Part shown: positions 1-51,326 of the stretch, in pieces | How the letters are laid out: each line of letters opens with the position of its first letter | How positions within the stretch are numbered: the stretch's first letter is position 1 | IMG/VR virus record: IMGVR_UViG_3300044726_000183 | Span: 1-51,326 of that record | Reading direction: 5' to 3' (one strand) | DNA: 51,326 nt | Source of the DNA: a virus | Notes under the pieces: generated by a model | What the model was told of the DNA's origin: nothing | Seen by the model: the letters and a program-made list of their open reading frames with translations, nothing else | Database searches by the model: none | Program-made: the position numbers and the translations under genes

Positions 1-138
1 TACGGCATCGGAGCCGGCTCGTCCTGCCCAGCTTCCGAGCCGGCGGAGAGGCGGGTGTACGCCGCGGCCAGCTTGGTCGATGAGTAGGCGGCGCCGGCAG
101 CACCGAGGTCCCGAGAGAACCCGGCGAAGAGGGCGATG
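1..138. repeat. Terminal direct repeat, left copy
   Basis: These 138 bases recur at 51189-51326 with one difference (A at 12, T at 51200). The repeat lies inside the capsid gene, and joining the ends there keeps that gene in frame. The change is a third-base GCT/GCA alanine difference. It most likely marks a circular assembly, hence a circularly permuted or terminally redundant genome, rather than a functional repeat. Confidence 0.95.
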
Positions 139-524
139 ATGTCCTCTTCCTTCTTGCGCCGCATGGCGTTGCCGATGAAGCGGCCGGCGCGAGCCATCAT
201 CGCTTCCGGGGTCCGCTGGATAGCCCGGTCGGTGAGGATAACTTCACACCCAACTTCACCGGCAGTGAACTGCTGGGTCGAGGGGATGAGGCGCTGCGGG
301 TTGGAAATCGGCACGTTCTCGGCGAGGGCCTGTGCCTGAAGCACCTGCCCGAACTTTGGCATGTTCACCGAGAGGCCGTCACCGTCCGCGAGCTTCACTT
401 TGGTGACAAATTCCGTCACGAAGGTCTTCTTCTCGATGTACTCGCGCGCCGGCGAGATGATGGTCGGAAGTACATTCGTGAGGTCGGCGGTGGTTGTGTT
501 TCCGCCGGGGGCATACGTAGGCAT
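1..524 (-). CDS. Major capsid protein, N-terminal part (continues at 51188)
   Basis: Residues 1-174 of a 298-aa protein that forms the capsid shell. ATG is at 524-522, directly after the scaffold-like gene's TAG at 525-527, with GGAAGG eight bases upstream. Codon 175 is split by the linearisation point (bases 2, 1 and 51188). The start MPTYAPGGNTTT is followed by a region typical of HK97-type shells, including an acidic/hydrophobic E-loop-like stretch and a helix near residues 115-150 with KKEEDIIALFAGF. Position right after a scaffold-like gene, and the C-terminal half with MKREQERNIHLRAWDIV, resemble the capsid family of marine and environmental short-tailed phages. That family placement rests on recalled pattern, not a search. 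Confidence 0.8.
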   Translation of the reverse strand, partial: MPTYAPGGNTTTADLTNVLPTIISPAREYIEKKTFVTEFVTKVKLADGDGLSVNMPKFGQVLQAQALAENVPISNPQRLIPSTQQFTAGEVGCEVILTDRAIQRTPEAMMARAGRFIGNAMRRKKEEDIIALFAGFSRDLGAAGAAYSSTKLAAAYTRLSAGSEAGQDEPAPMP

Positions 525-1520
525 CTATGACCTTCCCAATGCTTTCTTCGCGTTGGTGAAGTCGGTTTCGGTGATGGCGATGCCGTCCGGGGCCGAATCG
601 AACCCGTAATCCATGTGCCGCCGAATAACTTCACGAGGGTCTAGCGAGGGAGTGCTCGCGCCCGTAAGCATCGGCGGGTTCTCACCGCCGTTCTCCGCAC
701 GCATGTCGTTGCGGATAGCCGCCTCGTGCGTGGAAAGCTGCTTCTTATGCCATGCCATGAACCCCTGCTGGACCGAATCCATGTACGCGGTCAGCCAGTC
801 TCGGGTGTCCCCCTCCTTCTGAGAACCTGCCTCCAAGTGCTGACGCGCCTCGGATGGGATGTTCTCGTAGAAGGGGAGGGTGCGAGCGGTCGCGCCGAAC
901 TGGCGGGCGGCCGCTACGTTCCAATTCTGGATTTCCTCGTTGAGGATGGCGGTGCGGGTCTCCTCGGGGATGACCTCCGCCTGAGCCTTACGCCGCGCGA
1001 CTCTCGCCGCGGTCACTTCGTCCATCCAATCCTGTTGGACTTGTGTGCGTTCGGCACGGGGCAGCCGTTCGAGTTGCTCGAAGTTCCGGTCGATGCCAGC
1101 CCATTGCTCCGCTTCCGCGGCGCGGGTGGCCTCTTCGCGCTGTTGCTGTTGCAGCAAGTTGCTGTAACGGCTCTGCGCCCGGCGCTCGATGTCAGCCCGG
1201 ACTTCCTCATCTTCGAGGAGGGCCTTCTTTTCTTCGGGGGTTAGCTTTGGCTTGGCGGGCTCTGCGGGTGACGGCGGTGCAGGAGCTTCCGGCGCAGCGG
1301 CCGAAGCGGGAGCGGGAGTGGCTGCGGGCTGTTCGCCGGCGCCCTCCGCGGGGGCTTCATCCTCGGACCAACCGTAGGCTTCGCTGGACCACCCCTTCGT
1401 GATGTCGATTTCCGGTGCCGCAGGTGTCGGGGTCTCGGCTGCGGGCGGGGTTTCCGCCGGCGCTGGCGTTGCCGATTCTGCTGGGACCAGAGGCTCTGCG
1501 ACCGAAGAGGGTTGCGTCAC
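525..1520 (-). CDS. Scaffold-like protein upstream of the capsid gene
   Basis: A 331-aa acidic protein with a GTG start. About 95 residues of Ala/Pro/Glu-rich, low-complexity sequence lead into a helical, Glu/Arg/Gln-rich middle (residues 95-200, for example LLQQQQREEATRAAEAEQW). Composition, predicted helicity and position immediately before the major capsid gene are what capsid scaffolds show. Scaffolds guide shell assembly and usually leave the head. The TAG stop abuts the capsid ATG, so the two are probably translationally coupled. No protease gene was recognised. It could instead be another assembly chaperone, since the assignment rests on context and composition only. Confidence 0.6.
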   Translation of the reverse strand: MTQPSSVAEPLVPAESATPAPAETPPAAETPTPAAPEIDITKGWSSEAYGWSEDEAPAEGAGEQPAATPAPASAAAPEAPAPPSPAEPAKPKLTPEEKKALLEDEEVRADIERRAQSRYSNLLQQQQREEATRAAEAEQWAGIDRNFEQLERLPRAERTQVQQDWMDEVTAARVARRKAQAEVIPEETRTAILNEEIQNWNVAAARQFGATARTLPFYENIPSEARQHLEAGSQKEGDTRDWLTAYMDSVQQGFMAWHKKQLSTHEAAIRNDMRAENGGENPPMLTGASTPSLDPREVIRRHMDYGFDSAPDGIAITETDFTNAKKALGRS

Positions 1521-1522
1521 TA

Positions 1523-1538
1523 TCGCCTCGCTAGGCGA
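1523..1538 (-). promoter_or_regulatory. Small hairpin covering the scaffold-gene ribosome site
   Basis: Read on the minus strand, TCGCCT-AGCG-AGGCGA forms a 6-bp perfect stem ending two bases before the GTG of the scaffold-like gene. The likely Shine-Dalgarno (GAGGCGA) is in the 3' arm, so folding would hide it. Bases 1539-1609, between this and the previous stop, hold nothing else I recognise. Confidence 0.4.
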
Positions 1539-1609
1539 ATGGCTCGGTCACCGCGTAACTCACAAGACCCACGAACGCCCAAAGAATAGGCGCCGCATTT
1601 CATTTCCGT

Positions 1610-4600
1610 CTACCGCGCGAAGCTGGGGCGCTTACGCCCGCTCGACTTCTTGGCCTTGCCGCGCGAGCCGAGGCCCCCTCCGCTGCTGCCGCTGGGCTGT
1701 GCCGCGAGCACGTCGATGAGCTCGACGTCGCCCACGATTTGCGGGCGGAACCATGCCGTGATGCGCTCGCCATCCTCGGACGCTTTCCACTCGCTGTAGG
1801 CATCGCTGTACTTCCGGGCGATGGCGGTGCGGGCGGCGTACATGGTGTCCTCATCGATTTCGCCCTTGTCGCGCATGTCGTAAAGGGCGTACTTCCCCTG
1901 AAGGCCGGGGTTGCTGGCCTGAAGCTGACGCACCCGCGTGACGGCCTTGTCCACGGCGCGGGTCCGCTCCGGGGGCACGTCCTCGTACTTCGAGTTGTTG
2001 GCGATGAACTCGTTGTATTGCTGCATGTCGGTGAGGTACTGCGTGACGATGGGCGACTTGTTCCACGCGAGGGTTTCCTTCAGCGCGGCCCACCGGGTCT
2101 CGCCCACGCGGGTGCGGAGGGCGTTGATTTGGCGCTCGGCCTCTTCGTAATCGAGGCCCTTCTCGCCGTCCACCGCGGGGTCGTCCCATATGCCGAAGTA
2201 GGAGTCGAGGTCCACGTCGCGCTGCGTGGTCGGCTCGAAGTCTTCCCCGGCGGTCTCCGCCTGCTCGCGGAGGGTGCGGAGTTGCTTCTGATTCCCGATG
2301 AACTGCCGGCGCCACGCGTCCGTGGTCATCTGCCCGTTGGTGAGTTGCGCGTCCCACACGCTTTGCGCGCTCGCGTACTCGGAGCCGAGCTTCTGGATGA
2401 ACGTCTTGTTCGGGTCGTTCTCCCGCTTCGTGAGGTAGTTGTCTATCTCCGGGTGTTCCTTGCGGAGGGCCTCGCGCTGCTTGGGGCTGAGCTCGTAGAT
2501 GGTGTTCGGCGGGCGAAGCTGGTTGTTCTTCGCGTCCACCACCCAATACTCGCCGGGGATGGAGTCGAGGATGCCGACCGCCCGCTCGTAAGGCGTGGTC
2601 GGGGAGGACTTCAGGCCGACGAACTCCGCGCCCACGCTGACCCATGAGCCCTTCCCTTGGAAGGCGTCGAGCGCGTTCTGCGAGAAGATGGGGAGCACCC
2701 GCTCCATGTTGTCCATGAAGTAGTCGCCGAAGTCCTCGTACTGCTCGCCCGTGAACTTGTCCTCGCCGGCCTTCACCGCGAGCACGGCCGTGGTCAGGGG
2801 GCTCGCCTTGTTCTCGATGAAGTTGACCGAGGCGCTGCCGGGGAACTCCGCCTCCTCCGCCTTCCCGACGCCGCGGGTGTTCAGGCCAAGCTGCTCAGCC
2901 ACGTCCGGGGCGTTGGCGAGCTCTTGGAAGAACGTCCGCGCGAGCGGGTCCAGCGGCCCGAAGAGGGAGATGTCGGAGTCGCCCACGCGCACCCGTCCGA
3001 AGTTCGGGGAGGTGATGATTTCCTTAAAGTCTTCGTAGGACTTGATGTCCTGCGGGTTGCCGAGGCCGGGGCCGAACGTGTCCTTGCCCCGCGACTGGAG
3101 GAGGTTGGCGGCGGCGGTGGTGGAGGCAATCATCCCGAACGTCTTGATGAGCTCCCGGCGAGCGTAGGCCCCGGACACCCCGCCCTTCGTGAAGGCGTCT
3201 TGGATGAGCGCGAACTGCGACATCATGAAGCGCGGGGCGCCGAAGACGATGCCGGCCACGGGGTTCATGCCCATCTTCGTCGCGCCGGTGAGGTGGTTGG
3301 CGATGTTCACGGCCCCGTGGAGTTGGTCGGGCTGGATGACATCCCCGAGGCCGGCCGCGATGTTGGCCGTGCGCTGGTTCCGCATCATGTTGGCGAGGGC
3401 CTGCGCGCGCATGAGTTCGGTCTGAGTCTCGAACTGCCGGCGGGTGCCGCGGAAGAACGCGCCCGCCACCGGGATTTTCTCCAGCGGCGCGGAGCCCACG
3501 TCCGTGATGTATTCCTCCGGGCGCTTGGAGAAGGCACCGCCGGCCTTGAACACGTCATCGAAGACGGTGGCGCGCATGTGCTCCGGGGCCGCCTCGGAAA
3601 TGATGTTGCGGACATGCTGGCGGGCGCCCTCGCGTGCGCTCTCGGAGACGAAGGAGTGCAGGGAGCGCGTGAAGGACTTGGCGAACGCAACGGGGTGGGT
3701 CCACGCCTGATAGGCCCCTTGGATGAGGCCCGAGCCCAAGTCGCCCGACGTGGACGCGGTGAACATTGCGCGGGATGCAGCCGCCGGCCATTCAATCAAA
3801 ATCTTGTTGAAGTAGCCGCCGCTCTCTTTCACCTTTGGCACCTCCGCGGAAATGCCGGCCCACTCCTGATTGATGCGCTCCGCCTCAGCGGTGTCTATCT
3901 CTGCGGTGTAGCGGGTGCGCTCCCCTTCGCCGACGTGGGCGAGGCCCGCCTGCTGGCCCTCGTTCGGTCCCGGCCGCGGTGCGCCGATGACATCCCGCCG
4001 GCCCTCCGGCGCGAGCACGTCCCCGAGCGGTTGCTGTCCCGCAGCCCGGCCGGCGGTAGGGACCGGCCCCGTGCGGCCAATGTCCTCGGGTGCGAGCACG
4101 TCGCCGAGAGGCTCCTGCCCGGCAGCGCGCCCGGCTCCGGGGACAGCCCCGCGCTCTCCCATCTCTGCGGCGGGGGAGTAGCGGAGGTCCTCGAACTCGG
4201 GGGCCTCGGCGCCGATGGTCGGTTCCTGCCGGGGAGCTCCGGGCCGCTGCGGCCACTCAGGCTCGCTGAACGCGCCCTCGGTTCCGATGTCGCGCGGCCC
4301 TAGCTCCGGTGCCCCGATGACTTCTCTCTCTGGCGATGGCGCTCGGGCGAGGAGGTCGCCCACCTGTCCCTCGCCTGTCCCCGTGATGACGCGGCCCTCC
4401 GTGCGGAGGAGGTCGGGGAGCGCCTGCGGGGTTTCGCGGGCGGGCACGGCCGGGAGCTCGGGTGCCGGCGCGGGCTCTTCCATGCCGCCGCCGAACATGT
4501 CCGGGCCCGTCTGCCGCGGGGTGGCGTCGATGACGTCCGCCACTTCCTCGACCGCAGCGGGGCGGTTGCGATTGTTGAAGTTGGTCTTGAGCTCTTCGAT

Positions 4601-7600
4601 TTCGAGCTCCAGCTTCACGATGTCCGCCTGCGCGTCGTCGATGATGGCGCGGGCCATGCCCTCGAAGTCGCCGCGGGGGTCACCCTGATACCGCTTCGTC
4701 AGTTTGCTGACGAGGCTGGCCGCCTCCCGCTTCGCCTTGAGGATGAGGTCCTCTTTGGCTTTGAGTTCATCAACCGCCCGGAGCACGGTCTCTATCTGTG
4801 CATCGTCGCCAAACAGCCCGCCCTGCAAGCCGACCGCTTCCGCTTCCTTGAACGCCTGCGCGCCGGCCTCCATCGAAGCGCGGACCTTCGCGCGGGTGAG
4901 CGCCTTCTCCGGGTTGATGACGTAGCGGGCAACCGCGGCGCGCACGTCCGCTTCCTTGAGGTTGTAGCGGAGGGCTATCTTCGCGATTTCCGCGGCCGAC
5001 TCCTGCTGCGTCTTCCCCATCTCGGTGAGGCGGTCCACGAGGTCGTCGGGGATGCCCCGGTCGATGGCGTCGAGGTCGTCGATTTCCGTGGAGCTCATGC
5101 GGAGTTCTTGCTGGATGCTGCCGATGTCCTCGCCGTCTTCGCGGAGGATGCGGACGGCATCGAGCTTCTCGCGGAGGTTGGTCTCGGCGGTGCTGAAGTT
5201 GGAGACGCGGGCCATGCGCTTCAGCGTGTTCACGTCCGCGGGGTTGGTGAGGTCCGCCTCGATAACCTGCCAGTCGGAGCGGTCGGCGAGTTCGCCGGCG
5301 GCGGCCTTCCGCTTCATCACTTCGAGGCGGTGGTGGCCGCGGATGACGACGTGCTCGCCGGTGTTCACATCCTTCGCGACGAGGCCCGGTTCGAGCCGGT
5401 TGGGGTCGAACTTCTCCATGATGCTCTGGACGCGGGACTCCTTGTACGTCAGGCCGGGGTCTGCATCGCGCCCTTGGAAGAGCTCCGGCTTCTCCGTGAT
5501 TTCGTTGTGGGCGAGGTCCACCGCCTTGAGGGAGACCTTGGGCCCATCGGCAGCGTCGTCACCGCTGCGGGCGACGGCTCCGAGAATCTTCGCTTCGTCG
5601 AGGCCACCCGTTGCGCGGAGGGCGGCACGGCCCACGCCGGCGGGCATCGCGGCGAGGACGCTCCGCTTCAGGGCCTCCGAGTTGTCCTCCCCTTCGAGCT
5701 TCGCGGAGGCGAAGCCGTACCCGGCGCGCGCTGCGAGGGCGGCGGGGGAAGACGGTCCCGTAGCCGCTTTGAGGATGCTGCGCCCGAGGCCCGGCTCTTC
5801 CGGCGGGATGAAGCCAGTGTCGCCCGGCTGTCGCCCGGTGAGTTCCGCGCCCTGCTCTTCGGCGAGCTTCTGGCGGGCGCGGGCGCGCATCTCCGGCTTC
5901 ACGGACGGGTCACTGGCGATTTTCTCAAGCTGCATGATGCGCGAGCGGCGGGCGGAGTCGGTGTCGAAGAAGCCCTCGAACTCCCCGCCGGTGTCGGTGG
6001 TGGGCTCACCCGCGGCCACGCGCCGGTCGATTTCTGCGTAGCGGTTAGCCCGTGCGCCGGGCCCTTCGAGGATGACCGGCTGCCGCCCGTTGCGGTCCAC
6101 GTACTCCTGCGTCCACGCCTTGCGGATGTCTTCGCGCCGGGGGAAGTTCGGATGCTTGGTGTCGGGCTTGCCGGAGGCGTCACGGACGGATTGGTCGAGG
6201 CGCTTGTACTCGGCGATGTCCTCCGGCGACTTGCCGAGGGCCTCCGCAATCTGGTCGCCCCGCATCCGCACGGGCTGGTTGCCCTCCTGCCCGGCCATGC
6301 GCTGCCGGCGAGGCGCGACGGCGAGCTCCTGCCCCTCATCGAAGAGGTCGAAGAGGCTGCGCTGTCCTTTAGGTGCCGGCTTGGGCTTGGCGACGGGCGC
6401 GCCCCGGTCGAAGAGGTCGCCCTGTTGCTCGCGCCAGCCGTTGAGCTCCGCCTCGGTCTGCATCGTGTCTTCGACTTCGCCGAAGAGGGATGGGCGCTTC
6501 ACCGTGGGCTTGGGCTTCGGCACTTCGGGGAGCTCGAACTCGGAGCGGAGGTCGCGCTCGGGGTTCACCCAGCCCTGAATCATGTCGCCGCCGCCGTAGT
6601 CGGCTTCCCAGCCGCCGAACCCCGCCCTGCTGATTACCTCGGGAACCCCGTCCTCATCGACCGCGGCCGTGAGGGCCGAACGCACGTCTGTCCCGCGGAT
6701 GGAATCCTTGTAGAACCGCTCTCCAAATCGGTTGTCGAACGCCCGCTTTTCTTCGTCGGTGAGAACTCCGCGGATGCGGTCGAGCTCTTCGGGGAGGATG
6801 GCCTCATCGTCGAGGAGAAGGTCCACATCACGCTTCGCCCGCATGGGAATTACGCGGCTGCCCTCTTTCGCTCGCGGCGGGTCGCCCGGCCGCATGAAGC
6901 CCTCGGGGACGAATTGGGCGAAGTCGTCGGGGGTCCTGCTGCCCTCTTTCGCGCTGTAGGCGGCCTTCCCGAAGTAGTGACCATACCCACCGCGGGGCTC
7001 CGGCAGCCCCTCGAACTCTTCAACCGTGCCGTGCCGGAACTTCTCCCCCTCCGGCACGCGGCGGGTGACAGCCGGCGCAGGGGCCTCTTCGAGGAGGTCC
7101 TGCGGCCTGATATTTCGCGCTTTGCGTGCAGCGTATTTGAGGCCGCCGGGCCCGAGGCCGCCGATGACACCACCGACCAGCGGGCGGTATTCCTCGGGGA
7201 CTTCCTTCAGGCCGGGGATGTGCTCGCCCCATTGGGCTGCGCCGGCGGCACCCGCTGTAGCGGTGGCAGTCAGCGCGAGTGGTGTCTCGAAGATGGCGCC
7301 GGCGATTCCCCCGGCCTGCGCGGAGCGGCGGATGAGGGGCAGCTTGCCGATGGTGCCGGGGCCCGCGTAGGAGAGCGGGTTGGCCGCTGCGGTCGCACCG
7401 ATGCGGATGCCCGGCGCGATGTCCTCATCCCGCTGGAAGGCCCGCCCGGCGCGCATCTGCGCCTTCACTCCAGCGACGACGGGGTTGCCGCCCGTGTCGT
7501 AGCCGGCCTGCTGCTGCGCGCGGATGTGACTCTGGACGTTGGAAATCGGGTTCCCGACGAGGTTTCGCTTGGTCCCGTACTGCCCCTGCGCGTTGACTTC

Positions 7601-8035
7601 ACCGCGGGTGAAGAGGGCCGCGGGGGTGGCGGCCGAGATAGCGTCCACCTTTTCGAGGCCCGCCATGATGCCCTTGGCGGCGGCCATGTTGGGCCGGATG
7701 TAGACATCCTGCGCGGCATCGTTGACGAGGCTCATCGCCTTGCCCGAGATGCTCTTCAGGCCGCCGAACGGGCCCTTGTTCTTGTCCTTCTTTTGCGTGG
7801 GCAGCGGCGGGAGGCCCGCCTGCACGTAGGGGTCATTCTTCCGGTCGTACTCGATGAAGGCGGCGCGCGACATCTGCCCGAGAGACGGGATGCCCCCGGA
7901 CTCACCGTATTTCTGCTCCATCGCAGCCGTGACGAGGGTCGCGGTGCGTTCGCGTTCCTTGGCCGCGTAGACCCCATCGGGCTCCCGGCCGAAATCGTTA
8001 CCCCACCCGCGACCTATTTGCCGTCGCCGTGCCAT
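1610..8035 (-). CDS. Giant polyvalent virion protein with ART-like and ParB-like domains
   Basis: At 2141 aa this is the largest gene of the window. Residues about 334-505 look like the ADP-ribosyltransferase-type domain of polyvalent proteins: FRHGT, then GGYGHYFGKAAYSA, then VIPMRAKRDVDLLL, ending in a NPERDLRSEF strand. Residues about 833-945 match a ParB/sulfiredoxin-type domain, with KVSLKAVDL, a substrate loop, and VIRGHHRLEVMKRKA. A coiled-coil-rich stretch (950-1160) and a Pro/Glu-rich linker with a tandem repeat (1297-1345) follow. The alpha-helical part from about 1412 resembles large polyvalent-protein-associated domains. Its place among head genes suggests packaging and ejection with the DNA, where the enzymatic modules could act on host or phage targets. 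Activity is inferred. TAATG overlap with the 708-aa gene upstream. Confidence 0.65.
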   Translation of the reverse strand: MARRRQIGRGWGNDFGREPDGVYAAKERERTATLVTAAMEQKYGESGGIPSLGQMSRAAFIEYDRKNDPYVQAGLPPLPTQKKDKNKGPFGGLKSISGKAMSLVNDAAQDVYIRPNMAAAKGIMAGLEKVDAISAATPAALFTRGEVNAQGQYGTKRNLVGNPISNVQSHIRAQQQAGYDTGGNPVVAGVKAQMRAGRAFQRDEDIAPGIRIGATAAANPLSYAGPGTIGKLPLIRRSAQAGGIAGAIFETPLALTATATAGAAGAAQWGEHIPGLKEVPEEYRPLVGGVIGGLGPGGLKYAARKARNIRPQDLLEEAPAPAVTRRVPEGEKFRHGTVEEFEGLPEPRGGYGHYFGKAAYSAKEGSRTPDDFAQFVPEGFMRPGDPPRAKEGSRVIPMRAKRDVDLLLDDEAILPEELDRIRGVLTDEEKRAFDNRFGERFYKDSIRGTDVRSALTAAVDEDGVPEVISRAGFGGWEADYGGGDMIQGWVNPERDLRSEFELPEVPKPKPTVKRPSLFGEVEDTMQTEAELNGWREQQGDLFDRGAPVAKPKPAPKGQRSLFDLFDEGQELAVAPRRQRMAGQEGNQPVRMRGDQIAEALGKSPEDIAEYKRLDQSVRDASGKPDTKHPNFPRREDIRKAWTQEYVDRNGRQPVILEGPGARANRYAEIDRRVAAGEPTTDTGGEFEGFFDTDSARRSRIMQLEKIASDPSVKPEMRARARQKLAEEQGAELTGRQPGDTGFIPPEEPGLGRSILKAATGPSSPAALAARAGYGFASAKLEGEDNSEALKRSVLAAMPAGVGRAALRATGGLDEAKILGAVARSGDDAADGPKVSLKAVDLAHNEITEKPELFQGRDADPGLTYKESRVQSIMEKFDPNRLEPGLVAKDVNTGEHVVIRGHHRLEVMKRKAAAGELADRSDWQVIEADLTNPADVNTLKRMARVSNFSTAETNLREKLDAVRILREDGEDIGSIQQELRMSSTEIDDLDAIDRGIPDDLVDRLTEMGKTQQESAAEIAKIALRYNLKEADVRAAVARYVINPEKALTRAKVRASMEAGAQAFKEAEAVGLQGGLFGDDAQIETVLRAVDELKAKEDLILKAKREAASLVSKLTKRYQGDPRGDFEGMARAIIDDAQADIVKLELEIEELKTNFNNRNRPAAVEEVADVIDATPRQTGPDMFGGGMEEPAPAPELPAVPARETPQALPDLLRTEGRVITGTGEGQVGDLLARAPSPEREVIGAPELGPRDIGTEGAFSEPEWPQRPGAPRQEPTIGAEAPEFEDLRYSPAAEMGERGAVPGAGRAAGQEPLGDVLAPEDIGRTGPVPTAGRAAGQQPLGDVLAPEGRRDVIGAPRPGPNEGQQAGLAHVGEGERTRYTAEIDTAEAERINQEWAGISAEVPKVKESGGYFNKILIEWPAAASRAMFTASTSGDLGSGLIQGAYQAWTHPVAFAKSFTRSLHSFVSESAREGARQHVRNIISEAAPEHMRATVFDDVFKAGGAFSKRPEEYITDVGSAPLEKIPVAGAFFRGTRRQFETQTELMRAQALANMMRNQRTANIAAGLGDVIQPDQLHGAVNIANHLTGATKMGMNPVAGIVFGAPRFMMSQFALIQDAFTKGGVSGAYARRELIKTFGMIASTTAAANLLQSRGKDTFGPGLGNPQDIKSYEDFKEIITSPNFGRVRVGDSDISLFGPLDPLARTFFQELANAPDVAEQLGLNTRGVGKAEEAEFPGSASVNFIENKASPLTTAVLAVKAGEDKFTGEQYEDFGDYFMDNMERVLPIFSQNALDAFQGKGSWVSVGAEFVGLKSSPTTPYERAVGILDSIPGEYWVVDAKNNQLRPPNTIYELSPKQREALRKEHPEIDNYLTKRENDPNKTFIQKLGSEYASAQSVWDAQLTNGQMTTDAWRRQFIGNQKQLRTLREQAETAGEDFEPTTQRDVDLDSYFGIWDDPAVDGEKGLDYEEAERQINALRTRVGETRWAALKETLAWNKSPIVTQYLTDMQQYNEFIANNSKYEDVPPERTRAVDKAVTRVRQLQASNPGLQGKYALYDMRDKGEIDEDTMYAARTAIARKYSDAYSEWKASEDGERITAWFRPQIVGDVELIDVLAAQPSGSSGGGLGSRGKAKKSSGRKRPSFAR

Positions 8036-10161
8036 TAGGCAACAAACCTACGACGGCCGTAGCTCCCTGACGATAGGTTGGTGAGCGGGGCGCTCCGCAT
8101 GATTTGCTCGTTGAAGTCGGGGATGTACTGCCCCTGAGCCTTGATGACGCCCTGAATCTGCTCGCGCGTGGACGGCAGCGCCGTGAGGTAATTCGACGCA
8201 TTGACGTCCTGCCCGCCGCGGATTCCGGTCTCTATCCGGCCCCCGCCGGTAGGGGCAGCGATGGAGGTGAAGGGGTTGCCGGGGGAGATGGGCTGCGTAT
8301 TGAACTGGCCCACCGGGGTGCCCGTGCGGAGCATGTTGATGACCGGCGAGTTCTCGATGGCGGAGTTGGACGCGGCGCCGGGCATGAGGTTGGCGGGGAA
8401 GAGCGCACGAAGCTGCTCGATTGGGATGCCGAGGTTGGCGGCGAGTTGGCCGAGAAGCTGTTCGATGTTCGAGGTGTCGGTGCCACCGGGAACGGCCGAT
8501 TGCGCGACGGGTGCCACCCCCGCTGCCGAGGCAGGAGTAGCAACGGCCGCCGCTTCCGTGCCGCCGGCCTCGTTCCCGGTGTAGACCCCGCCGGTGTTTC
8601 CTCCACCAGCAAGGTTTGTGAGCGGCTGCTCTGCCGCAGCGGGGGCGGGTGCGGGCTGGGCGGCGGCCATCCGCGCCATCTGTTCGGGCGTCATGGGCTG
8701 CGCGGGGTTGCCGGGCGCCGGTGCCAGCGGGTTCGCAACGGGAGGCGGCCGGAGCTCCCCGGTGGCCGGGGCCATCGCGTTCGGGTCCGCGGGGTTGGAG
8801 GCGGGCATCGGCATCGCGGGCACTGGCGGGAGGGCCTGCGCGGAGTCGATGGGCGGGCGGCCGAGGTCTCCCGTGGCCTGCGCGTAGGGGTCCGCGGGTT
8901 GTCCTGTGCCCGGCGCGCCCGGACCGGGCTCCGTGACGGCCTGCCCGGTACGCGCCAGTTGTGTCGCGGCCGCTTGGCTTTGCTCCACCTGTGCAACCTG
9001 CTGGGACTGCTGCACGTAGGCATCGCTCGCCTGACCGGGGAGTTCAGTCATCCGCGCCTGTGAGACGGCGGCATCGACTTCCTCGGGGGAGCCGTACTGC
9101 ATGATGGTGTTCGTCGCGGCGATTTGAGCATCGCCCGTGACTTCCCCACCGGGGTGCCGGCGGATGGCTTCGGAGACCGAGACGGGGCCCGCGTCGGTGA
9201 TGCCAAGCGATTCCGCGTCGGCGGTGTCGCCGTCGAGCACCGCAGGGCCACCAATCATCGGGCCGGCAGACGATGGGCCGGATGGAGGCACGGCGCCGGC
9301 GATAGAGGCGGCCGAGGAGAGGGCGAGTGCGTTGAGCGGGGCGCCGAGGTTGGAGACCCAATACTGGTAGCCGAGCCAGTCCACGGGATTCTGCATGAGG
9401 GCGATGCCGCGGTCGAAGAGTTCCAGCATGAGGCTGGAGTTGAACTGGCGGCGGTCCTCTGCGAGGCCAAGGTCGAACTGCCGGCCGCTTTCCGTGCGGT
9501 CGGCTTCGGCAATCTTCTCCCGGCTGGCGACGTCGGCGGCGGCGATGCGTTCGCGCGCTGCGATGTCTTCCCTGTTAACAGCGGCCTGCGTGTCGATGCC
9601 GTAGCGGTCGGTGGCATCCTGCATCCCGGCAATCTGGAGGTCGGCCGCTATCTGTGCGGCGTTGCGCGCCGAGGCGCCGGCCTCTTGCAGTTGGGCGATG
9701 GACATGCGGGCAGCGATGTCCGCGGCGTTGCGCGCGGTCGCGCCGGATTCCTGAAGGTTGGCGATGGCGAGGTCGGTGAGGTTGTTCTTGTCGTTGTCCG
9801 TCATCGAATCGGACGGCGTGGACTTCCGCAGCCCGGTGGGGTCACTCATCCCCTGCTTCTGCTGCGGGGTGAGGCTGGAGTAGCCGCCCTGCGCGAGCTT
9901 CATGCCGAGCTCGAATATCTGGTTGTAGGCGGCGCCGGAGACCATGCCCGAGCCGATGTCCGAGGGGTCGAAGGTGCCTAGCCCGAACTTCGCGAAGGAG
10001 GCGTTACTGAAGAGGCCGCCCTCGGAGCCGTCGATGGTGCCGTTGGCGAGCTTGTTCGCCTGAGTGAGTGCGAAGTCGTGGGCCCACTGCTCATAGGTGG
10101 CCGGGGCCATCGAGCCGGGGACGCGCCCGCCGGTGGTGTCATAGGGAAGTTCGACGACCAT
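8035..10161 (-). CDS. Large Ala/Pro-rich internal virion protein candidate
   Basis: A 708-aa protein of unknown function. Residues about 125-225 are helical with an imperfect internal duplication: IANLQESGATARNAADIAA is echoed by IAQLQEAGASARNAAQIAA. A Gln/Arg-rich helix follows, with AERIAAADVASREKIAEAD-like spacing. Residues about 390-560 are Pro/Ala/Gly-rich and probably disordered. Helical repeats plus a flexible tail, between an M23-like protein and a giant polyvalent protein, fit an internal or ejected protein. It starts at ATG 10161 inside the ATGA shared with the upstream stop, and its TAA overlaps the next ATG. No known family was recognised. Confidence 0.5.
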   Translation of the reverse strand: MVVELPYDTTGGRVPGSMAPATYEQWAHDFALTQANKLANGTIDGSEGGLFSNASFAKFGLGTFDPSDIGSGMVSGAAYNQIFELGMKLAQGGYSSLTPQQKQGMSDPTGLRKSTPSDSMTDNDKNNLTDLAIANLQESGATARNAADIAARMSIAQLQEAGASARNAAQIAADLQIAGMQDATDRYGIDTQAAVNREDIAARERIAAADVASREKIAEADRTESGRQFDLGLAEDRRQFNSSLMLELFDRGIALMQNPVDWLGYQYWVSNLGAPLNALALSSAASIAGAVPPSGPSSAGPMIGGPAVLDGDTADAESLGITDAGPVSVSEAIRRHPGGEVTGDAQIAATNTIMQYGSPEEVDAAVSQARMTELPGQASDAYVQQSQQVAQVEQSQAAATQLARTGQAVTEPGPGAPGTGQPADPYAQATGDLGRPPIDSAQALPPVPAMPMPASNPADPNAMAPATGELRPPPVANPLAPAPGNPAQPMTPEQMARMAAAQPAPAPAAAEQPLTNLAGGGNTGGVYTGNEAGGTEAAAVATPASAAGVAPVAQSAVPGGTDTSNIEQLLGQLAANLGIPIEQLRALFPANLMPGAASNSAIENSPVINMLRTGTPVGQFNTQPISPGNPFTSIAAPTGGGRIETGIRGGQDVNASNYLTALPSTREQIQGVIKAQGQYIPDFNEQIMRSAPLTNLSSGSYGRRRFVA

Positions 10162-11510
10162 CAGGCATTCCCCGTTCTGCGATAACGAAGCCCGCGATTG
10201 AGCCTGTCGAAGATGCTACCCCGAAGACCGGATGTCCCGCCTTCCGAGAAGGGCGTCGAGCCGGTCCCCGTGTTGGGGTTGGCGGCGATGGAAATGGTGC
10301 TCTTCTCGACGCCGAGCCCTTCGTCGAACAGCGCGCGGCTGCCGGTGCGGGCTCCGCCGGTCTGCGTGCTGAGGCCCGGCTGGTCGAGGACCTTCGGCTT
10401 CGGTGGGTTCGTGCCGGCCGGGACCTCCCACCAGTTAAGCGGGGTCTCCGGCGGGCGGCCCCCGCTCGTGCCTCGTGCCACCCAATCCTCGGGGCTGCCG
10501 GCGGGGCGCAGCGGGGTGGGCAAGTCGGGCACGACGGGAAGATTTTCGGAGAGGCGGTTGAAGGCTTCTTGGAAGAGCTCCTGCCCGGACTTCACGCGGG
10601 CGGGGTTGGCGAGGGCGCCGGAGAGGCGGGGTGCGCCATTGGCGGCGGAGTCAATCATCGCCTGCTGGCCTTCGCGGGCCTCGGTCACATAGCGGAGTTG
10701 TTCCTGAAGGGCGTTGCCGGCATCGGTCGCGGCGTCGGCGCGGAGGGTGTATTCGCGCTCGTATTTCGCGGCGGCGTTCTTCGCGGCGACGGTCGCGGGG
10801 TCCGTGGAGTTGTAGAGGTCGTAAGCGGAGGAGATGTCCGACATCGAGGTGCCGCCGGCGGCGTACTGGTCTTCGTAGTCGGCGAGCTCGCCGTCGAGTT
10901 GGAGCCATTCGCGGACCTGTTCCGGGGTGGGCTTGGGGATGCCGAGCTCTTTGGCGAGGTCTCCGTCGCCGTCGAACCACGGGCCGAATTGGGAGTAAAG
11001 CTGGTTGTAGCGGCGGCGCTTCTCCCAATACTCGGAACCTTCCACGGGGCCCCCCATTTCGCCAACGTTTGAGATGTCCTGCCCTAGCAGGGTGCCTTGT
11101 GGATAGCGATTATCACCCACTGCGTTGAAACCAAGATAGGGGGAGGGGTCAACCGAGCGCCCCGAGCCGTCATACGTGTCGTAGCTGAGGTGCGGGCCGG
11201 TCGATGCGCCGCTGTTCCCGGTGAGGCCGCCGGGCTGCCCGGCCGACACGGTATCGCCCACATGCACGCCGGCCTGAGAGAGGTGGCCGTAGTTGTGGAT
11301 GACGCCGTTGGAGTCGCGGACCTTGACGGAGATGCCCCAGCCATCCGTGCCGGCGCCGGCGTGGATGACGGTGCCGCCGGTGGTGAAGTAGAACTCGGTT
11401 CCCACGGGGACGCCGATGTCCAATCCCTTATTAACACCGCCCGAATCGAGTTGTTCGTTCGTTGGTCCGAAGAGGGCCGTTATGCGGCCGCTGCGTACAG
11501 GAATAGGCAT
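10161..11510 (-). CDS. Virion protein with decayed M23 (LytM) peptidase domain
   Basis: A 449-aa protein. Residues about 5-125 follow the M23/LytM fold: DIGVPVGTEF, YGHLSQAG, VGDTVSAGQPGG and TGPHLSY. Active M23 enzymes bind zinc through HxxxD and HxH. Here the first His is Asn27 (NKGLD, Asp31 kept), and the last motif is H107-L-S109, so two metal ligands are missing. His76 remains. The domain is therefore probably non-catalytic and may bind peptidoglycan or serve structure. The C-terminal 320 residues are helical, then Pro/Gly-rich, with no family recognised. A second phage M23 protein at 37715-38428 keeps all ligands. The position between the portal genes and internal proteins suggests a virion part. 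Confidence 0.65.
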   Translation of the reverse strand: MPIPVRSGRITALFGPTNEQLDSGGVNKGLDIGVPVGTEFYFTTGGTVIHAGAGTDGWGISVKVRDSNGVIHNYGHLSQAGVHVGDTVSAGQPGGLTGNSGASTGPHLSYDTYDGSGRSVDPSPYLGFNAVGDNRYPQGTLLGQDISNVGEMGGPVEGSEYWEKRRRYNQLYSQFGPWFDGDGDLAKELGIPKPTPEQVREWLQLDGELADYEDQYAAGGTSMSDISSAYDLYNSTDPATVAAKNAAAKYEREYTLRADAATDAGNALQEQLRYVTEAREGQQAMIDSAANGAPRLSGALANPARVKSGQELFQEAFNRLSENLPVVPDLPTPLRPAGSPEDWVARGTSGGRPPETPLNWWEVPAGTNPPKPKVLDQPGLSTQTGGARTGSRALFDEGLGVEKSTISIAANPNTGTGSTPFSEGGTSGLRGSIFDRLNRGLRYRRTGNA

Positions 11511-11522
11511 CGCGCGCTCAGC

Positions 11523-12023
11523 CTAGTACGCGGGAGGCGTTCCCGGCGAGTACCCCTCCGGGTTGCCCGTGCCGATTTCGCCGGGCTCCGGGCGAGGCAA
11601 AGGCGGCGGTAGCTGCGCGGTCGCCATCTTCCGCTCGTGCAGCTTCTCCACCCGCCGAATGTGGTCAGCGGCGTCTTTCGGGCCGGCCTGAACCATTTCG
11701 AGGAGTTCGATGGGGAGCCGGTCGATGACTTCGGGCGGAACCATGTCCACGAGCAAGTCGGACATCCAGAACTCTTCGAGGCGGTCGAGGAGCTCCTGAT
11801 ACGTCTTCATGCCCATGAAAATGCCGCACTGCACGAGCCACGCGATGATGGGCTCGCGCTGCTCTTCCCAGCGCCAGAGGGCTTCGTCGTCGCCGAGTTG
11901 CTGACTGAACCACGGCCGGTACGGCGCGATTTCGTCGAGGAGCTCTTCCACGAGCTCGACGTAGCAGTCGGCGGCGAAGCTGGTGAGCTCCTCCATCGGG
12001 TTGAGCCTGTCTTTCGCGGCCAC
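11523..12023 (-). CDS. Hypothetical head-operon protein (166 aa)
   Basis: Starts at GTG, 3 bases after the portal stop. The first 110 residues are acidic and helical, rich in Trp, Leu and Glu (for example YRPWFSQQLGDDEALWRWEE). The tail is Pro-rich and ends GYSPGTPPAY. No family was recognised. Position directly after the portal gene suggests a connector, adaptor or assembly factor. Confidence 0.5.
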   Translation of the reverse strand: MAAKDRLNPMEELTSFAADCYVELVEELLDEIAPYRPWFSQQLGDDEALWRWEEQREPIIAWLVQCGIFMGMKTYQELLDRLEEFWMSDLLVDMVPPEVIDRLPIELLEMVQAGPKDAADHIRRVEKLHERKMATAQLPPPLPRPEPGEIGTGNPEGYSPGTPPAY

Positions 12024-12026
12024 GGG

Positions 12027-14051
12027 CTACCGCCTCGGGCCGGGCGCGGCCGTCGCGGGGTTGGCCCCGGTGGTCGGGGCGATGCCGTTCTGGGCGCCTT
12101 TGACTGCCCCGTTTGCACCGGCGGGGGCTCCGTTAGTGCCCTCGGGCCCCCCTTGGCCGGCGCCTGTACCCGGACCGGGCGTCTGCCCGGCTGTGGCCCG
12201 CATGGATTCGAGTGACTGCTGGAACGGGGCGTTCAGGTCCGTCATGCCGCTCTCTTCGGCAATCTGCTGCTGAAGGCGGATTTTGCCAATCATGATGGCG
12301 TCCTGCATGGCATCGGGGAACATCGCCTTGCGCGCGCTGTCGCGTTCGGTCTGGTCCCGGCGAGTCTTCCAATCGGGCCGGTTGAAGCCCTCGCGGGAGA
12401 CCTCTTCCCACGTTGCCCAGCCGTCCCCGCCGGCCTTCATCCACGTCATCATGTTGCCCTGCGCGTCGATGGGGAGGTCGGGCTGGAGGTCCGCCACTAT
12501 CTGGAAGAAGTCCTGAAGGTCCTCCGGTTCGAGGCTGAGATATTCGCCCGTCTTGAAGCCCTTCGCGTCGGTTTTCTCCGTGAAGACGGTGGTCTCTTCC
12601 TTGACGAGGTGCTTCAGCGACCAGAGGTAGTGATGGGCGAGGGTGGACCACTGGAGGGTGCGGGAGTCGATGAGCGGCTTCCACACGGTCCGCATCGACT
12701 GGCTTAGCTGGTTGATGGCATAGCCCGGTTGCTGGGCGCCGCCGACGCCGCGGGCGATGCCGGGGATGGTCGCCATGTCGATATCGACGGCCATCTCCTC
12801 GACGAGGGCGCGGTAATCGACGCCGGCCTGCGCGTCCTTGAAGGCGTTGGTGATTTTCCCCCGAATCTGCTTGATGGTCATCGGCTCGATTTCCCACTGC
12901 TCGGGGTTCTTGTCCGAGTCGCGGAGGGGCTCCATGCCGGCTTCGAGCTCGGCGAAAAGCTGCGGGAAGACGTCGATGTAGGCGCGGTTGGCCCAAAGGG
13001 TGCGGAGGAAGTCGAACTGCGGGATTTCGTGGCGCACGGGGTAGAGGATGCCCACGGCCATCATCTCGAACTCTTTGAAGCCGGTGATGAGCCCGTAGCC
13101 GTGGACGATGCGGATGCCGCCCTTGTGGCGGTAGGCGTGGATTACCCGGTCCTCGCAGACGTAGTAGCACCACTCATCGTCGATGAGCTCGTAATAGGTC
13201 ACTTGATGGTCGTTGGTGGAGGGTGCCTCTTCGGGGAGTTCCTGACCCGGCTTGAGCTTGATGATGTCTTCGATTTGGCCCGTGTCGCCCGTCTTGATGT
13301 GGATGGGCTGGCCGGCCTCGGCGAGGGCCTCTTCGACTTCGTATCGCTGGACCTTGTATCGCTTCACATGGGCGGTCGGGCCCATCGGCGTCATGATTGG
13401 GATGACCGTCCGGGGGTCGAGGGATTCGACGAAGAAGGGCGGGCCCATGAAGCCCTTGTAGCCGTCCACCCGCACGTTGAACATCTGGTTCTTGTCGTAC
13501 TGCATCGGGTCTTCGTCGCCGTCGAGCTTCTCGGATTCCTTGCGCCGGCGGACCTGCTTGTTCCAGTAGTTCGGGAGGTAGGTCTGCTGGATGTACGACT
13601 TCCCGGCGAGAAGCTGCCAGAAGAGGGCCTGCATCCCGACGTAGTTCTGGTACTTCATGTCCATCCACGCGTAGGCGCCGACGACGTGCCGCTGGATGGC
13701 TTCGGCCTTCTCTTCGGAGACGGTGGAGCGGTTCGGGGCGATGTACTGGAAGCGCAGCGGCGACATGAGCATCCCCATTGCGCGGTGGATGATGTCGGGC
13801 GCCTTGCCGGAGCGGGCGTCGAAATGGACGAATCGCTTGCCGGCGGGGATGCCGAGGTCGACCGTCCCCTTATAAAGGGAGATGAAGTGGTCGATGGCCT
13901 CGAAGTTGATGTCGTTTTCGGCTTCGAGCGTTTCCGAGAGTTGGCGGATTTTGTCGGCCTTGCCGACGACGCCGAGGACCCATGAGTCGGGCTTGGGCTT
14001 GTCGTAGCCCTTTTCGCCGGAGTAGCGCATGTCTTTGCGGACGCGGGCCAT
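12027..14051 (-). CDS. Portal protein
   Basis: A 674-aa protein, a usual size for portals of short-tailed phages. It forms the dodecameric ring at the packaging vertex. Support is mainly context: ATG directly follows the TAA of TerL. Also fitting are a long mixed alpha/beta body with the stretch MGMLMSPLRFQYIAPN, the central ESLDPRTVIPIMTP segment (residues about 215-228) and a helical region with MDMATIPGIARGVG-like sequence before the C-terminal helices. The last 60 residues are Gly/Ala/Pro-rich and probably disordered. Confidence 0.75.
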   Translation of the reverse strand: MARVRKDMRYSGEKGYDKPKPDSWVLGVVGKADKIRQLSETLEAENDINFEAIDHFISLYKGTVDLGIPAGKRFVHFDARSGKAPDIIHRAMGMLMSPLRFQYIAPNRSTVSEEKAEAIQRHVVGAYAWMDMKYQNYVGMQALFWQLLAGKSYIQQTYLPNYWNKQVRRRKESEKLDGDEDPMQYDKNQMFNVRVDGYKGFMGPPFFVESLDPRTVIPIMTPMGPTAHVKRYKVQRYEVEEALAEAGQPIHIKTGDTGQIEDIIKLKPGQELPEEAPSTNDHQVTYYELIDDEWCYYVCEDRVIHAYRHKGGIRIVHGYGLITGFKEFEMMAVGILYPVRHEIPQFDFLRTLWANRAYIDVFPQLFAELEAGMEPLRDSDKNPEQWEIEPMTIKQIRGKITNAFKDAQAGVDYRALVEEMAVDIDMATIPGIARGVGGAQQPGYAINQLSQSMRTVWKPLIDSRTLQWSTLAHHYLWSLKHLVKEETTVFTEKTDAKGFKTGEYLSLEPEDLQDFFQIVADLQPDLPIDAQGNMMTWMKAGGDGWATWEEVSREGFNRPDWKTRRDQTERDSARKAMFPDAMQDAIMIGKIRLQQQIAEESGMTDLNAPFQQSLESMRATAGQTPGPGTGAGQGGPEGTNGAPAGANGAVKGAQNGIAPTTGANPATAAPGPRR

Positions 14052-15512
14052 TTAGTAGTCCCCCCACCCGTCGAGCACGGCCTTCAGGCGGTCTTCGCGA
14101 GTCTGGCGGCGGTGGGCCATGATGCTCGACGCCCTCGAAGCTTTCTCGCTGCGGGGTGAGAGTACCTTGACATCGAGGTTCGTGACTATCGGCCGCATCC
14201 GGTTCATGCCCTCGACGTTGTAGCGAGCGGCGTCCACTTCGTCGTCGTCGCGCCGCACCGGGTCCTCGGTGATGGCCTGAAAGCCGGCCGAGGCGTTGGT
14301 TTCCGGCACCTCGTGGTAGGTCTCGATTCCCGAGAGCAGGTGGGTGCAGTCCTCGTGAATCATCCACGAGGCGTGCTCGCCGCAGTTGCAGGTGGAGTCG
14401 AAGAGGCGGGCCATGAGGTTCACGCCGTCCTTGCGCGAGCCCTTCTCGTTGTTGGCCGGGAGGATGGGCAGGTTGGCGTAGGTGCCGAGGGCTTCGATAG
14501 CGCGCGACTGCGAGGTGTCGGCGAACCAGCCCTCCGGGCCCCACATCTTCGTGGCGCGGGTGACTTGCTCGAAGAAGTCGGAGGCGGCGGGCCCTTGCTT
14601 GGAGTATTCCCAAAAGGTGAGGAGGGCGCCGCAGGTGAGCCGGCCGGTGAGGTAGCCGGCGGTGCGGTGGGCGTAGGTGGTGGTGGCGCCCCAATCGATG
14701 CCGCCGTAGACGTCAGTGAGTTGGTCGCGGAAGAACTGGTCGCGGGGCCACATGTGTTTGCCGCGGAAGAACATGTGGAAGACGGCGCCCTCGAAGGCGG
14801 TCCAGTCGCCCTTGAGCATCCGCCGCACCCAAGTCTCGTTGTTGTTCTCCATGAGGTTGGCGATGTAATCAGGCGGGAGAAAGGGGTTGTCTTCGGTGAG
14901 GGCCTGAATGAACTCGTGGGAGGGAGGGAGGGTCCCGTTGACCCAGCGGTCGTACCAGCGTTGCTTGGGCCAGCGGGGCGTCGGGTTGCAGGCCGAGACC
15001 ATCTGGTACGGCGGGTGGAGCGGGTGCGGCCGGTAGTTGGAGAGTTCGAGGCAGGCCGGGCGCTGGCAGTCGCCCTCGCCGGTGGTCCAGCGGAGACGGG
15101 TTTCGAGGTTGTTGTAGACCGGCTGCGCTATCTCGCCGAGCTCCTCGAAGATAATCATCCCGTACTCGGCGGACATGTGGCGCTCCCAATCCTTCATCCC
15201 GGTGAGGACGAGGCGGGAGCCGTTGTGGAAGAGGTAGGAGCCGGTTTTCGATTCGTACTTGTAGAGGCGGTCATCGACGTGCCGCAGCCACTCCATTTCG
15301 GTCGAACGCTGGAGGTCGATGAGGTTGTAGCGGCCGAGGAGGATGGGGATGCCGGGGTAGCGGGTCATCGTCGCTTTGGCGTGTTCGACGAGGTAGCGCG
15401 TCTTCCCCGGACCCACGGCGCCGCCGAAGAGGAGGTGGCGCTTGCCGGAGCGGTGGGCCTCTACCTGTTTGGGGAACGGCTTGTAGCTGTCGCGAATAAC
15501 GATGTCGGGCAC
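14052..15512 (-). CDS. terL: Terminase large subunit
   Basis: A 486-aa ATP-driven packaging motor and nuclease. The ATPase half has Walker A GGAVGPGKT (residues 30-38) and a Walker B-like MIIFEE (119-124, Glu where Asp is usual). The coupling motif ACNPTPRW is at about 174-181. The RNase H-like nuclease half has GGIDWG (Asp273), FADTSQ (Asp332) and DDDEVDAARY (acids near 424-427). GTG start. It is nine bases downstream of the small HTH gene and directly upstream of the portal gene. No clear ribosome site precedes the GTG, so coupling to the HTH gene is likely. Confidence 0.95.
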   Translation of the reverse strand: MPDIVIRDSYKPFPKQVEAHRSGKRHLLFGGAVGPGKTRYLVEHAKATMTRYPGIPILLGRYNLIDLQRSTEMEWLRHVDDRLYKYESKTGSYLFHNGSRLVLTGMKDWERHMSAEYGMIIFEELGEIAQPVYNNLETRLRWTTGEGDCQRPACLELSNYRPHPLHPPYQMVSACNPTPRWPKQRWYDRWVNGTLPPSHEFIQALTEDNPFLPPDYIANLMENNNETWVRRMLKGDWTAFEGAVFHMFFRGKHMWPRDQFFRDQLTDVYGGIDWGATTTYAHRTAGYLTGRLTCGALLTFWEYSKQGPAASDFFEQVTRATKMWGPEGWFADTSQSRAIEALGTYANLPILPANNEKGSRKDGVNLMARLFDSTCNCGEHASWMIHEDCTHLLSGIETYHEVPETNASAGFQAITEDPVRRDDDEVDAARYNVEGMNRMRPIVTNLDVKVLSPRSEKASRASSIMAHRRQTREDRLKAVLDGWGDY

Positions 15513-15521
15513 GCGACAAGG

Positions 15522-15710
15522 CTACGGCACGGGCAGCGGCCGGCGCATGTGGTCCTCAATCCAGTCGTCGATTTCGTCGACGGGGATGCGGATGGCGGAA
15601 TTGACCTTGAGGTGGGGGACCTTCTCCTGCTCAACCCAGCGGTAGGCCAACGACCGGGAGATGCCCATCTTCTTCGCGAACTCGGGGAGGGTGATGAACT
15701 CTTTCTCCAT
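15522..15710 (-). CDS. Small helix-turn-helix (MerR/excisionase-type) DNA-binding protein
   Basis: A 62-aa protein beginning MEKEFITLPEFAKKMGISRS. It has the pattern of single-domain winged HTH proteins: an LPEFAKKMGISRSLAYRWV helix-turn-helix and then a wing with KVNSAIRIPVDEIDDWI. Such proteins act as excisionases or small regulators. Here it is the first gene of the late block, directly before TerL, so it may regulate late transcription or assist DNA recognition in packaging. A longer start at 15719 would add three residues. I chose 15710 because TACGAT lies seven bases upstream, which fits a leaderless mRNA. Confidence 0.75.
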   Translation of the reverse strand: MEKEFITLPEFAKKMGISRSLAYRWVEQEKVPHLKVNSAIRIPVDEIDDWIEDHMRRPLPVP

Positions 15711-15749
15711 AGTCCACATCGTATACTGAGTCCCGCCAAGGAGGCCAGC
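15711..15749. promoter_or_regulatory. Divergent promoter candidate
   Basis: This 39-base gap separates two divergent genes. On the minus strand TACGAT (15723-15718) is seven bases from the HTH gene ATG. On the plus strand TATACT (15722-15727) precedes a leader with AAGGAGG. The core GTATAC is palindromic, so one short segment could serve both directions. No good -35 element was found on either strand. Confidence 0.45.
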
Positions 15750-16142
15750 ATGGCAGACGCCGACGTTGAATACCTTCCCAACGGGAAGCGCATGACCCCG
15801 GAGAACATCGAGCGGTGGTTCGCCGCGGATGTCGTCCCGAAGATGAAGAAGCGTGCTTCGCGGGAGCTCTCGGGGTTCCTGTCGAAGGACGGCAAGGGCG
15901 AAGAGGATGGTGGCTACGAGGGTGGCTACAGCTTCGCGATGGCCGATTCCGCGGGGAAGCGGTTCGTGGTCTACGCGCAGTTCATCAAGGGGGTGTGCGT
16001 GCAGGCCGTGAACATCCCGCTGGAGGAAATGGAGCACATGGCGATGGAGTACGTGGTGGCGCCGGCGGAGATGGCGGCGGCATTGTCGGCCGGGTTGCCC
16101 AAGGAAGATGTGAAGCGGCTGTGGATGCCGGGGGAGGAATGA
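15750..16142 (+). CDS. Hypothetical protein (130 aa)
   Basis: Starts MADADVEYLPNGKRMTPENI after an excellent ribosome site (AAGGAGG, five bases from ATG). The N-terminal third is acidic and helical and contains FAADVVPKMKKRASRELSGF. The middle is Gly-rich, and the end is an acidic helix (LPKEDVKRLWMPGEE). No family was recognised. It is transcribed away from the late block and is followed at once by a zinc-ribbon-like gene, so the two form a small operon. Confidence 0.6.
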   Translation: MADADVEYLPNGKRMTPENIERWFAADVVPKMKKRASRELSGFLSKDGKGEEDGGYEGGYSFAMADSAGKRFVVYAQFIKGVCVQAVNIPLEEMEHMAMEYVVAPAEMAAALSAGLPKEDVKRLWMPGEE

Positions 16143-16143
16143 C

Positions 16144-16605
16144 ATGGTTGAAGTGCTGCACTGTCACAACTGCCAGAACCCGGTAGCCCTCGTCGAGGAG
16201 GGGATGCAGACGACGGCCGTTTGCTTCTCGTGCTCGCGTGCGCTTCAGGAGGACAGGGACCGCCTCGCGGCACCGGGCCGACCGCTTCCGGGGGTGGAGC
16301 AGTACGACTCGGTTCCGAAGAGGACGGGGCCGCCCCGCGGGGTGCTCGAATGCCCACACCCCCACGCAACGGCCAATTTCCAGTGTATGCGCTGTTTGGG
16401 GCGAAGCCGGCTGTGCGGACCCTGCTCGATGGACGGGACGTGTATGCATTGCGCGAAGACGCAGCCGAAGACGGTGGACGCCTTCGTGGCGGGGATTGAA
16501 GAGGGATTAACGGGGCCGGGGCGGATGTCGGGCCCGGACATGGCGAAGGAAGCGAGGGAGCTCGACGACTTCTTCGGCGACGACATGAAAATCAAGATTC
16601 GCTAG
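16144..16605 (+). CDS. Cys-rich probable zinc-binding protein (153 aa)
   Basis: Two N-terminal CxxC pairs (C7-C10 and C27-C30) look like a zinc ribbon. A second cluster near residues 80-103 (QCMRCLGRSRLCGPCSMDGT, then MHC) could bind more zinc. The C-terminus is helical and acidic (ELDDFFGDDMKIKIR). Its GGGGGAGG ribosome site lies inside the previous gene's end, one base from the start. The zinc ribbons suggest nucleic-acid or protein binding. The specific role is unknown. Confidence 0.6.
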   Translation: MVEVLHCHNCQNPVALVEEGMQTTAVCFSCSRALQEDRDRLAAPGRPLPGVEQYDSVPKRTGPPRGVLECPHPHATANFQCMRCLGRSRLCGPCSMDGTCMHCAKTQPKTVDAFVAGIEEGLTGPGRMSGPDMAKEARELDDFFGDDMKIKIR

Positions 16606-16613
16606 GGGTGCGT

Positions 16614-16677
16614 GAGGGGCCCGGCCGAGGAGGGTTTGGGTTGCCGGGCCCCTCGCCGGGGTGGGATACCCCCGGCT
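16614..16677 (+). terminator. Tandem hairpins after the zinc-ribbon gene
   Basis: A perfect 12-bp stem (GAGGGGCCCGGC at 16614-16625 with its complement at 16643-16654, 17-base loop) is followed at once by a 7-bp stem (GCCGGGG / CCCCGGC, 16655-16677). They begin nine bases after the stop codon. No T-tract follows, so this may be an intrinsic terminator of the T-poor kind seen in high-GC genomes, or an RNA-stabilising end. Confidence 0.55.
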
Positions 16678-16705
16678 TGCCTGAGAACAATAAGGAAAGT
16701 GGACG

Positions 16706-16749
16706 CCGCCCGGCGGGAGTTATCGCCCCCGCAACTGCCCACCGGGCGG
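16706..16749. repeat. Inverted repeat CCGCCCGG / CCGGGCGG
   Basis: Arms lie at 16706-16713 and 16742-16749, 28 bases apart, between convergent genes and between the two stronger terminator-like hairpins. It may contribute to two-way termination. No other content was seen in the gap. Confidence 0.35.
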
Positions 16750-16752
16750 TGG

Positions 16753-16800
16753 CAAGAAAAGTTCCACGGGGCCCGGAGCGGACGGGCCGGCCGTGGAACT
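16753..16800 (-). terminator. Terminator for the minus-strand gene at 16821
   Basis: AGTTCCACGG (16760-16769) pairs perfectly with CCGTGGAACT (16791-16800), and an inner GGCCC/GGGCC pair extends the stem. Read on the minus strand, the stem runs into TTTTCTTGCC, a usable T-tract. It starts 21 bases after the end of the 248-aa gene. Confidence 0.7.
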
Positions 16801-16820
16801 AGGTGGAGAATAGGGACGAA

Positions 16821-17567
16821 TTACGAACCCGTCAAGGGGGCCTGCGGGCGGTCTCGTTCGACAATCATGTCGTTGAGGATTGCGAGCTCCCGCGCCGAGA
16901 ATTGGGGCGAGAAGTGGACGGCCCCGGTGCCCGTGCGGGCGGGAGGGTAGTCGCCCCCGCGAAGCGGGCGAACCCGCGCTTCGATGGCGACGTGGAGTTC
17001 GGCCGCTTCCATGTGGGTCAAGTTGACGCCTTGAAGCTGCTCGATGAAGTGGCGAGCGCCGGCGCGAGGGCGGTGGGCGGTGGGGGCGCGTGCGACCATG
17101 AGCAGGGCATCGGCGAGGGTTGGGTCTTCGCGCTCCGCGATGAGCATCTCCGCGGCGCGGCGGATGTCTTCCGGGGTGATTCCCTCTCCGGCGCCGATGG
17201 CTGAAGCGAACTGCCGCGGGAGGTCCGCGAGGCGCTGGTCGTAGGTGCGGTGGTCGTCGGCGTGGGGGTTGTCGCGGCGGTCCTTGGGCAGGGCCATCAT
17301 GATTTCCGGGGCGGCGTCGGCGAGGACTTGCGCGACGATGCGCTGGCGGGCGTTGTCCACGCGCATTTCGATGGCGCGGTGGAGCTCGTTGGAGATTTCC
17401 CGCGGGAGGCGCCCGAAGATGAAGTCGAGGCCGTTGGAGAAGCGCGCGATGGCCGCTTCGATGGCGTCGGCGTTGAGGGGCAGGCCGTCCGGGTAGGCGC
17501 GGGCGAAGCGTTCGGCTTCGTCGCAGGCGCCGGCGTCGATGAGGTTTTCGTAGGTGAGTGTTTCCAT
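16821..17567 (-). CDS. Hypothetical protein (248 aa)
   Basis: A largely helical protein beginning METLTYENLIDAGACDEAER, rich in Ala, Arg and Glu, with no recognised family. The section ITPEDIRRAAEMLIAERED repeats the general amphipathic pattern seen earlier in ISNELHRAIEMRVDNARQRI. A TTG nine codons upstream (17594) is an alternative start. I prefer 17567 because TACACT lies nine bases ahead and no ribosome site precedes either start. It stands alone on the minus strand between plus-strand genes, with its own terminator. Confidence 0.6.
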   Translation of the reverse strand: METLTYENLIDAGACDEAERFARAYPDGLPLNADAIEAAIARFSNGLDFIFGRLPREISNELHRAIEMRVDNARQRIVAQVLADAAPEIMMALPKDRRDNPHADDHRTYDQRLADLPRQFASAIGAGEGITPEDIRRAAEMLIAEREDPTLADALLMVARAPTAHRPRAGARHFIEQLQGVNLTHMEAAELHVAIEARVRPLRGGDYPPARTGTGAVHFSPQFSARELAILNDMIVERDRPQAPLTGS

Positions 17568-17576
17568 AGGGACAGA

Positions 17577-17582
17577 AGTGTA
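17577..17582 (-). promoter_or_regulatory. -10-like TACACT close to a start codon
   Basis: TACACT on the minus strand lies nine bases before the ATG at 17567, too close for a ribosome site. It fits the leaderless pattern also seen at 15718 and 20408. No -35 match was found. Confidence 0.35.
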
Positions 17583-17614
17583 CCATGTGGACAATTGAAG
17601 AGGAGGGCCAAGTC

Positions 17615-17728
17615 ATGGAATCGTGTTGCAGGTGTCCGTTGGAGGAGCACAAGGTGGGGAAGCGTTGGCGGCAGCACCGGATATGCATGAACTTTCTGAC
17701 GTGCCAGTGCACGGGCTGGCCGGCGTGA
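17615..17728 (+). CDS. Mini Cys-rich protein (37 aa)
   Basis: A 37-residue protein starting MESCCRCPLEEH, with Cys at 4, 5, 7, 24, 30 and 32. It probably binds zinc. A strong GAGGAGGG lies seven bases before the ATG. Its TGA overlaps a GTG that can start the next gene. Function is unknown; the ribosome site and operon position make it a credible gene despite its length. Confidence 0.55.
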   Translation: MESCCRCPLEEHKVGKRWRQHRICMNFLTCQCTGWPA

Positions 17729-17997
17729 TACCGGCGAACGAAGAACCAATCCCCAGCTACATCCGACATTTCGGGAACGCGATTGGGGTGGACCTGTCCA
17801 TCCTCGCCGGCCTCATTGAGCGGCGCCTCGAAAAGGAAGGGCTGGAGGCTGAGCGGCTGCGAGCGGCAATCGAATGGGAGATTGGACGTGTGGACAGTTA
17901 CTCGCGTCGGTCAGGAGTGGAGTTCTACGAGGAGGGCACGCCCGTAATCGAATTGCTTGAGAGCGCCCTCGCAGGCACGGAGGCGGAGGCCAAATGA
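17725..17997 (+). CDS. Hypothetical protein (about 90 aa)
   Basis: Helical, charged protein ending LLESALAGTEAEAK. The C-terminal 75 residues, from SYIRHFGNAIGVDLSILAG, look like genuine coding sequence. The start is uncertain. GTG at 17725 overlaps the preceding TGA as GTGA, the junction type common in this genome, while ATG at 17683 would give 14 more residues. No family was recognised. Confidence 0.5.
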   Translation: MIPANEEPIPSYIRHFGNAIGVDLSILAGLIERRLEKEGLEAERLRAAIEWEIGRVDSYSRRSGVEFYEEGTPVIELLESALAGTEAEAK

Positions 17998-18236
17998 AAG
18001 TGGCGTTCACCCACAAGTTGGAGTTCGACAGCCGCGAAGTGCCGAAAATCGGCGAGCTCCAAGCCATCCTCCGCATCGCCCTCGAACAGGGCTTCACAGA
18101 AGACACCCCGGTCCACATCCGCGCCGGCGAAGACCAGAGGGAGCACGACTACTTCTTCCACGCCACCATTGGCGCCGCCCCCGTGGAGGTCCGCGAACCC
18201 TTCGTGCCCGTCCACGAAGACGGCTCCCTCGCATGA
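17994..18236 (+). CDS. Hypothetical protein (80 aa)
   Basis: Starts MKVAFTHKLEFDSREVPKIG in an ATGA overlap with the gene before. Beta strands flank a helix (ELQAILRIALEQGFTEDTPV). Acidic overall, with no Cys clusters, unlike its neighbours. No family was recognised. Confidence 0.55.
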   Translation: MKVAFTHKLEFDSREVPKIGELQAILRIALEQGFTEDTPVHIRAGEDQREHDYFFHATIGAAPVEVREPFVPVHEDGSLA

Positions 18237-18436
18237 AACGCCCTTCCACCAATTGGACTCAAACCGGCACATGCACTTGCTGTGGCGGCGCCGCTTGGGT
18301 GCTGGAGGGAGCCATACTCGCGCAAGGCGGGCGACACCGCGTCCGCTGCGACTTCTGCCGCCAATACTGCGTCGCGGCCGCCGGCCTCGGCTCCAAGGGA
18401 ACGTGCCACCGCCCCGTCATCAAGAAAGGACCCTGA
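18233..18436 (+). CDS. Cys-rich probable zinc-binding protein (67 aa)
   Basis: Starts MKRPSTNWTQTGTCTCCGGA in an ATGA overlap. Cysteines at 14, 16, 17, 39, 42, 46 and 58, with the core RCDFCRQYC, suggest a small treble-clef or zinc ribbon. The basic tail ends in IKKGP. Probably a nucleic-acid or protein-binding accessory protein. Exact role is unknown. Confidence 0.55.
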   Translation: MKRPSTNWTQTGTCTCCGGAAWVLEGAILAQGGRHRVRCDFCRQYCVAAAGLGSKGTCHRPVIKKGP

Positions 18437-18437
18437 A

Positions 18438-18818
18438 ATGCCATCGAGAAACATGACCATCACCGAAGTCGTCACCTTCGAGACGATGGACTGCGGCCAG
18501 TGCGGGGTCATCTACGCCCTGACCGCCGAGTACGTCGCCCGCCGTCGCAAAGACCACGCGTCGTTTCACTGCCCGAACGGCCACGGTGCCCACTACCCGC
18601 AACTCAACCGGGAGGAAGAACTGAAGAAGCAACTGGACGACACGCAGGACGCGCTCGCCGCTGCCCGCCGCGCTCAGGCCAGCGTCAACCGCGAACTGGA
18701 GAAGGCGAAGAAGGAAGCGGAGCGATTGGCGAAGCGGGCGCAGAACGGGGTCTGCTCACAGTGCCACCGCCACTTCGTCAACGTGGAGCGCCACATGAAG
18801 ACCCGTCACCCGGCTTAG
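18438..18818 (+). CDS. Two-zinc-finger coiled-coil protein (126 aa)
   Basis: Three parts are visible. An N-terminal zinc knuckle has C19-C22 and C45/H49 (CPNGH). A coiled coil spans residues 58-102, starting EELKKQLDDTQDALAA. The C-terminal finger CSQCHRHFVNVERHMKTRHP is a near-classical C2H2 pattern (C106, C109, H119, H124). AAAGGA lies eight bases ahead of the ATG at 18438. C2H2-type fingers in phage proteins usually contact DNA, and the coiled coil suggests a dimer. A regulator or host-targeting factor is possible. Confidence 0.65.
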   Translation: MPSRNMTITEVVTFETMDCGQCGVIYALTAEYVARRRKDHASFHCPNGHGAHYPQLNREEELKKQLDDTQDALAAARRAQASVNRELEKAKKEAERLAKRAQNGVCSQCHRHFVNVERHMKTRHPA

Positions 18819-18831
18819 CTGACTGCCTTCG

Positions 18832-19008
18832 TCAACTGGCTTTCACCGCTATCCAAAAGAACACGAACACAAACGCCGCCAACCCCAACCACCCCGGATG
18901 AAAGCCCCCAATACTGCGGTTCGCCGGCGTCCAAAACGGCCACACCGCCGCCGCCAAACAACCGAGAAGAGCAATGAAAAACCAGATGCTTTGCGCCGAT
19001 GCACTCAC
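18832..19008 (-). CDS. Small two-helix membrane protein (58 aa)
   Basis: GTG start with GGAGGG four bases upstream. Two hydrophobic helices (IWFFIALLGCLAAAVWPFW and LGLAAFVFVFFWIAV) flank a short polar turn. It is convergent with the gene ending at 18818 and divergent from a second small membrane protein at 19044. A holin-like or membrane-modifying role is possible but not shown. Confidence 0.55.
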   Translation of the reverse strand: MSASAQSIWFFIALLGCLAAAVWPFWTPANRSIGGFHPGWLGLAAFVFVFFWIAVKAS

Positions 19009-19043
19009 GGGACCCTCCACCCGCTCCCCCGCGAAGATACACC

Positions 19044-19226
19044 ATGCCTTTCTTCATCGGCGCACTAGCCGGCACCATCGCCGGCGCCACCGCTACCTAC
19101 CTCGCCATCATCTTCATCTTCTGGAACGGCACCATGTACTGCCCCGCTGACCCCAACTTCCTGTGGGACAGCTTCATCGTCACTTGGCGCTGGCTCCTCG
19201 CGTTCCCGTGGGCCGTGCTCCAATGA
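19044..19226 (+). CDS. Small membrane protein (60 aa)
   Basis: Starts MPFFIGALAGTIAGATATYL. An N-terminal transmembrane helix runs through AIIFIFW, and a second hydrophobic, Trp-rich segment (FIVTWRWLLAFPWAVL) ends the protein. The ribosome site is weak (GAAGA). It overlaps the next gene by ATGA. Its role is unknown; like its divergent neighbour it may act at the inner membrane. Confidence 0.5.
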   Translation: MPFFIGALAGTIAGATATYLAIIFIFWNGTMYCPADPNFLWDSFIVTWRWLLAFPWAVLQ

Positions 19227-19447
19227 GCGCCTACCTCGAAATCGTCTGCGACGTGTGCGCCAACACTTGGCCCGGCGACGGCAACGGCGTGCGCGAGCTC
19301 CGCAAAAAGGCGAAGGCCGCCGGTTGGGGCCGCTACCTCGTCGGCCGCCGCCTCAAAGACACCTGCAACGGCCTCTACGGCTCCGCCCATTCCCCCGAAC
19401 TCCACCACACCGAAATCAAGCGCCAGCAGGAGACCGACCCCCGCTAA
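19223..19447 (+). CDS. Hypothetical protein (74 aa)
   Basis: Begins MSAYLEIVCDVCANTWPGDG, with a CxxC at 9-12 and a third Cys at about 48 (KDTCNGLY). The middle is basic and helical. It may bind a metal but lacks a full ligand set. Its stop overlaps by four bases the stop of a convergent minus-strand gene. Confidence 0.5.
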   Translation: MSAYLEIVCDVCANTWPGDGNGVRELRKKAKAAGWGRYLVGRRLKDTCNGLYGSAHSPELHHTEIKRQQETDPR

Positions 19448-19659
19448 TCATCATCATCGGACCAACACACCCCCTCTTCACACTCATGCAAATGCCGACC
19501 ATGCTCCTCACACCAAGTCTCCCCACAAGCCGCGCAAATCCCCTCGCCCACGTACATCAAACACGACGGACACCAGTCCTCCCCCTCCTCCAACTTCGTC
19601 CCGCACTCCACATGCACATCCCCCTCAATAGGGGACATTGACTCTGTTTGAAGGTCCAT
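19444..19659 (-). CDS. Acidic Cys/His-rich zinc-binding candidate (71 aa)
   Basis: The core WCPSCLMYVGEGICAACGET, followed by WCEEHGRHLHEC, supplies at least seven Cys and three His, enough for two zinc sites. The end is acidic (CWSDDDD). A good ribosome site (GGAAGAG) precedes ATG 19659; an internal ATG at 19638 is possible. It is downstream of TerS on the same strand, 162 bases away. That gap holds an AGCCTT/AAGGCT inverted repeat and nothing else recognised. Confidence 0.55.
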   Translation of the reverse strand: MDLQTESMSPIEGDVHVECGTKLEEGEDWCPSCLMYVGEGICAACGETWCEEHGRHLHECEEGVCWSDDDD

Positions 19660-19821
19660 TTTCTTCTCTTCCTTGGCCTAGCGGCCGGCCTTTCACTCCC
19701 GTGGACAGGAGAGACAATAACAGAAGCCTTGCCCGCACGAGAGAAAAATAAGGCTCTAGGTGGTGCCATCCATGCCAGCCGGGGGGCGGGACGGAATCGC
19801 CTCCGGCCGCGGCGCTGGGGG

Positions 19822-20451
19822 TCAGTCTGGAAGCGGAGTGGCGCTGACGTATCGCACGCTGAGTGAGCCGTCTGCTCCGTTGGTTCGGACCTCCAGAGCC
19901 TGAGCCTGCGCGAGGTCTCGTCGTTCGGCACGAGCACGGCCGCGTTTGAGTATCTCGGCAGCACGTACCGTCGCCATGCTCTCCGCCTTGCCGTGGAGGG
20001 CGATGGTCATCAGCCTACGGTCGATAGCGTCGAGGCTGATGTCCAGCGCATCATCCCACGCGGCCGCAAACGCACGGTCTCGCCGACGCATGGCGTGAAG
20101 CGCAGTAGGCGAGCAGCCGGCCGCCGCGGCACTCTCCTTCATCCCCATCCCGACGCTCAGCATGACGAGGAACGCATCCCTCTGCTCCCTCGTGATGTTC
20201 CTACCCTTGGAGGAGACCGCCAGCGCCAATTCGGCAGCAGCGGCACGGATTAAGGCTGACGTGAGGGCCTGTGCGGAGGTTGGGTCATCAGGGTTGATTG
20301 ACTCTCTATCTGGGGCTCGTGAGAGGGCGAGGGCGAGTCTTTCGGAGACTTCGCCGAGGCCCGCGGCCGTGGGAGGAGGAAGAGGTTTGTGGGAGACCAT
20401 GTGGAGGATTGTACGACCGTGGTGAGTAGAGGCGGAGACGCCATCCTTCAT
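19822..20451 (-). CDS. terS: Terminase small subunit candidate
   Basis: About 209 aa. Residues 87-135 hold a homeodomain-like HTH followed by the signature seen in many small terminases: ESAAAAGCSPTALHAMRRRD and then FAAAWDDALDISLDAI. A helical region and a basic tail follow. TerS recognises the packaging site and loads TerL. The start is uncertain. ATG 20451 has a G-rich tract upstream (AAGGGGGG), while ATG 20400 (192 aa) has TACAAT seven bases away. Unusually, it is 4.3 kb from TerL with genes of both strands between. Confidence 0.7.
   Translation of the reverse strand: MKDGVSASTHHGRTILHMVSHKPLPPPTAAGLGEVSERLALALSRAPDRESINPDDPTSAQALTSALIRAAAAELALAVSSKGRNITREQRDAFLVMLSVGMGMKESAAAAGCSPTALHAMRRRDRAFAAAWDDALDISLDAIDRRLMTIALHGKAESMATVRAAEILKRGRARAERRDLAQAQALEVRTNGADGSLSVRYVSATPLPD
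20408..20413 (-). promoter_or_regulatory. -10-like TACAAT before an internal TerS ATG
   Basis: TACAAT on the minus strand sits seven bases from ATG 20400, the spacing expected for leaderless transcripts. If used, TerS begins at MVSHKPLPPP rather than at 20451. Confidence 0.4.
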
Positions 20452-20608
20452 CCCCCCTACCCCCCTTCTCCCTTCCGCGAGAAATTCGCGGAGGTAAAGG
20501 GTTTTGGCCACTCAGCGCTGCCGATGCTGCACGAACACGCGAGGGCCCGTCGTTTTGTTTATCCCCGGTCTCGACTACGGGCGGGAGGGTGGCGCACGGT
20601 AGCGACAG

Positions 20609-20827
20609 CTACGGAGAGGCGAGGCCTCGCTCGCTGTCTAGTGCGCCCTTGAGTTCGACGCCCCACGGAGTCAATCCAGCGCCAGATTCGAGGCGAGCGA
20701 GCGAGGCCGCGACGATGCCACCGTACCCGCGCTGAGTGAGCCTCTCGGCTACCTCGCGAGGCGATGCATCGCGCTCCACGTACGGAGCTCGAATGACGTA
20801 GTGGTTGGGCTCAGGAGACGGACTCAC
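20609..20827 (-). CDS. Hypothetical protein (72 aa)
   Basis: GTG start; MSPSPEPNHYVIRAPYVERD leads a compact basic protein with a helical middle (PREVAERLTQRGYGGIVAAS). No family was recognised. It is first in the minus-strand direction from the control region and upstream of TerS, so it may be co-transcribed. The 157-base gap to TerS contains a short GTAGC-GACA-GCTAC inverted repeat. Confidence 0.5.
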   Translation of the reverse strand: MSPSPEPNHYVIRAPYVERDASPREVAERLTQRGYGGIVAASLARLESGAGLTPWGVELKGALDSERGLASP

Positions 20828-20931
20828 CAGCGCACCCTACAACGACCACCGCCGAGGTCAACGGGCCTCGTGATATCGTTGCTGGACACGCGCTCGCATC
20901 GACGGCCTCACATCCTCCCGCGACCGTGTTT

Positions 20932-20962
20932 GGGCCCGCCCGGATTGCACCCCGGCGGGCCC
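20932..20962 (+). promoter_or_regulatory. GGGCCCGC hairpin, copy 1
   Basis: GGGCCCGCC (20932-20940) pairs perfectly with GGCGGGCCC (20954-20962) around a 13-base loop and is followed by TTCCTC. It has the form of a terminator and is the first of four related hairpins ahead of the early genes. Confidence 0.6.
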
Positions 20963-21038
20963 TTCCTCGTGCGGTAAAGACACCCTCCCCAATTCCCCCT
21001 TAGAGCTTGCGCAATAGTCCACACGGTCTCACATTGTC

Positions 21039-21054
21039 TACAGACACGACTGTA
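21039..21054. promoter_or_regulatory. Operator-like palindrome TACAG-N6-CTGTA
   Basis: A perfect 5-bp inverted repeat with a 6-base centre, the spacing expected for a dimeric HTH regulator. It lies in the control region, with TTGTC just upstream. The cognate protein is unknown; the small HTH protein at 15522 is one candidate. Confidence 0.4.
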
Positions 21055-21284
21055 CACACGAGATACGGTCGGAGATTGGATACGCCTACTGGTTCAAACG
21101 CCCCCGCGGCCCGCCCCGCCCCGATGCCTTTTCTCCGGCGCTACACCCAGCCGGTGGCCCACAGGATTCACTTCCCGGCCTCACATCAGCGGATTCCCGC
21201 CCCGTGCCCATTCACACCAGCGACGACGACCCGCGCCGACCGCCCCGGAGACAAGCCCCGAGGTCAGTAGACGCCAGCAGGAAC

Positions 21285-21498
21285 GGTAAGCCCCAGCGCA
21301 ACCGGCCGCCCGAGCTTTGAGACGGTAGGCGGGTTATATCGACGCTCACGCCCCAGCGCCCATGAGGCGCACCGCTTACCCCACGAGGGCCCGCACGCTG
21401 TAGCAGCAGCCTGCGGGCCTTCGTCGTAAGCGACATGGGGACTGTGTGTCGTGAGCGTCAGCGCCCGACTCGTTCGGCCTCTGACGCTTGCGCCACAC
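21285..21498 (+). promoter_or_regulatory. Structured leader with alternative pairings
   Basis: Several long-range complements are visible. GGTAAGC (21285-21291) pairs with GCTTACC (21374-21380). GACGCTCACG (21341-21350) pairs with CGTGAGCGTC (21450-21459). AGCGTCAG (21454-21461) pairs with CTGACGCT (21481-21488), flanked by GTGTG/CACAC (21444 and 21494). The last two pairings share 21454-21459 and exclude each other. The element ends 30 bases before the first early gene, so it could be an attenuator or another switching leader. Confidence 0.45.
21387..21420 (+). promoter_or_regulatory. GGGCCCGC hairpin, copy 2
   Basis: GGCCCGCA (21388-21395) pairs with TGCGGGCC (21412-21419), with an inner GCTG/CAGC pairing possible in the 16-base loop. 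It is followed by TTCGTCG. It lies within the structured leader. Confidence 0.6.
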
Positions 21499-21528
21499 AA
21501 ACCAACCGCAAGAAGAAGGAACACACCA

Positions 21529-21888
21529 GTGACCACCAGCAACTACGCATGGATTATCGACCGCGACCGCCTCGCCGAGGAGGAGGGCCCGCAGTACCAA
21601 CTCGACAACCCGAGCCCTTGCAACGACAACGCCGTAGGGATGACGGGCCCCCGGAACATCGGAGACAACGACCTCGACGCCCTGATGACCGGTGGCAAGG
21701 GTCAACGCTTCCGCATCCTCGACGACGACGACGAGGTTTATTACGAGGGACGAATCATCCTCGCGGCCTCCGCCATGAATGGCGAGGAGATGTTCGGGCC
21801 CCTCGACGACTTCGGAGCCCCCAACGCCGGATGCACGAGCATCCAGTATTGGGAAGCCGGAACGGGCGGAGGTTGGAAGACGCTCTAA
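21529..21888 (+). CDS. First early gene, hypothetical protein (119 aa)
   Basis: GTG start nine bases after AAGAAGGAA. The protein is acidic, with NPSPCNDNAVGMTGPRNI, an RFRILDDDDEVYYEGRIIL strand pair and a C-terminal CTSIQYWEAGTGGGWKTL. The pattern of a compact beta-rich domain is clear, but I do not recognise the family with confidence. It is first behind the structured leader and hairpin copy 2, so it is probably strongly expressed early. Confidence 0.6.
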   Translation: MTTSNYAWIIDRDRLAEEEGPQYQLDNPSPCNDNAVGMTGPRNIGDNDLDALMTGGKGQRFRILDDDDEVYYEGRIILAASAMNGEEMFGPLDDFGAPNAGCTSIQYWEAGTGGGWKTL

Positions 21889-21916
21889 ACCCCACGACCA
21901 CCCGCAACGACCACCG

Positions 21917-21940
21917 AGGGCCCGCCAATGTGCGGGCCCT
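21917..21940 (+). promoter_or_regulatory. GGGCCCGC hairpin, copy 3
   Basis: AGGGCCCGC (21917-21925) pairs perfectly with GCGGGCCCT (21932-21940) around a 6-base loop, followed by TCCCC and then GAAAGGAA, the ribosome site of the next gene. The arrangement of hairpin, about ten bases, AAGGAA and start is shared with copy 4. Confidence 0.65.
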
Positions 21941-21964
21941 TCCCCATTGAAAGGAATCGCCCCC

Positions 21965-22240
21965 GTGAACCTCGACGACTTCACCACGCACGCCAAAGTT
22001 AACCGCGTGCTTCGCCCCTTCGGTTTCGAACTCGCCCGCTACGGCAGCCGCAAGGAGGGACACTACTTCCGCTTCGTCCAGACCGGCCGCGACATCGACC
22101 GTTTCGCCGCGGCCGAGGAGTGGCAGCAGTCACACGAATGGTTCGGAACGTTCGACGCGTTCGACCACTACTCGCCCAACGATTGGGCCCACACCGTGCG
22201 CGAATTCCTCGCCGCCATGCTCAACCACCCCAACCTCTAA
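21965..22240 (+). CDS. Hypothetical protein (91 aa)
   Basis: GTG start after GAAAGGAATC. Begins MNLDDFTTHAKVNRVLRPFG and continues with YFRFVQTGRDIDRFAAAEEW and a C-terminal HTVREFLAAMLNHPNL helix. Mixed alpha/beta, Trp and Phe-rich, with no family recognised. It is flanked on both sides by GGGCCCGC hairpins, so it forms its own small expression unit. Confidence 0.55.
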   Translation: MNLDDFTTHAKVNRVLRPFGFELARYGSRKEGHYFRFVQTGRDIDRFAAAEEWQQSHEWFGTFDAFDHYSPNDWAHTVREFLAAMLNHPNL

Positions 22241-22255
22241 ACCGACTCCGCCCGC

Positions 22256-22281
22256 GGGCCCGCATCGAAAGGTGCGGGCCC
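22256..22281 (+). promoter_or_regulatory. GGGCCCGC hairpin, copy 4
   Basis: GGGCCCGCA (22256-22264) pairs perfectly with TGCGGGCCC (22273-22281) around TCGAAAGG, followed by TCCACGTTTCACGAAAGGAA, which carries the next ribosome site. Confidence 0.65.
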
Positions 22282-22311
22282 TCCACGTTTCACGAAAGGA
22301 ACACCCAACCC

Positions 22312-22488
22312 ATGAACGCGACCATTGAAGGCGCAGACCTCGTAATCCGAATCCCCCTCCACGCCCCGCGGCCGTCCGCCAGCGGAAAGACGCTCGTTGT
22401 CGCCAGCAGCGCAGGCAACGTATCGACCACCGCCGAGGTCAACGGTAAGCGCGTGACCATCGGAGTCAACGCGTACATCGCCCGATGA
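22312..22488 (+). CDS. Small conserved-looking phage protein (58 aa)
   Basis: Begins MNATIEGADLVIRIPLHAPR and continues with SGKTLVVASSAGNVSTTAEV and a final VNAYIAR. The layout (IPL, SGKTLVVASS, GxxxTTAxVxGK, VNAYI) is one I associate with a short protein common in diverse phages, of unknown function. Ribosome site GAAAGGAA lies ten bases from the ATG. ATGA overlap with the next gene. Confidence 0.6.
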   Translation: MNATIEGADLVIRIPLHAPRPSASGKTLVVASSAGNVSTTAEVNGKRVTIGVNAYIAR

Positions 22489-22670
22489 GCCGCGACCGCG
22501 ACCTCCTCGCCGATGTCTTCTCGATTCCCGTCCGCACCGTGCGCCAGCCTCGCCCCTACCGGGCAGCGTGCGACGACTGCGGCCGCCGCCGTCAGGTAGA
22601 AACCACCACCCTCTCCCCCGGAGTTGAGGCCGACCTCTGCCGCGAGTGTCGCGCCAACTACCCCGCCTAG
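22485..22670 (+). CDS. Zinc-ribbon mini-protein (61 aa)
   Basis: Two CxxC pairs (CDDC near residue 29 and CREC near 52) separated by about 20 residues form a classical zinc ribbon. The N-terminus is basic (MSRDRDLLADVF). Small zinc ribbons of this kind often contact nucleic acids or RNA polymerase; the target here is unknown. Confidence 0.6.
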   Translation: MSRDRDLLADVFSIPVRTVRQPRPYRAACDDCGRRRQVETTTLSPGVEADLCRECRANYPA

Positions 22671-22747
22671 CTTTCGGTATCACTGCCGCCCCGGCTCCGG
22701 CCGGTGGGCAGCGTGCGAACGCTGACAACCTATCGGAGGCCTACCCG

Positions 22748-22906
22748 ATGAGTTCCTGCCGAAAATGCCACACGCCGAAATGGCGAGGCGACATCTGCCC
22801 AACTTGCACGGCCGGTTACACGACCACTAGCCGCGGTAAGACGCCCCCAATCACCCTCAACGTCAAACACGGCTTTCACGAGCCCACCACACGAAAGGCG
22901 AACTAA
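22748..22906 (+). CDS. Zinc-ribbon mini-protein (52 aa)
   Basis: Starts MSSCRKCHTPKWRGDICPTC: two CxxC knuckles only ten residues apart, a rubredoxin or zinc-ribbon-like head. The tail is basic (TLNVKHGFHEPTTRKAN). The ribosome site CGGAGG lies nine bases upstream of ATG. The 77 bases before it carry no other feature. Confidence 0.6.
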   Translation: MSSCRKCHTPKWRGDICPTCTAGYTTTSRGKTPPITLNVKHGFHEPTTRKAN

Positions 22907-22908
22907 CC

Positions 22909-23394
22909 ATGCTCCGTACCATCACCCTCCGCGGGCCCTCGCTGTTCACAATCGAGCCCCGCAACGCCGATGCCGACCCGGTAGAGCGCGCGCTTACGGG
23001 CCTCTCCGTACGTGATGCCCTGATGGGACACACCGAGGCCGAAATCAGCCGCACCGACGCGACCACGTATCCCACCCTCACGTTCGCCACCGTCGAAGGT
23101 AGGTTTTTCGTACAGATGACGCCCGGAGTAGCGGCCGAACTCGCCGAGGCCCTGCTCGCCCTCGCCCGCGAACAACTCGACAACGCCACCCCGCGGCCGG
23201 ATGGATTCGCCCCCGGTTTCGACTTCACCGCGCCAACGTGTCCGAAATCGTGGCACGTATTGGGAGACCACCTCGCCAACCGCGACGGCCTCGCCTGCTC
23301 GCTTGGACACACCTACGGCCGAGCGGCCGTCGCCCCGAACGGCAGCCTGCGCATCCCCCTTCACAACGACACCCCCAAGGAGCAGACCTCATGA
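22909..23394 (+). CDS. Hypothetical protein (161 aa)
   Basis: Begins MLRTITLRGPSLFTIEPRNA. Alpha/beta protein with a short helix AELAEALLALAREQLDNAT and a C-terminal strand-rich section. No recognised domain. It starts two bases after the previous stop and ends in an ATGA overlap, so it belongs to the run of coupled early genes. Confidence 0.5.
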   Translation: MLRTITLRGPSLFTIEPRNADADPVERALTGLSVRDALMGHTEAEISRTDATTYPTLTFATVEGRFFVQMTPGVAAELAEALLALAREQLDNATPRPDGFAPGFDFTAPTCPKSWHVLGDHLANRDGLACSLGHTYGRAAVAPNGSLRIPLHNDTPKEQTS

Positions 23395-23768
23395 CCGGAA
23401 CCACTCGCGCCCTCATCGCCCTTGAACGCCGCGCGGAAGACGCGTGGCAGACCGCCAAGGAACACCCCACCCCGGCCGGGCTCAACTACGCATCGGGCCT
23501 CACCCGTGCGATGGAGACCCTCGCCGAGGAGATCCCGTGGCCCGCAACGAGCCTCGCCTACTGGCACAACCGCCGCGAGGAAATCCGCCAAGCCATCATC
23601 GCCGAGCGCGCGGCCCGCAACGCGGCCGAACGCGCCGCGGCCGACGCCCAAGCAGCACATGAGCGATGCGACGCCGTGGGCCCCGGAACATGCGACGCCG
23701 GGCATTTCCTCGCAGAGGATTGCCCATGTTGCGAAGCCAACCACCCCGCCGAGGAGGCCCGCTCATGA
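23391..23768 (+). CDS. Helical protein with C-terminal Cys cluster (125 aa)
   Basis: A long charged helix (residues about 5-95, including AIIAERAARNAAERAAADAQ) is followed by CDAVGPGTCDAGHFLAEDCP and a CCEANH end: five Cys and two His that could bind zinc. The design of coiled coil plus metal knuckle resembles the 126-aa protein at 18438 without being obviously homologous. ATGA overlaps at both ends. Confidence 0.5.
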   Translation: MTGTTRALIALERRAEDAWQTAKEHPTPAGLNYASGLTRAMETLAEEIPWPATSLAYWHNRREEIRQAIIAERAARNAAERAAADAQAAHERCDAVGPGTCDAGHFLAEDCPCCEANHPAEEARS

Positions 23769-24313
23769 CCGCCCCCAACCGCACGCCCGAAATCGGGCCC
23801 GTATCGTCCGACACCCTCCGCCCCGAGGATTTAATCCCGACGTTCCTCGACGCCCTCACCCGCTACGCCCCGGCCCGCGCCGAGGCCCTCGCCGCCGAAC
23901 ACCGCCTCGTGTTGGAGGCGATGAACGCCGACAATTTCGACACGTTCTACGAGGAAGACGACGACATCGCCGAGGCGGCCGGATGGTTGCTCGACGAGCT
24001 TAGCCTCGCCCTCGACGACATCGCCCCGCCTTACGTGATGTTCGGCACCAGCGAAGGCGACGGCGCCTGCTTCGGATTCTGGCCCGCCCTCGACAGTCTG
24101 GAGGAAGACGCCCGCGCCGGAGATGACGTCGTGAAACTCCCGGCCGGTATCCGGTGGGAATGGAACGCCCGCAACGGCCGCGTGACCTACTGGCAGCGCG
24201 ACGGAGCCCCGCCAGAATCCGCGGCCGCCTCGTTTGTGTTCGAGGTCAACGACCACGGCAACGCCACCCTCTACGACGCCCGCACCATGTCGGAAATCTG
24301 GAGCCTCGTATGA
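23765..24313 (+). CDS. Hypothetical acidic protein (182 aa)
   Basis: Strongly acidic, beginning MTAPNRTPEIGPVSSDTLRP. A helical section (LDALTRYAPARAEALAAEHR) leads to a beta-rich half with IRWEWNARNGRVTYWQRDG and FVFEVNDHGNATLYD. No family was recognised. The acidity could mimic DNA, as in some anti-restriction proteins, but that is speculation. Coupled by ATGA overlaps. Confidence 0.5.
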   Translation: MTAPNRTPEIGPVSSDTLRPEDLIPTFLDALTRYAPARAEALAAEHRLVLEAMNADNFDTFYEEDDDIAEAAGWLLDELSLALDDIAPPYVMFGTSEGDGACFGFWPALDSLEEDARAGDDVVKLPAGIRWEWNARNGRVTYWQRDGAPPESAAASFVFEVNDHGNATLYDARTMSEIWSLV

Positions 24314-24561
24314 GCCTCGCCGACGACCACGCCCGCTTGAACGACCAACGCGCCGACTACGCCCGCGCGGCCGTCAAGGCTTACGAGGATGCCGTGTATG
24401 CCGGGCCCCTCGACGCCATGACCGAGGCCGCGAACACCGTTACCGACCTCTTGTGCGACCTCCGCCACTACCTCGACCGCCACCCCGAATATGGCACGTT
24501 CGCCGCGGCCGTCGACCAATCACAGACGCACTACGACGCCGAGACCGGAGGCGAGGAGTAA
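24310..24561 (+). CDS. Hypothetical helical protein (83 aa)
   Basis: Starts MSLADDHARLNDQRADYARA. Nearly all helix, acidic, with one Cys. No domain was recognised. Its TAA overlaps the next ATG as TAATG. Confidence 0.5.
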   Translation: MSLADDHARLNDQRADYARAAVKAYEDAVYAGPLDAMTEAANTVTDLLCDLRHYLDRHPEYGTFAAAVDQSQTHYDAETGGEE

Positions 24562-24917
24562 TGGCAGCGTCCACCTACCCCGCCCCCGGAACCACGTTCG
24601 GCCCGTGCGCGCCGCGGGCCTGCTCGCACCTCGACTGTTCCGAGACCCGCGCCCGCGCGGCCGAGCTTTGCCGGCTTTGTGGCGAGCCCATCGGATACGA
24701 CCGCCGATTCTACCGAGACCCGGCCGACCCGGCCGCAGACGTACACGCCACCTGTCTAGAAGACGGGCCCGGCCCCGAGCTTGTCACCGCCAAGCAAAAC
24801 CGCGCCTGCTCGCGATGCGACCGTTTCCTGATTCAGGGAAGCGGTTATTTCCTCTACCCCGGCCGCGTACCAGTTTGCGCGACATGTCACCAAACCCAAG
24901 AAGGAGACACCGACTGA
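24561..24917 (+). CDS. Double zinc-ribbon protein (118 aa)
   Basis: Two Cys4-like modules. CRLCGEPIGYDRRFYRD with a later HATC forms the first (about 38-66), and CSRCDRFLIQGSGYFLYPGR with VCATCHQ forms the second (about 82-110). Each is a CxxC ... (H/C)xxC treble-clef arrangement. The N-terminus has three further Cys (CAPRACSHLDC). A binding role is likely; the partner is unknown. Confidence 0.6.
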   Translation: MAASTYPAPGTTFGPCAPRACSHLDCSETRARAAELCRLCGEPIGYDRRFYRDPADPAADVHATCLEDGPGPELVTAKQNRACSRCDRFLIQGSGYFLYPGRVPVCATCHQTQEGDTD

Positions 24918-25132
24918 ACACCGCCCACATCCTCGACGCCCTCGACGACCACGAGACCCGCGGCCGCATCGCCGAACTCATCGCCCGCCTCATCGACTCA
25001 GACGGAGACATCTATTACGAGCCCGCGTCCGAATACGCCGAGGCCGAGGAATCACTCGCCACGGCCGCAGAGCAACACGCCGAGGCGATGCAAGAACTCG
25101 CCGCCATTCTCACCGGAGGAAACACCGAATGA
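24914..25132 (+). CDS. Hypothetical acidic protein with a CTG start (72 aa)
   Basis: The frame ends LAAILTGGNTE and is helical and acidic. The best start is CTG at 24914: GGAG lies seven bases upstream, and CTGA overlaps the previous TGA just as ATGA and GTGA do at neighbouring junctions. The only ATG option (24884) has no ribosome site and overlaps 34 bases. CTG initiation is rare, so this start is worth testing. Confidence 0.5.
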   Translation: MNTAHILDALDDHETRGRIAELIARLIDSDGDIYYEPASEYAEAEESLATAAEQHAEAMQELAAILTGGNTE

Positions 25133-25320
25133 TGACCCGAAAAGACTACGTAGCCGTTGCCAGAATCATCGCCGAGGCCGAGACCGACACCCACGAGGGA
25201 CGCCGCAACCTCGACCGCCTCGACGTGGTGAACGCGTTCGCCCGGTTGTTTGCCGAGGATAACGCGCGCTTTGACGCCGACCGCTTCCGCGCCGCGTGCG
25301 AAAGCAAGGTGACCGCGTGA
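25129..25320 (+). CDS. Small conserved-looking phage protein (63 aa)
   Basis: Begins MMTRKDYVAVARIIAEAETD and contains LDVVNAFARLFAEDNARFDA and then FRAACES. This layout (KDYV..A.II, LA..F..DN..FD..RF..AC) is one I associate with a small protein frequent in actinobacteriophages and related phages, function unknown. ATGA overlap upstream, GTGA downstream. A start at the second ATG (25132) is equally possible. Confidence 0.6.
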   Translation: MMTRKDYVAVARIIAEAETDTHEGRRNLDRLDVVNAFARLFAEDNARFDADRFRAACESKVTA

Positions 25321-25712
25321 GCCGAACCTACTACATCGAATGGCCGCACCAGCACCCCGACACCGAGCCGCGAGTCTGGTACGACGCCACGGGCCCCGGC
25401 CGCCCCGAGGGCCCGCCCGAGCTTAAGCCGGTTGGCGGTTGGGAGATGGAGCCCACCGTCGCGGTTTGGTCCGGTTCCCTGTACGCGGCCGAACTCGTGG
25501 GATTCGCCACCCGTGCCACCAATTGGAACGGCCGCGAGGAGCCCCGCAACGACCGCGTGACGTTCTATCCCGCCAGCCCGCGCGCCACCCCGCGCCAGTT
25601 TATGGCGACACCCTCAGACGGCCGCGAACGCGCGTTCATCCCGGTCGACGTGACCGACACCCTAGGCCGCACGTTCACCCGTCGCGAGCTCGTGAAAGCG
25701 TGGGGACGATAG
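25317..25712 (+). CDS. Hypothetical protein (131 aa)
   Basis: GTG start in a GTGA overlap. Aromatic-rich N-terminus (MSRTYYIEWPHQHPDTEPRV), then a strand-rich middle and RTFTRRELVKAWGR at the end. No domain was recognised. The next gene's ATG directly follows its TAG. Confidence 0.5.
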   Translation: MSRTYYIEWPHQHPDTEPRVWYDATGPGRPEGPPELKPVGGWEMEPTVAVWSGSLYAAELVGFATRATNWNGREEPRNDRVTFYPASPRATPRQFMATPSDGRERAFIPVDVTDTLGRTFTRRELVKAWGR

Positions 25713-26012
25713 ATGTTCGCCCTATGCCTACGGGCCCCCAACGACCGCAACGGCAACCCGCGCCGCGTATGGCTCATCTACGCCCACGAGCTCGACGCCC
25801 CCAACGCGGGAGACCGCCCCACCTACGTATTCGATGAAGGGTACGGCGGCCGCTCCGCCCTCGCCGACGACCTCGCCCGCATCGACAGCAACGGCAACGG
25901 ATACCTACCCGGCCGCCTCCGCATCCACCAGACCATAGCGGCCGCGCCAGTGTTTGACGTGCCGGCCGCCCAGTATCGCGCCTACGCGAAAGGAATCAGC
26001 CACTATGCCTAA
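25713..26012 (+). CDS. Hypothetical protein (99 aa)
   Basis: Starts MFALCLRAPNDRNGNPRRVW. Mixed alpha/beta, with no Cys pairs and no recognised domain. It overlaps the next gene by eight bases, whose AAGGAA ribosome site lies within it. Confidence 0.5.
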   Translation: MFALCLRAPNDRNGNPRRVWLIYAHELDAPNAGDRPTYVFDEGYGGRSALADDLARIDSNGNGYLPGRLRIHQTIAAAPVFDVPAAQYRAYAKGISHYA

Positions 26013-26532
26013 CCCCACGCCCGCGACCGAGCCCTACCGTTTCGCCACCGAGGCGGCCGCCCTCGACGAACTCCGCCGCGCCGCGGAGATGACCGATACC
26101 CGCATCGCCGCCCGCGTGCGGGCCCTCCGCGTGAGCATGGAAACCCTCCGCGACAACCTCACCCGCGCCATCGACGACTTGAACGCCGCGGGCCCCGAGC
26201 ACGACCACCGCGCCAAGCTCAATACGTGGTGGATTAGCCAAGCCGAGCACGCGGCCGCGCTCGTGCGCGAGATTGAGTGGCGCCGCGAAGGTGCCGAGCA
26301 TTACGCATGGCTCGCCCAAGCATTGCCGGTTCCCGCGGAAACGGGACAGCCGGGCCCGTTCTGTTTCAACTGCGCCGGGCTCGAATCTGGACACGACCGC
26401 GGCCGCTGCACTCTGCCGGAGACCCCGGAGGCGAAGGGTAACGCGTGGCTCCCCGTACAGGATGAGTACGCCGCCCTCCCCGATGAGCCCTCCGTATTCG
26501 CCAAGAATGCCGGCCGGTGGGCCCGCTCGTGA
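26005..26532 (+). CDS. Helical protein with CCHC-like knuckle (175 aa)
   Basis: Residues 10-110 are helical and charged (DELRRAAEMTDTRIAARVRA; ETLRDNLTRAIDDLNAAGPE). At about 124-137, CFNCAGLESGHDRGRC matches the CxxC...H...C order of a retroviral-type zinc knuckle, usually an RNA/ssDNA binder. Ribosome site GAAAGGAA; GTGA junction downstream. No named family was recognised. Confidence 0.5.
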   Translation: MPNPTPATEPYRFATEAAALDELRRAAEMTDTRIAARVRALRVSMETLRDNLTRAIDDLNAAGPEHDHRAKLNTWWISQAEHAAALVREIEWRREGAEHYAWLAQALPVPAETGQPGPFCFNCAGLESGHDRGRCTLPETPEAKGNAWLPVQDEYAALPDEPSVFAKNAGRWARS

Positions 26533-26834
26533 GCACCGACCTTTTCCGCTACCACCTACAGCGCCAGCGCGACGACGGCACATGGGGACACGCGACCGGA
26601 GACCCCGCCTCGTATTTCGCGACCGCCGCGGCCGCCGAGCGTTGGATTGCCAATTGCGGGCCCGGCCGATTCCGCGTCCTCGACCGCGACACAGATGAGA
26701 TTGTGGCGACCGCCCCGGCGGAGTGCGTCCACATGATGCCGGATGACCGGCCGTGCGGAGAGCCCCCGGCGACCTCCGCGGCCGCGCGCCGTCAACTGTG
26801 CGACTTTCACCGGCGAACGGAGGCCCGCTCATGA
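26529..26834 (+). CDS. Hypothetical protein (101 aa)
   Basis: GTG start. Begins MSTDLFRYHLQRQRDDGTWG and continues with FATAAAAERWIANCGPGRFR and RVLDRDTDEIV strands. The C-terminus has CVHMMPDDRPCGEPP and a later LCDFH, a possible C-C-C-H metal site. Function unknown. Coupled by GTGA and ATGA overlaps. Confidence 0.5.
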   Translation: MSTDLFRYHLQRQRDDGTWGHATGDPASYFATAAAAERWIANCGPGRFRVLDRDTDEIVATAPAECVHMMPDDRPCGEPPATSAAARRQLCDFHRRTEARS

Positions 26835-27064
26835 CCACCCGCACCCTGCACATGTCGATAGCCCTCGACTATCTGGAGGAGGTTACCCGCGAAGACGAGC
26901 GCGCCGGTAAGCCCCAGCAATTCATCACCGCCGAGGGCGGCCGCCCGCTTTCCTACACCGAGGCCCTCATCCATATCAACCAACTCCGCGCCGAGGGCCT
27001 CGACGTGTTCCCGCCATGCCGCGACACCGACGCAACCGGCCGTTGCCGAGGGCATCACGAATGA
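26831..27064 (+). CDS. Hypothetical protein (77 aa)
   Basis: Starts MTTRTLHMSIALDYLEEVTR. Mostly helical, with LSYTEALIHINQLRAEGLDV and a Cys/His-containing tail (CRDTDATGRCRGHHE). No family was recognised. ATGA overlaps at both ends. Confidence 0.5.
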   Translation: MTTRTLHMSIALDYLEEVTREDERAGKPQQFITAEGGRPLSYTEALIHINQLRAEGLDVFPPCRDTDATGRCRGHHE

Positions 27065-27267
27065 ACCCGCGCCTCTACACGCGCCCGATGTTCCCCTACG
27101 CCCACCCCGGCCCCGACGAGCCCGTCTATTGCCGGGTGTGCGGCCGGCCAGCCGTCAACGACAGCTACAGCAACGACGAGATATGCGCCGCCCCGGCTTG
27201 CACCGCAATCCTCGTAATCGAAGAAACCCTGTACGCATTCACGGGCGAACTGCCCGAGGAGGTTTAA
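27061..27267 (+). CDS. Zinc-ribbon-like protein (68 aa)
   Basis: CRVCGRPA near residue 24 and CAAPAC near 42 form a four-Cys site. Acidic C-terminus ELPEEV. Another member of the early run of small metal-binding proteins; the sequence is not obviously a duplicate of the others. Confidence 0.55.
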   Translation: MNPRLYTRPMFPYAHPGPDEPVYCRVCGRPAVNDSYSNDEICAAPACTAILVIEETLYAFTGELPEEV

Positions 27268-27269
27268 CC

Positions 27270-27530
27270 ATGACGAAATACGAGCAGTACCTCGCCCGCG
27301 GCCGCGTCCAGCACGGCGAGCGGTTTAACCCGCCGGCCCCGGCCGGAGAGTTTGTGGACGCGTTCAACAGCGGAGAGCGCGTGACCGTCCAGTTTGGCTA
27401 CGGCGAAACCCTGAAGGGGACTATCAGCATCACGACCGGATGGGCCCCCGTGTTCCTGCTCATGCGTACCAAGCGTTCGCTAGGTTCGAGCGACACCATC
27501 AACCCCGACCGCGACCGGATAGTCCGATGA
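27270..27530 (+). CDS. Hypothetical protein (86 aa)
   Basis: Starts MTKYEQYLARGRVQHGERFN after GAGGAGG. The middle is strand-rich (ERVTVQFGYGETLKGTISIT; APVFLLMRTKRSL), like a small beta barrel, and the tail is basic. A nucleic-acid-binding barrel is possible but unproven. ATGA overlap downstream. Confidence 0.5.
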   Translation: MTKYEQYLARGRVQHGERFNPPAPAGEFVDAFNSGERVTVQFGYGETLKGTISITTGWAPVFLLMRTKRSLGSSDTINPDRDRIVR

Positions 27531-27679
27531 GGCGCGAAGGCCCCGGATGGGAAACCGAAGACAACATCACCCGAGACTCTGCCGAGTACCGGCGCAAGCT
27601 CGCCGAGGGTTGGCGCGTTATCGACGCCGACCGCGAAACCGGATTCGTGGAGATGGCCCGCGCAAGGAGGCGCCGCTAA
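27527..27679 (+). CDS. Small basic protein (50 aa)
   Basis: Starts MRREGPGWETEDNITRDSAE and ends FVEMARARRRR. A short charged helix plus a basic tail. It overlaps its neighbours by ATGA and TAATG, so it is likely translated; function unknown. Confidence 0.45.
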   Translation: MRREGPGWETEDNITRDSAEYRRKLAEGWRVIDADRETGFVEMARARRRR

Positions 27680-29667
27680 TGCTCGTGACACACGCCAACC
27701 CGCAGACCCGCGGCCAGTACACGCCCCGCGAGGGCCCGCTGTTTATCGCCTATTCCCTGTACGAGGAGCGCGCCACGGCGAAAGCCGCGGGCCTCCGGTG
27801 GGATAGGGACATGACCATTGCCGGCAACCGGCAGCGCGGATACTGGTACACCGCAGACCCCGCCATCGCCGCGCGCCTCGCGCCCTACTGTGACGAGATT
27901 GCCGGGCCCCTAGTCCGCGACCTCGCCGAGGCCCGGCACGAGTCCCGCCTCACCGACGCCGACGTGAACATCCCCGCCCCGCCCGGCCTCGACTACATGC
28001 CATTCCAGCGCGCAGGCATCGCCTACGCCCTCGACCGCGAGGGCGTTTTGCTTGCCGACGAAATGGGACTAGGGAAGACGATTCAAGCCATCGGTGTGAT
28101 GAATGCCGAGCCCGCCGAGCGCACGCTCATCATCTGCCCGGCGACCATCAAGGCGAACTGGAGGCGCGAGCTTATGCGATGGCTCGTGAATCCCCTCCAG
28201 ACCGTGGGCATCGCGAGCTCTTCATTCTTTCCGCCCGCGGCCGTCGTCATCATCAATTACGACATCCTCGCCAAGCACGCGCGCATCCTCGCCGAGACGC
28301 CGTGGGACCTGCTGATAGTGGACGAGTGCCACTACCTGAAGAACCCCGCCGCCCAGCGCAGCAAGGCCGTGTACGGCGGAGACAACGAGGCCGAGCGTAA
28401 GAAGTTCCCCGGCATCCGCGCCAAGCGAAAGCTGTTCCTCACCGGGACGCCCATCGTGAACCGCCCCGGCGAGCTCTACCCGCTGCTCCACAACCTCGAC
28501 CGCGAACGGTGGGCCAAGCGGTCCGATTTCATGTGGCGATACACCGTTGCCGGCGACAAGAACCGCGGCCGCAATCTGGAGGAGCTACAGGACATTCTCC
28601 GCTCTACCGTGATGGTGCGCCGCCTGAAGAAGGACGTGCTCACCGAGCTCCCGCCCAAGCGCCGGCAAGTGCTAGAGCTCCCGGCGAACAGTCACCAGAA
28701 GGAAGCCCAGCGCGCCGAGATGATTGCCTTGAGAGAGGCCGGGTTCACGGACGGCGACTGGCGAGCGGTTGTCGCCCAGCTAATGGAAAACGGTTTCCCG
28801 AAGGGGCTGTTTGAGGAGCTATCGCGACTCCGCCATGAGACCGCACTCGCGAAGGTGCCCGACGTTATCGACCACGTAAAAGGGATGTTGGAGGAGGTGC
28901 CGAAGATTGTTGTCTTTGCCCACCACCTCGACGTGTTGGCGCAGATACACGACGCCCTCGCCGACGACTACGGCGCCGTGAAACTGACCGGCGAGACGCC
29001 GATGGCCGACCGGCAGGGATTGGTCGACCGCTTCCAGAACATGCCCGAGTGTCGCGTGTTTGTCGCGAGTATCACCGCGGCCGGCATCGGCATCACCCTC
29101 ACCGCGGCCGACACCGTGGTGTTCGCCGAACTGGATTGGGTGCCCGGCAACATGAAGCAGGCCGAAGACCGTTGCCACCGCATCGGGTCCGAGATTCACG
29201 AAAGCATCCTCGTGCAGCACATCGTGCTAGAGGAATCGCTAGACGTGTACATCGCGCAGACCATCAGCGAAAAGCTGTTCACCATCGAGCAGGCCCTCGA
29301 CCGCGTGACAGTGCCCATCGAAGCCACGAAGACGGAGCCACCCGTGGGCTCCCTTGCCAAGGCCCCGCCACCCCCGCGGGACCGCACCGACGCCGACTAC
29401 CCCGACTTGCCCGGCGGCCTCGCCCAAGTGAGGGCCCTGAAGCACGTCGTCCAGATTCTTGCCGGCCTCGACCCCGACCGGGCCGGGGAGAGGAACGACG
29501 TCGGCTTTAACAAGATGGACGGCGTTATCGGACACAGCCTCGCCGAGTGGGCAGGCGACTTCACCCCGCGGCAGGCGACCACCGCCCTCCGCATCTTCCG
29601 CAAGTATCACCGCCAGCTTCCCCCGGAACTGGCAGAGGAGGCGTTCGGTGTGCCAACACCAGTTTGA
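27679..29667 (+). CDS. SNF2-family helicase/translocase
   Basis: A 662-aa superfamily-2 ATPase of the SNF2/SMARCAL1-like group. Motifs: Walker A DEMGLGKT (127-134), DECH (215-218), TGTP (255-258), a helicase C domain with ITAAGIGITLTAADTVVFAE, and motif VI QAEDRCHRIGS. The first 75 residues (YEERATAKAAGLRWDRDM and then GYWYTADP) are a small N-terminal module. A helical extension of about 130 residues follows the helicase core. Such phage enzymes remodel forks or anneal strands during replication and recombination. It starts in a TAATG overlap with the 50-aa gene and opens the DNA-metabolism section. Confidence 0.92.
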   Translation: MLVTHANPQTRGQYTPREGPLFIAYSLYEERATAKAAGLRWDRDMTIAGNRQRGYWYTADPAIAARLAPYCDEIAGPLVRDLAEARHESRLTDADVNIPAPPGLDYMPFQRAGIAYALDREGVLLADEMGLGKTIQAIGVMNAEPAERTLIICPATIKANWRRELMRWLVNPLQTVGIASSSFFPPAAVVIINYDILAKHARILAETPWDLLIVDECHYLKNPAAQRSKAVYGGDNEAERKKFPGIRAKRKLFLTGTPIVNRPGELYPLLHNLDRERWAKRSDFMWRYTVAGDKNRGRNLEELQDILRSTVMVRRLKKDVLTELPPKRRQVLELPANSHQKEAQRAEMIALREAGFTDGDWRAVVAQLMENGFPKGLFEELSRLRHETALAKVPDVIDHVKGMLEEVPKIVVFAHHLDVLAQIHDALADDYGAVKLTGETPMADRQGLVDRFQNMPECRVFVASITAAGIGITLTAADTVVFAELDWVPGNMKQAEDRCHRIGSEIHESILVQHIVLEESLDVYIAQTISEKLFTIEQALDRVTVPIEATKTEPPVGSLAKAPPPPRDRTDADYPDLPGGLAQVRALKHVVQILAGLDPDRAGERNDVGFNKMDGVIGHSLAEWAGDFTPRQATTALRIFRKYHRQLPPELAEEAFGVPTPV

Positions 29668-29809
29668 ATTCGACCGCGGATGCGGCGTGCAGGTGTGCGC
29701 CGCGTGCGACTACCACAAGGGGCTCGTTCGCTGCTATTGCGGATGGGCCCTCTCCGGCGGCGACGGCATCGCCGAGCTCATCGAACTAGGAGAGAACCTT
29801 GGCTGTTGA
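29648..29809 (+). CDS. Zinc-finger mini-protein (53 aa)
   Basis: GTG start after AGAGGAGG. Begins MCQHQFEFDRGCGVQVCAAC and continues with DYHKGLVRCYCGWA. Six Cys and two His in 35 residues give at least one zinc site. It overlaps the helicase gene by 20 bases. Confidence 0.55.
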   Translation: MCQHQFEFDRGCGVQVCAACDYHKGLVRCYCGWALSGGDGIAELIELGENLGC

Positions 29810-29987
29810 AATTTCCGAGACCGCGGCCGCGCTCATCCGGGCCCGCGAGGTCGACACCATTCGCAACATGGAGGCGCTCGTGAGGCACCTCCGCGAGATA
29901 GAGCAATCCTGCGCGACGGAACGCAAGGAAGTCGAAGCCTATCTCCAGTACGTCAAGCAGTTTCCCATCGACGCGAGGCTCAAGTGA
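29799..29987 (+). CDS. Small helical protein (62 aa)
   Basis: TTG start chosen because AGGAGA lies six bases upstream. Begins MAVEISETAAALIRAREVDT and is almost entirely helix (NMEALVRHLREIEQSCATER). It could be a small coiled-coil partner of the neighbouring nuclease or helicase. No family was recognised. Confidence 0.5.
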   Translation: MAVEISETAAALIRAREVDTIRNMEALVRHLREIEQSCATERKEVEAYLQYVKQFPIDARLK

Positions 29988-30598
29988 GGCTGGACTACGT
30001 GGAGGGCCCGCCCCGGCGCTACGTGTTGGGAGGCGACGGAGACGGCCCCGCCGCCACTATCCCATCAGTCACCGACATCATCGGCCGATTCTTTCCGCAC
30101 TATGCCGGCGGGAATAACTCGACGTTCGGCCGCGAACTAGGCAGCGACATCCACCGCGCCATCGAGCTCGACGAGGCCGGCGTCCTCGACGTCGACAGCC
30201 TCGACGACTTCGTGCTCCCGCGGTGGGACGCGTACACCGCATGGAGAGAGGCCAATTCCGAGTGGTACACCTACGGCGTGGAGGAGATGGTTTGCCACCC
30301 GACCCTCCGCTATGCCGGCCGCATCGACCTCGTGCTTCGCGACCACGACCACATCATGGTTGTCGACCTGAAGAGCGGCGGGCCCGAGAAGCACCACCGC
30401 CTACAGACGGCCGCCTACCGCAACGCGTTGCTGGAGTGGGCCGACCTCATGACCGCGCGAACAGTGCGCCGAGGCTGTCTCTACTTGCCCCGCAACGGCG
30501 AGGCGAAGCTGGTAGAGCACCACGACCACGAGCTCGACTTCCGAGCGTTCGCCCAACTCCGCGACGTGTACCAATGGACAGAAAGGACCAACCAATGA
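29984..30598 (+). CDS. PD-(D/E)XK nuclease (RecB/Cas4-like)
   Basis: A 204-aa protein with a GTG start in a GTGA overlap. The nuclease core is GSDIHRAIEL (His57), a YGVEEMV strand (Glu100/101), RYAGRIDLVL (Asp115), MVVDLKSG (Asp128, Lys130) and LQTAAYRNALL (Gln141). This order is the RecB-type PD-(D/E)XK arrangement found in lambda-type and RecB-like exonucleases. It is probably the DNA exonuclease of a recombination pair with the protein at 32247. Confidence 0.85.
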   Translation: MRLDYVEGPPRRYVLGGDGDGPAATIPSVTDIIGRFFPHYAGGNNSTFGRELGSDIHRAIELDEAGVLDVDSLDDFVLPRWDAYTAWREANSEWYTYGVEEMVCHPTLRYAGRIDLVLRDHDHIMVVDLKSGGPEKHHRLQTAAYRNALLEWADLMTARTVRRGCLYLPRNGEAKLVEHHDHELDFRAFAQLRDVYQWTERTNQ

Positions 30599-31296
30599 CC
30601 GAAGAACAGGCCCTCATCCCCGCAGCCGCCCAGCAGGTGGCCGACAAGGCGAAGAGCACGGCGCAGGAGCTATGGGACCGCTCCGCCGTGTTCACCGTCA
30701 CCACCGACGACGAGTACGTGGAGGGCGGCAACCTGCTCACCGAGGTGGCCGACGCCCGCCGCGCCCACGAGGGGCTCAGGATGTCGATAACCCGCCCGAT
30801 GGACGAAGCCAAGAAGCGCGTGATGGAGCTCTTCGCACCGACGCTCGACATCATCGCCGACGCCGAACGAGGCATCCGCGGGGAGATGACGACGTACCAC
30901 GACAAGCGGCAGGCCGAGGCCCGCGCCGCCGCCGCCGCCGCCGAAGCCGAGGCCCGCGCCGCCCGCGAAGCTGCCGAGGCCGAGGCTGCCGAGCTCCGGG
31001 CCGCCGGAAAGGAAGACGAGGCCGACGCCGTGGTCTACGAGGCCGCGACCGCACCCGTAGCCATTGTGGCTACAGCGGAGCCCCCGAAGGCTGCCGGGGT
31101 GTCCGCGACCGGCCGCTGGCAGGCCGAAGTGACCGACAAGCTCGCCCTCATCAAGTTCATTGCCGAAGGGAAGGCCCCGGTAGGTTGGCTCGACGTCAAC
31201 ATGCCGGCGCTGAACGCGGAGGCGAAGAGCAAGAAGGCCGAGATGGCCGTGCCCGGCGTGCGAGCCGTGCAGAAGACTGTGCTGACAGCCCGATGA
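30595..31296 (+). CDS. Coiled-coil protein of the recombination cluster (233 aa)
   Basis: Residues 45-145 form long helices. A highly charged Ala/Glu-rich coiled coil (RAAAAAAEAEARAAREAAEA) is followed by a short domain ending VPGVRAVQKTVLTAR. The segment VTTDDEYVEGGNLLTEVADA before it looks ordered. It stands between the nuclease and further recombination genes, with ATGA overlaps, so an accessory role there is likely. Phage proteins with this layout are usually unnamed. Confidence 0.55.
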   Translation: MTEEQALIPAAAQQVADKAKSTAQELWDRSAVFTVTTDDEYVEGGNLLTEVADARRAHEGLRMSITRPMDEAKKRVMELFAPTLDIIADAERGIRGEMTTYHDKRQAEARAAAAAAEAEARAAREAAEAEAAELRAAGKEDEADAVVYEAATAPVAIVATAEPPKAAGVSATGRWQAEVTDKLALIKFIAEGKAPVGWLDVNMPALNAEAKSKKAEMAVPGVRAVQKTVLTAR

Positions 31297-31370
31297 ACGA
31301 AGTAGGAACCATCCTCGTGGGGTTGCTCATATTCATCTGCGGCTACGGCGTGGCCGGCGGGCGCCGATGA
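31293..31370 (+). CDS. 25-residue single-helix membrane peptide
   Basis: Starts MNEVGTILVGLLIFICGYGV and ends AGGRR: one hydrophobic helix with a positive end. It has no ribosome site of its own, but its ATG overlaps the preceding TGA and its own TGA overlaps the next ATG. It therefore fits exactly into the coupled operon, which is the main reason to believe it is translated. Confidence 0.45.
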   Translation: MNEVGTILVGLLIFICGYGVAGGRR

Positions 31371-31879
31371 CCAAGAAGTACGAGACGCACTACCGCTACC
31401 GCTTCCACGAGGGAGCAGACGGGCAGGGCGGCCTCTGGTTCGAGGCCGAGGAGCGGAATGGCGGACTCGGGTGGTTTGAAGCCTTCCGGGGAAACCTCAC
31501 CTACTTCTATTGCGAGACCGACTCGCCGGTGCGCGTCGTGCTGCACACCGATTTCCGGCCGAAGACCATGAAGGCGTTCAAGCTCCGGCTGGAGCACGTC
31601 CTCATCCGTATCGCCAATCTCACCCCTCTGGAGGGAAAAATGCCTGACGACGCCACCGCCATGCGGTCGGCAATCCGCAACACCAAGGCCAAGGAGGTCG
31701 CCCAACGAAGGGCCGGCAAGAAGCTGGTCAACATCCCCGCGCGCGTGCTCGTGGAGGACGCCGCCACCATCGACGAAATAGCCCACCGCTACGGCCGCGA
31801 GCCATCGTTCGTGGTCCGGGCGGCCATCCACATGTTCACCGAGGCCCACCGCAAGAACCCCGGAGCCCTCGAACTGTGA
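31367..31879 (+). CDS. Hypothetical protein (170 aa)
   Basis: The N-terminal 90 residues are aromatic and strand-rich (MTKKYETHYRYRFHEGADGQ; LTYFYCETDSPVRVVLHTD). The C-terminal 70 are basic and helical, with VNIPARVLVEDAATIDEIAH and FVVRAAIHMFTEAHRKN, which resembles a ribbon-helix-helix or HTH dimerisation unit. Possible DNA-binding protein. No family was recognised. Confidence 0.5.
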   Translation: MTKKYETHYRYRFHEGADGQGGLWFEAEERNGGLGWFEAFRGNLTYFYCETDSPVRVVLHTDFRPKTMKAFKLRLEHVLIRIANLTPLEGKMPDDATAMRSAIRNTKAKEVAQRRAGKKLVNIPARVLVEDAATIDEIAHRYGREPSFVVRAAIHMFTEAHRKNPGALEL

Positions 31880-31908
31880 GGCAGACGCGCTTCATCGGAG
31901 GCCGGCAA

Positions 31909-32250
31909 ATGGAACTCACCGGCGCCGCCCAGCGTGCGATTCGCCTCATCCAAGCCCGCGAGGCAGTTGCCCCGTGGGAAGACTTGCCCCCGCGCGCGTA
32001 TCAAGAAAATTGGCGCATCGTGCCACGTTTCTCGCTGGCGACGGGAGCCCATTTCTGGCAGCCGCAGGAGCGGGTTATCGGTGGGGATTGGCTTGACGGC
32101 CCGCTCTTTCCGACACCCCGTGGCGCGCGGATGCACATCATTCAAACCGAAAGGCCCCCCGTGAAGGAGGGCCCAACGGCGTTCGTGGTTCCTGCGAGCC
32201 GGCAGGCCCGCCATCGCCAACCGACAGCTTACAAGGAGACGCCCCAATGA
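31909..32250 (+). CDS. Hypothetical protein (113 aa)
   Basis: Starts MELTGAAQRAIRLIQAREAV. I chose ATG 31909 because GGAGG lies seven bases ahead. GTG 31876, in a GTGA overlap, would add eleven residues. Contains WRIVPRFSLATGAHFWQPQE and a Pro-rich tail. Function unknown. Confidence 0.5.
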   Translation: MELTGAAQRAIRLIQAREAVAPWEDLPPRAYQENWRIVPRFSLATGAHFWQPQERVIGGDWLDGPLFPTPRGARMHIIQTERPPVKEGPTAFVVPASRQARHRQPTAYKETPQ

Positions 32251-33377
32251 CTGCACCCAGCCAAGAACTGGTGGTCCACGTTGACCCCGAGATTGCCGTC
32301 TACACGCGGCCGCCCCTCATCGACATCGAAGGGGAGCTCGCGCAGCTTCAGAACTTCCGTGACTTCATCCAGCGGGCCCTCGACGAGGACAAGGGCCACT
32401 ACGGCAACATGCCCGGAGTGAACCGCAAGTTCCTCCAGCAGCCCGGCGCCGAAATCATCTACCGGGCCCTCCAAGCCCGGCCGAAGTTCACCATCCTCGA
32501 CTCCGAAATCGACCGCGAGAACGACTTCTGCTACTTCCTCTACAAGTGCGAAGTCATCCACGTCGGGACCGAGACCGTGATGGGCGAAGACATCGGCACG
32601 GCATCCTCGCTGGAGTACGCCAACCATTGCGAGGGCGGGTCCACGCCGGCAACGTGGGACAACCAGAACAACCGCGGCAACCCCGGACCCTCGACGGTGC
32701 TGTGCGCCATCCACGGCGACGTGATTCCCCGGCGGGACAAGCTGGGCGGCAAGTGGATGTGGCACTGCCCGAAGAAGACGGCGCAGGGCCTCGAACGCAC
32801 GTTGCAGAACACTCAGTCGAAGGCAAAGAAGCGGGCGATGGTCGCCGCCATCCGCACCGTGGGCTGCGTGTCCGAGATGTTCAGTCAGGACAGCGAGCTC
32901 ATGGAAGATGGCGGGTTCGGCGACCAGCGTGACGACCGCCAGCAGCCGGCCGCTCGCAACGGCGCAGCCCCGGCAGCCCCGCCACGGCCGCGGACCTCGA
33001 CCAAGCAGGCCGAGCGCCCCGCGCCGGCACGCCAAGGACCACCACCGGCGGCAGAGCAGGCCCCGGCAGCCCCAAGCCGGCAGGTGATGGACGGGTTCAG
33101 CCTCGACGAGGTGAAGGCAGCGATGTCGGCACTGAAGGAGGCGCTGGCGATGAACGAAATCACCGCGTTCTTCGAGGATGCCGGCACGCTCGCTGCCGGG
33201 GCGCAACTCAGCGCCAAGGCCCTCACCACCTACTGCACGAAGAACAACACCAGCCTCGCCAACATGGTCGCGGCGGCCGTCGAACGCTTCCAAGACACGC
33301 CGGCATCCGAGCCTGCCGTGTCGGAAGTGGTGGAGGGCACGTTCGTGGACGATGTGGACGATGTGCCATTCGAGTAG
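32247..33377 (+). CDS. Probable recombination/ssDNA-binding protein
   Basis: A 376-aa protein. Residues 60-215 contain a strand-rich core (CYFLYKCEVIHVGTETVMGE), a Cys/His cluster (HC near 127, CAIHG near 153, HC near 173) and NTQSKAKKRAMVAAIRTVGC followed by MFSQD. The last stretch is a pattern I associate with phage recombination or annealing-type proteins. A Pro/Ala-rich linker (225-290) leads to a helical domain. The very end, DDVDDVPFE, mimics the acidic tip of bacterial SSB that recruits partner enzymes. Close to a PD-(D/E)XK nuclease, it is a candidate strand-annealing or ssDNA-loading protein. Confidence 0.55.
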   Translation: MTAPSQELVVHVDPEIAVYTRPPLIDIEGELAQLQNFRDFIQRALDEDKGHYGNMPGVNRKFLQQPGAEIIYRALQARPKFTILDSEIDRENDFCYFLYKCEVIHVGTETVMGEDIGTASSLEYANHCEGGSTPATWDNQNNRGNPGPSTVLCAIHGDVIPRRDKLGGKWMWHCPKKTAQGLERTLQNTQSKAKKRAMVAAIRTVGCVSEMFSQDSELMEDGGFGDQRDDRQQPAARNGAAPAAPPRPRTSTKQAERPAPARQGPPPAAEQAPAAPSRQVMDGFSLDEVKAAMSALKEALAMNEITAFFEDAGTLAAGAQLSAKALTTYCTKNNTSLANMVAAAVERFQDTPASEPAVSEVVEGTFVDDVDDVPFE

Positions 33378-33388
33378 TAGCTTAGGCA

Positions 33389-33437
33389 GCTAGGCCCCGC
33401 GGGGGAGGAGTAGGCCCCTCCCTCCGGGGACCCTAGC
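33389..33437 (+). promoter_or_regulatory. Long intergenic hairpin
   Basis: GCTAGG-CCCCG-GGGAGG (from 33389) pairs with CCTCCC-CGGGG-CCTAGC (to 33437), with single-base interruptions: about 17 pairs around a short loop. It starts 12 bases after the 376-aa gene and ends just before CAGGAG, the ribosome site of the next. No T-tract follows. It could be a T-poor terminator, a processing site or a translation control. Confidence 0.5.
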
Positions 33438-33454
33438 GCAGGAGTTGCTACCGA

Positions 33455-33805
33455 ATGACCGCTGCCCAAGCCGAGAAGCCCAAGGCCGAAGAGGCGCCGA
33501 AGGGCAAGACCCCGACCCCCATCCGCCAGCTAAAGTTCGACGGGCTCACCGTCGACACCTTTGTGCTGAACATTTCGGGAAGGGTTGTCCTCAACCCCGA
33601 GAACGCCGACGACGCCGCGCTCATCAACGCGCTGACCGGCGGCAACACCATCCATCTGCCCATCAACGGCTACGTTGTCACCTCCGCCGGCAAGTTCAGC
33701 CGGGACAAGGAAGGGGTGCTCGACAACGTAACGAAAGCGGCCAGCGTGAAAGTTCGCGACGTGGAGTCGGGCTCCGCTCTTGTGCTGGAGACAGCAACAC
33801 ACTAG
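33455..33805 (+). CDS. Hypothetical protein (116 aa)
   Basis: A Lys/Ala/Pro-rich first 20 residues lead to a strand-rich domain (FDGLTVDTFVLNISGRVVLN; TIHLPINGYVVTSAGKFSRD). The beta-rich fold and place between recombination and primase genes fit a small DNA-binding protein, but no motif proves it. It is bounded by strong hairpins on both sides, unlike its tightly overlapped neighbours, so its expression may be set separately. Confidence 0.5.
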   Translation: MTAAQAEKPKAEEAPKGKTPTPIRQLKFDGLTVDTFVLNISGRVVLNPENADDAALINALTGGNTIHLPINGYVVTSAGKFSRDKEGVLDNVTKAASVKVRDVESGSALVLETATH

Positions 33806-33830
33806 CCCACCCAAACAGCCAAGACATGCG

Positions 33831-33856
33831 TGCCCGGAGGGTCTACCTTCCGGGCA
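33831..33856 (+). promoter_or_regulatory. Hairpin upstream of the primase gene
   Basis: TGCCCGGAGGG pairs with CCTTCCGGGCA (11 pairs, one G-T) around a TCTA tetraloop. It lies 26 bases after the previous stop. No T-tract follows, so it may work with the next small hairpin in controlling primase translation. Confidence 0.5.
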
Positions 33857-33868
33857 TTCGTGTCCCCA

Positions 33869-33884
33869 TTGCATGGAGGTGCAA
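33869..33884 (+). promoter_or_regulatory. Hairpin presenting the primase ribosome site in its loop
   Basis: TTGCA (33869-33873) and TGCAA (33880-33884) flank the loop TGGAGG, so the Shine-Dalgarno of the primase gene (GGAGG, seven bases from GTG 33886) is held in a hexaloop. This shape could be recognised by an RNA-binding protein for translational control. Confidence 0.5.
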
Positions 33885-33885
33885 C

Positions 33886-35958
33886 GTGCAATTCGCCCCT
33901 GAGTTTGTCCGAGCCATCGAAGAACGGCTCATGTCCGAGCGCCGCGGCCGAAGGGTCAACCTTCAAGGCGCACCCCAAATCGAGTTCTCCTGTCCCACCC
34001 ACGACGACGCCCACCAGAGCGCCCACTACCACGCGAAGAAGATGGTCTGGACGTGCCGGTCCTGCCCCGCTGGCGGCGGCCTGAAGAACCTCGCGCAGGC
34101 CCTCGGCATCGACACCGAGCACGCCACGCCGGCCAACCCGCGCCGGCAGCCAACCCGCGGCGAAGAGCCCGTCGCCACCTACGAATACACGAGCGTGAAG
34201 GGCGTGAAGGCCCTGAAGAAGCGGTACGAGTTCCCCGACGAGCTCGACGCCGAGACCGGCAAGCCGAAGAAGACCTTCACATGGACCTCCGCCGCCGGCA
34301 CGAAGCTGCCCGAGGGCACCAGCGTCAAAGACATGAACCTCTACTTCCTCGAAGACCCCGCGGCCCGGCCCGACGACCCCATCATCTTCGTGGAGGGCGA
34401 GAAGACCGCCCAAGCCTGCTGGCAGCGCCAGCTACTCGCCTGCACGGGCGGGTGGGCCTCATCCCTGCGCGAGTGGAATGCCGCCGTGTGGGAGCCCCTC
34501 CGCGGCCGCGAGGTGTGGCTGTCGCCCGACAACGACCGCGCCGGCTTCGAGTACATGGATGCCGTGGCCGCTGCCCTCCGCAACATCGCCAAGAAGGTGC
34601 GCCGGGTGAAGGTAGCACTCCCACCCAAGGGCGACCTCGTGGAGTTCTTCGCGGCCGGCGGCAAGCCAGAGGACATCTTCACCGGCGACCTCGACGAGAC
34701 GGCCATCGACATCCTCGACCACGACTCCATCCGCGTCCGCATCCCCACCGAAGATGGGGTGGTGGCCCTGCTCGCAACGCAACTCCACCGCGGCCCGCGG
34801 GACCTCGACGCCAAGCTGCGGGTGGAGGTGGAGCGGCCCGGCTGCAAGCCCTACAGCGGGCGCATCAACCTGCTCAGCGCCACCGCCCAAGGGTCTCTGA
34901 GGCTCACGCTGTCGCGCATGTACCCCGACGTGAAGTGCAACTGGACAGAGGTGGTCAACGAGGCGTGCTCCGCCATCGATGAGGCGTTCGCCAACGTGGA
35001 CGTGAGCGTGGACGTGTTCGACATCCCCGACGCCGAGGACGGCGAGCAGTTTTACTTCGGGGACCTCCTCCCCATCGGCCAACCGACCATCTTCTTCGGC
35101 GACGGCGGCAGCCTGAAGACCTACGTGACCGAATACTTCGGGGCCCTGCTCACCGTGGGGCTGCCCTTCCCCGGCTCAGAGTGGGGCGGCGCACCGGAAC
35201 CGGGCCGGGCGATGTACTGCGATTGGGAGAACGCCACGCCGGCAGGGTTCCGGCGCCGGCTGAAGCGCCTCTACGCAGGCATCCAGATACAGGACATCTA
35301 CCCGGACATGTTCACCTACTGGCCGGGCCGCGGGGTGCCCCTCGTGCATCAGGTGGACGCCCTCCGCAAGAAGATTCGGGAAGACAACATCCGCTACCTC
35401 ATCATCGACTCAGCCGCGGCGGCGTGCGGTGGCAAGCCCGAGGACTCGGACCTCACTGTGGCCTTCTTCAACGCCCTCGCCTACCTCGAAACGACGACGG
35501 CAGTCATCGCCCACGTCAACAGCCAGCAGGACAAGACGAAGCCCTTCGGGAGCATCTTCTGGAAGAACCTCGCCCGCCGGGTGTGGTACGTGCAGGCCAG
35601 CGGCCGCGGCGACGACCGCGAGATTGGGCTCTTCTGCCGGAAGGTGAACGACGGACCGATGGGCACCCACAAGGCCCTCGGGGCCCACTTCATCGGGGCG
35701 AACGGCGAGGTGGAAATCACCCGCAAGTCGTTCTTTGAGGTGGACCGTGCGCTCGACCGGGAGCGCCCGATGGGAATACGTTTACAAGACGCGCTCGGCC
35801 GGAGCTCTATGACGGCCAGCGAATTAGCGTCACACCTTGGCAGCAAGGCGGAGACGGTGCAGCAATGGCTGAAACGTTATCCCGACCTGTTTCGCGACCT
35901 CGGACCCCTCGAAGAGGGGAAGCCGAACGCATGGGGCCTTGCCGCGAGGGCGGGATAA
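33886..35958 (+). CDS. TOPRIM primase fused to RepA-like ATPase
   Basis: A 690-aa protein with a GTG start. Order of parts: an N-terminal zinc site (C36, H39, C57, C60), a TOPRIM domain with FVEGEKTA (Glu170) and SPDNDRAG (Asp215, Asp217), and a RecA-fold ATPase with GDGGSLKT (405-412) and YLIIDS (504-509). VIAHVNSQQD, typical of RepA-like helicases, follows, and then a C-terminal winged-helix-like segment (MTASELASHLGSKAETVQQW). It would lay primers and unwind DNA at the phage origin. It is the central replication protein here, and no polymerase accompanies it. Confidence 0.88.
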   Translation: MQFAPEFVRAIEERLMSERRGRRVNLQGAPQIEFSCPTHDDAHQSAHYHAKKMVWTCRSCPAGGGLKNLAQALGIDTEHATPANPRRQPTRGEEPVATYEYTSVKGVKALKKRYEFPDELDAETGKPKKTFTWTSAAGTKLPEGTSVKDMNLYFLEDPAARPDDPIIFVEGEKTAQACWQRQLLACTGGWASSLREWNAAVWEPLRGREVWLSPDNDRAGFEYMDAVAAALRNIAKKVRRVKVALPPKGDLVEFFAAGGKPEDIFTGDLDETAIDILDHDSIRVRIPTEDGVVALLATQLHRGPRDLDAKLRVEVERPGCKPYSGRINLLSATAQGSLRLTLSRMYPDVKCNWTEVVNEACSAIDEAFANVDVSVDVFDIPDAEDGEQFYFGDLLPIGQPTIFFGDGGSLKTYVTEYFGALLTVGLPFPGSEWGGAPEPGRAMYCDWENATPAGFRRRLKRLYAGIQIQDIYPDMFTYWPGRGVPLVHQVDALRKKIREDNIRYLIIDSAAAACGGKPEDSDLTVAFFNALAYLETTTAVIAHVNSQQDKTKPFGSIFWKNLARRVWYVQASGRGDDREIGLFCRKVNDGPMGTHKALGAHFIGANGEVEITRKSFFEVDRALDRERPMGIRLQDALGRSSMTASELASHLGSKAETVQQWLKRYPDLFRDLGPLEEGKPNAWGLAARAG

Positions 35959-35962
35959 CCAC

Positions 35963-36565
35963 ATGCCTCGAATGCTCTTTGTCTTGCTGGCTACGGCCGG
36001 CCTACTTCTCGTTGCCTGCTCCACCCCGGAGCCGGCGCCACCCTATCAGGTAGACCCCGCCAACATCCGCACGCCCAGCCCGCCAGACCCGTGGTTAAAG
36101 GAAACTTTAGTCTCCGACGAGGCTTTAATGGTTTCGGCCATAACCTTTCATCTCTCGGACCCCATCCACGACCTCGGGTGGACGAGCGCGTACATCCCGC
36201 CACCGAAACCCACCGCCACGCCCGCGCCGGCACCCTTGGCAAGACCGGCGGGAGCGGTGGCAGCGGCAGCCGCAGTTTACTCCGCCGGCACGGAGCAATG
36301 GCGGTCGCTGGTGGCCGCCTACTTCCCGGCGGAGTCGGTGCAAATCGTGCTGGACATCATGCAATGTGAGTCGGGAGGCTCCCCCGGTGCCACAAATGGC
36401 GTCCATCAGGGCCTCATGCAAGAGAACGTGAACCTCCACCAAGCGAAGGCGGACGCGCTCTTCGGGCCCGGTCGCTCGCTGTACGAGCCGGAGGTCAATA
36501 TCGCCGTGGCCGCCGTTATCAGCGGTGGCTATAGCTGGGGCGCATGGGCGGACTGCCTCCGATGA
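35963..36565 (+). CDS. Lipoprotein with lytic-transglycosylase-like domain
   Basis: A 200-aa protein. The first 19 residues are a lipoprotein signal (MPRMLFVLLATAGLLLVAC, lipid-modified Cys19), giving a membrane anchor facing outside the cytoplasm. A Pro-rich spacer (20-100) leads to a domain at about 112-200 resembling SLT-type transglycosylases: IMQCESGGSPGATNGVHQGL with Glu136 as candidate catalytic acid, then MQEN and AVAAVISGGYSWGAWADC. It sits in the early block between primase and RuvC rather than with the lysis genes, so wall modification or exclusion of other phages is plausible. The end overlaps the resolvase start (ATGA). Confidence 0.65.
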   Translation: MPRMLFVLLATAGLLLVACSTPEPAPPYQVDPANIRTPSPPDPWLKETLVSDEALMVSAITFHLSDPIHDLGWTSAYIPPPKPTATPAPAPLARPAGAVAAAAAVYSAGTEQWRSLVAAYFPAESVQIVLDIMQCESGGSPGATNGVHQGLMQENVNLHQAKADALFGPGRSLYEPEVNIAVAAVISGGYSWGAWADCLR

Positions 36566-37086
36566 CGTACTACATCGGCATCGACCAAGGCATGACCGGC
36601 GCCATCGCCGCGCTCGACAACGACGGCACCCTTGAGGAGTGCTGGGACATCCCCAGCTATCCCAAGGGCGGCGGCGCGAAGGGCAACGAGTACGACTTGC
36701 CGGCCATGATGGACATCTTCCAGTACGAGGTGCTCGGGCCCCGTGGCGGCGCCGGCAACTGCTACGTCGCGACCGAAATGGTGATGTTCGCCAACCGTGG
36801 CGACAACGCCCCCGGCATGTGGCAACAGATGATGCTCGCCCGCAGCCAAGGCTTGTGGGAGGGCATCCTCGCGGCGAACCGCGTGCCCCACGAGCTCATT
36901 CGCGCTCAGGAGTGGAAGAAGACGTTTTCCCTCACCGCCAAGGGCCCCGCCGGCAAGGAGCTCTCCCGCCAGAAAGCACTCCAGATATGGGGAGGCACCG
37001 AATGGTTCAGGAACAAGGGACACCACAACCGGGCGGAGGCCGCGCTCATCGCGGAGCACATCCGCAGGGTCCGTGGCCGGTCATAG
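36562..37086 (+). CDS. RuvC-like Holliday junction resolvase
   Basis: A 174-aa RNase H-fold nuclease. It starts MTYYIGIDQGMTGAIAAL (Asp8), has VATEMV (Glu72) and ends with GHHNRAEAALIAEHI (His154/155, Glu159 where Asp is commoner). This set of acids and their spacing is the RuvC layout. It resolves recombination branches before packaging. ATGA overlap with the lipoprotein gene. Confidence 0.85.
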   Translation: MTYYIGIDQGMTGAIAALDNDGTLEECWDIPSYPKGGGAKGNEYDLPAMMDIFQYEVLGPRGGAGNCYVATEMVMFANRGDNAPGMWQQMMLARSQGLWEGILAANRVPHELIRAQEWKKTFSLTAKGPAGKELSRQKALQIWGGTEWFRNKGHHNRAEAALIAEHIRRVRGRS

Positions 37087-37268
37087 GCGAGTGCGGCCAC
37101 GAGCTCACCCCGAGGCCGCTCTTCGTCGGGCCGAGGAAGCGCGAGCCCACCATCCTCTACGTCTGCGACCTCTGCCCGCGAATGCCGACAGTCATCGACG
37201 TGGGGGTGTACATCTATCACTCAACCATGCTTCAGGAGAACCGGCCGTCCAATGACCGTCTACGGTAA
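37083..37268 (+). CDS. Cys-containing protein lacking a standard start (about 61 aa)
   Basis: A frame that looks coding (GECGHELTPRPLF, then YVCDLCPRMPTVIDVGVYIY) begins right at the end of RuvC with no ATG, GTG or TTG. The only start consistent with neighbours is ATA at 37083, overlapping the TAG as ATAG. Otherwise it could be reached by frameshifting from RuvC, or begin at ATG 37182 as a 28-aa peptide. It has a possible zinc site (CGHE and CDLC). The C-terminus overlaps the next gene by 17 bases. Confidence 0.4.
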   Translation: MGECGHELTPRPLFVGPRKREPTILYVCDLCPRMPTVIDVGVYIYHSTMLQENRPSNDRLR

Positions 37269-37488
37269 GAACCTCATCTGTGACCAGCGCATCCGCATCA
37301 GCGTGGGCGACCCCATCGGGGTGTCCTGCCCATCGAGCTTCCGCCTCTACATGATGGACGGCGACGAGACCCGCCGGCTCGCCGGCCGAACCGGCTGGTC
37401 CTACAAGGAAGCGGACGGGGCAACCCGTGACTACTGCCCTTCGCACCGCTGGGTTGCGCCCGCGCGCGAAGCCAAAATTTCTGAGTAA
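37252..37488 (+). CDS. Last early gene, hypothetical protein (78 aa)
   Basis: Starts MTVYGKNLICDQRIRISVGD. Cys at about 10, 26 and 62 (RDYCPSHRW) with a nearby His could bind one metal. It is strand-rich in the first half, and the tail is basic. It ends five bases before the main terminator. No family was recognised. Confidence 0.5.
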   Translation: MTVYGKNLICDQRIRISVGDPIGVSCPSSFRLYMMDGDETRRLAGRTGWSYKEADGATRDYCPSHRWVAPAREAKISE

Positions 37489-37492
37489 ATCG

Positions 37493-37535
37493 AGCCCTCC
37501 CCTGACTATAACGGTCGGGGGAGGGCTATTTTTTT
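37493..37535 (+). terminator. Terminator between converging early and late blocks
   Basis: AGCCCTCCCCTGAC (from 37493) pairs with GTCGGGGGAGGGCT (to 37527), 13 of 14 bases, around a TATAACG loop, followed by a run of seven T. It is a textbook intrinsic terminator for the plus-strand early block. In the reverse direction the stem is followed only by CGATTTA, so it is weaker there. It overlaps the last three codons of the holin gene. Confidence 0.9.
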
Positions 37536-37711
37536 GTGTCTCCGACGTTCGCTTGCAAGGCAGCCCCGGACCCGCCGCCGAGGAGGAAGGCGACGACCAC
37601 CTTCGCGTAGTCGGGCGCGAGAAGCTGGGTCGAGGCCAGAACGCCGACGCCAACGAGTGCGAACGCCGTGAAGACGTAGGCTCCGGCCGGCGTGAGGTTC
37701 TTGAAGCTCAC
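37526..37711 (-). CDS. Holin candidate (61 aa, two membrane helices)
   Basis: GTG start three bases after the endolysin stop. Two hydrophobic segments are predicted: residues 12-32 (YVFTAFALVGVGVLASTQLL) and 36-54 (KVVVAFLLGGGSGAALQA), with a short polar turn and a charged tail (NVGDTKK). Size, two helices and place next to the endolysin fit a class II-type holin that opens the membrane for the lysin. It is the last gene of the late block. Confidence 0.65.
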   Translation of the reverse strand: MSFKNLTPAGAYVFTAFALVGVGVLASTQLLAPDYAKVVVAFLLGGGSGAALQANVGDTKK

Positions 37712-37714
37712 GGG

Positions 37715-38428
37715 TCACTCTTCTTTCGTCACCAGCGGCACGACGACTTCGTTGTCCAGCAGGATAGCCTGCCCGGTGTGCCCGCCGGGATGGATGTGCT
37801 TCGCGAGCACCGGCTCACCGCCCGACGACGAGGGCAGATTGCCCATCGCCACGCGCGCGCCCTCGACGCGGCCCACGTCGGAGTAGGTGTTCTCTTCGCT
37901 TCCGGAAATCTGGCAGACGCAGGCCAGCACGTCGGTCGTGCTCGCGATTTCGCCCGAGTCTTTCATGGACTGGATGAGGGCGCGGACTTCTGCTTCGGTC
38001 ATGTCTTCTACCTCCGGGTAGGCGGCGATGTACGCCATCGCGTCACGGCTGTGAGCAATATCGACGAGGAATCGGTAGCTGTCCGAAAGCTGCCAGTGCA
38101 GGTGCGGCCCCGTGCTCATCCCGGTGTTCCCGCTGTAGCCGAGGAGGGCGCCGGTGACCACGTAATCGCCGGGACTCACCACCGCCCGGCTCAGGTGGGC
38201 GTAGAGCGTGTGCCACCCGTCGTCGTGGACGATGCAGGTGGCGATGCCATACGAGCCGTCGTTGTAGGGCTGCACGATGCGGCCCTCCGCCGGCGCATAG
38301 ACCGGGGTGCCCTCGTTGCAGGCGATGTCGGTGCCACGGTGCTGCCTGTTCCCGTACCAGTCACCGAAGTTCCCGCTAATCCACCCTGCCACCGGCACGT
38401 AGGCGAAGCGGACGGTGGGCTCAGCCAT
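37715..38428 (-). CDS. Endolysin, M23 (LytM-type) peptidase
   Basis: A 237-aa protein. Residues 10-120 are an intact M23 metallopeptidase: NRQHRGTDIAC (His30, Asp34), TLYAHLS (His78) and TGPHLHWQL (His109, His111), giving all zinc and catalytic residues. It would cut peptide cross-links of the wall. The C-terminal 115 residues (from about 135) are acidic and strand-rich and may bind the wall or restrain the enzyme. No signal peptide, so release depends on the holin next door. Compare the decayed M23 domain of the 449-aa virion protein. Confidence 0.85.
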   Translation of the reverse strand: MAEPTVRFAYVPVAGWISGNFGDWYGNRQHRGTDIACNEGTPVYAPAEGRIVQPYNDGSYGIATCIVHDDGWHTLYAHLSRAVVSPGDYVVTGALLGYSGNTGMSTGPHLHWQLSDSYRFLVDIAHSRDAMAYIAAYPEVEDMTEAEVRALIQSMKDSGEIASTTDVLACVCQISGSEENTYSDVGRVEGARVAMGNLPSSSGGEPVLAKHIHPGGHTGQAILLDNEVVVPLVTKEE

Positions 38429-38753
38429 CCGCGGGCTTCCTCGACGTCGTGGCCTGCTTGGCCTCCGCGGCCTTCTTGGGCACGCCAGAGAGGATGCGGT
38501 CGAGCTCCGCGTAGCGCGTGCGGCAGTTTTCCTTGCGCTGCGCCGCTGCGCCGGCCTGTCCGCCGCCCTCGGCGTTCAGCGCCGGGTTCTCCGGGTCCAC
38601 CGCGGCCGTCTGCCATTCCATCATGGTGACGTGCGCCCCGATGAAGTCGTGGCGGGCTTGCCGGCGCGCGTTAAGCAAAAAATTGCGGTGCTGTTCGAGT
38701 TCCGGGTCGTCGAGCGAGAACTTCAACAGCGCGTCGTCTGTGTAATCCGTCAT
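38421..38753 (-). CDS. Hypothetical protein (110 aa)
   Basis: Starts MTDYTDDALLKFSLDDPELE after GGAGG seven bases away. Helical and charged, with a Gly/Ala-rich break near residue 65 and a basic C-terminus. It overlaps the endolysin by eight bases. Position suggests a late accessory: tail-fibre chaperone, spanin substitute or lysis regulator. No sequence evidence selects one. Confidence 0.45.
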   Translation of the reverse strand: MTDYTDDALLKFSLDDPELEQHRNFLLNARRQARHDFIGAHVTMMEWQTAAVDPENPALNAEGGGQAGAAAQRKENCRTRYAELDRILSGVPKKAAEAKQATTSRKPADG

Positions 38754-38774
38754 GGGGGAACCTCCGGGGGAATG

Positions 38775-40529
38775 CTAGCTGTTCGCGAAGAACGGTACAC
38801 GATAGGAGTTGCCGCCAATCTGGATGTTGAAGAAGCCGCTCGACACCGACTGCGAGGCGTCCCATGTGGACCAGCTACTCGCCGAGCCGCCCGTGCCCGG
38901 TGCGATGAAGTTGATGGTGTTGCCCGAGGAGATGCCGAGCATCCCGCCGATGCCCACGCCGTTGGAGATGATGCCGCTGCCTCCCGCGTCGATGTAGTAC
39001 GTGGCCTGTGCCGAGCCGGAGCCGTAGCCGGGGTAGAACTTCCCGTAGGCCAGCAAGCCGGAGGAGGAGCCGCCGAGGGAGGGGCCGACCGCGGAGGTGA
39101 GGTAGAAGGCGTTGTTCGACATCCGCAGGAAGCCGAAGCCGCTCGCGCCGGCCACCTCGAAGTTCGTGGAGGAGGCGTAGATGCTCCCCATCGTGCCGCC
39201 GCTGGAGGTGTTGACCCACTTGATGCTGTCGCCGAAACCGCCGGCCGACTTGAGGGTGATGCCGCTCGACTCCCATGTGCTGCCGTCCGCGTCCTCAATC
39301 CGCCCGCCCGTGCCGAGGTAGACCACCTGCGAGGTGAGGGTGCCGGTCGTGATTTTCGAGGCGGTGAGGGAGGCGATGGCGCCGCTCTGCACGGAGTTCG
39401 AGGAGAGCGTGGAGCCGTTCACCGTGAGCGTGCCGGCGGTGTTCCACACGAAGTTCGAGCCCGTGCCCATGAAGCCGGAGCCGTCCGCGCCCAGCGCCCC
39501 GGTGTTCGTGCCGCCCGAGTTGTAAATGAAGATGCCGGCGGAGTTCATCTCCACCCGTGGGTTCGACGCCGACGTGCGGATGACCTGTCCCGTGATGGTC
39601 GTGCCGGTGATGGTCGCCGACGAAATGCTCGGCGAGGTGAGTGTCCCGCCGGTGATGGTCGCACCCGTCATGTTCACGGCGCCGGCCATGTTCACGCGGA
39701 AGGGCGCCGAGGCGAACGCGCTCGCGCCCAGCCAGAACCCGGTGTCGGGCTTCATGCCGATGTACTGCCCGACCGAGGGCCCGGTGAGGAGCATGTTGAT
39801 GGTGTTGGTGGCGCCGCTCGCCTCCAAGTAGAACTCCCGCACGGAGTTCTTCCACAACTCGATGCCCGTTTGCCTGAGCTCGATGCGGTTGGCCGCCGAG
39901 TTGCTGGAGGCAATCCTGAAGTTGCCCGTCATGAAGAGGTCGCCGCTCGACGCTTGCAGGTTGAACGTGGTCGTCCCGCCGCTGTTGGTGGCGACGATGC
40001 CGGAGGTGGAGAGGACAATCTTCGGGTGGGCCGCGGCCGTGGCGTAGTCCCCGCCCATCACGCCGGAGGACACCTCGGCGATGGAGATGGTCCCGATGAT
40101 GGCGGCCGGCGCGGTGAGGGTGCCCGTGGCGGCGTCGAACTGGATGGCCTCCGGGGGCACGCCGAAGGTGAAGTCCCCGCTCGACTCGATGTTGATGACT
40201 TCGGTGTTGGGGACGCCCTCGACGGTGCCGTAGAAGCGCATCCCCTCCGGGTCGAGCTCCCAGCGGTCGGCCGGCGCCTCTCCCGTCGTGAACATGTTGG
40301 AGATGGTCACCTGTGAGGTGAAGACGTTGCCGTCCACCGAGCCGTCGATGACGGAGATGCCGCCCAGCCATTGCGGGCCCGAGAAGATGCGGCCGAACGA
40401 GCCATCCTCTTCGAGGGTGCGGCGCCAGCCCTGTAGCGAGCGGACGTTGCGCTCGATGTCCGGGCGGGAGAGCCGGCGTTCGAGGGCTTCGAGGTCGGCG
40501 ATGGTGACAGTCTCGGCGGCGGCGGTCAT
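38775..40529 (-). CDS. Tail fibre/spike candidate (584 aa)
   Basis: A short helical N-terminus (IADLEALERRLSRPDIERNV) leads to 500 residues of Ser/Thr/Gly-rich strand repeats. The run ATITGGTLTSPSISSATITG is typical of the repeated strands in phage fibres, as is the later SKITTGTLTSQVVYLGTGG. The C-terminus (FFNIQIGGNSYRVPFFA) resembles a small knob. It would bind the host surface. It overlaps the preceding tail gene by ATGA. Confidence 0.7.
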   Translation of the reverse strand: MTAAAETVTIADLEALERRLSRPDIERNVRSLQGWRRTLEEDGSFGRIFSGPQWLGGISVIDGSVDGNVFTSQVTISNMFTTGEAPADRWELDPEGMRFYGTVEGVPNTEVINIESSGDFTFGVPPEAIQFDAATGTLTAPAAIIGTISIAEVSSGVMGGDYATAAAHPKIVLSTSGIVATNSGGTTTFNLQASSGDLFMTGNFRIASSNSAANRIELRQTGIELWKNSVREFYLEASGATNTINMLLTGPSVGQYIGMKPDTGFWLGASAFASAPFRVNMAGAVNMTGATITGGTLTSPSISSATITGTTITGQVIRTSASNPRVEMNSAGIFIYNSGGTNTGALGADGSGFMGTGSNFVWNTAGTLTVNGSTLSSNSVQSGAIASLTASKITTGTLTSQVVYLGTGGRIEDADGSTWESSGITLKSAGGFGDSIKWVNTSSGGTMGSIYASSTNFEVAGASGFGFLRMSNNAFYLTSAVGPSLGGSSSGLLAYGKFYPGYGSGSAQATYYIDAGGSGIISNGVGIGGMLGISSGNTINFIAPGTGGSASSWSTWDASQSVSSGFFNIQIGGNSYRVPFFANS

Positions 40530-42370
40530 GGCCTCTCCGAAAGCTCGACTTCAAAGAAGCGCGTGGGCTCAGTGTGCCGCCCCTCCGGGTGAGTGGCCGG
40601 CCGTACCGACACCACCTTCGCGTTGATTTCTGTCTGCCCGAACTTCACGAGGCCCACCCAGCCGCTCTCGCGCAGGGCCTTCAGGTCCTCCTCGACAGTC
40701 TCCGGGTGCCGCCATGTGCGCGCCCCGCCCGGCTTCCGCTGGGTCTCGGTCGCCTTCAGGTTGAGGACGTAGTGCCAGCGCACCTCGGGCCGCTCGATGC
40801 CGTTCACAATCACCGCTTCGAGCTCGGCCGGGCCGTTCGATGTGTAGGCGAGGCGCATGAGTGGCCGGCGGGCGAACTTCTCCCCCACGAACTCTTCCTT
40901 GGAGTAACTGCCGGAGGTGGCGGAGCCGGGCGACTCGTAGCCGGAGCCGAAGTCGAACTCCGCGGCCCATGTGTTGTTCACATCGAAGGGCTTACTCACC
41001 GGGGCGATGAGCTCGACGTTGTGGATTTCCTTGATGACCTGTGGGCCGGCACGGTCGAGCACGCCCTCGGGCAGGTAGACGTAGCCCGCATCCATGTTGG
41101 AGATGGGAGAGAAGTCATCGTTCAGGTTGAGGGCGGCGAAGCCATCGGTGAGGCCAATCCAGAGGCGCTTCCCGAAGACGGTGGAGGCGCGGAGGTCGGT
41201 CACCTGCACGTTTTCGAGGACGGCGATGGGCCCGTGCCAGATGAACGGCCCCGCACCGCTGCCAGTGTTGCGCTCGGAGCGCACCGTGCCGGAGTAGATG
41301 TAGCTGTCGGTCCCGTCCCACGTCGCGCAGTAGGCGTACTCACCGGCGCCGGCGAAGGCCATCTCGCGCACGTCGCGCAGGCTGCGGGCGTCGGTGTTCG
41401 AGGAGACCGGGCCGCAGTAGCCCCATTCGAGGCCGTCCACCCACAAGAGGCCGCCGATGGTGGGCACCACCACCATGCCGTTGAAGTCGGAAGCCATGAA
41501 GCCGTTGCGGGAGTCGAGCAGGGCTTCGAGGCCGGGCGTGATGGGCACCGTGCGGGCCACGTTGTCGAAGGAGAAGATGCCGTCCGGGCGGGCCGCGAGC
41601 ATCCGCTTCGCCTGCTGGAGGAGGACGTTGGTGCGGACGCTTATCTCGCCGATGGGGTAGGAGGTGAGGCCGTAGCTGCCGGCGAGTTCGGGGTCAGCGT
41701 CAGCCACGCACTGGCGGAGCTCCCCGCCCTTCGTGTCGGGGTCCACTATCCAGAGCACGTTCGCGCCGGTCTGGTCCTTGCCCGAGGCGATGGCGTCGGC
41801 GCGGAGGTTGGACGTGGTGAGGGTCCACACCCCGCCGGTGCCGCGGGTGACGAAGTAATCGGTCGCGACGGCGGACTGGCGCGCGACGTACATGCGGGGC
41901 ACTGCGGTGGAGGCGTTGCGGAAGAGCACGCCGTAGGTCATCGCCCGCGTTGTCGTGAAGTTGGCGCCCATGTCCACCGTAACGACCGTGCCATCGCCGT
42001 CAATTTCGTAGATGTGCCGCGGGGTGACGATGATGAGCCGGCGGTTGGCCTCCACGCCGTCCCAATACTCGCAGAAGGTGGCGGGCCCGATGGGCACGGT
42101 GGCCGGCGTGTACTCGAAGACGACACAGCCGGGGAGGAAGCTCAGGCGCCGGTTGAGGACAGCGGGGAAGCCGTAGTCGTAGGTGTTCCGTTCGAGTTGC
42201 TTGGAGTGTCCCCAGCCGAGGGCGAAGTTCTCGATGCGTTCGCTGAACTCCTGCCCGTCCTCACCCGGCTGGGTCTGCACTTCCATCTGCTTCACAGGGG
42301 TGGGCACCTCGTCGTCGAAGAGGTACTCCTTGCCGTCGATGATGACCGGCGCATCCCAAAGGTTGTTCAC
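40526..42370 (-). CDS. Probable tail structural protein (614 aa)
   Basis: GTG start directly after the TAG of the 401-aa gene. A long strand-rich protein with repeated Trp/Gly turns (LLWVDGLEWGYCGPVSSNTD; EYAYCATWDGTDSYIYSGTV) suggesting a beta-propeller-like body, comparable in layout to tail nozzle proteins of short-tailed phages. No signature family was recognised. Context: after head and fibre-related genes, before the 584-aa fibre. Confidence 0.55.
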   Translation of the reverse strand: MNNLWDAPVIIDGKEYLFDDEVPTPVKQMEVQTQPGEDGQEFSERIENFALGWGHSKQLERNTYDYGFPAVLNRRLSFLPGCVVFEYTPATVPIGPATFCEYWDGVEANRRLIIVTPRHIYEIDGDGTVVTVDMGANFTTTRAMTYGVLFRNASTAVPRMYVARQSAVATDYFVTRGTGGVWTLTTSNLRADAIASGKDQTGANVLWIVDPDTKGGELRQCVADADPELAGSYGLTSYPIGEISVRTNVLLQQAKRMLAARPDGIFSFDNVARTVPITPGLEALLDSRNGFMASDFNGMVVVPTIGGLLWVDGLEWGYCGPVSSNTDARSLRDVREMAFAGAGEYAYCATWDGTDSYIYSGTVRSERNTGSGAGPFIWHGPIAVLENVQVTDLRASTVFGKRLWIGLTDGFAALNLNDDFSPISNMDAGYVYLPEGVLDRAGPQVIKEIHNVELIAPVSKPFDVNNTWAAEFDFGSGYESPGSATSGSYSKEEFVGEKFARRPLMRLAYTSNGPAELEAVIVNGIERPEVRWHYVLNLKATETQRKPGGARTWRHPETVEEDLKALRESGWVGLVKFGQTEINAKVVSVRPATHPEGRHTEPTRFFEVELSERP

Positions 42371-43576
42371 CTAGAAACTCCCGCGGCGGGGCCCGATGGG
42401 CTCCCGAGCTCCCGTCTTCATGCGGCGGATGACGGACGGTGCATATCTCCCACTGAGGGCTTGCACTTCTTCCATCGTCACGCCCATCTTCGCGCCGTAG
42501 CGGCTCGCCACGTTGTCTTCGCCCTCGTAAATCCAGCGGTAGATTTCCCACGCCGCAGCGCGCCGGAGCCATTCGATGGGGGCGCGGGTGACGTCGGAGC
42601 CATCGAGGAGGAGCCCCTCCATCTGGCGGTAGCTTTCTTCGTACACGATGTCGAGGACGTTGGTCTCCGGCATGGTGAAGAAGACGAGGGTGGCGCGGTC
42701 GCCATCGACCTCCACCTCGTAATGCATCTCCGCGACCGACTGCCATGTCGAGGCGGTGTGGTACTGGACCTCACGCACGTCGAGCACGTCGCTCTTGTTG
42801 CGGATGGGGGACGGCAGCGTGTAGCGGTTGCCGGCGGTGTTCGTGCGGTCGATGGCTAGCTGGTAGTGGCGCTCCATGAACATCCGCTCACGCACGCGAT
42901 TGATGCAGCGGATGACCTCGGCGACGGGCGCGAGGGCGTGGACCTGAAAGATGTCGCCGACGCCGATGGACGCGGAGAGTTCGTTGTCGAGGGATGCGAT
43001 GCCGGCGGCGGTGTCCACCGAGGCGACGATTTGTTCCTCGCCCTGCGGTGCCAGTTGGTCGGCGGACTGCTCAATCCAGAGGTGCGAACCGCGATACCAG
43101 CGGGAGTCGACGACGGAGCTCTTGAAGAGTTTGGTGCAGGTGACCGAATCCGAAGCGCCCGCAGTCGCGGTGCCGCGCTTCACGGTCTCCCCCATCGAGG
43201 AGCCCACCTCGAAGATAAGTTCGCGGAGGGTAGTCTCCGGGCGCTGGGAGATAAGCCACGGGTAGGAGAGGGGCGAGAACGTAGTCACGGCTGCGTCGGC
43301 GAAGCGGTAGCGATACCACGACGTACCAATGGCCCCGGAGTCGTAATAGCCGAACCGGAAGGGGCCTGACTCCGCGGATATAGGCTCGTTCGCCGCGATA
43401 AGGGTGAAGGTCGTCACCGGGATGCCGCCCGAACCATCGGTATCGTCCCGAGCGGAGTCCTCGTTGACGTAGCGGAAGAGTTGGACGATTGCGGCGGGGA
43501 ACGTACATGAGGGGTGAGTCCCGGCCATGAGTGCATCGGGGTTCGCGACCGATACGAAGACATTGCTGGCGGTCAT
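42371..43576 (-). CDS. Probable virion or tail-connector protein (401 aa)
   Basis: The N-terminal half is strand-rich (FRFGYYDSGAIGTSWYRYRF). The C-terminal half is helical, with REVQYHTASTWQSVAEMHYE and WLRRAAAWEIYRWIYEGEDN. The arrangement of an exposed beta domain plus a helical base could suit a tail adaptor or baseplate protein. No family was recognised. Confidence 0.5.
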   Translation of the reverse strand: MTASNVFVSVANPDALMAGTHPSCTFPAAIVQLFRYVNEDSARDDTDGSGGIPVTTFTLIAANEPISAESGPFRFGYYDSGAIGTSWYRYRFADAAVTTFSPLSYPWLISQRPETTLRELIFEVGSSMGETVKRGTATAGASDSVTCTKLFKSSVVDSRWYRGSHLWIEQSADQLAPQGEEQIVASVDTAAGIASLDNELSASIGVGDIFQVHALAPVAEVIRCINRVRERMFMERHYQLAIDRTNTAGNRYTLPSPIRNKSDVLDVREVQYHTASTWQSVAEMHYEVEVDGDRATLVFFTMPETNVLDIVYEESYRQMEGLLLDGSDVTRAPIEWLRRAAAWEIYRWIYEGEDNVASRYGAKMGVTMEEVQALSGRYAPSVIRRMKTGAREPIGPRRGSF

Positions 43577-44679
43577 CTGCGCCTCCCCGAGCCGGCTGCG
43601 GGCAGTATGCCATAGCTACCCGTGCCGGCCTGCGGTCTAACGCTCTTGAGGACCAGCGGCGGTGGTCGCCCGAGGACCCCTTCGGCCTGAAGGGTGACGC
43701 TGACAGCGGTGGCCTGCTGTGCGTGCTGGGTGAGCCCGGCGCGGGGCGAGAGGGTTGTGGCGAGGGCAAGGGCGGCCTGTCCGAGGATGGCCCCGACCTG
43801 TGCGTCGGCGGAGAGGGTGGCGGCGGTGGGCAGCAGGGCGCCGCTGGTACGGGTCATCGTGCCGGCGGAGGCGAGGGCGGCTGACAGGGCAAGGGCCGAG
43901 GCCCCGTGATGGGTGGTGGCGCCGGCGGAGGCGAGTGAGAGGGAGGCGGTGATGGCCTGCGTCGCCTGCTTTATGCCCTGCCCGGTGGCGGCGAGCGTGG
44001 TGGTGGTGGGAAGGACTGCCGCGCCGGTGTGGGTTACGGAAGTGGTGTAGGTGACTTCGAGGAGGGGTTCTTCGGTGGTCCCGCCCCCGAAGCCGCCCCC
44101 CTTGAACTGAATTGACTCGTAGGTGCCATCGACGGGCGGGTTATTGGTGCGGAACCGCTGCGGGATGATGACTACCCGCGTGTCGCCCGTCTTGTTGATG
44201 GCGTCGCGAAGAGCGGAGCCCGACTCCACAAACGTGGCGAGTTCCCCCGCGTTGTGAGTACCGGTGTTAAGGGTGAATGTCCCGAGGAGCGTCAGGCCGC
44301 CGAAGTTCGCACCACCAATCCAGTCGCCGGAAAAGTCCCATGAGGCTCCGTAGTCATAGGCGTAGACCTCCAAAATAAGCTGCCGCCCGAGGGTGCTTCC
44401 GTCGAATCCAACCCACATCTTGAGGGTCGCCGCGGTGATGGTAGCGGTGTCGGGAATGGAGGAGGTGTCGAACGACAGTGCGTTCTGGCAGACCGAGATG
44501 ATGTTTCCGCCACCCGCACCATAGTGGTGCTGGCCGAACTCGAATCCAACAACGGTCAGCGGGTTGTAGAAGAATGCGGAGCTCGACGTGCCGCCGCCCG
44601 CCGCACGGCAGTCGGCATACGTCACATCCTGCTTGAAGGCGTTCGCACCACCATTCATGTTCACAGAGAGCGTCGCCAT
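43573..44679 (-). CDS. DNRLRE-like tail protein with Ala-rich repeats (368 aa)
   Basis: Residues 15-215 resemble DNRLRE-type jelly rolls: ALSFDTSSIPDTATITAATL, then a LILEVYAYDYG strand. These are commonly sugar or surface-binding. Residues 219-339 carry about six degenerate 20-residue repeats (AAVLPTTTTLAATG; ALLPTAATLSADA). The end (PQAGTGSYGILPAAGSG) repeats a PAGTG motif. The same repeats and end motif occur in the next gene product, so the two are modular relatives. Probably displayed on the tail or fibre. ATGA and TAATG overlaps. Confidence 0.6.
   Translation of the reverse strand: MATLSVNMNGGANAFKQDVTYADCRAAGGGTSSSAFFYNPLTVVGFEFGQHHYGAGGGNIISVCQNALSFDTSSIPDTATITAATLKMWVGFDGSTLGRQLILEVYAYDYGASWDFSGDWIGGANFGGLTLLGTFTLNTGTHNAGELATFVESGSALRDAINKTGDTRVVIIPQRFRTNNPPVDGTYESIQFKGGGFGGGTTEEPLLEVTYTTSVTHTGAAVLPTTTTLAATGQGIKQATQAITASLSLASAGATTHHGASALALSAALASAGTMTRTSGALLPTAATLSADAQVGAILGQAALALATTLSPRAGLTQHAQQATAVSVTLQAEGVLGRPPPLVLKSVRPQAGTGSYGILPAAGSGRRR
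43663..44025 (-). repeat. Ala-rich repeat array 1 (coding)
   Basis: About six degenerate copies of a 20-residue unit, consensus AAxLPxTxTLxxAGxxT, at residues 219-339 of the 368-aa protein. Base-level copies are diverged, so this is an old array rather than a recent slippage product. Confidence 0.65.
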
Positions 44680-46835
44680 TACGCATCCACCTCGACGCCC
44701 GTGCCCGCCGGCGGCGTGTGCCCATAGTGGCCGACGCCGGCAGGGATGCGCTCTTCGCGCCCGGTCCCGGCAGGGAGCGCCTGCTCATCCCAGCGCCCCG
44801 TCCCGGCCGGCGGGGTCTCCGCGTCGATGACCCGCGGCACGATGCCGTAGGCGGAGAGGGTGATGGCGAGCGCCAGTGCAGCCTCTGCGAGGTGGATGCG
44901 GGTGACGAGGGCCTCTGCGATGAGTGTCGCGGTGATGTCGAGTTGGGCCTGAGCGTTCGCCGTCTTGATGCTGGTGGCGCCGAGGGTGACGGCGAGGGAG
45001 ATGGCGGCCTGCGCCGGGGAGAGGAGCTTGAGGGCGGCCACGGAGAGGGTGATGGTCGCCGGCAGCACGGCGGCGCCGAACTGTGTGCCCGCGACTGTCC
45101 CGGTCGTCGAGAGCGTGATGGAGAGCGCGAGGGCTGCGGCGGCCGCCTTGGTGACGAGCCCAGCGGTGGTGAGGGTGGCGGTCGTGGGCAGGACCGCGGT
45201 GGCGCGCTGTGTCTTCGTGCCGGCCGTGGCGAGAGTGATGGCGGCAGCGAGGGCGGCGGTTGCCCGTGCCTGCCGTTGGGCGATGGCGGCGAGGTTGATG
45301 GAGACGTTGGGCGCGGCTTCGGCGAGTTGGAACGGAGTGCGCCCCTCGGCAGTGAGGGTGATGGCAAGCGCCAATGCGGCGGCTGAGCTCTTGTGGACCA
45401 CGCCGGCGGTCGCGAGGTTGGCTGTCAGCGGGAGGGTGGCGGCCGCGAACTGTGTGAGCCCGGCGGCGGCGGCGAGGGTGATTGCCAGCGATGCCGCGGC
45501 GCCGGCGACCTGTGTCTTCGTGCCGGCGGAAGCGAGGGTGATGGAAGTGTCGAGGACGGCCGCACCGAGGTGCGTCGTGCTCAGCGCCGCCATGATGAAG
45601 AACATCGTTCGGTAGGCCGGGAGGTTGTTCCCGGTCGCCGTCGAGTAGTCCTGATTGGCAGAGATCAAACTCCCCGCCGAGGCGGTCACCGAGGGGACGG
45701 TGTTGTGGGCGTGGTTAGACTGCGGATTTCCCGCACCAGTGCTAGCGGCAATGGCGGTCGTAGCCGCGCCAGATGCGCTGGTCGAAATTGTGCCTCGCGT
45801 GTGGTTGCTCAGGTTGGTCGCGGAGGTGTGCCCCGAGTGGAAGGACTGGTGGGTGTGGGCATCCGCCCCTCCCGTGGAGCCAGCCGCCCCAGTCGTGTTT
45901 TTAATGAAGTTCTGCGTGCCGTTGAGGTTCCTCGTCCCGTTCGAGCCGTTGCACGCCACCCAGCCCGAGGGGACGGTCGTGTCGTTCCTCATTGCGATGC
46001 AGCCGGGGAAGGCTGGCTGAGAAGAGTTTGCCGTCCCTGCCCAAAGCTGGACGTAGGGCGGGTCTTGGTTTTGGCTGACTGAGGCAGAGTCCGCGCCGCT
46101 CAAGGTTGCGGAGTGGGCCAGCGAACTGCTCGTCCCGGTCATCGGGTGGCTGTGCGGGCCTTGCTGAGCGTTGACATCGGCACCGGCAGTTTCAAGACGG
46201 CTCCCACTGTTCGTATGGGAGGAGGTAGAACCGACCGTGTGGGTGTGGGCCGTTACCGACGCACCGTGCTGGTGGGAGTAGGTATGGCTATGCGTAGGTG
46301 CGGACGTGGCCGTGCCGCCGTTGCCGCCAGCGGCAGCGCCGCGAGGGAAATAGGCGCTGGAGCCGCTGTGTGCGCTGAAGCCAGTTGGGGTGGCGGCAAC
46401 ATCTCCCCAGACCAACATCCCGGTGGGAATGTCAGTTGTCCCATTGCTGGTTACGAAGATGACGGAATAGCGGTTGAGGCTGTCGAGGGTCGAACCGGAG
46501 GTCGAGGTGCCCGCCGTACTCGACGCGGAGGTGATGGCGGAACCGGGGGAATTGGTCTGATAGGTGTGGGTGTGCCCGCCGGGGAAGGAGATTGTGCCCC
46601 CGCCCGGACTGACTAGGTTCGGGGCGTCAGTAGCGGTCGGCCCGGTGTGGGTGTGGTTGTCCTGATGGGTGTGCGCTGGAGTCGCGTGGGTGTGGGTGTC
46701 GCTGCCACCTGTGCTGCCGGGGGATGCACTCGGGCGCGGGAACAGGGAGTCGAGTGCCGTGAAGCGCGTGAACCCTGCCGGGATGGACGCGTTGGTGCCC
46801 GTCCACATGAAGATGTTGCCGCTGGGGAGCGCCAT
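44679..46835 (-). CDS. His-rich tail fibre with three collar-like repeats (718 aa)
   Basis: Residues 4-417 contain three diverged tail-collar-like units, each opening with a GxIxMWxG...IPxGF-type segment (at 6, 138 and 277) and closing with a YSVIFV/YVQLW/YRTMFFIMA strand. Between them lie many HxH triplets (HTH at 48, 55, 61, 88 and 197; HSH at 182 and 228; HQH at 188; HTH at 327; HAH at 375). HxH rows in T4-type fibres bind iron along the trimer axis. Residues 423-669 hold about twelve Ala-rich 20-residue repeats. The end has four PAGTG-like units. Probably a receptor-binding or fibre protein. Confidence 0.7.
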   Translation of the reverse strand: MALPSGNIFMWTGTNASIPAGFTRFTALDSLFPRPSASPGSTGGSDTHTHATPAHTHQDNHTHTGPTATDAPNLVSPGGGTISFPGGHTHTYQTNSPGSAITSASSTAGTSTSGSTLDSLNRYSVIFVTSNGTTDIPTGMLVWGDVAATPTGFSAHSGSSAYFPRGAAAGGNGGTATSAPTHSHTYSHQHGASVTAHTHTVGSTSSHTNSGSRLETAGADVNAQQGPHSHPMTGTSSSLAHSATLSGADSASVSQNQDPPYVQLWAGTANSSQPAFPGCIAMRNDTTVPSGWVACNGSNGTRNLNGTQNFIKNTTGAAGSTGGADAHTHQSFHSGHTSATNLSNHTRGTISTSASGAATTAIAASTGAGNPQSNHAHNTVPSVTASAGSLISANQDYSTATGNNLPAYRTMFFIMAALSTTHLGAAVLDTSITLASAGTKTQVAGAAASLAITLAAAAGLTQFAAATLPLTANLATAGVVHKSSAAALALAITLTAEGRTPFQLAEAAPNVSINLAAIAQRQARATAALAAAITLATAGTKTQRATAVLPTTATLTTAGLVTKAAAAALALSITLSTTGTVAGTQFGAAVLPATITLSVAALKLLSPAQAAISLAVTLGATSIKTANAQAQLDITATLIAEALVTRIHLAEAALALAITLSAYGIVPRVIDAETPPAGTGRWDEQALPAGTGREERIPAGVGHYGHTPPAGTGVEVDA
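44829..45569 (-). repeat. Ala-rich repeat array 2 (coding)
   Basis: About twelve degenerate copies of the same 20-22-residue unit as array 1 (for example ATLPLTANLATAGVVHKSSA; AVLPTTATLTTAGLVTKAAA), residues 423-669 of the 718-aa fibre. The shared consensus across adjacent genes suggests duplication and shuffling of a stalk-like module. Confidence 0.7.
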
Positions 46836-47039
46836 TTACGGCACCACGATTGCGTTGAGAGCTACCTTTGCCGCGTCGAGATTGGCTACCGTCCTCGCCT
46901 TGATGTCCGACTTCGCCTTTGCGTCGAGCACGTCCCACAGGCGCTCCGATGCGTTCATGTCCTCGCGCATGAAGAGGAGGTCGTTGATGACGACGTTGAG
47001 GTCAGCGGTGAACTTGTCGATTGCCGGGACATCAGCCAT
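46836..47039 (-). CDS. Small helical protein (67 aa)
   Basis: Starts MADVPAIDKFTADLNVVIND, helical throughout. No recognised family. It ends directly before the fibre ATG, so it might be a fibre assembly partner. Confidence 0.45.
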   Translation of the reverse strand: MADVPAIDKFTADLNVVINDLLFMREDMNASERLWDVLDAKAKSDIKARTVANLDAAKVALNAIVVP

Positions 47040-47355
47040 CGGTTCCGCCCTTCACCTGCGGGTCTGTCGTGCAGGCTTCCCGCACCCATGACACCCGGTA
47101 GTTCGCCCGTTCCAGAATCTCCATTGCGCGGCTAATCGCCTGCTGCTCGTTGTCGGCCTCGACCTCGATGCTCACGGCGTCCTGAAACTGCCCGTCCAGC
47201 ACCTCATGGAAGGCGGTAATGCCCCAGTGGAAGTGCCCGGTGCCCTTCGTCTGCGCCCGGTCATCCGCGACCGTGAACGGCCAGCTAATCAGCGCGGGCA
47301 CGTTCGGGCGCATCCTCCCGCCCCGGTGGTTCTGGTGGAGGAGTTCGTTGCCCAT
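47032..47355 (-). CDS. Hypothetical protein (107 aa)
   Basis: Compact alpha/beta protein. Strands (FHWGITAFHEVLDGQFQDAV; SIEVEADNEQQAISRAMEIL) and a helix form a small domain with a basic N-terminus. ATGA-type overlaps at both ends. Function unknown; a minor virion protein is plausible from position. Confidence 0.45.
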   Translation of the reverse strand: MGNELLHQNHRGGRMRPNVPALISWPFTVADDRAQTKGTGHFHWGITAFHEVLDGQFQDAVSIEVEADNEQQAISRAMEILERANYRVSWVREACTTDPQVKGGTDG

Positions 47356-47831
47356 CAGTCCTCCGGGTCATCCTCGTAGCTGAAGCTGCCGTCCTCGTTC
47401 TCCACCCGCTTCACGCGCTTGCCGGCGGCGGCTGCGTTGGCGACAGCGTACCGCTCGGCGACGACTTCATCGGGGTAGAACCAGTCGAAGCAGTCGGGGT
47501 GCTTCGCGGGGTGGAGGCCGCTCACTCCGCCGACGAACTCGCCCTCCGGGGTGCGCTCCACGCGGAAGCCCTCGCCTAGCTGGTAGGGAACCTGTACCCA
47601 GCCGGGGAGGACGTCGTGAGCGCGGCCCCACGGGCCGGCCGGAGCAGGAGCGCCCTCGACTTGGCCCATCGCTGCCGTTGCCGGCGCGAAGCAAATCCAG
47701 CCGTCTTCGGTTTCCTTCCACGCCTCGGTGTTGGGCGACGAAGGCCGGTAGTAGATGCCGCCCTCGCCCTCTGCGTACCCGTATGCCTTGAGCTCTTCCC
47801 GAGCTCCTCGGACCTTAAGCGAACGTGACAT
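47355..47831 (-). CDS. Hypothetical acidic protein (158 aa)
   Basis: ATG 47831 was chosen for its GGAG six bases ahead; it overlaps the previous gene by 17 bases. Begins MSRSLKVRGAREELKAYGYA and contains IYYRPSSPNTEAWKETEDGW and a strongly acidic C-terminus (VENEDGSFSYEDDPED). Possibly a head-tail connector or assembly factor. No family was recognised. Confidence 0.45.
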   Translation of the reverse strand: MSRSLKVRGAREELKAYGYAEGEGGIYYRPSSPNTEAWKETEDGWICFAPATAAMGQVEGAPAPAGPWGRAHDVLPGWVQVPYQLGEGFRVERTPEGEFVGGVSGLHPAKHPDCFDWFYPDEVVAERYAVANAAAAGKRVKRVENEDGSFSYEDDPED

Positions 47832-48243
47832 CGAAGGCTCCAATCGCGAACTTGAAGATGTCGCCATTCTGGACCGTCTTCGAGGCGGTGAGGGCCCCAT
47901 GCAGGAGCATGTTGCCGGCGCCGATGGTGGCGGAACTGTTGACGGCGCAGTGGCTCACCGTGGCCGACCAGTTGGCCGACGCCGTGGGGAAGGTGATGTC
48001 CGCAACGTTGTCGGTGAGCCCGCCGGTGGCGTCGGGCGCCGTCCAGTTTGCATCGAGCGGCGGCACATCCACGCGGTTGTAGGAGCCGGTGCTGGTGAGC
48101 TCCGACTGCGAGGCCCCGGTGCCGGCGTCCGTTGGAGAGGCCGAGCAGAGGGAGAAGCCAAGGACGGTCGGCTTCGTGTAGGAAGCCGTGCGGAATATGT
48201 GGGCCCGAAGCTGCCCTTCGAGGTAATCGGACATTGCCGACAT
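47815..48243 (-). CDS. Hypothetical virion protein (142 aa)
   Basis: Start 48243 has GAGGAG ten bases ahead. Strand-rich protein (MSDYLEGQLRAHIFRTASYT; GLTDNVADITFPTASANWSA; ATIGAGNMLLHGALTASKTV). Repeated T/S-rich strands and no charge clusters resemble small capsid or tail surface proteins. No family was recognised. Confidence 0.5.
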   Translation of the reverse strand: MSAMSDYLEGQLRAHIFRTASYTKPTVLGFSLCSASPTDAGTGASQSELTSTGSYNRVDVPPLDANWTAPDATGGLTDNVADITFPTASANWSATVSHCAVNSSATIGAGNMLLHGALTASKTVQNGDIFKFAIGAFDVTFA

Positions 48244-48247
48244 CGGC

Positions 48248-48511
48248 CTACTCCTCGCGAACCGGCAGGCCGTTGAGCCGCCGGAAAAGGTTGCTTGGCC
48301 GGAGCACGGCCTTGGCAACGTGGATGGTTGGGTAGCGCGGGTCCTCGGGTTCGGTCTCCACCGTGACGAGGATTCCGCGCTTCGGGTGCCGTACCACCTG
48401 AACGTCCATCGGCACCCCCGGAAGGGAGTTGGAGACAACGTTGCGGATGGCGACCCGGAGGTCGTCCAGCAACGTCATCACCACTTCATCCGAGAGGGCC
48501 ACGGCGCTCAT
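48248..48511 (-). CDS. Hypothetical protein (87 aa)
   Basis: Begins MSAVALSDEVVMTLLDDLRV. An N-terminal helix and a strand pair (DVQVVRHPKRGILVTVETEP) form a small alpha/beta domain. Size and place in the connector section could suit a head-completion or tail-adaptor protein. ATGA overlap upstream. Confidence 0.45.
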   Translation of the reverse strand: MSAVALSDEVVMTLLDDLRVAIRNVVSNSLPGVPMDVQVVRHPKRGILVTVETEPEDPRYPTIHVAKAVLRPSNLFRRLNGLPVREE

Positions 48512-49269
48512 TCGGTGGCGACCAACTCTCCCGCAGCCGCCGCGGCGCCATCGAGAGGGGCAGCCGTGGGGAAGGTGCCGGCCCGGAGGCCCTCCACCTT
48601 CGCGGTGAGCTCCATGAGGATGGCCGCCATCGCGGGCATGTCGCCGCTGCTGTTGTTGGCGCTGTCCGCCATGCGCTCGATGAGTGCGTCGATGCGCTCC
48701 TGCCGGTTGGATTCGCGCTCGCGCTGGCGCTGCTTGAACTCATCGGAGTGCGCCTTCTCGAAGTGGTTCAGCGCGTCGAAGGGCTGCGAGAACTTGCGCT
48801 TCTTGCAGCGCATGTACGTCGCCGGGCAGGGGATGGTGAGTTCCGGCGGGGCGATGCCCTCCGGCGGGCGGGGCAGCCATCCCTTCGCCACGTAGTAGAA
48901 GAGGTGAGCCTTCACGAGCGGCCGCTTCACACCCGTGACCGGGTGCCAGAGGTAGACCTTCTCCCGGTCGGTGTTGGTGTTGGTGAGCGTCCCTTGGAAG
49001 AGTTCTTCCCCGGTGCCGATGCGGAAGAGGCGGGTTCCATCCTCGGTGCCGAGGGGGTTCTCTTCCTCGAAGTTGCCTTCGCTGTTGGCGACGGAGAAGG
49101 TCGCGCCCTTCCCCTCTAGGAGGAGAAGCTCAGCTTCTGTGAGGTTGAGCTCCTCTCCACCGAGGGTCGGCAGTACGCCCGCACCAATCCCCGCAAGCTG
49201 TTGCACCTCGGAAGGGCTGAGTTCCCGAGGCTCGCTACTTGGGCGGGCGACTGTCGATGCTTTCGCCAT
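48508..49269 (-). CDS. Structural-operon protein with zinc-finger-like segment (253 aa)
   Basis: Residues 90-145 are strand-rich. CPATYMRCKKRKFSQPFDAL (C148, C155), followed by NHFEKAHSDEF (H169, H174), has a C2H2-like order with a long loop. A helical Arg/Glu segment (KQRQRERESNRQERIDALIE) and an Ala-rich end follow. A nucleic-acid-binding protein among head genes could touch packaged DNA or assist packaging. Both overlaps are short (ATGA, TAATG). No family was recognised. Confidence 0.5.
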   Translation of the reverse strand: MAKASTVARPSSEPRELSPSEVQQLAGIGAGVLPTLGGEELNLTEAELLLLEGKGATFSVANSEGNFEEENPLGTEDGTRLFRIGTGEELFQGTLTNTNTDREKVYLWHPVTGVKRPLVKAHLFYYVAKGWLPRPPEGIAPPELTIPCPATYMRCKKRKFSQPFDALNHFEKAHSDEFKQRQRERESNRQERIDALIERMADSANNSSGDMPAMAAILMELTAKVEGLRAGTFPTAAPLDGAAAAAGELVATE

Positions 49270-49721
49270 TAGACGCGGCTCCCGCGGTCTTCGCGGATGG
49301 CCGCGATGATGTCGGCCTTGAGCGAGGCCCCGCCGAGGTCCACCTCTTCGTCTTCGGCGAGCTCCTTGAGGTCCGCGACGGTCATCCCGTCGAGTTCATC
49401 AGTGCCGCGGAGGTCGAGGTCGCCCTTGGCTTTCGCGTCGGCGTCTTCATCGCCGGCCTTGAGCTTCGCGAGGACGCCCTCGTCCTCCGGGGGCACCACC
49501 GTGAAGCCCTTGGCGATGTAGCTGTCGATGTTCTGCGCCGGCAGTTCGACAACCTTGGGGATGTCGTTCCCCTCATCGTCATGGGTCGTGGTGGTGGGGT
49601 GCTGCACGAGGCAGGTGAAGCCGTTCAAGTTCGAGCGGTACATCTGCTTCTGCGTGTTGCCGTCGTCCTCGCCGTAGCTGGCGAGCTTGTCGAGGACTTC
49701 CTGTGTGTCGATGAGGGCCAT
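49269..49721 (-). CDS. Structural-operon protein with HeH/SAP-like C-terminus (150 aa)
   Basis: Residues 1-80 form a strand-rich unit (NGFTCLVQHPTTTTHDDEGN; AQNIDSYIAKGFTVV). An acidic linker precedes residues 111-143, DGMTVADLKELAEDEEVDLG and then ASLKADIIAAIRE, which match the helix-extended-loop-helix pattern of SAP/HeH DNA-binding motifs. It may link capsid to DNA or act as a head decoration. Family placement is from pattern only. Confidence 0.55.
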   Translation of the reverse strand: MALIDTQEVLDKLASYGEDDGNTQKQMYRSNLNGFTCLVQHPTTTTHDDEGNDIPKVVELPAQNIDSYIAKGFTVVPPEDEGVLAKLKAGDEDADAKAKGDLDLRGTDELDGMTVADLKELAEDEEVDLGGASLKADIIAAIREDRGSRV

Positions 49722-49723
49722 GA

Positions 49724-49867
49724 TTACTTCCCCTTCTTCGATGCGTAGGGGTTGCCCTTCCGCATGTTCGGCGCCGCAGGCCCGCGGCGTTTGCCGCCGG
49801 CCATGTTGCCACCCTTCTTGATGGCACTTTTCACGGCGCTGGTGTTCTTGCCGTAGTTCTCACTCAT
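49724..49867 (-). CDS. Very basic 47-residue protein
   Basis: Starts MSENYGKNTSAVKSAIKKGG in an ATGA overlap and ends NMRKGNPYASKKGK, with ten Lys and three Arg and few acids. A DNA- or capsid-binding peptide is likely from charge and position. No family was recognised. Confidence 0.5.
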   Translation of the reverse strand: MSENYGKNTSAVKSAIKKGGNMAGGKRRGPAAPNMRKGNPYASKKGK

Positions 49868-50322
49868 GTCGCAATCCTTTGCAGATGGCCGCCGTACCCG
49901 AAGGAAGAGCGCCCGACCTTTTGCTTCTCCATGTTGTCGGCGATGTCGGGGAGTTGCTTGTTGATGGCGCGCTGGAGCTCCGTGACGCGGATGGCTTTGT
50001 CGGCCGCCCGCTTCTGTAGCTCTTCCGCCCGCCAGAGCAGGCAGTCTTCCACCTGCGCCCACTCCACTTCACCGCCGCATGGAACCGAGACCATTGAACC
50101 CCCGGTCGCCGGGCCGAGGACCTTGGCGAGGTGAACGAGTTTGTTCGCATCGTTGCGGTCCACGGCATAGACGACAGCTACCCGGTGGGAACCTTTGAGG
50201 TGGCCCAGCCCGAGCGTGAAGCATTCCACCGCACTCAAATCCATGTCGCGGTATTCGACAGGGCAGAAGTCGCGGTGGATTGCATCCACGCTCTCAGGAT
50301 TGGCCTTCTTCACGATTTCCAA
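49864..50322 (-). CDS. Hypothetical protein (152 aa)
   Basis: TTG start with AGAGG about ten bases upstream. An alpha/beta first half (HRVAVVYAVDRNDANKLVHL; VPCGGEVEWAQVEDCLLWRA) is followed by a helical, Arg/Lys/Glu second half. Cys residues are present but form no clear metal site. Position after the decoration-like gene suggests a head protein. Confidence 0.45.
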   Translation of the reverse strand: MEIVKKANPESVDAIHRDFCPVEYRDMDLSAVECFTLGLGHLKGSHRVAVVYAVDRNDANKLVHLAKVLGPATGGSMVSVPCGGEVEWAQVEDCLLWRAEELQKRAADKAIRVTELQRAINKQLPDIADNMEKQKVGRSSFGYGGHLQRIAT

Positions 50323-50335
50323 CGGGTGAGACCTC

Positions 50336-50803
50336 TCAGTCGGAGTTGAAGTAGTCGAGCAGGACGGTCACCCCGCCGGCGGCCGGTGTGGTCCCCGACT
50401 TCGTGACCGTGAGTTCGAGCACGCCTTGATGCTCGGGGAAGCCGCCGGCGTTGCCCGGCGAGGCCACGTTCGGAGCGTTGCCCACCGTCTTCAGGGTGTA
50501 GTCGAGGGACTTCGCCGTCTTCGCCACCCACGCCGAGCTCACGCCCACCCCGAGGGGGTTCGAGAGCGCGTCGTTCGGCACGTCGGTGTCGTTCGTCAGC
50601 CACGCATAGCGGGCCGGGAGCGCCGGGGTGCCGAGCTTCACTTCGAGGAGGATGGTGGCGTGGGCCGCCTGTGCCGCCACGGGAATAGCCGTCACCTTCA
50701 CGATGCGGATTTTCCCGAGGTCGTGGTGGGACACGAAGCTGTCGGCGGCGCCAACCTCGCGATTGATGAGGACGACCTGTTCAGGAGCGTTTGGAGTTGC
50801 CAT
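50336..50803 (-). CDS. Decoration-like head protein (155 aa)
   Basis: First gene after the major capsid protein. Starts MATPNAPEQVVLINREVGAA after AAGGGG. Strand-rich throughout (IRIVKVTAIPVAAQAAHATI; HQGVLELTVTKSGTTPAAGG). Size and position fit a capsid decoration or cement protein. No sequence family was recognised. Confidence 0.55.
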   Translation of the reverse strand: MATPNAPEQVVLINREVGAADSFVSHHDLGKIRIVKVTAIPVAAQAAHATILLEVKLGTPALPARYAWLTNDTDVPNDALSNPLGVGVSSAWVAKTAKSLDYTLKTVGNAPNVASPGNAGGFPEHQGVLELTVTKSGTTPAAGGVTVLLDYFNSD

Positions 50804-50815
50804 GTCTGTGTCCCC

Positions 50816-51326
50816 TTAAATCGGCGGCGTGGCGTCAGCGGTGACCGCGAAGCCGAACTGGTCTTCGAGCTCGCCGGTGCCGTACTGGCTGGTGACAACG
50901 ATGTCCCACGCGCGGAGGTGGATGTTGCGCTCCTGCTCGCGCTTCATCGAGTGGGCGGTGTTGATGAGGAGGAGGGCCTCCCTCGACAGAACTGCCCCAA
51001 TCGCATCGGCTTGGACATCGATGGGGATGAGCGGGTGCAGGTCCACCGGGATTCCGAAGAGGCCCTGAACAACGTAATCCTCGGAGAGGCGCTGCGTCAG
51101 GCCGGTCGGAATCGGGGCCGCGTTCGAGCCGATGGTGTCGGCTTCGATGAGCACGTCGTACCAGTGGTACGGGTGGAGGATGGCCGCATACGGCATCGGT
51201 GCCGGCTCGTCCTGCCCAGCTTCCGAGCCGGCGGAGAGGCGGGTGTACGCCGCGGCCAGCTTGGTCGATGAGTAGGCGGCGCCGGCAGCACCGAGGTCCC
51301 GAGAGAACCCGGCGAAGAGGGCGATG
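50816..51326 (-). CDS. Major capsid protein, C-terminal part (continues from base 1)
   Basis: Bases 51188 down to 50819 supply the last 123 residues plus the split codon, ending VTADATPPI and a TAA at 50818-50816. Bases 51189-51326 duplicate residues already encoded at 1-138. This part includes HPYHWYDVLIEADTIG, a loop region with GLFGIPVDLHPLIP, and the MKREQERNIHLRAWDIV strand-helix leading to YGTGELEDQFGF, the last often seen near the C-terminus of HK97-type shells. The ATG at 51196 is internal, not a start. Confidence 0.8.
   Translation of the reverse strand, partial: IALFAGFSRDLGAAGAAYSSTKLAAAYTRLSAGSEAGQDEPAPMPYAAILHPYHWYDVLIEADTIGSNAAPIPTGLTQRLSEDYVVQGLFGIPVDLHPLIPIDVQADAIGAVLSREALLLINTAHSMKREQERNIHLRAWDIVVTSQYGTGELEDQFGFAVTADATPPI
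51189..51326. repeat. Terminal direct repeat, right copy
   Basis: Matches 1-138 at 137 of 138 positions (difference at 51200). The unique genome length is therefore 51,188 bases if the ends are joined. Confidence 0.95.

Follow-up and report, generated by a model that had tools for sequence, protein, structure and literature searches.

The giant protein of 2141 residues encoded on the minus strand at positions 1610–8035 of the window, by which we mean the whole 51,326-nucleotide stretch of IMG/VR virus record IMGVR_UViG_3300044726_000183, is, we think with fair confidence, a divergent member of the polyvalent proteins, encoded by a phage of podovirus type, made late and probably carried in the particle until it is ejected along with the DNA. 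The sequence-only reading had placed in it an ADP-ribosyltransferase-type (ART) module and a ParB-type module. Phage polyvalent proteins are encoded among virion genes with ART and ParB as hub domains (PMC5512222), and they are held to be made with the virion proteins, packaged and injected (PMC5512222; PMC9503650). The ARTs within them are held to modify host targets and their ParB-type domains are proposed to be NTP-regulated nucleases or binders (PMC5512222; PMC9503650), and for approximately 44% of phage ARTs the context suggests packaging in the head (PMC9503650). The giant resembles the polyvalent proteins described by Iyer et al. 2017 (PMC5512222) in being very large, in probably carrying several unrelated modules and in being encoded among virion genes, and it differs from them in that no MPTase, LPD or Pfam-level polyvalent domain could be recognised in it and no relative of its whole length detected. 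A polyvalent reading, with ART-like and ParB-like domains in a head operon, fits the evidence, the ParB domain being supported by sequence profiles and the ART domain only probable. Both the polyvalent class and the presence of the two domain kinds within it are already known; new here are the divergent member, its unusual ART active site, the ParB plus HTH arrangement, and a phage with no close relatives in the collections searched.

It is clear that the 2141-aa frame is a gene. Its codon-position GC of 0.69/0.475/0.875 is the pattern of the adjoining late genes, the chance of a stop-free run of this length is about 1.7e-23 at the local base composition, and its start codon and the stop of the upstream 708-aa gene share bases in a TAATG junction. 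The presumed scaffold gene, with a GTG start, begins 89 bases past its stop. The single open frame proposed earlier was thus borne out, with the minus strand now added to its description. A plus-strand ORF at 5108–8038 (976 aa) was rejected as a gene and is regarded as a shadow, since its codon-position GC pattern is mirrored. No clear transmembrane segment was found in the giant, the highest 19-residue hydropathy being 1.45, at residue 1593.

At its two ends the window carries 138-base stretches that agree at 137 of 138 positions, and reading the capsid gene across these ends gives a joined frame of 298 aa; the window therefore represents a complete, circularly assembled genome of approximately 51.2 kb. 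The late genes follow one another on the minus strand in the order TerL, presumed portal, a 166-aa gene, M23 peptidase, a 708-aa gene, the giant, presumed scaffold and capsid. The terminase large subunit (TerL, 14052–15512) matches PHROG 979 (E 8e-19) and Pfam Terminase_6N, and the presumed portal (12027–14051, 674 aa), which has no family match in Pfam, PHROGs or annotated phages, is named only from its position after TerL. The M23 peptidase (10161–11510, 449 aa; Pfam Peptidase_M23, E 3e-18) is probably a virion-associated cell-wall hydrolase, and the 708-aa late protein (8035–10161), placed by position and with no family match, is probably an internal virion or ejection protein. On the other side of the giant lie the presumed scaffold (525–1520, 331 aa), recognised by its place before the capsid gene and its acidic, low-complexity sequence, and the major capsid gene, with its 5' part at 3–524 and the remainder at 50816–51325 (298 aa after removal of the 138-base terminal overlap); the capsid protein matches Phage_capsid_4 (PF25209) at an E of 2e-4, under the family cut-off. 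With TerL, the M23 peptidase and the capsid gene as neighbours, the giant is indeed built into the head operon, as had been claimed, and its earlier description as a virion-context protein stands as a statement of gene order.

Proteins of other phages that occupy the same operon slot offer a useful comparison. In Roseobacter phage CRP-9 a 1395-aa protein separates the portal region from the head genes that follow, Sinorhizobium phage phiM6 has in the portal-to-scaffold slot an 812-aa protein whose match to a cell-wall hydrolase domain falls slightly short of the Pfam cut-off, and in Sulfitobacter phage phiGT1 gp5 (387 aa), which has an ART-type domain, lies between portal and scaffold. In Pseudoalteromonas phage Slicky01 no large gene was found in this slot. 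The occupants in CRP-9, phiM6 and phiGT1 mean that the slot tolerates accessory proteins and that an ART in this place has precedent, so that the portal-to-scaffold slot emerges as a recurrent site of putative effector or wall-hydrolase proteins. The likeness of gp5 to the giant is that of an ART-type domain in this slot of a podovirus head operon; unlike the giant, gp5 is short, belongs to another ART subfamily and has no ParB that we could see. Gene order together with these comparator phages suggests that the present phage is of podovirus type.

The ART-like module (residues 331–505; 6521–7045, minus strand) is likely to be ART-derived. Its motifs are H335-G-T, G-x-x-Y354-F, V-I-P-M...L-L-D and A-G-F-G474-G, with NPERDLRS as a possible fifth. 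When the giant was compared by hhalign with an ART-PolyVal profile built from 79 family sequences fetched from IMG/VR, the best of all its tiles fell at the claimed place (Prob 26–34%, score 27), compared with approximately 15 for the next non-overlapping tiles of the giant, 25.0 for the best of 200 shuffles and 23.0 for the best of 482 control tiles. The match comprises 31 columns (residues ~333–363) and takes in the first two active-site motifs only, HGT (His335) and GGYGHYF (Tyr354); the histidine of strand 1 and the aromatic residue of strand 2 in ART-PolyVal, found there in the invariant HGT and GxYF, are therefore both present as H335 and Y354. Alignment with MAFFT makes two more motifs collinear with the family, VIPMRAKRDVDLLLDD against the third strand and AGFGGWE against AGYDGI. 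The order of the HGT and GxxYF motifs is also that of ART-PolyVal proteins (PF18760) such as that of Roseovarius podovirus RPP1, from which the giant differs in lying beneath the detection of the Pfam model and in having Gly474 in place of the family Asp. The giant did not match PF18760 at E<=1, whereas the RPP1 control scored 41 bits, and the isolated piece gave no match either. The ART-type module formerly placed at about 334–505 thus retains support at the level of motifs, without a match to a curated model and with one family-invariant active-site residue replaced. A second ART subfamily (the phiGT1 type, GTGEGAQAYGHGLYF) was a tempting assignment on visual inspection and was rejected by the profile test, which gave no match.

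The replaced residue bears directly on what the module can do. The aspartate is conserved in 78 of the 79 ART-PolyVal sequences, and Gly474 apparently stands in its place according to the alignment, with E477, D479 and D484 nearby. D484 was rejected as the catalytic aspartate, as the family alignment shows that the conserved Asp is the one of the 'DG' motif. The loss of the family aspartate makes catalytic activity doubtful, and we regard an active transferase as a tentative proposal at most, although the altered active site does yield one specific testable prediction.

This raises the question of whether the ART likeness is superficial, or a dead relic, in which case the giant would be an internal virion or ejection protein with ParB as its sole working module, holding or organising the end of the genome within the head and during entry. 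Such an explanation draws on the short extent of the match (31 columns), on the change of Asp to Gly474, and on HMMER, with which the ART fragment ranked third against 500 shuffles and no score stood out in the full protein. It also draws on the AlphaFold model of the ART piece, computed with ART family rows, in which the core was not formed (pLDDT 55) and confidence was confined to a helical insert; we give this model little weight, since the family rows bias it towards ART. Against it stand the peak of the ART profile at exactly the claimed site, higher than in any of 200 shuffles or 482 control tiles, the collinearity of the motifs with the ART family, and the ART protein of phiGT1 in the same slot. 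On balance we consider a relic unlikely, and prefer an ART-derived module within a polyvalent protein, the ART fold being supported by these alignments and not proven. A search of viral structures with the ART-piece model by 3Di gave as the top match a 'large polyvalent protein associated domain' protein (E 0.02, prob 0.87, TM 0.36) and an ART-PolyVal-like protein at rank 10, and no significant match was found in the PDB.

At the level of sequence profiles the ParB module is established. It consists of a ParB N-terminal domain and a following HTH-like region (residues 833–1004; 5024–5539, minus strand). We used a profile made from 25 bacterial loci picked solely by PF02195 to avoid selection, and hhalign aligned the giant to it over 112 columns at residues ~880–1004 (Prob 66%, score 37.3), a stretch that includes the region past the N domain. 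Shuffled sequences, 150 in all, reached at most 23.0, and among 482 control tiles the two highest scores were 30.7 and 22.7. The motif G900-H-H-R aligns with GERR, GHHR and GHSR of the relatives, with the conserved Arg of G-x-x-R present. The ParB-type module earlier assigned to residues 833–945 is therefore upheld by the profile match, with its end moved to approximately 1004. Residues 830–1060 searched by tblastn gave as best phage matches Salisaeta icosahedral phage 1 gp43 (E 0.06) and the ParB of Staphylococcus phage EW (E 0.4), and as best plasmid match a ParB-annotated Leptospira protein (E 0.4). These three matches are individually weak, yet all are ParB proteins. Pfam ParB_N (PF02195) has no direct match to the giant and does match relatives of the module, while Pfam ddrB-ParB (PF18763) has no match in the present genome (positive control from P1, 138.9 bits).

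The structure predictions and fold searches suggested earlier as a check resolved neither module: the ART piece was of low confidence over the core motifs, and the single-sequence AlphaFold model of the ParB piece reached a pLDDT of 46, at which a fold search is meaningless. In a search against polyvalent-protein family profiles, also suggested, our own ART-PolyVal profile peaked at the claimed place, with the Pfam models ART-PolyVal and ddrB-ParB giving no match.

Three known proteins help to place the ParB module. Salisaeta icosahedral phage 1 gp43 (2319 aa, annotated as a structural protein) has a related ParB_N segment inside a giant protein, with 29% identity over 78 aa to ours and the motifs FQxR and GHxR common to both; the part of gp43 that matches exceeds the cut-off of Pfam ParB_N. 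Unlike the giant, gp43 has a methyltransferase domain and no ART-like module that we could find, and it comes from a tailless icosahedral phage of another host. WP_192505170 of Leptospira plasmid p4 (680 aa) shares with the giant the ParB N domain and the downstream region, aligned over 178 aa with a pairwise E of 2e-8; it differs in its fusion to InPase, a domain known from polyvalent proteins, in being plasmid-borne, and in having no ART that was found. DdrB of phage P1 (ddrB-ParB, PF18763) is likewise a large head-associated protein with a ParB-type module, though it scores 139 bits with PF18763, with which the present genome gives no score.

Under the polyvalent reading, the giant would be made late alongside the head proteins and packaged as an internal head protein, the M23 peptidase would open the wall locally, and the giant would then enter with the DNA. 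The ParB part, N domain plus HTH, would engage the entering phage DNA, probably by binding the genome or by nicking or hydrolysing with NTP, as has been proposed for other ParB-type polyvalent domains. The ART-like part would probably act on a host macromolecule or on NAD-derived signals, or bind NAD/ADP-ribose. We infer packaging and ejection by analogy with described polyvalent proteins, and the earlier suggestion that enzymes are injected to act as infection begins would likewise follow from published precedent (PMC5512222; PMC9503650). A more particular version, in which a complete ParB would load on the entering genome and the Asp-less ART module would be repurposed, e.g., for binding NAD/ADP-ribose immunity signals, seems to us quite improbable; if true, it would make the giant an anti-defence protein bound to the genome, from a lineage without known relatives.

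It is likewise improbable that the giant is made late without being packaged and acts in the producing cell, e.g., as an assembly or host-takeover factor. A late-operon location is indeed no proof of packaging; the portal-to-scaffold slot, however, holds accessory head-operon proteins in the comparator phages, and Salisaeta phage 1 gp43, with its related ParB, is annotated as structural. A role of the ParB module in partitioning the phage genome as a plasmid does is very improbable, for although the ParB N domain and HTH-like region stand in the usual order, they are buried inside a 2141-aa late protein, and a scan of the phage proteins that took in part of the small ORFs revealed no ParA.

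As for the divergence of the giant, no significant full-length relative was found in Pfam, PHROGs, PDB, annotated phages, IMG/VR or GTDB, and full-length as well as piecewise searches of phages, plasmids, IMG/VR and GTDB found nothing related to the entire protein or to its C-terminus. Among 80 IMG/VR loci retrieved via TerL, tblastn found no relative of the giant, the presumed portal or the capsid protein. When five proteins of this phage were searched against annotated phages, significant matches were obtained for TerL and the helicase only, all below 60% identity. The phage is thus isolated in sequence space, with no close relatives in the collections searched. A contig of an Omnitrophota MAG, found in GTDB with the helicase, was rejected as a relative, the helicase being the sole shared gene. 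Searches of the whole protein and its pieces against Pfam, NCBIfam and PHROGs found no MPTase, LPD, InPase or other catalogued polyvalent domain. Catalogued domains such as MPTase, LPDs and InPase are frequent in polyvalent proteins and not obligatory. With the giant, the polyvalent-protein strategy gains a highly divergent orphan representative in a head operon of podovirus type, and the giant illustrates that curated family models can miss such proteins entirely.

The remainder of the giant can be described largely from composition. Its N-terminal 330 and C-terminal 700 residues have no match in any library or collection searched. Where the sequence-only reading had a large helical C-terminus, the C-terminal region (residues 1440–2141; 1613–3718, minus strand) looks compact by composition only. 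The charged segment after the ParB module (residues 1004–1160; 4556–5026, minus strand) is probably helical, as helices appear in a low-confidence model. Residues 1160–1430 (3746–4558, minus strand) form a linker, recognised by composition and sequence, that is rich in Pro, Gly and Ala and contains a short duplicated peptide, GRAAGQ[EQ]PLGDVLAPE.

The termini of the window overlap directly, with positions 1-138 and 51189-51326 identical at 137 of 138 bases, and the capsid gene spans both ends; the phage genome is complete and circularly assembled.

In the head operon, the M23 peptidase gene (10161-11510, minus strand) encodes a protein with a long, low-complexity C-terminus and is a candidate virion cell-wall hydrolase. 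The protein encoded directly upstream of TerL (15522-16145, minus strand), which carries a C-terminal HTH_17 domain, is a candidate small terminase. The 976-aa ORF lying opposite the giant gene (5108-8038, plus strand) is a shadow ORF, accounted for by the high GC content and the mirrored codon-position GC.

On the plus strand, the nearest relative found for the 706-aa SNF2-type helicase (27547-29667) is 48% identical and lies on a 44.7-kb siphovirus-like contig from an Omnitrophota MAG bin, which beyond this helicase shares nothing with the phage among the items tested. An 837-aa primase-helicase-like protein (33445-35958, plus strand) matches AAA_25 and DNA primase and carries a YdaS-like C-terminal segment, and the SLT-like lytic transglycosylase match at 35939-36565 (plus strand), slightly below the Pfam cut-off, is probably the endolysin.

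In other elements, gp5 of Sulfitobacter phage phiGT1 (4918-6081 of its locus), annotated as hypothetical and encoded in the head operon, has an ART-type domain (YHGSPH...GTGEGAQAYGHGLYF...NFVVFD). The Leptospira plasmid p4 protein (481-2523 of its locus), with InPase and ParB domains, is a plasmid-borne polyvalent-type protein.
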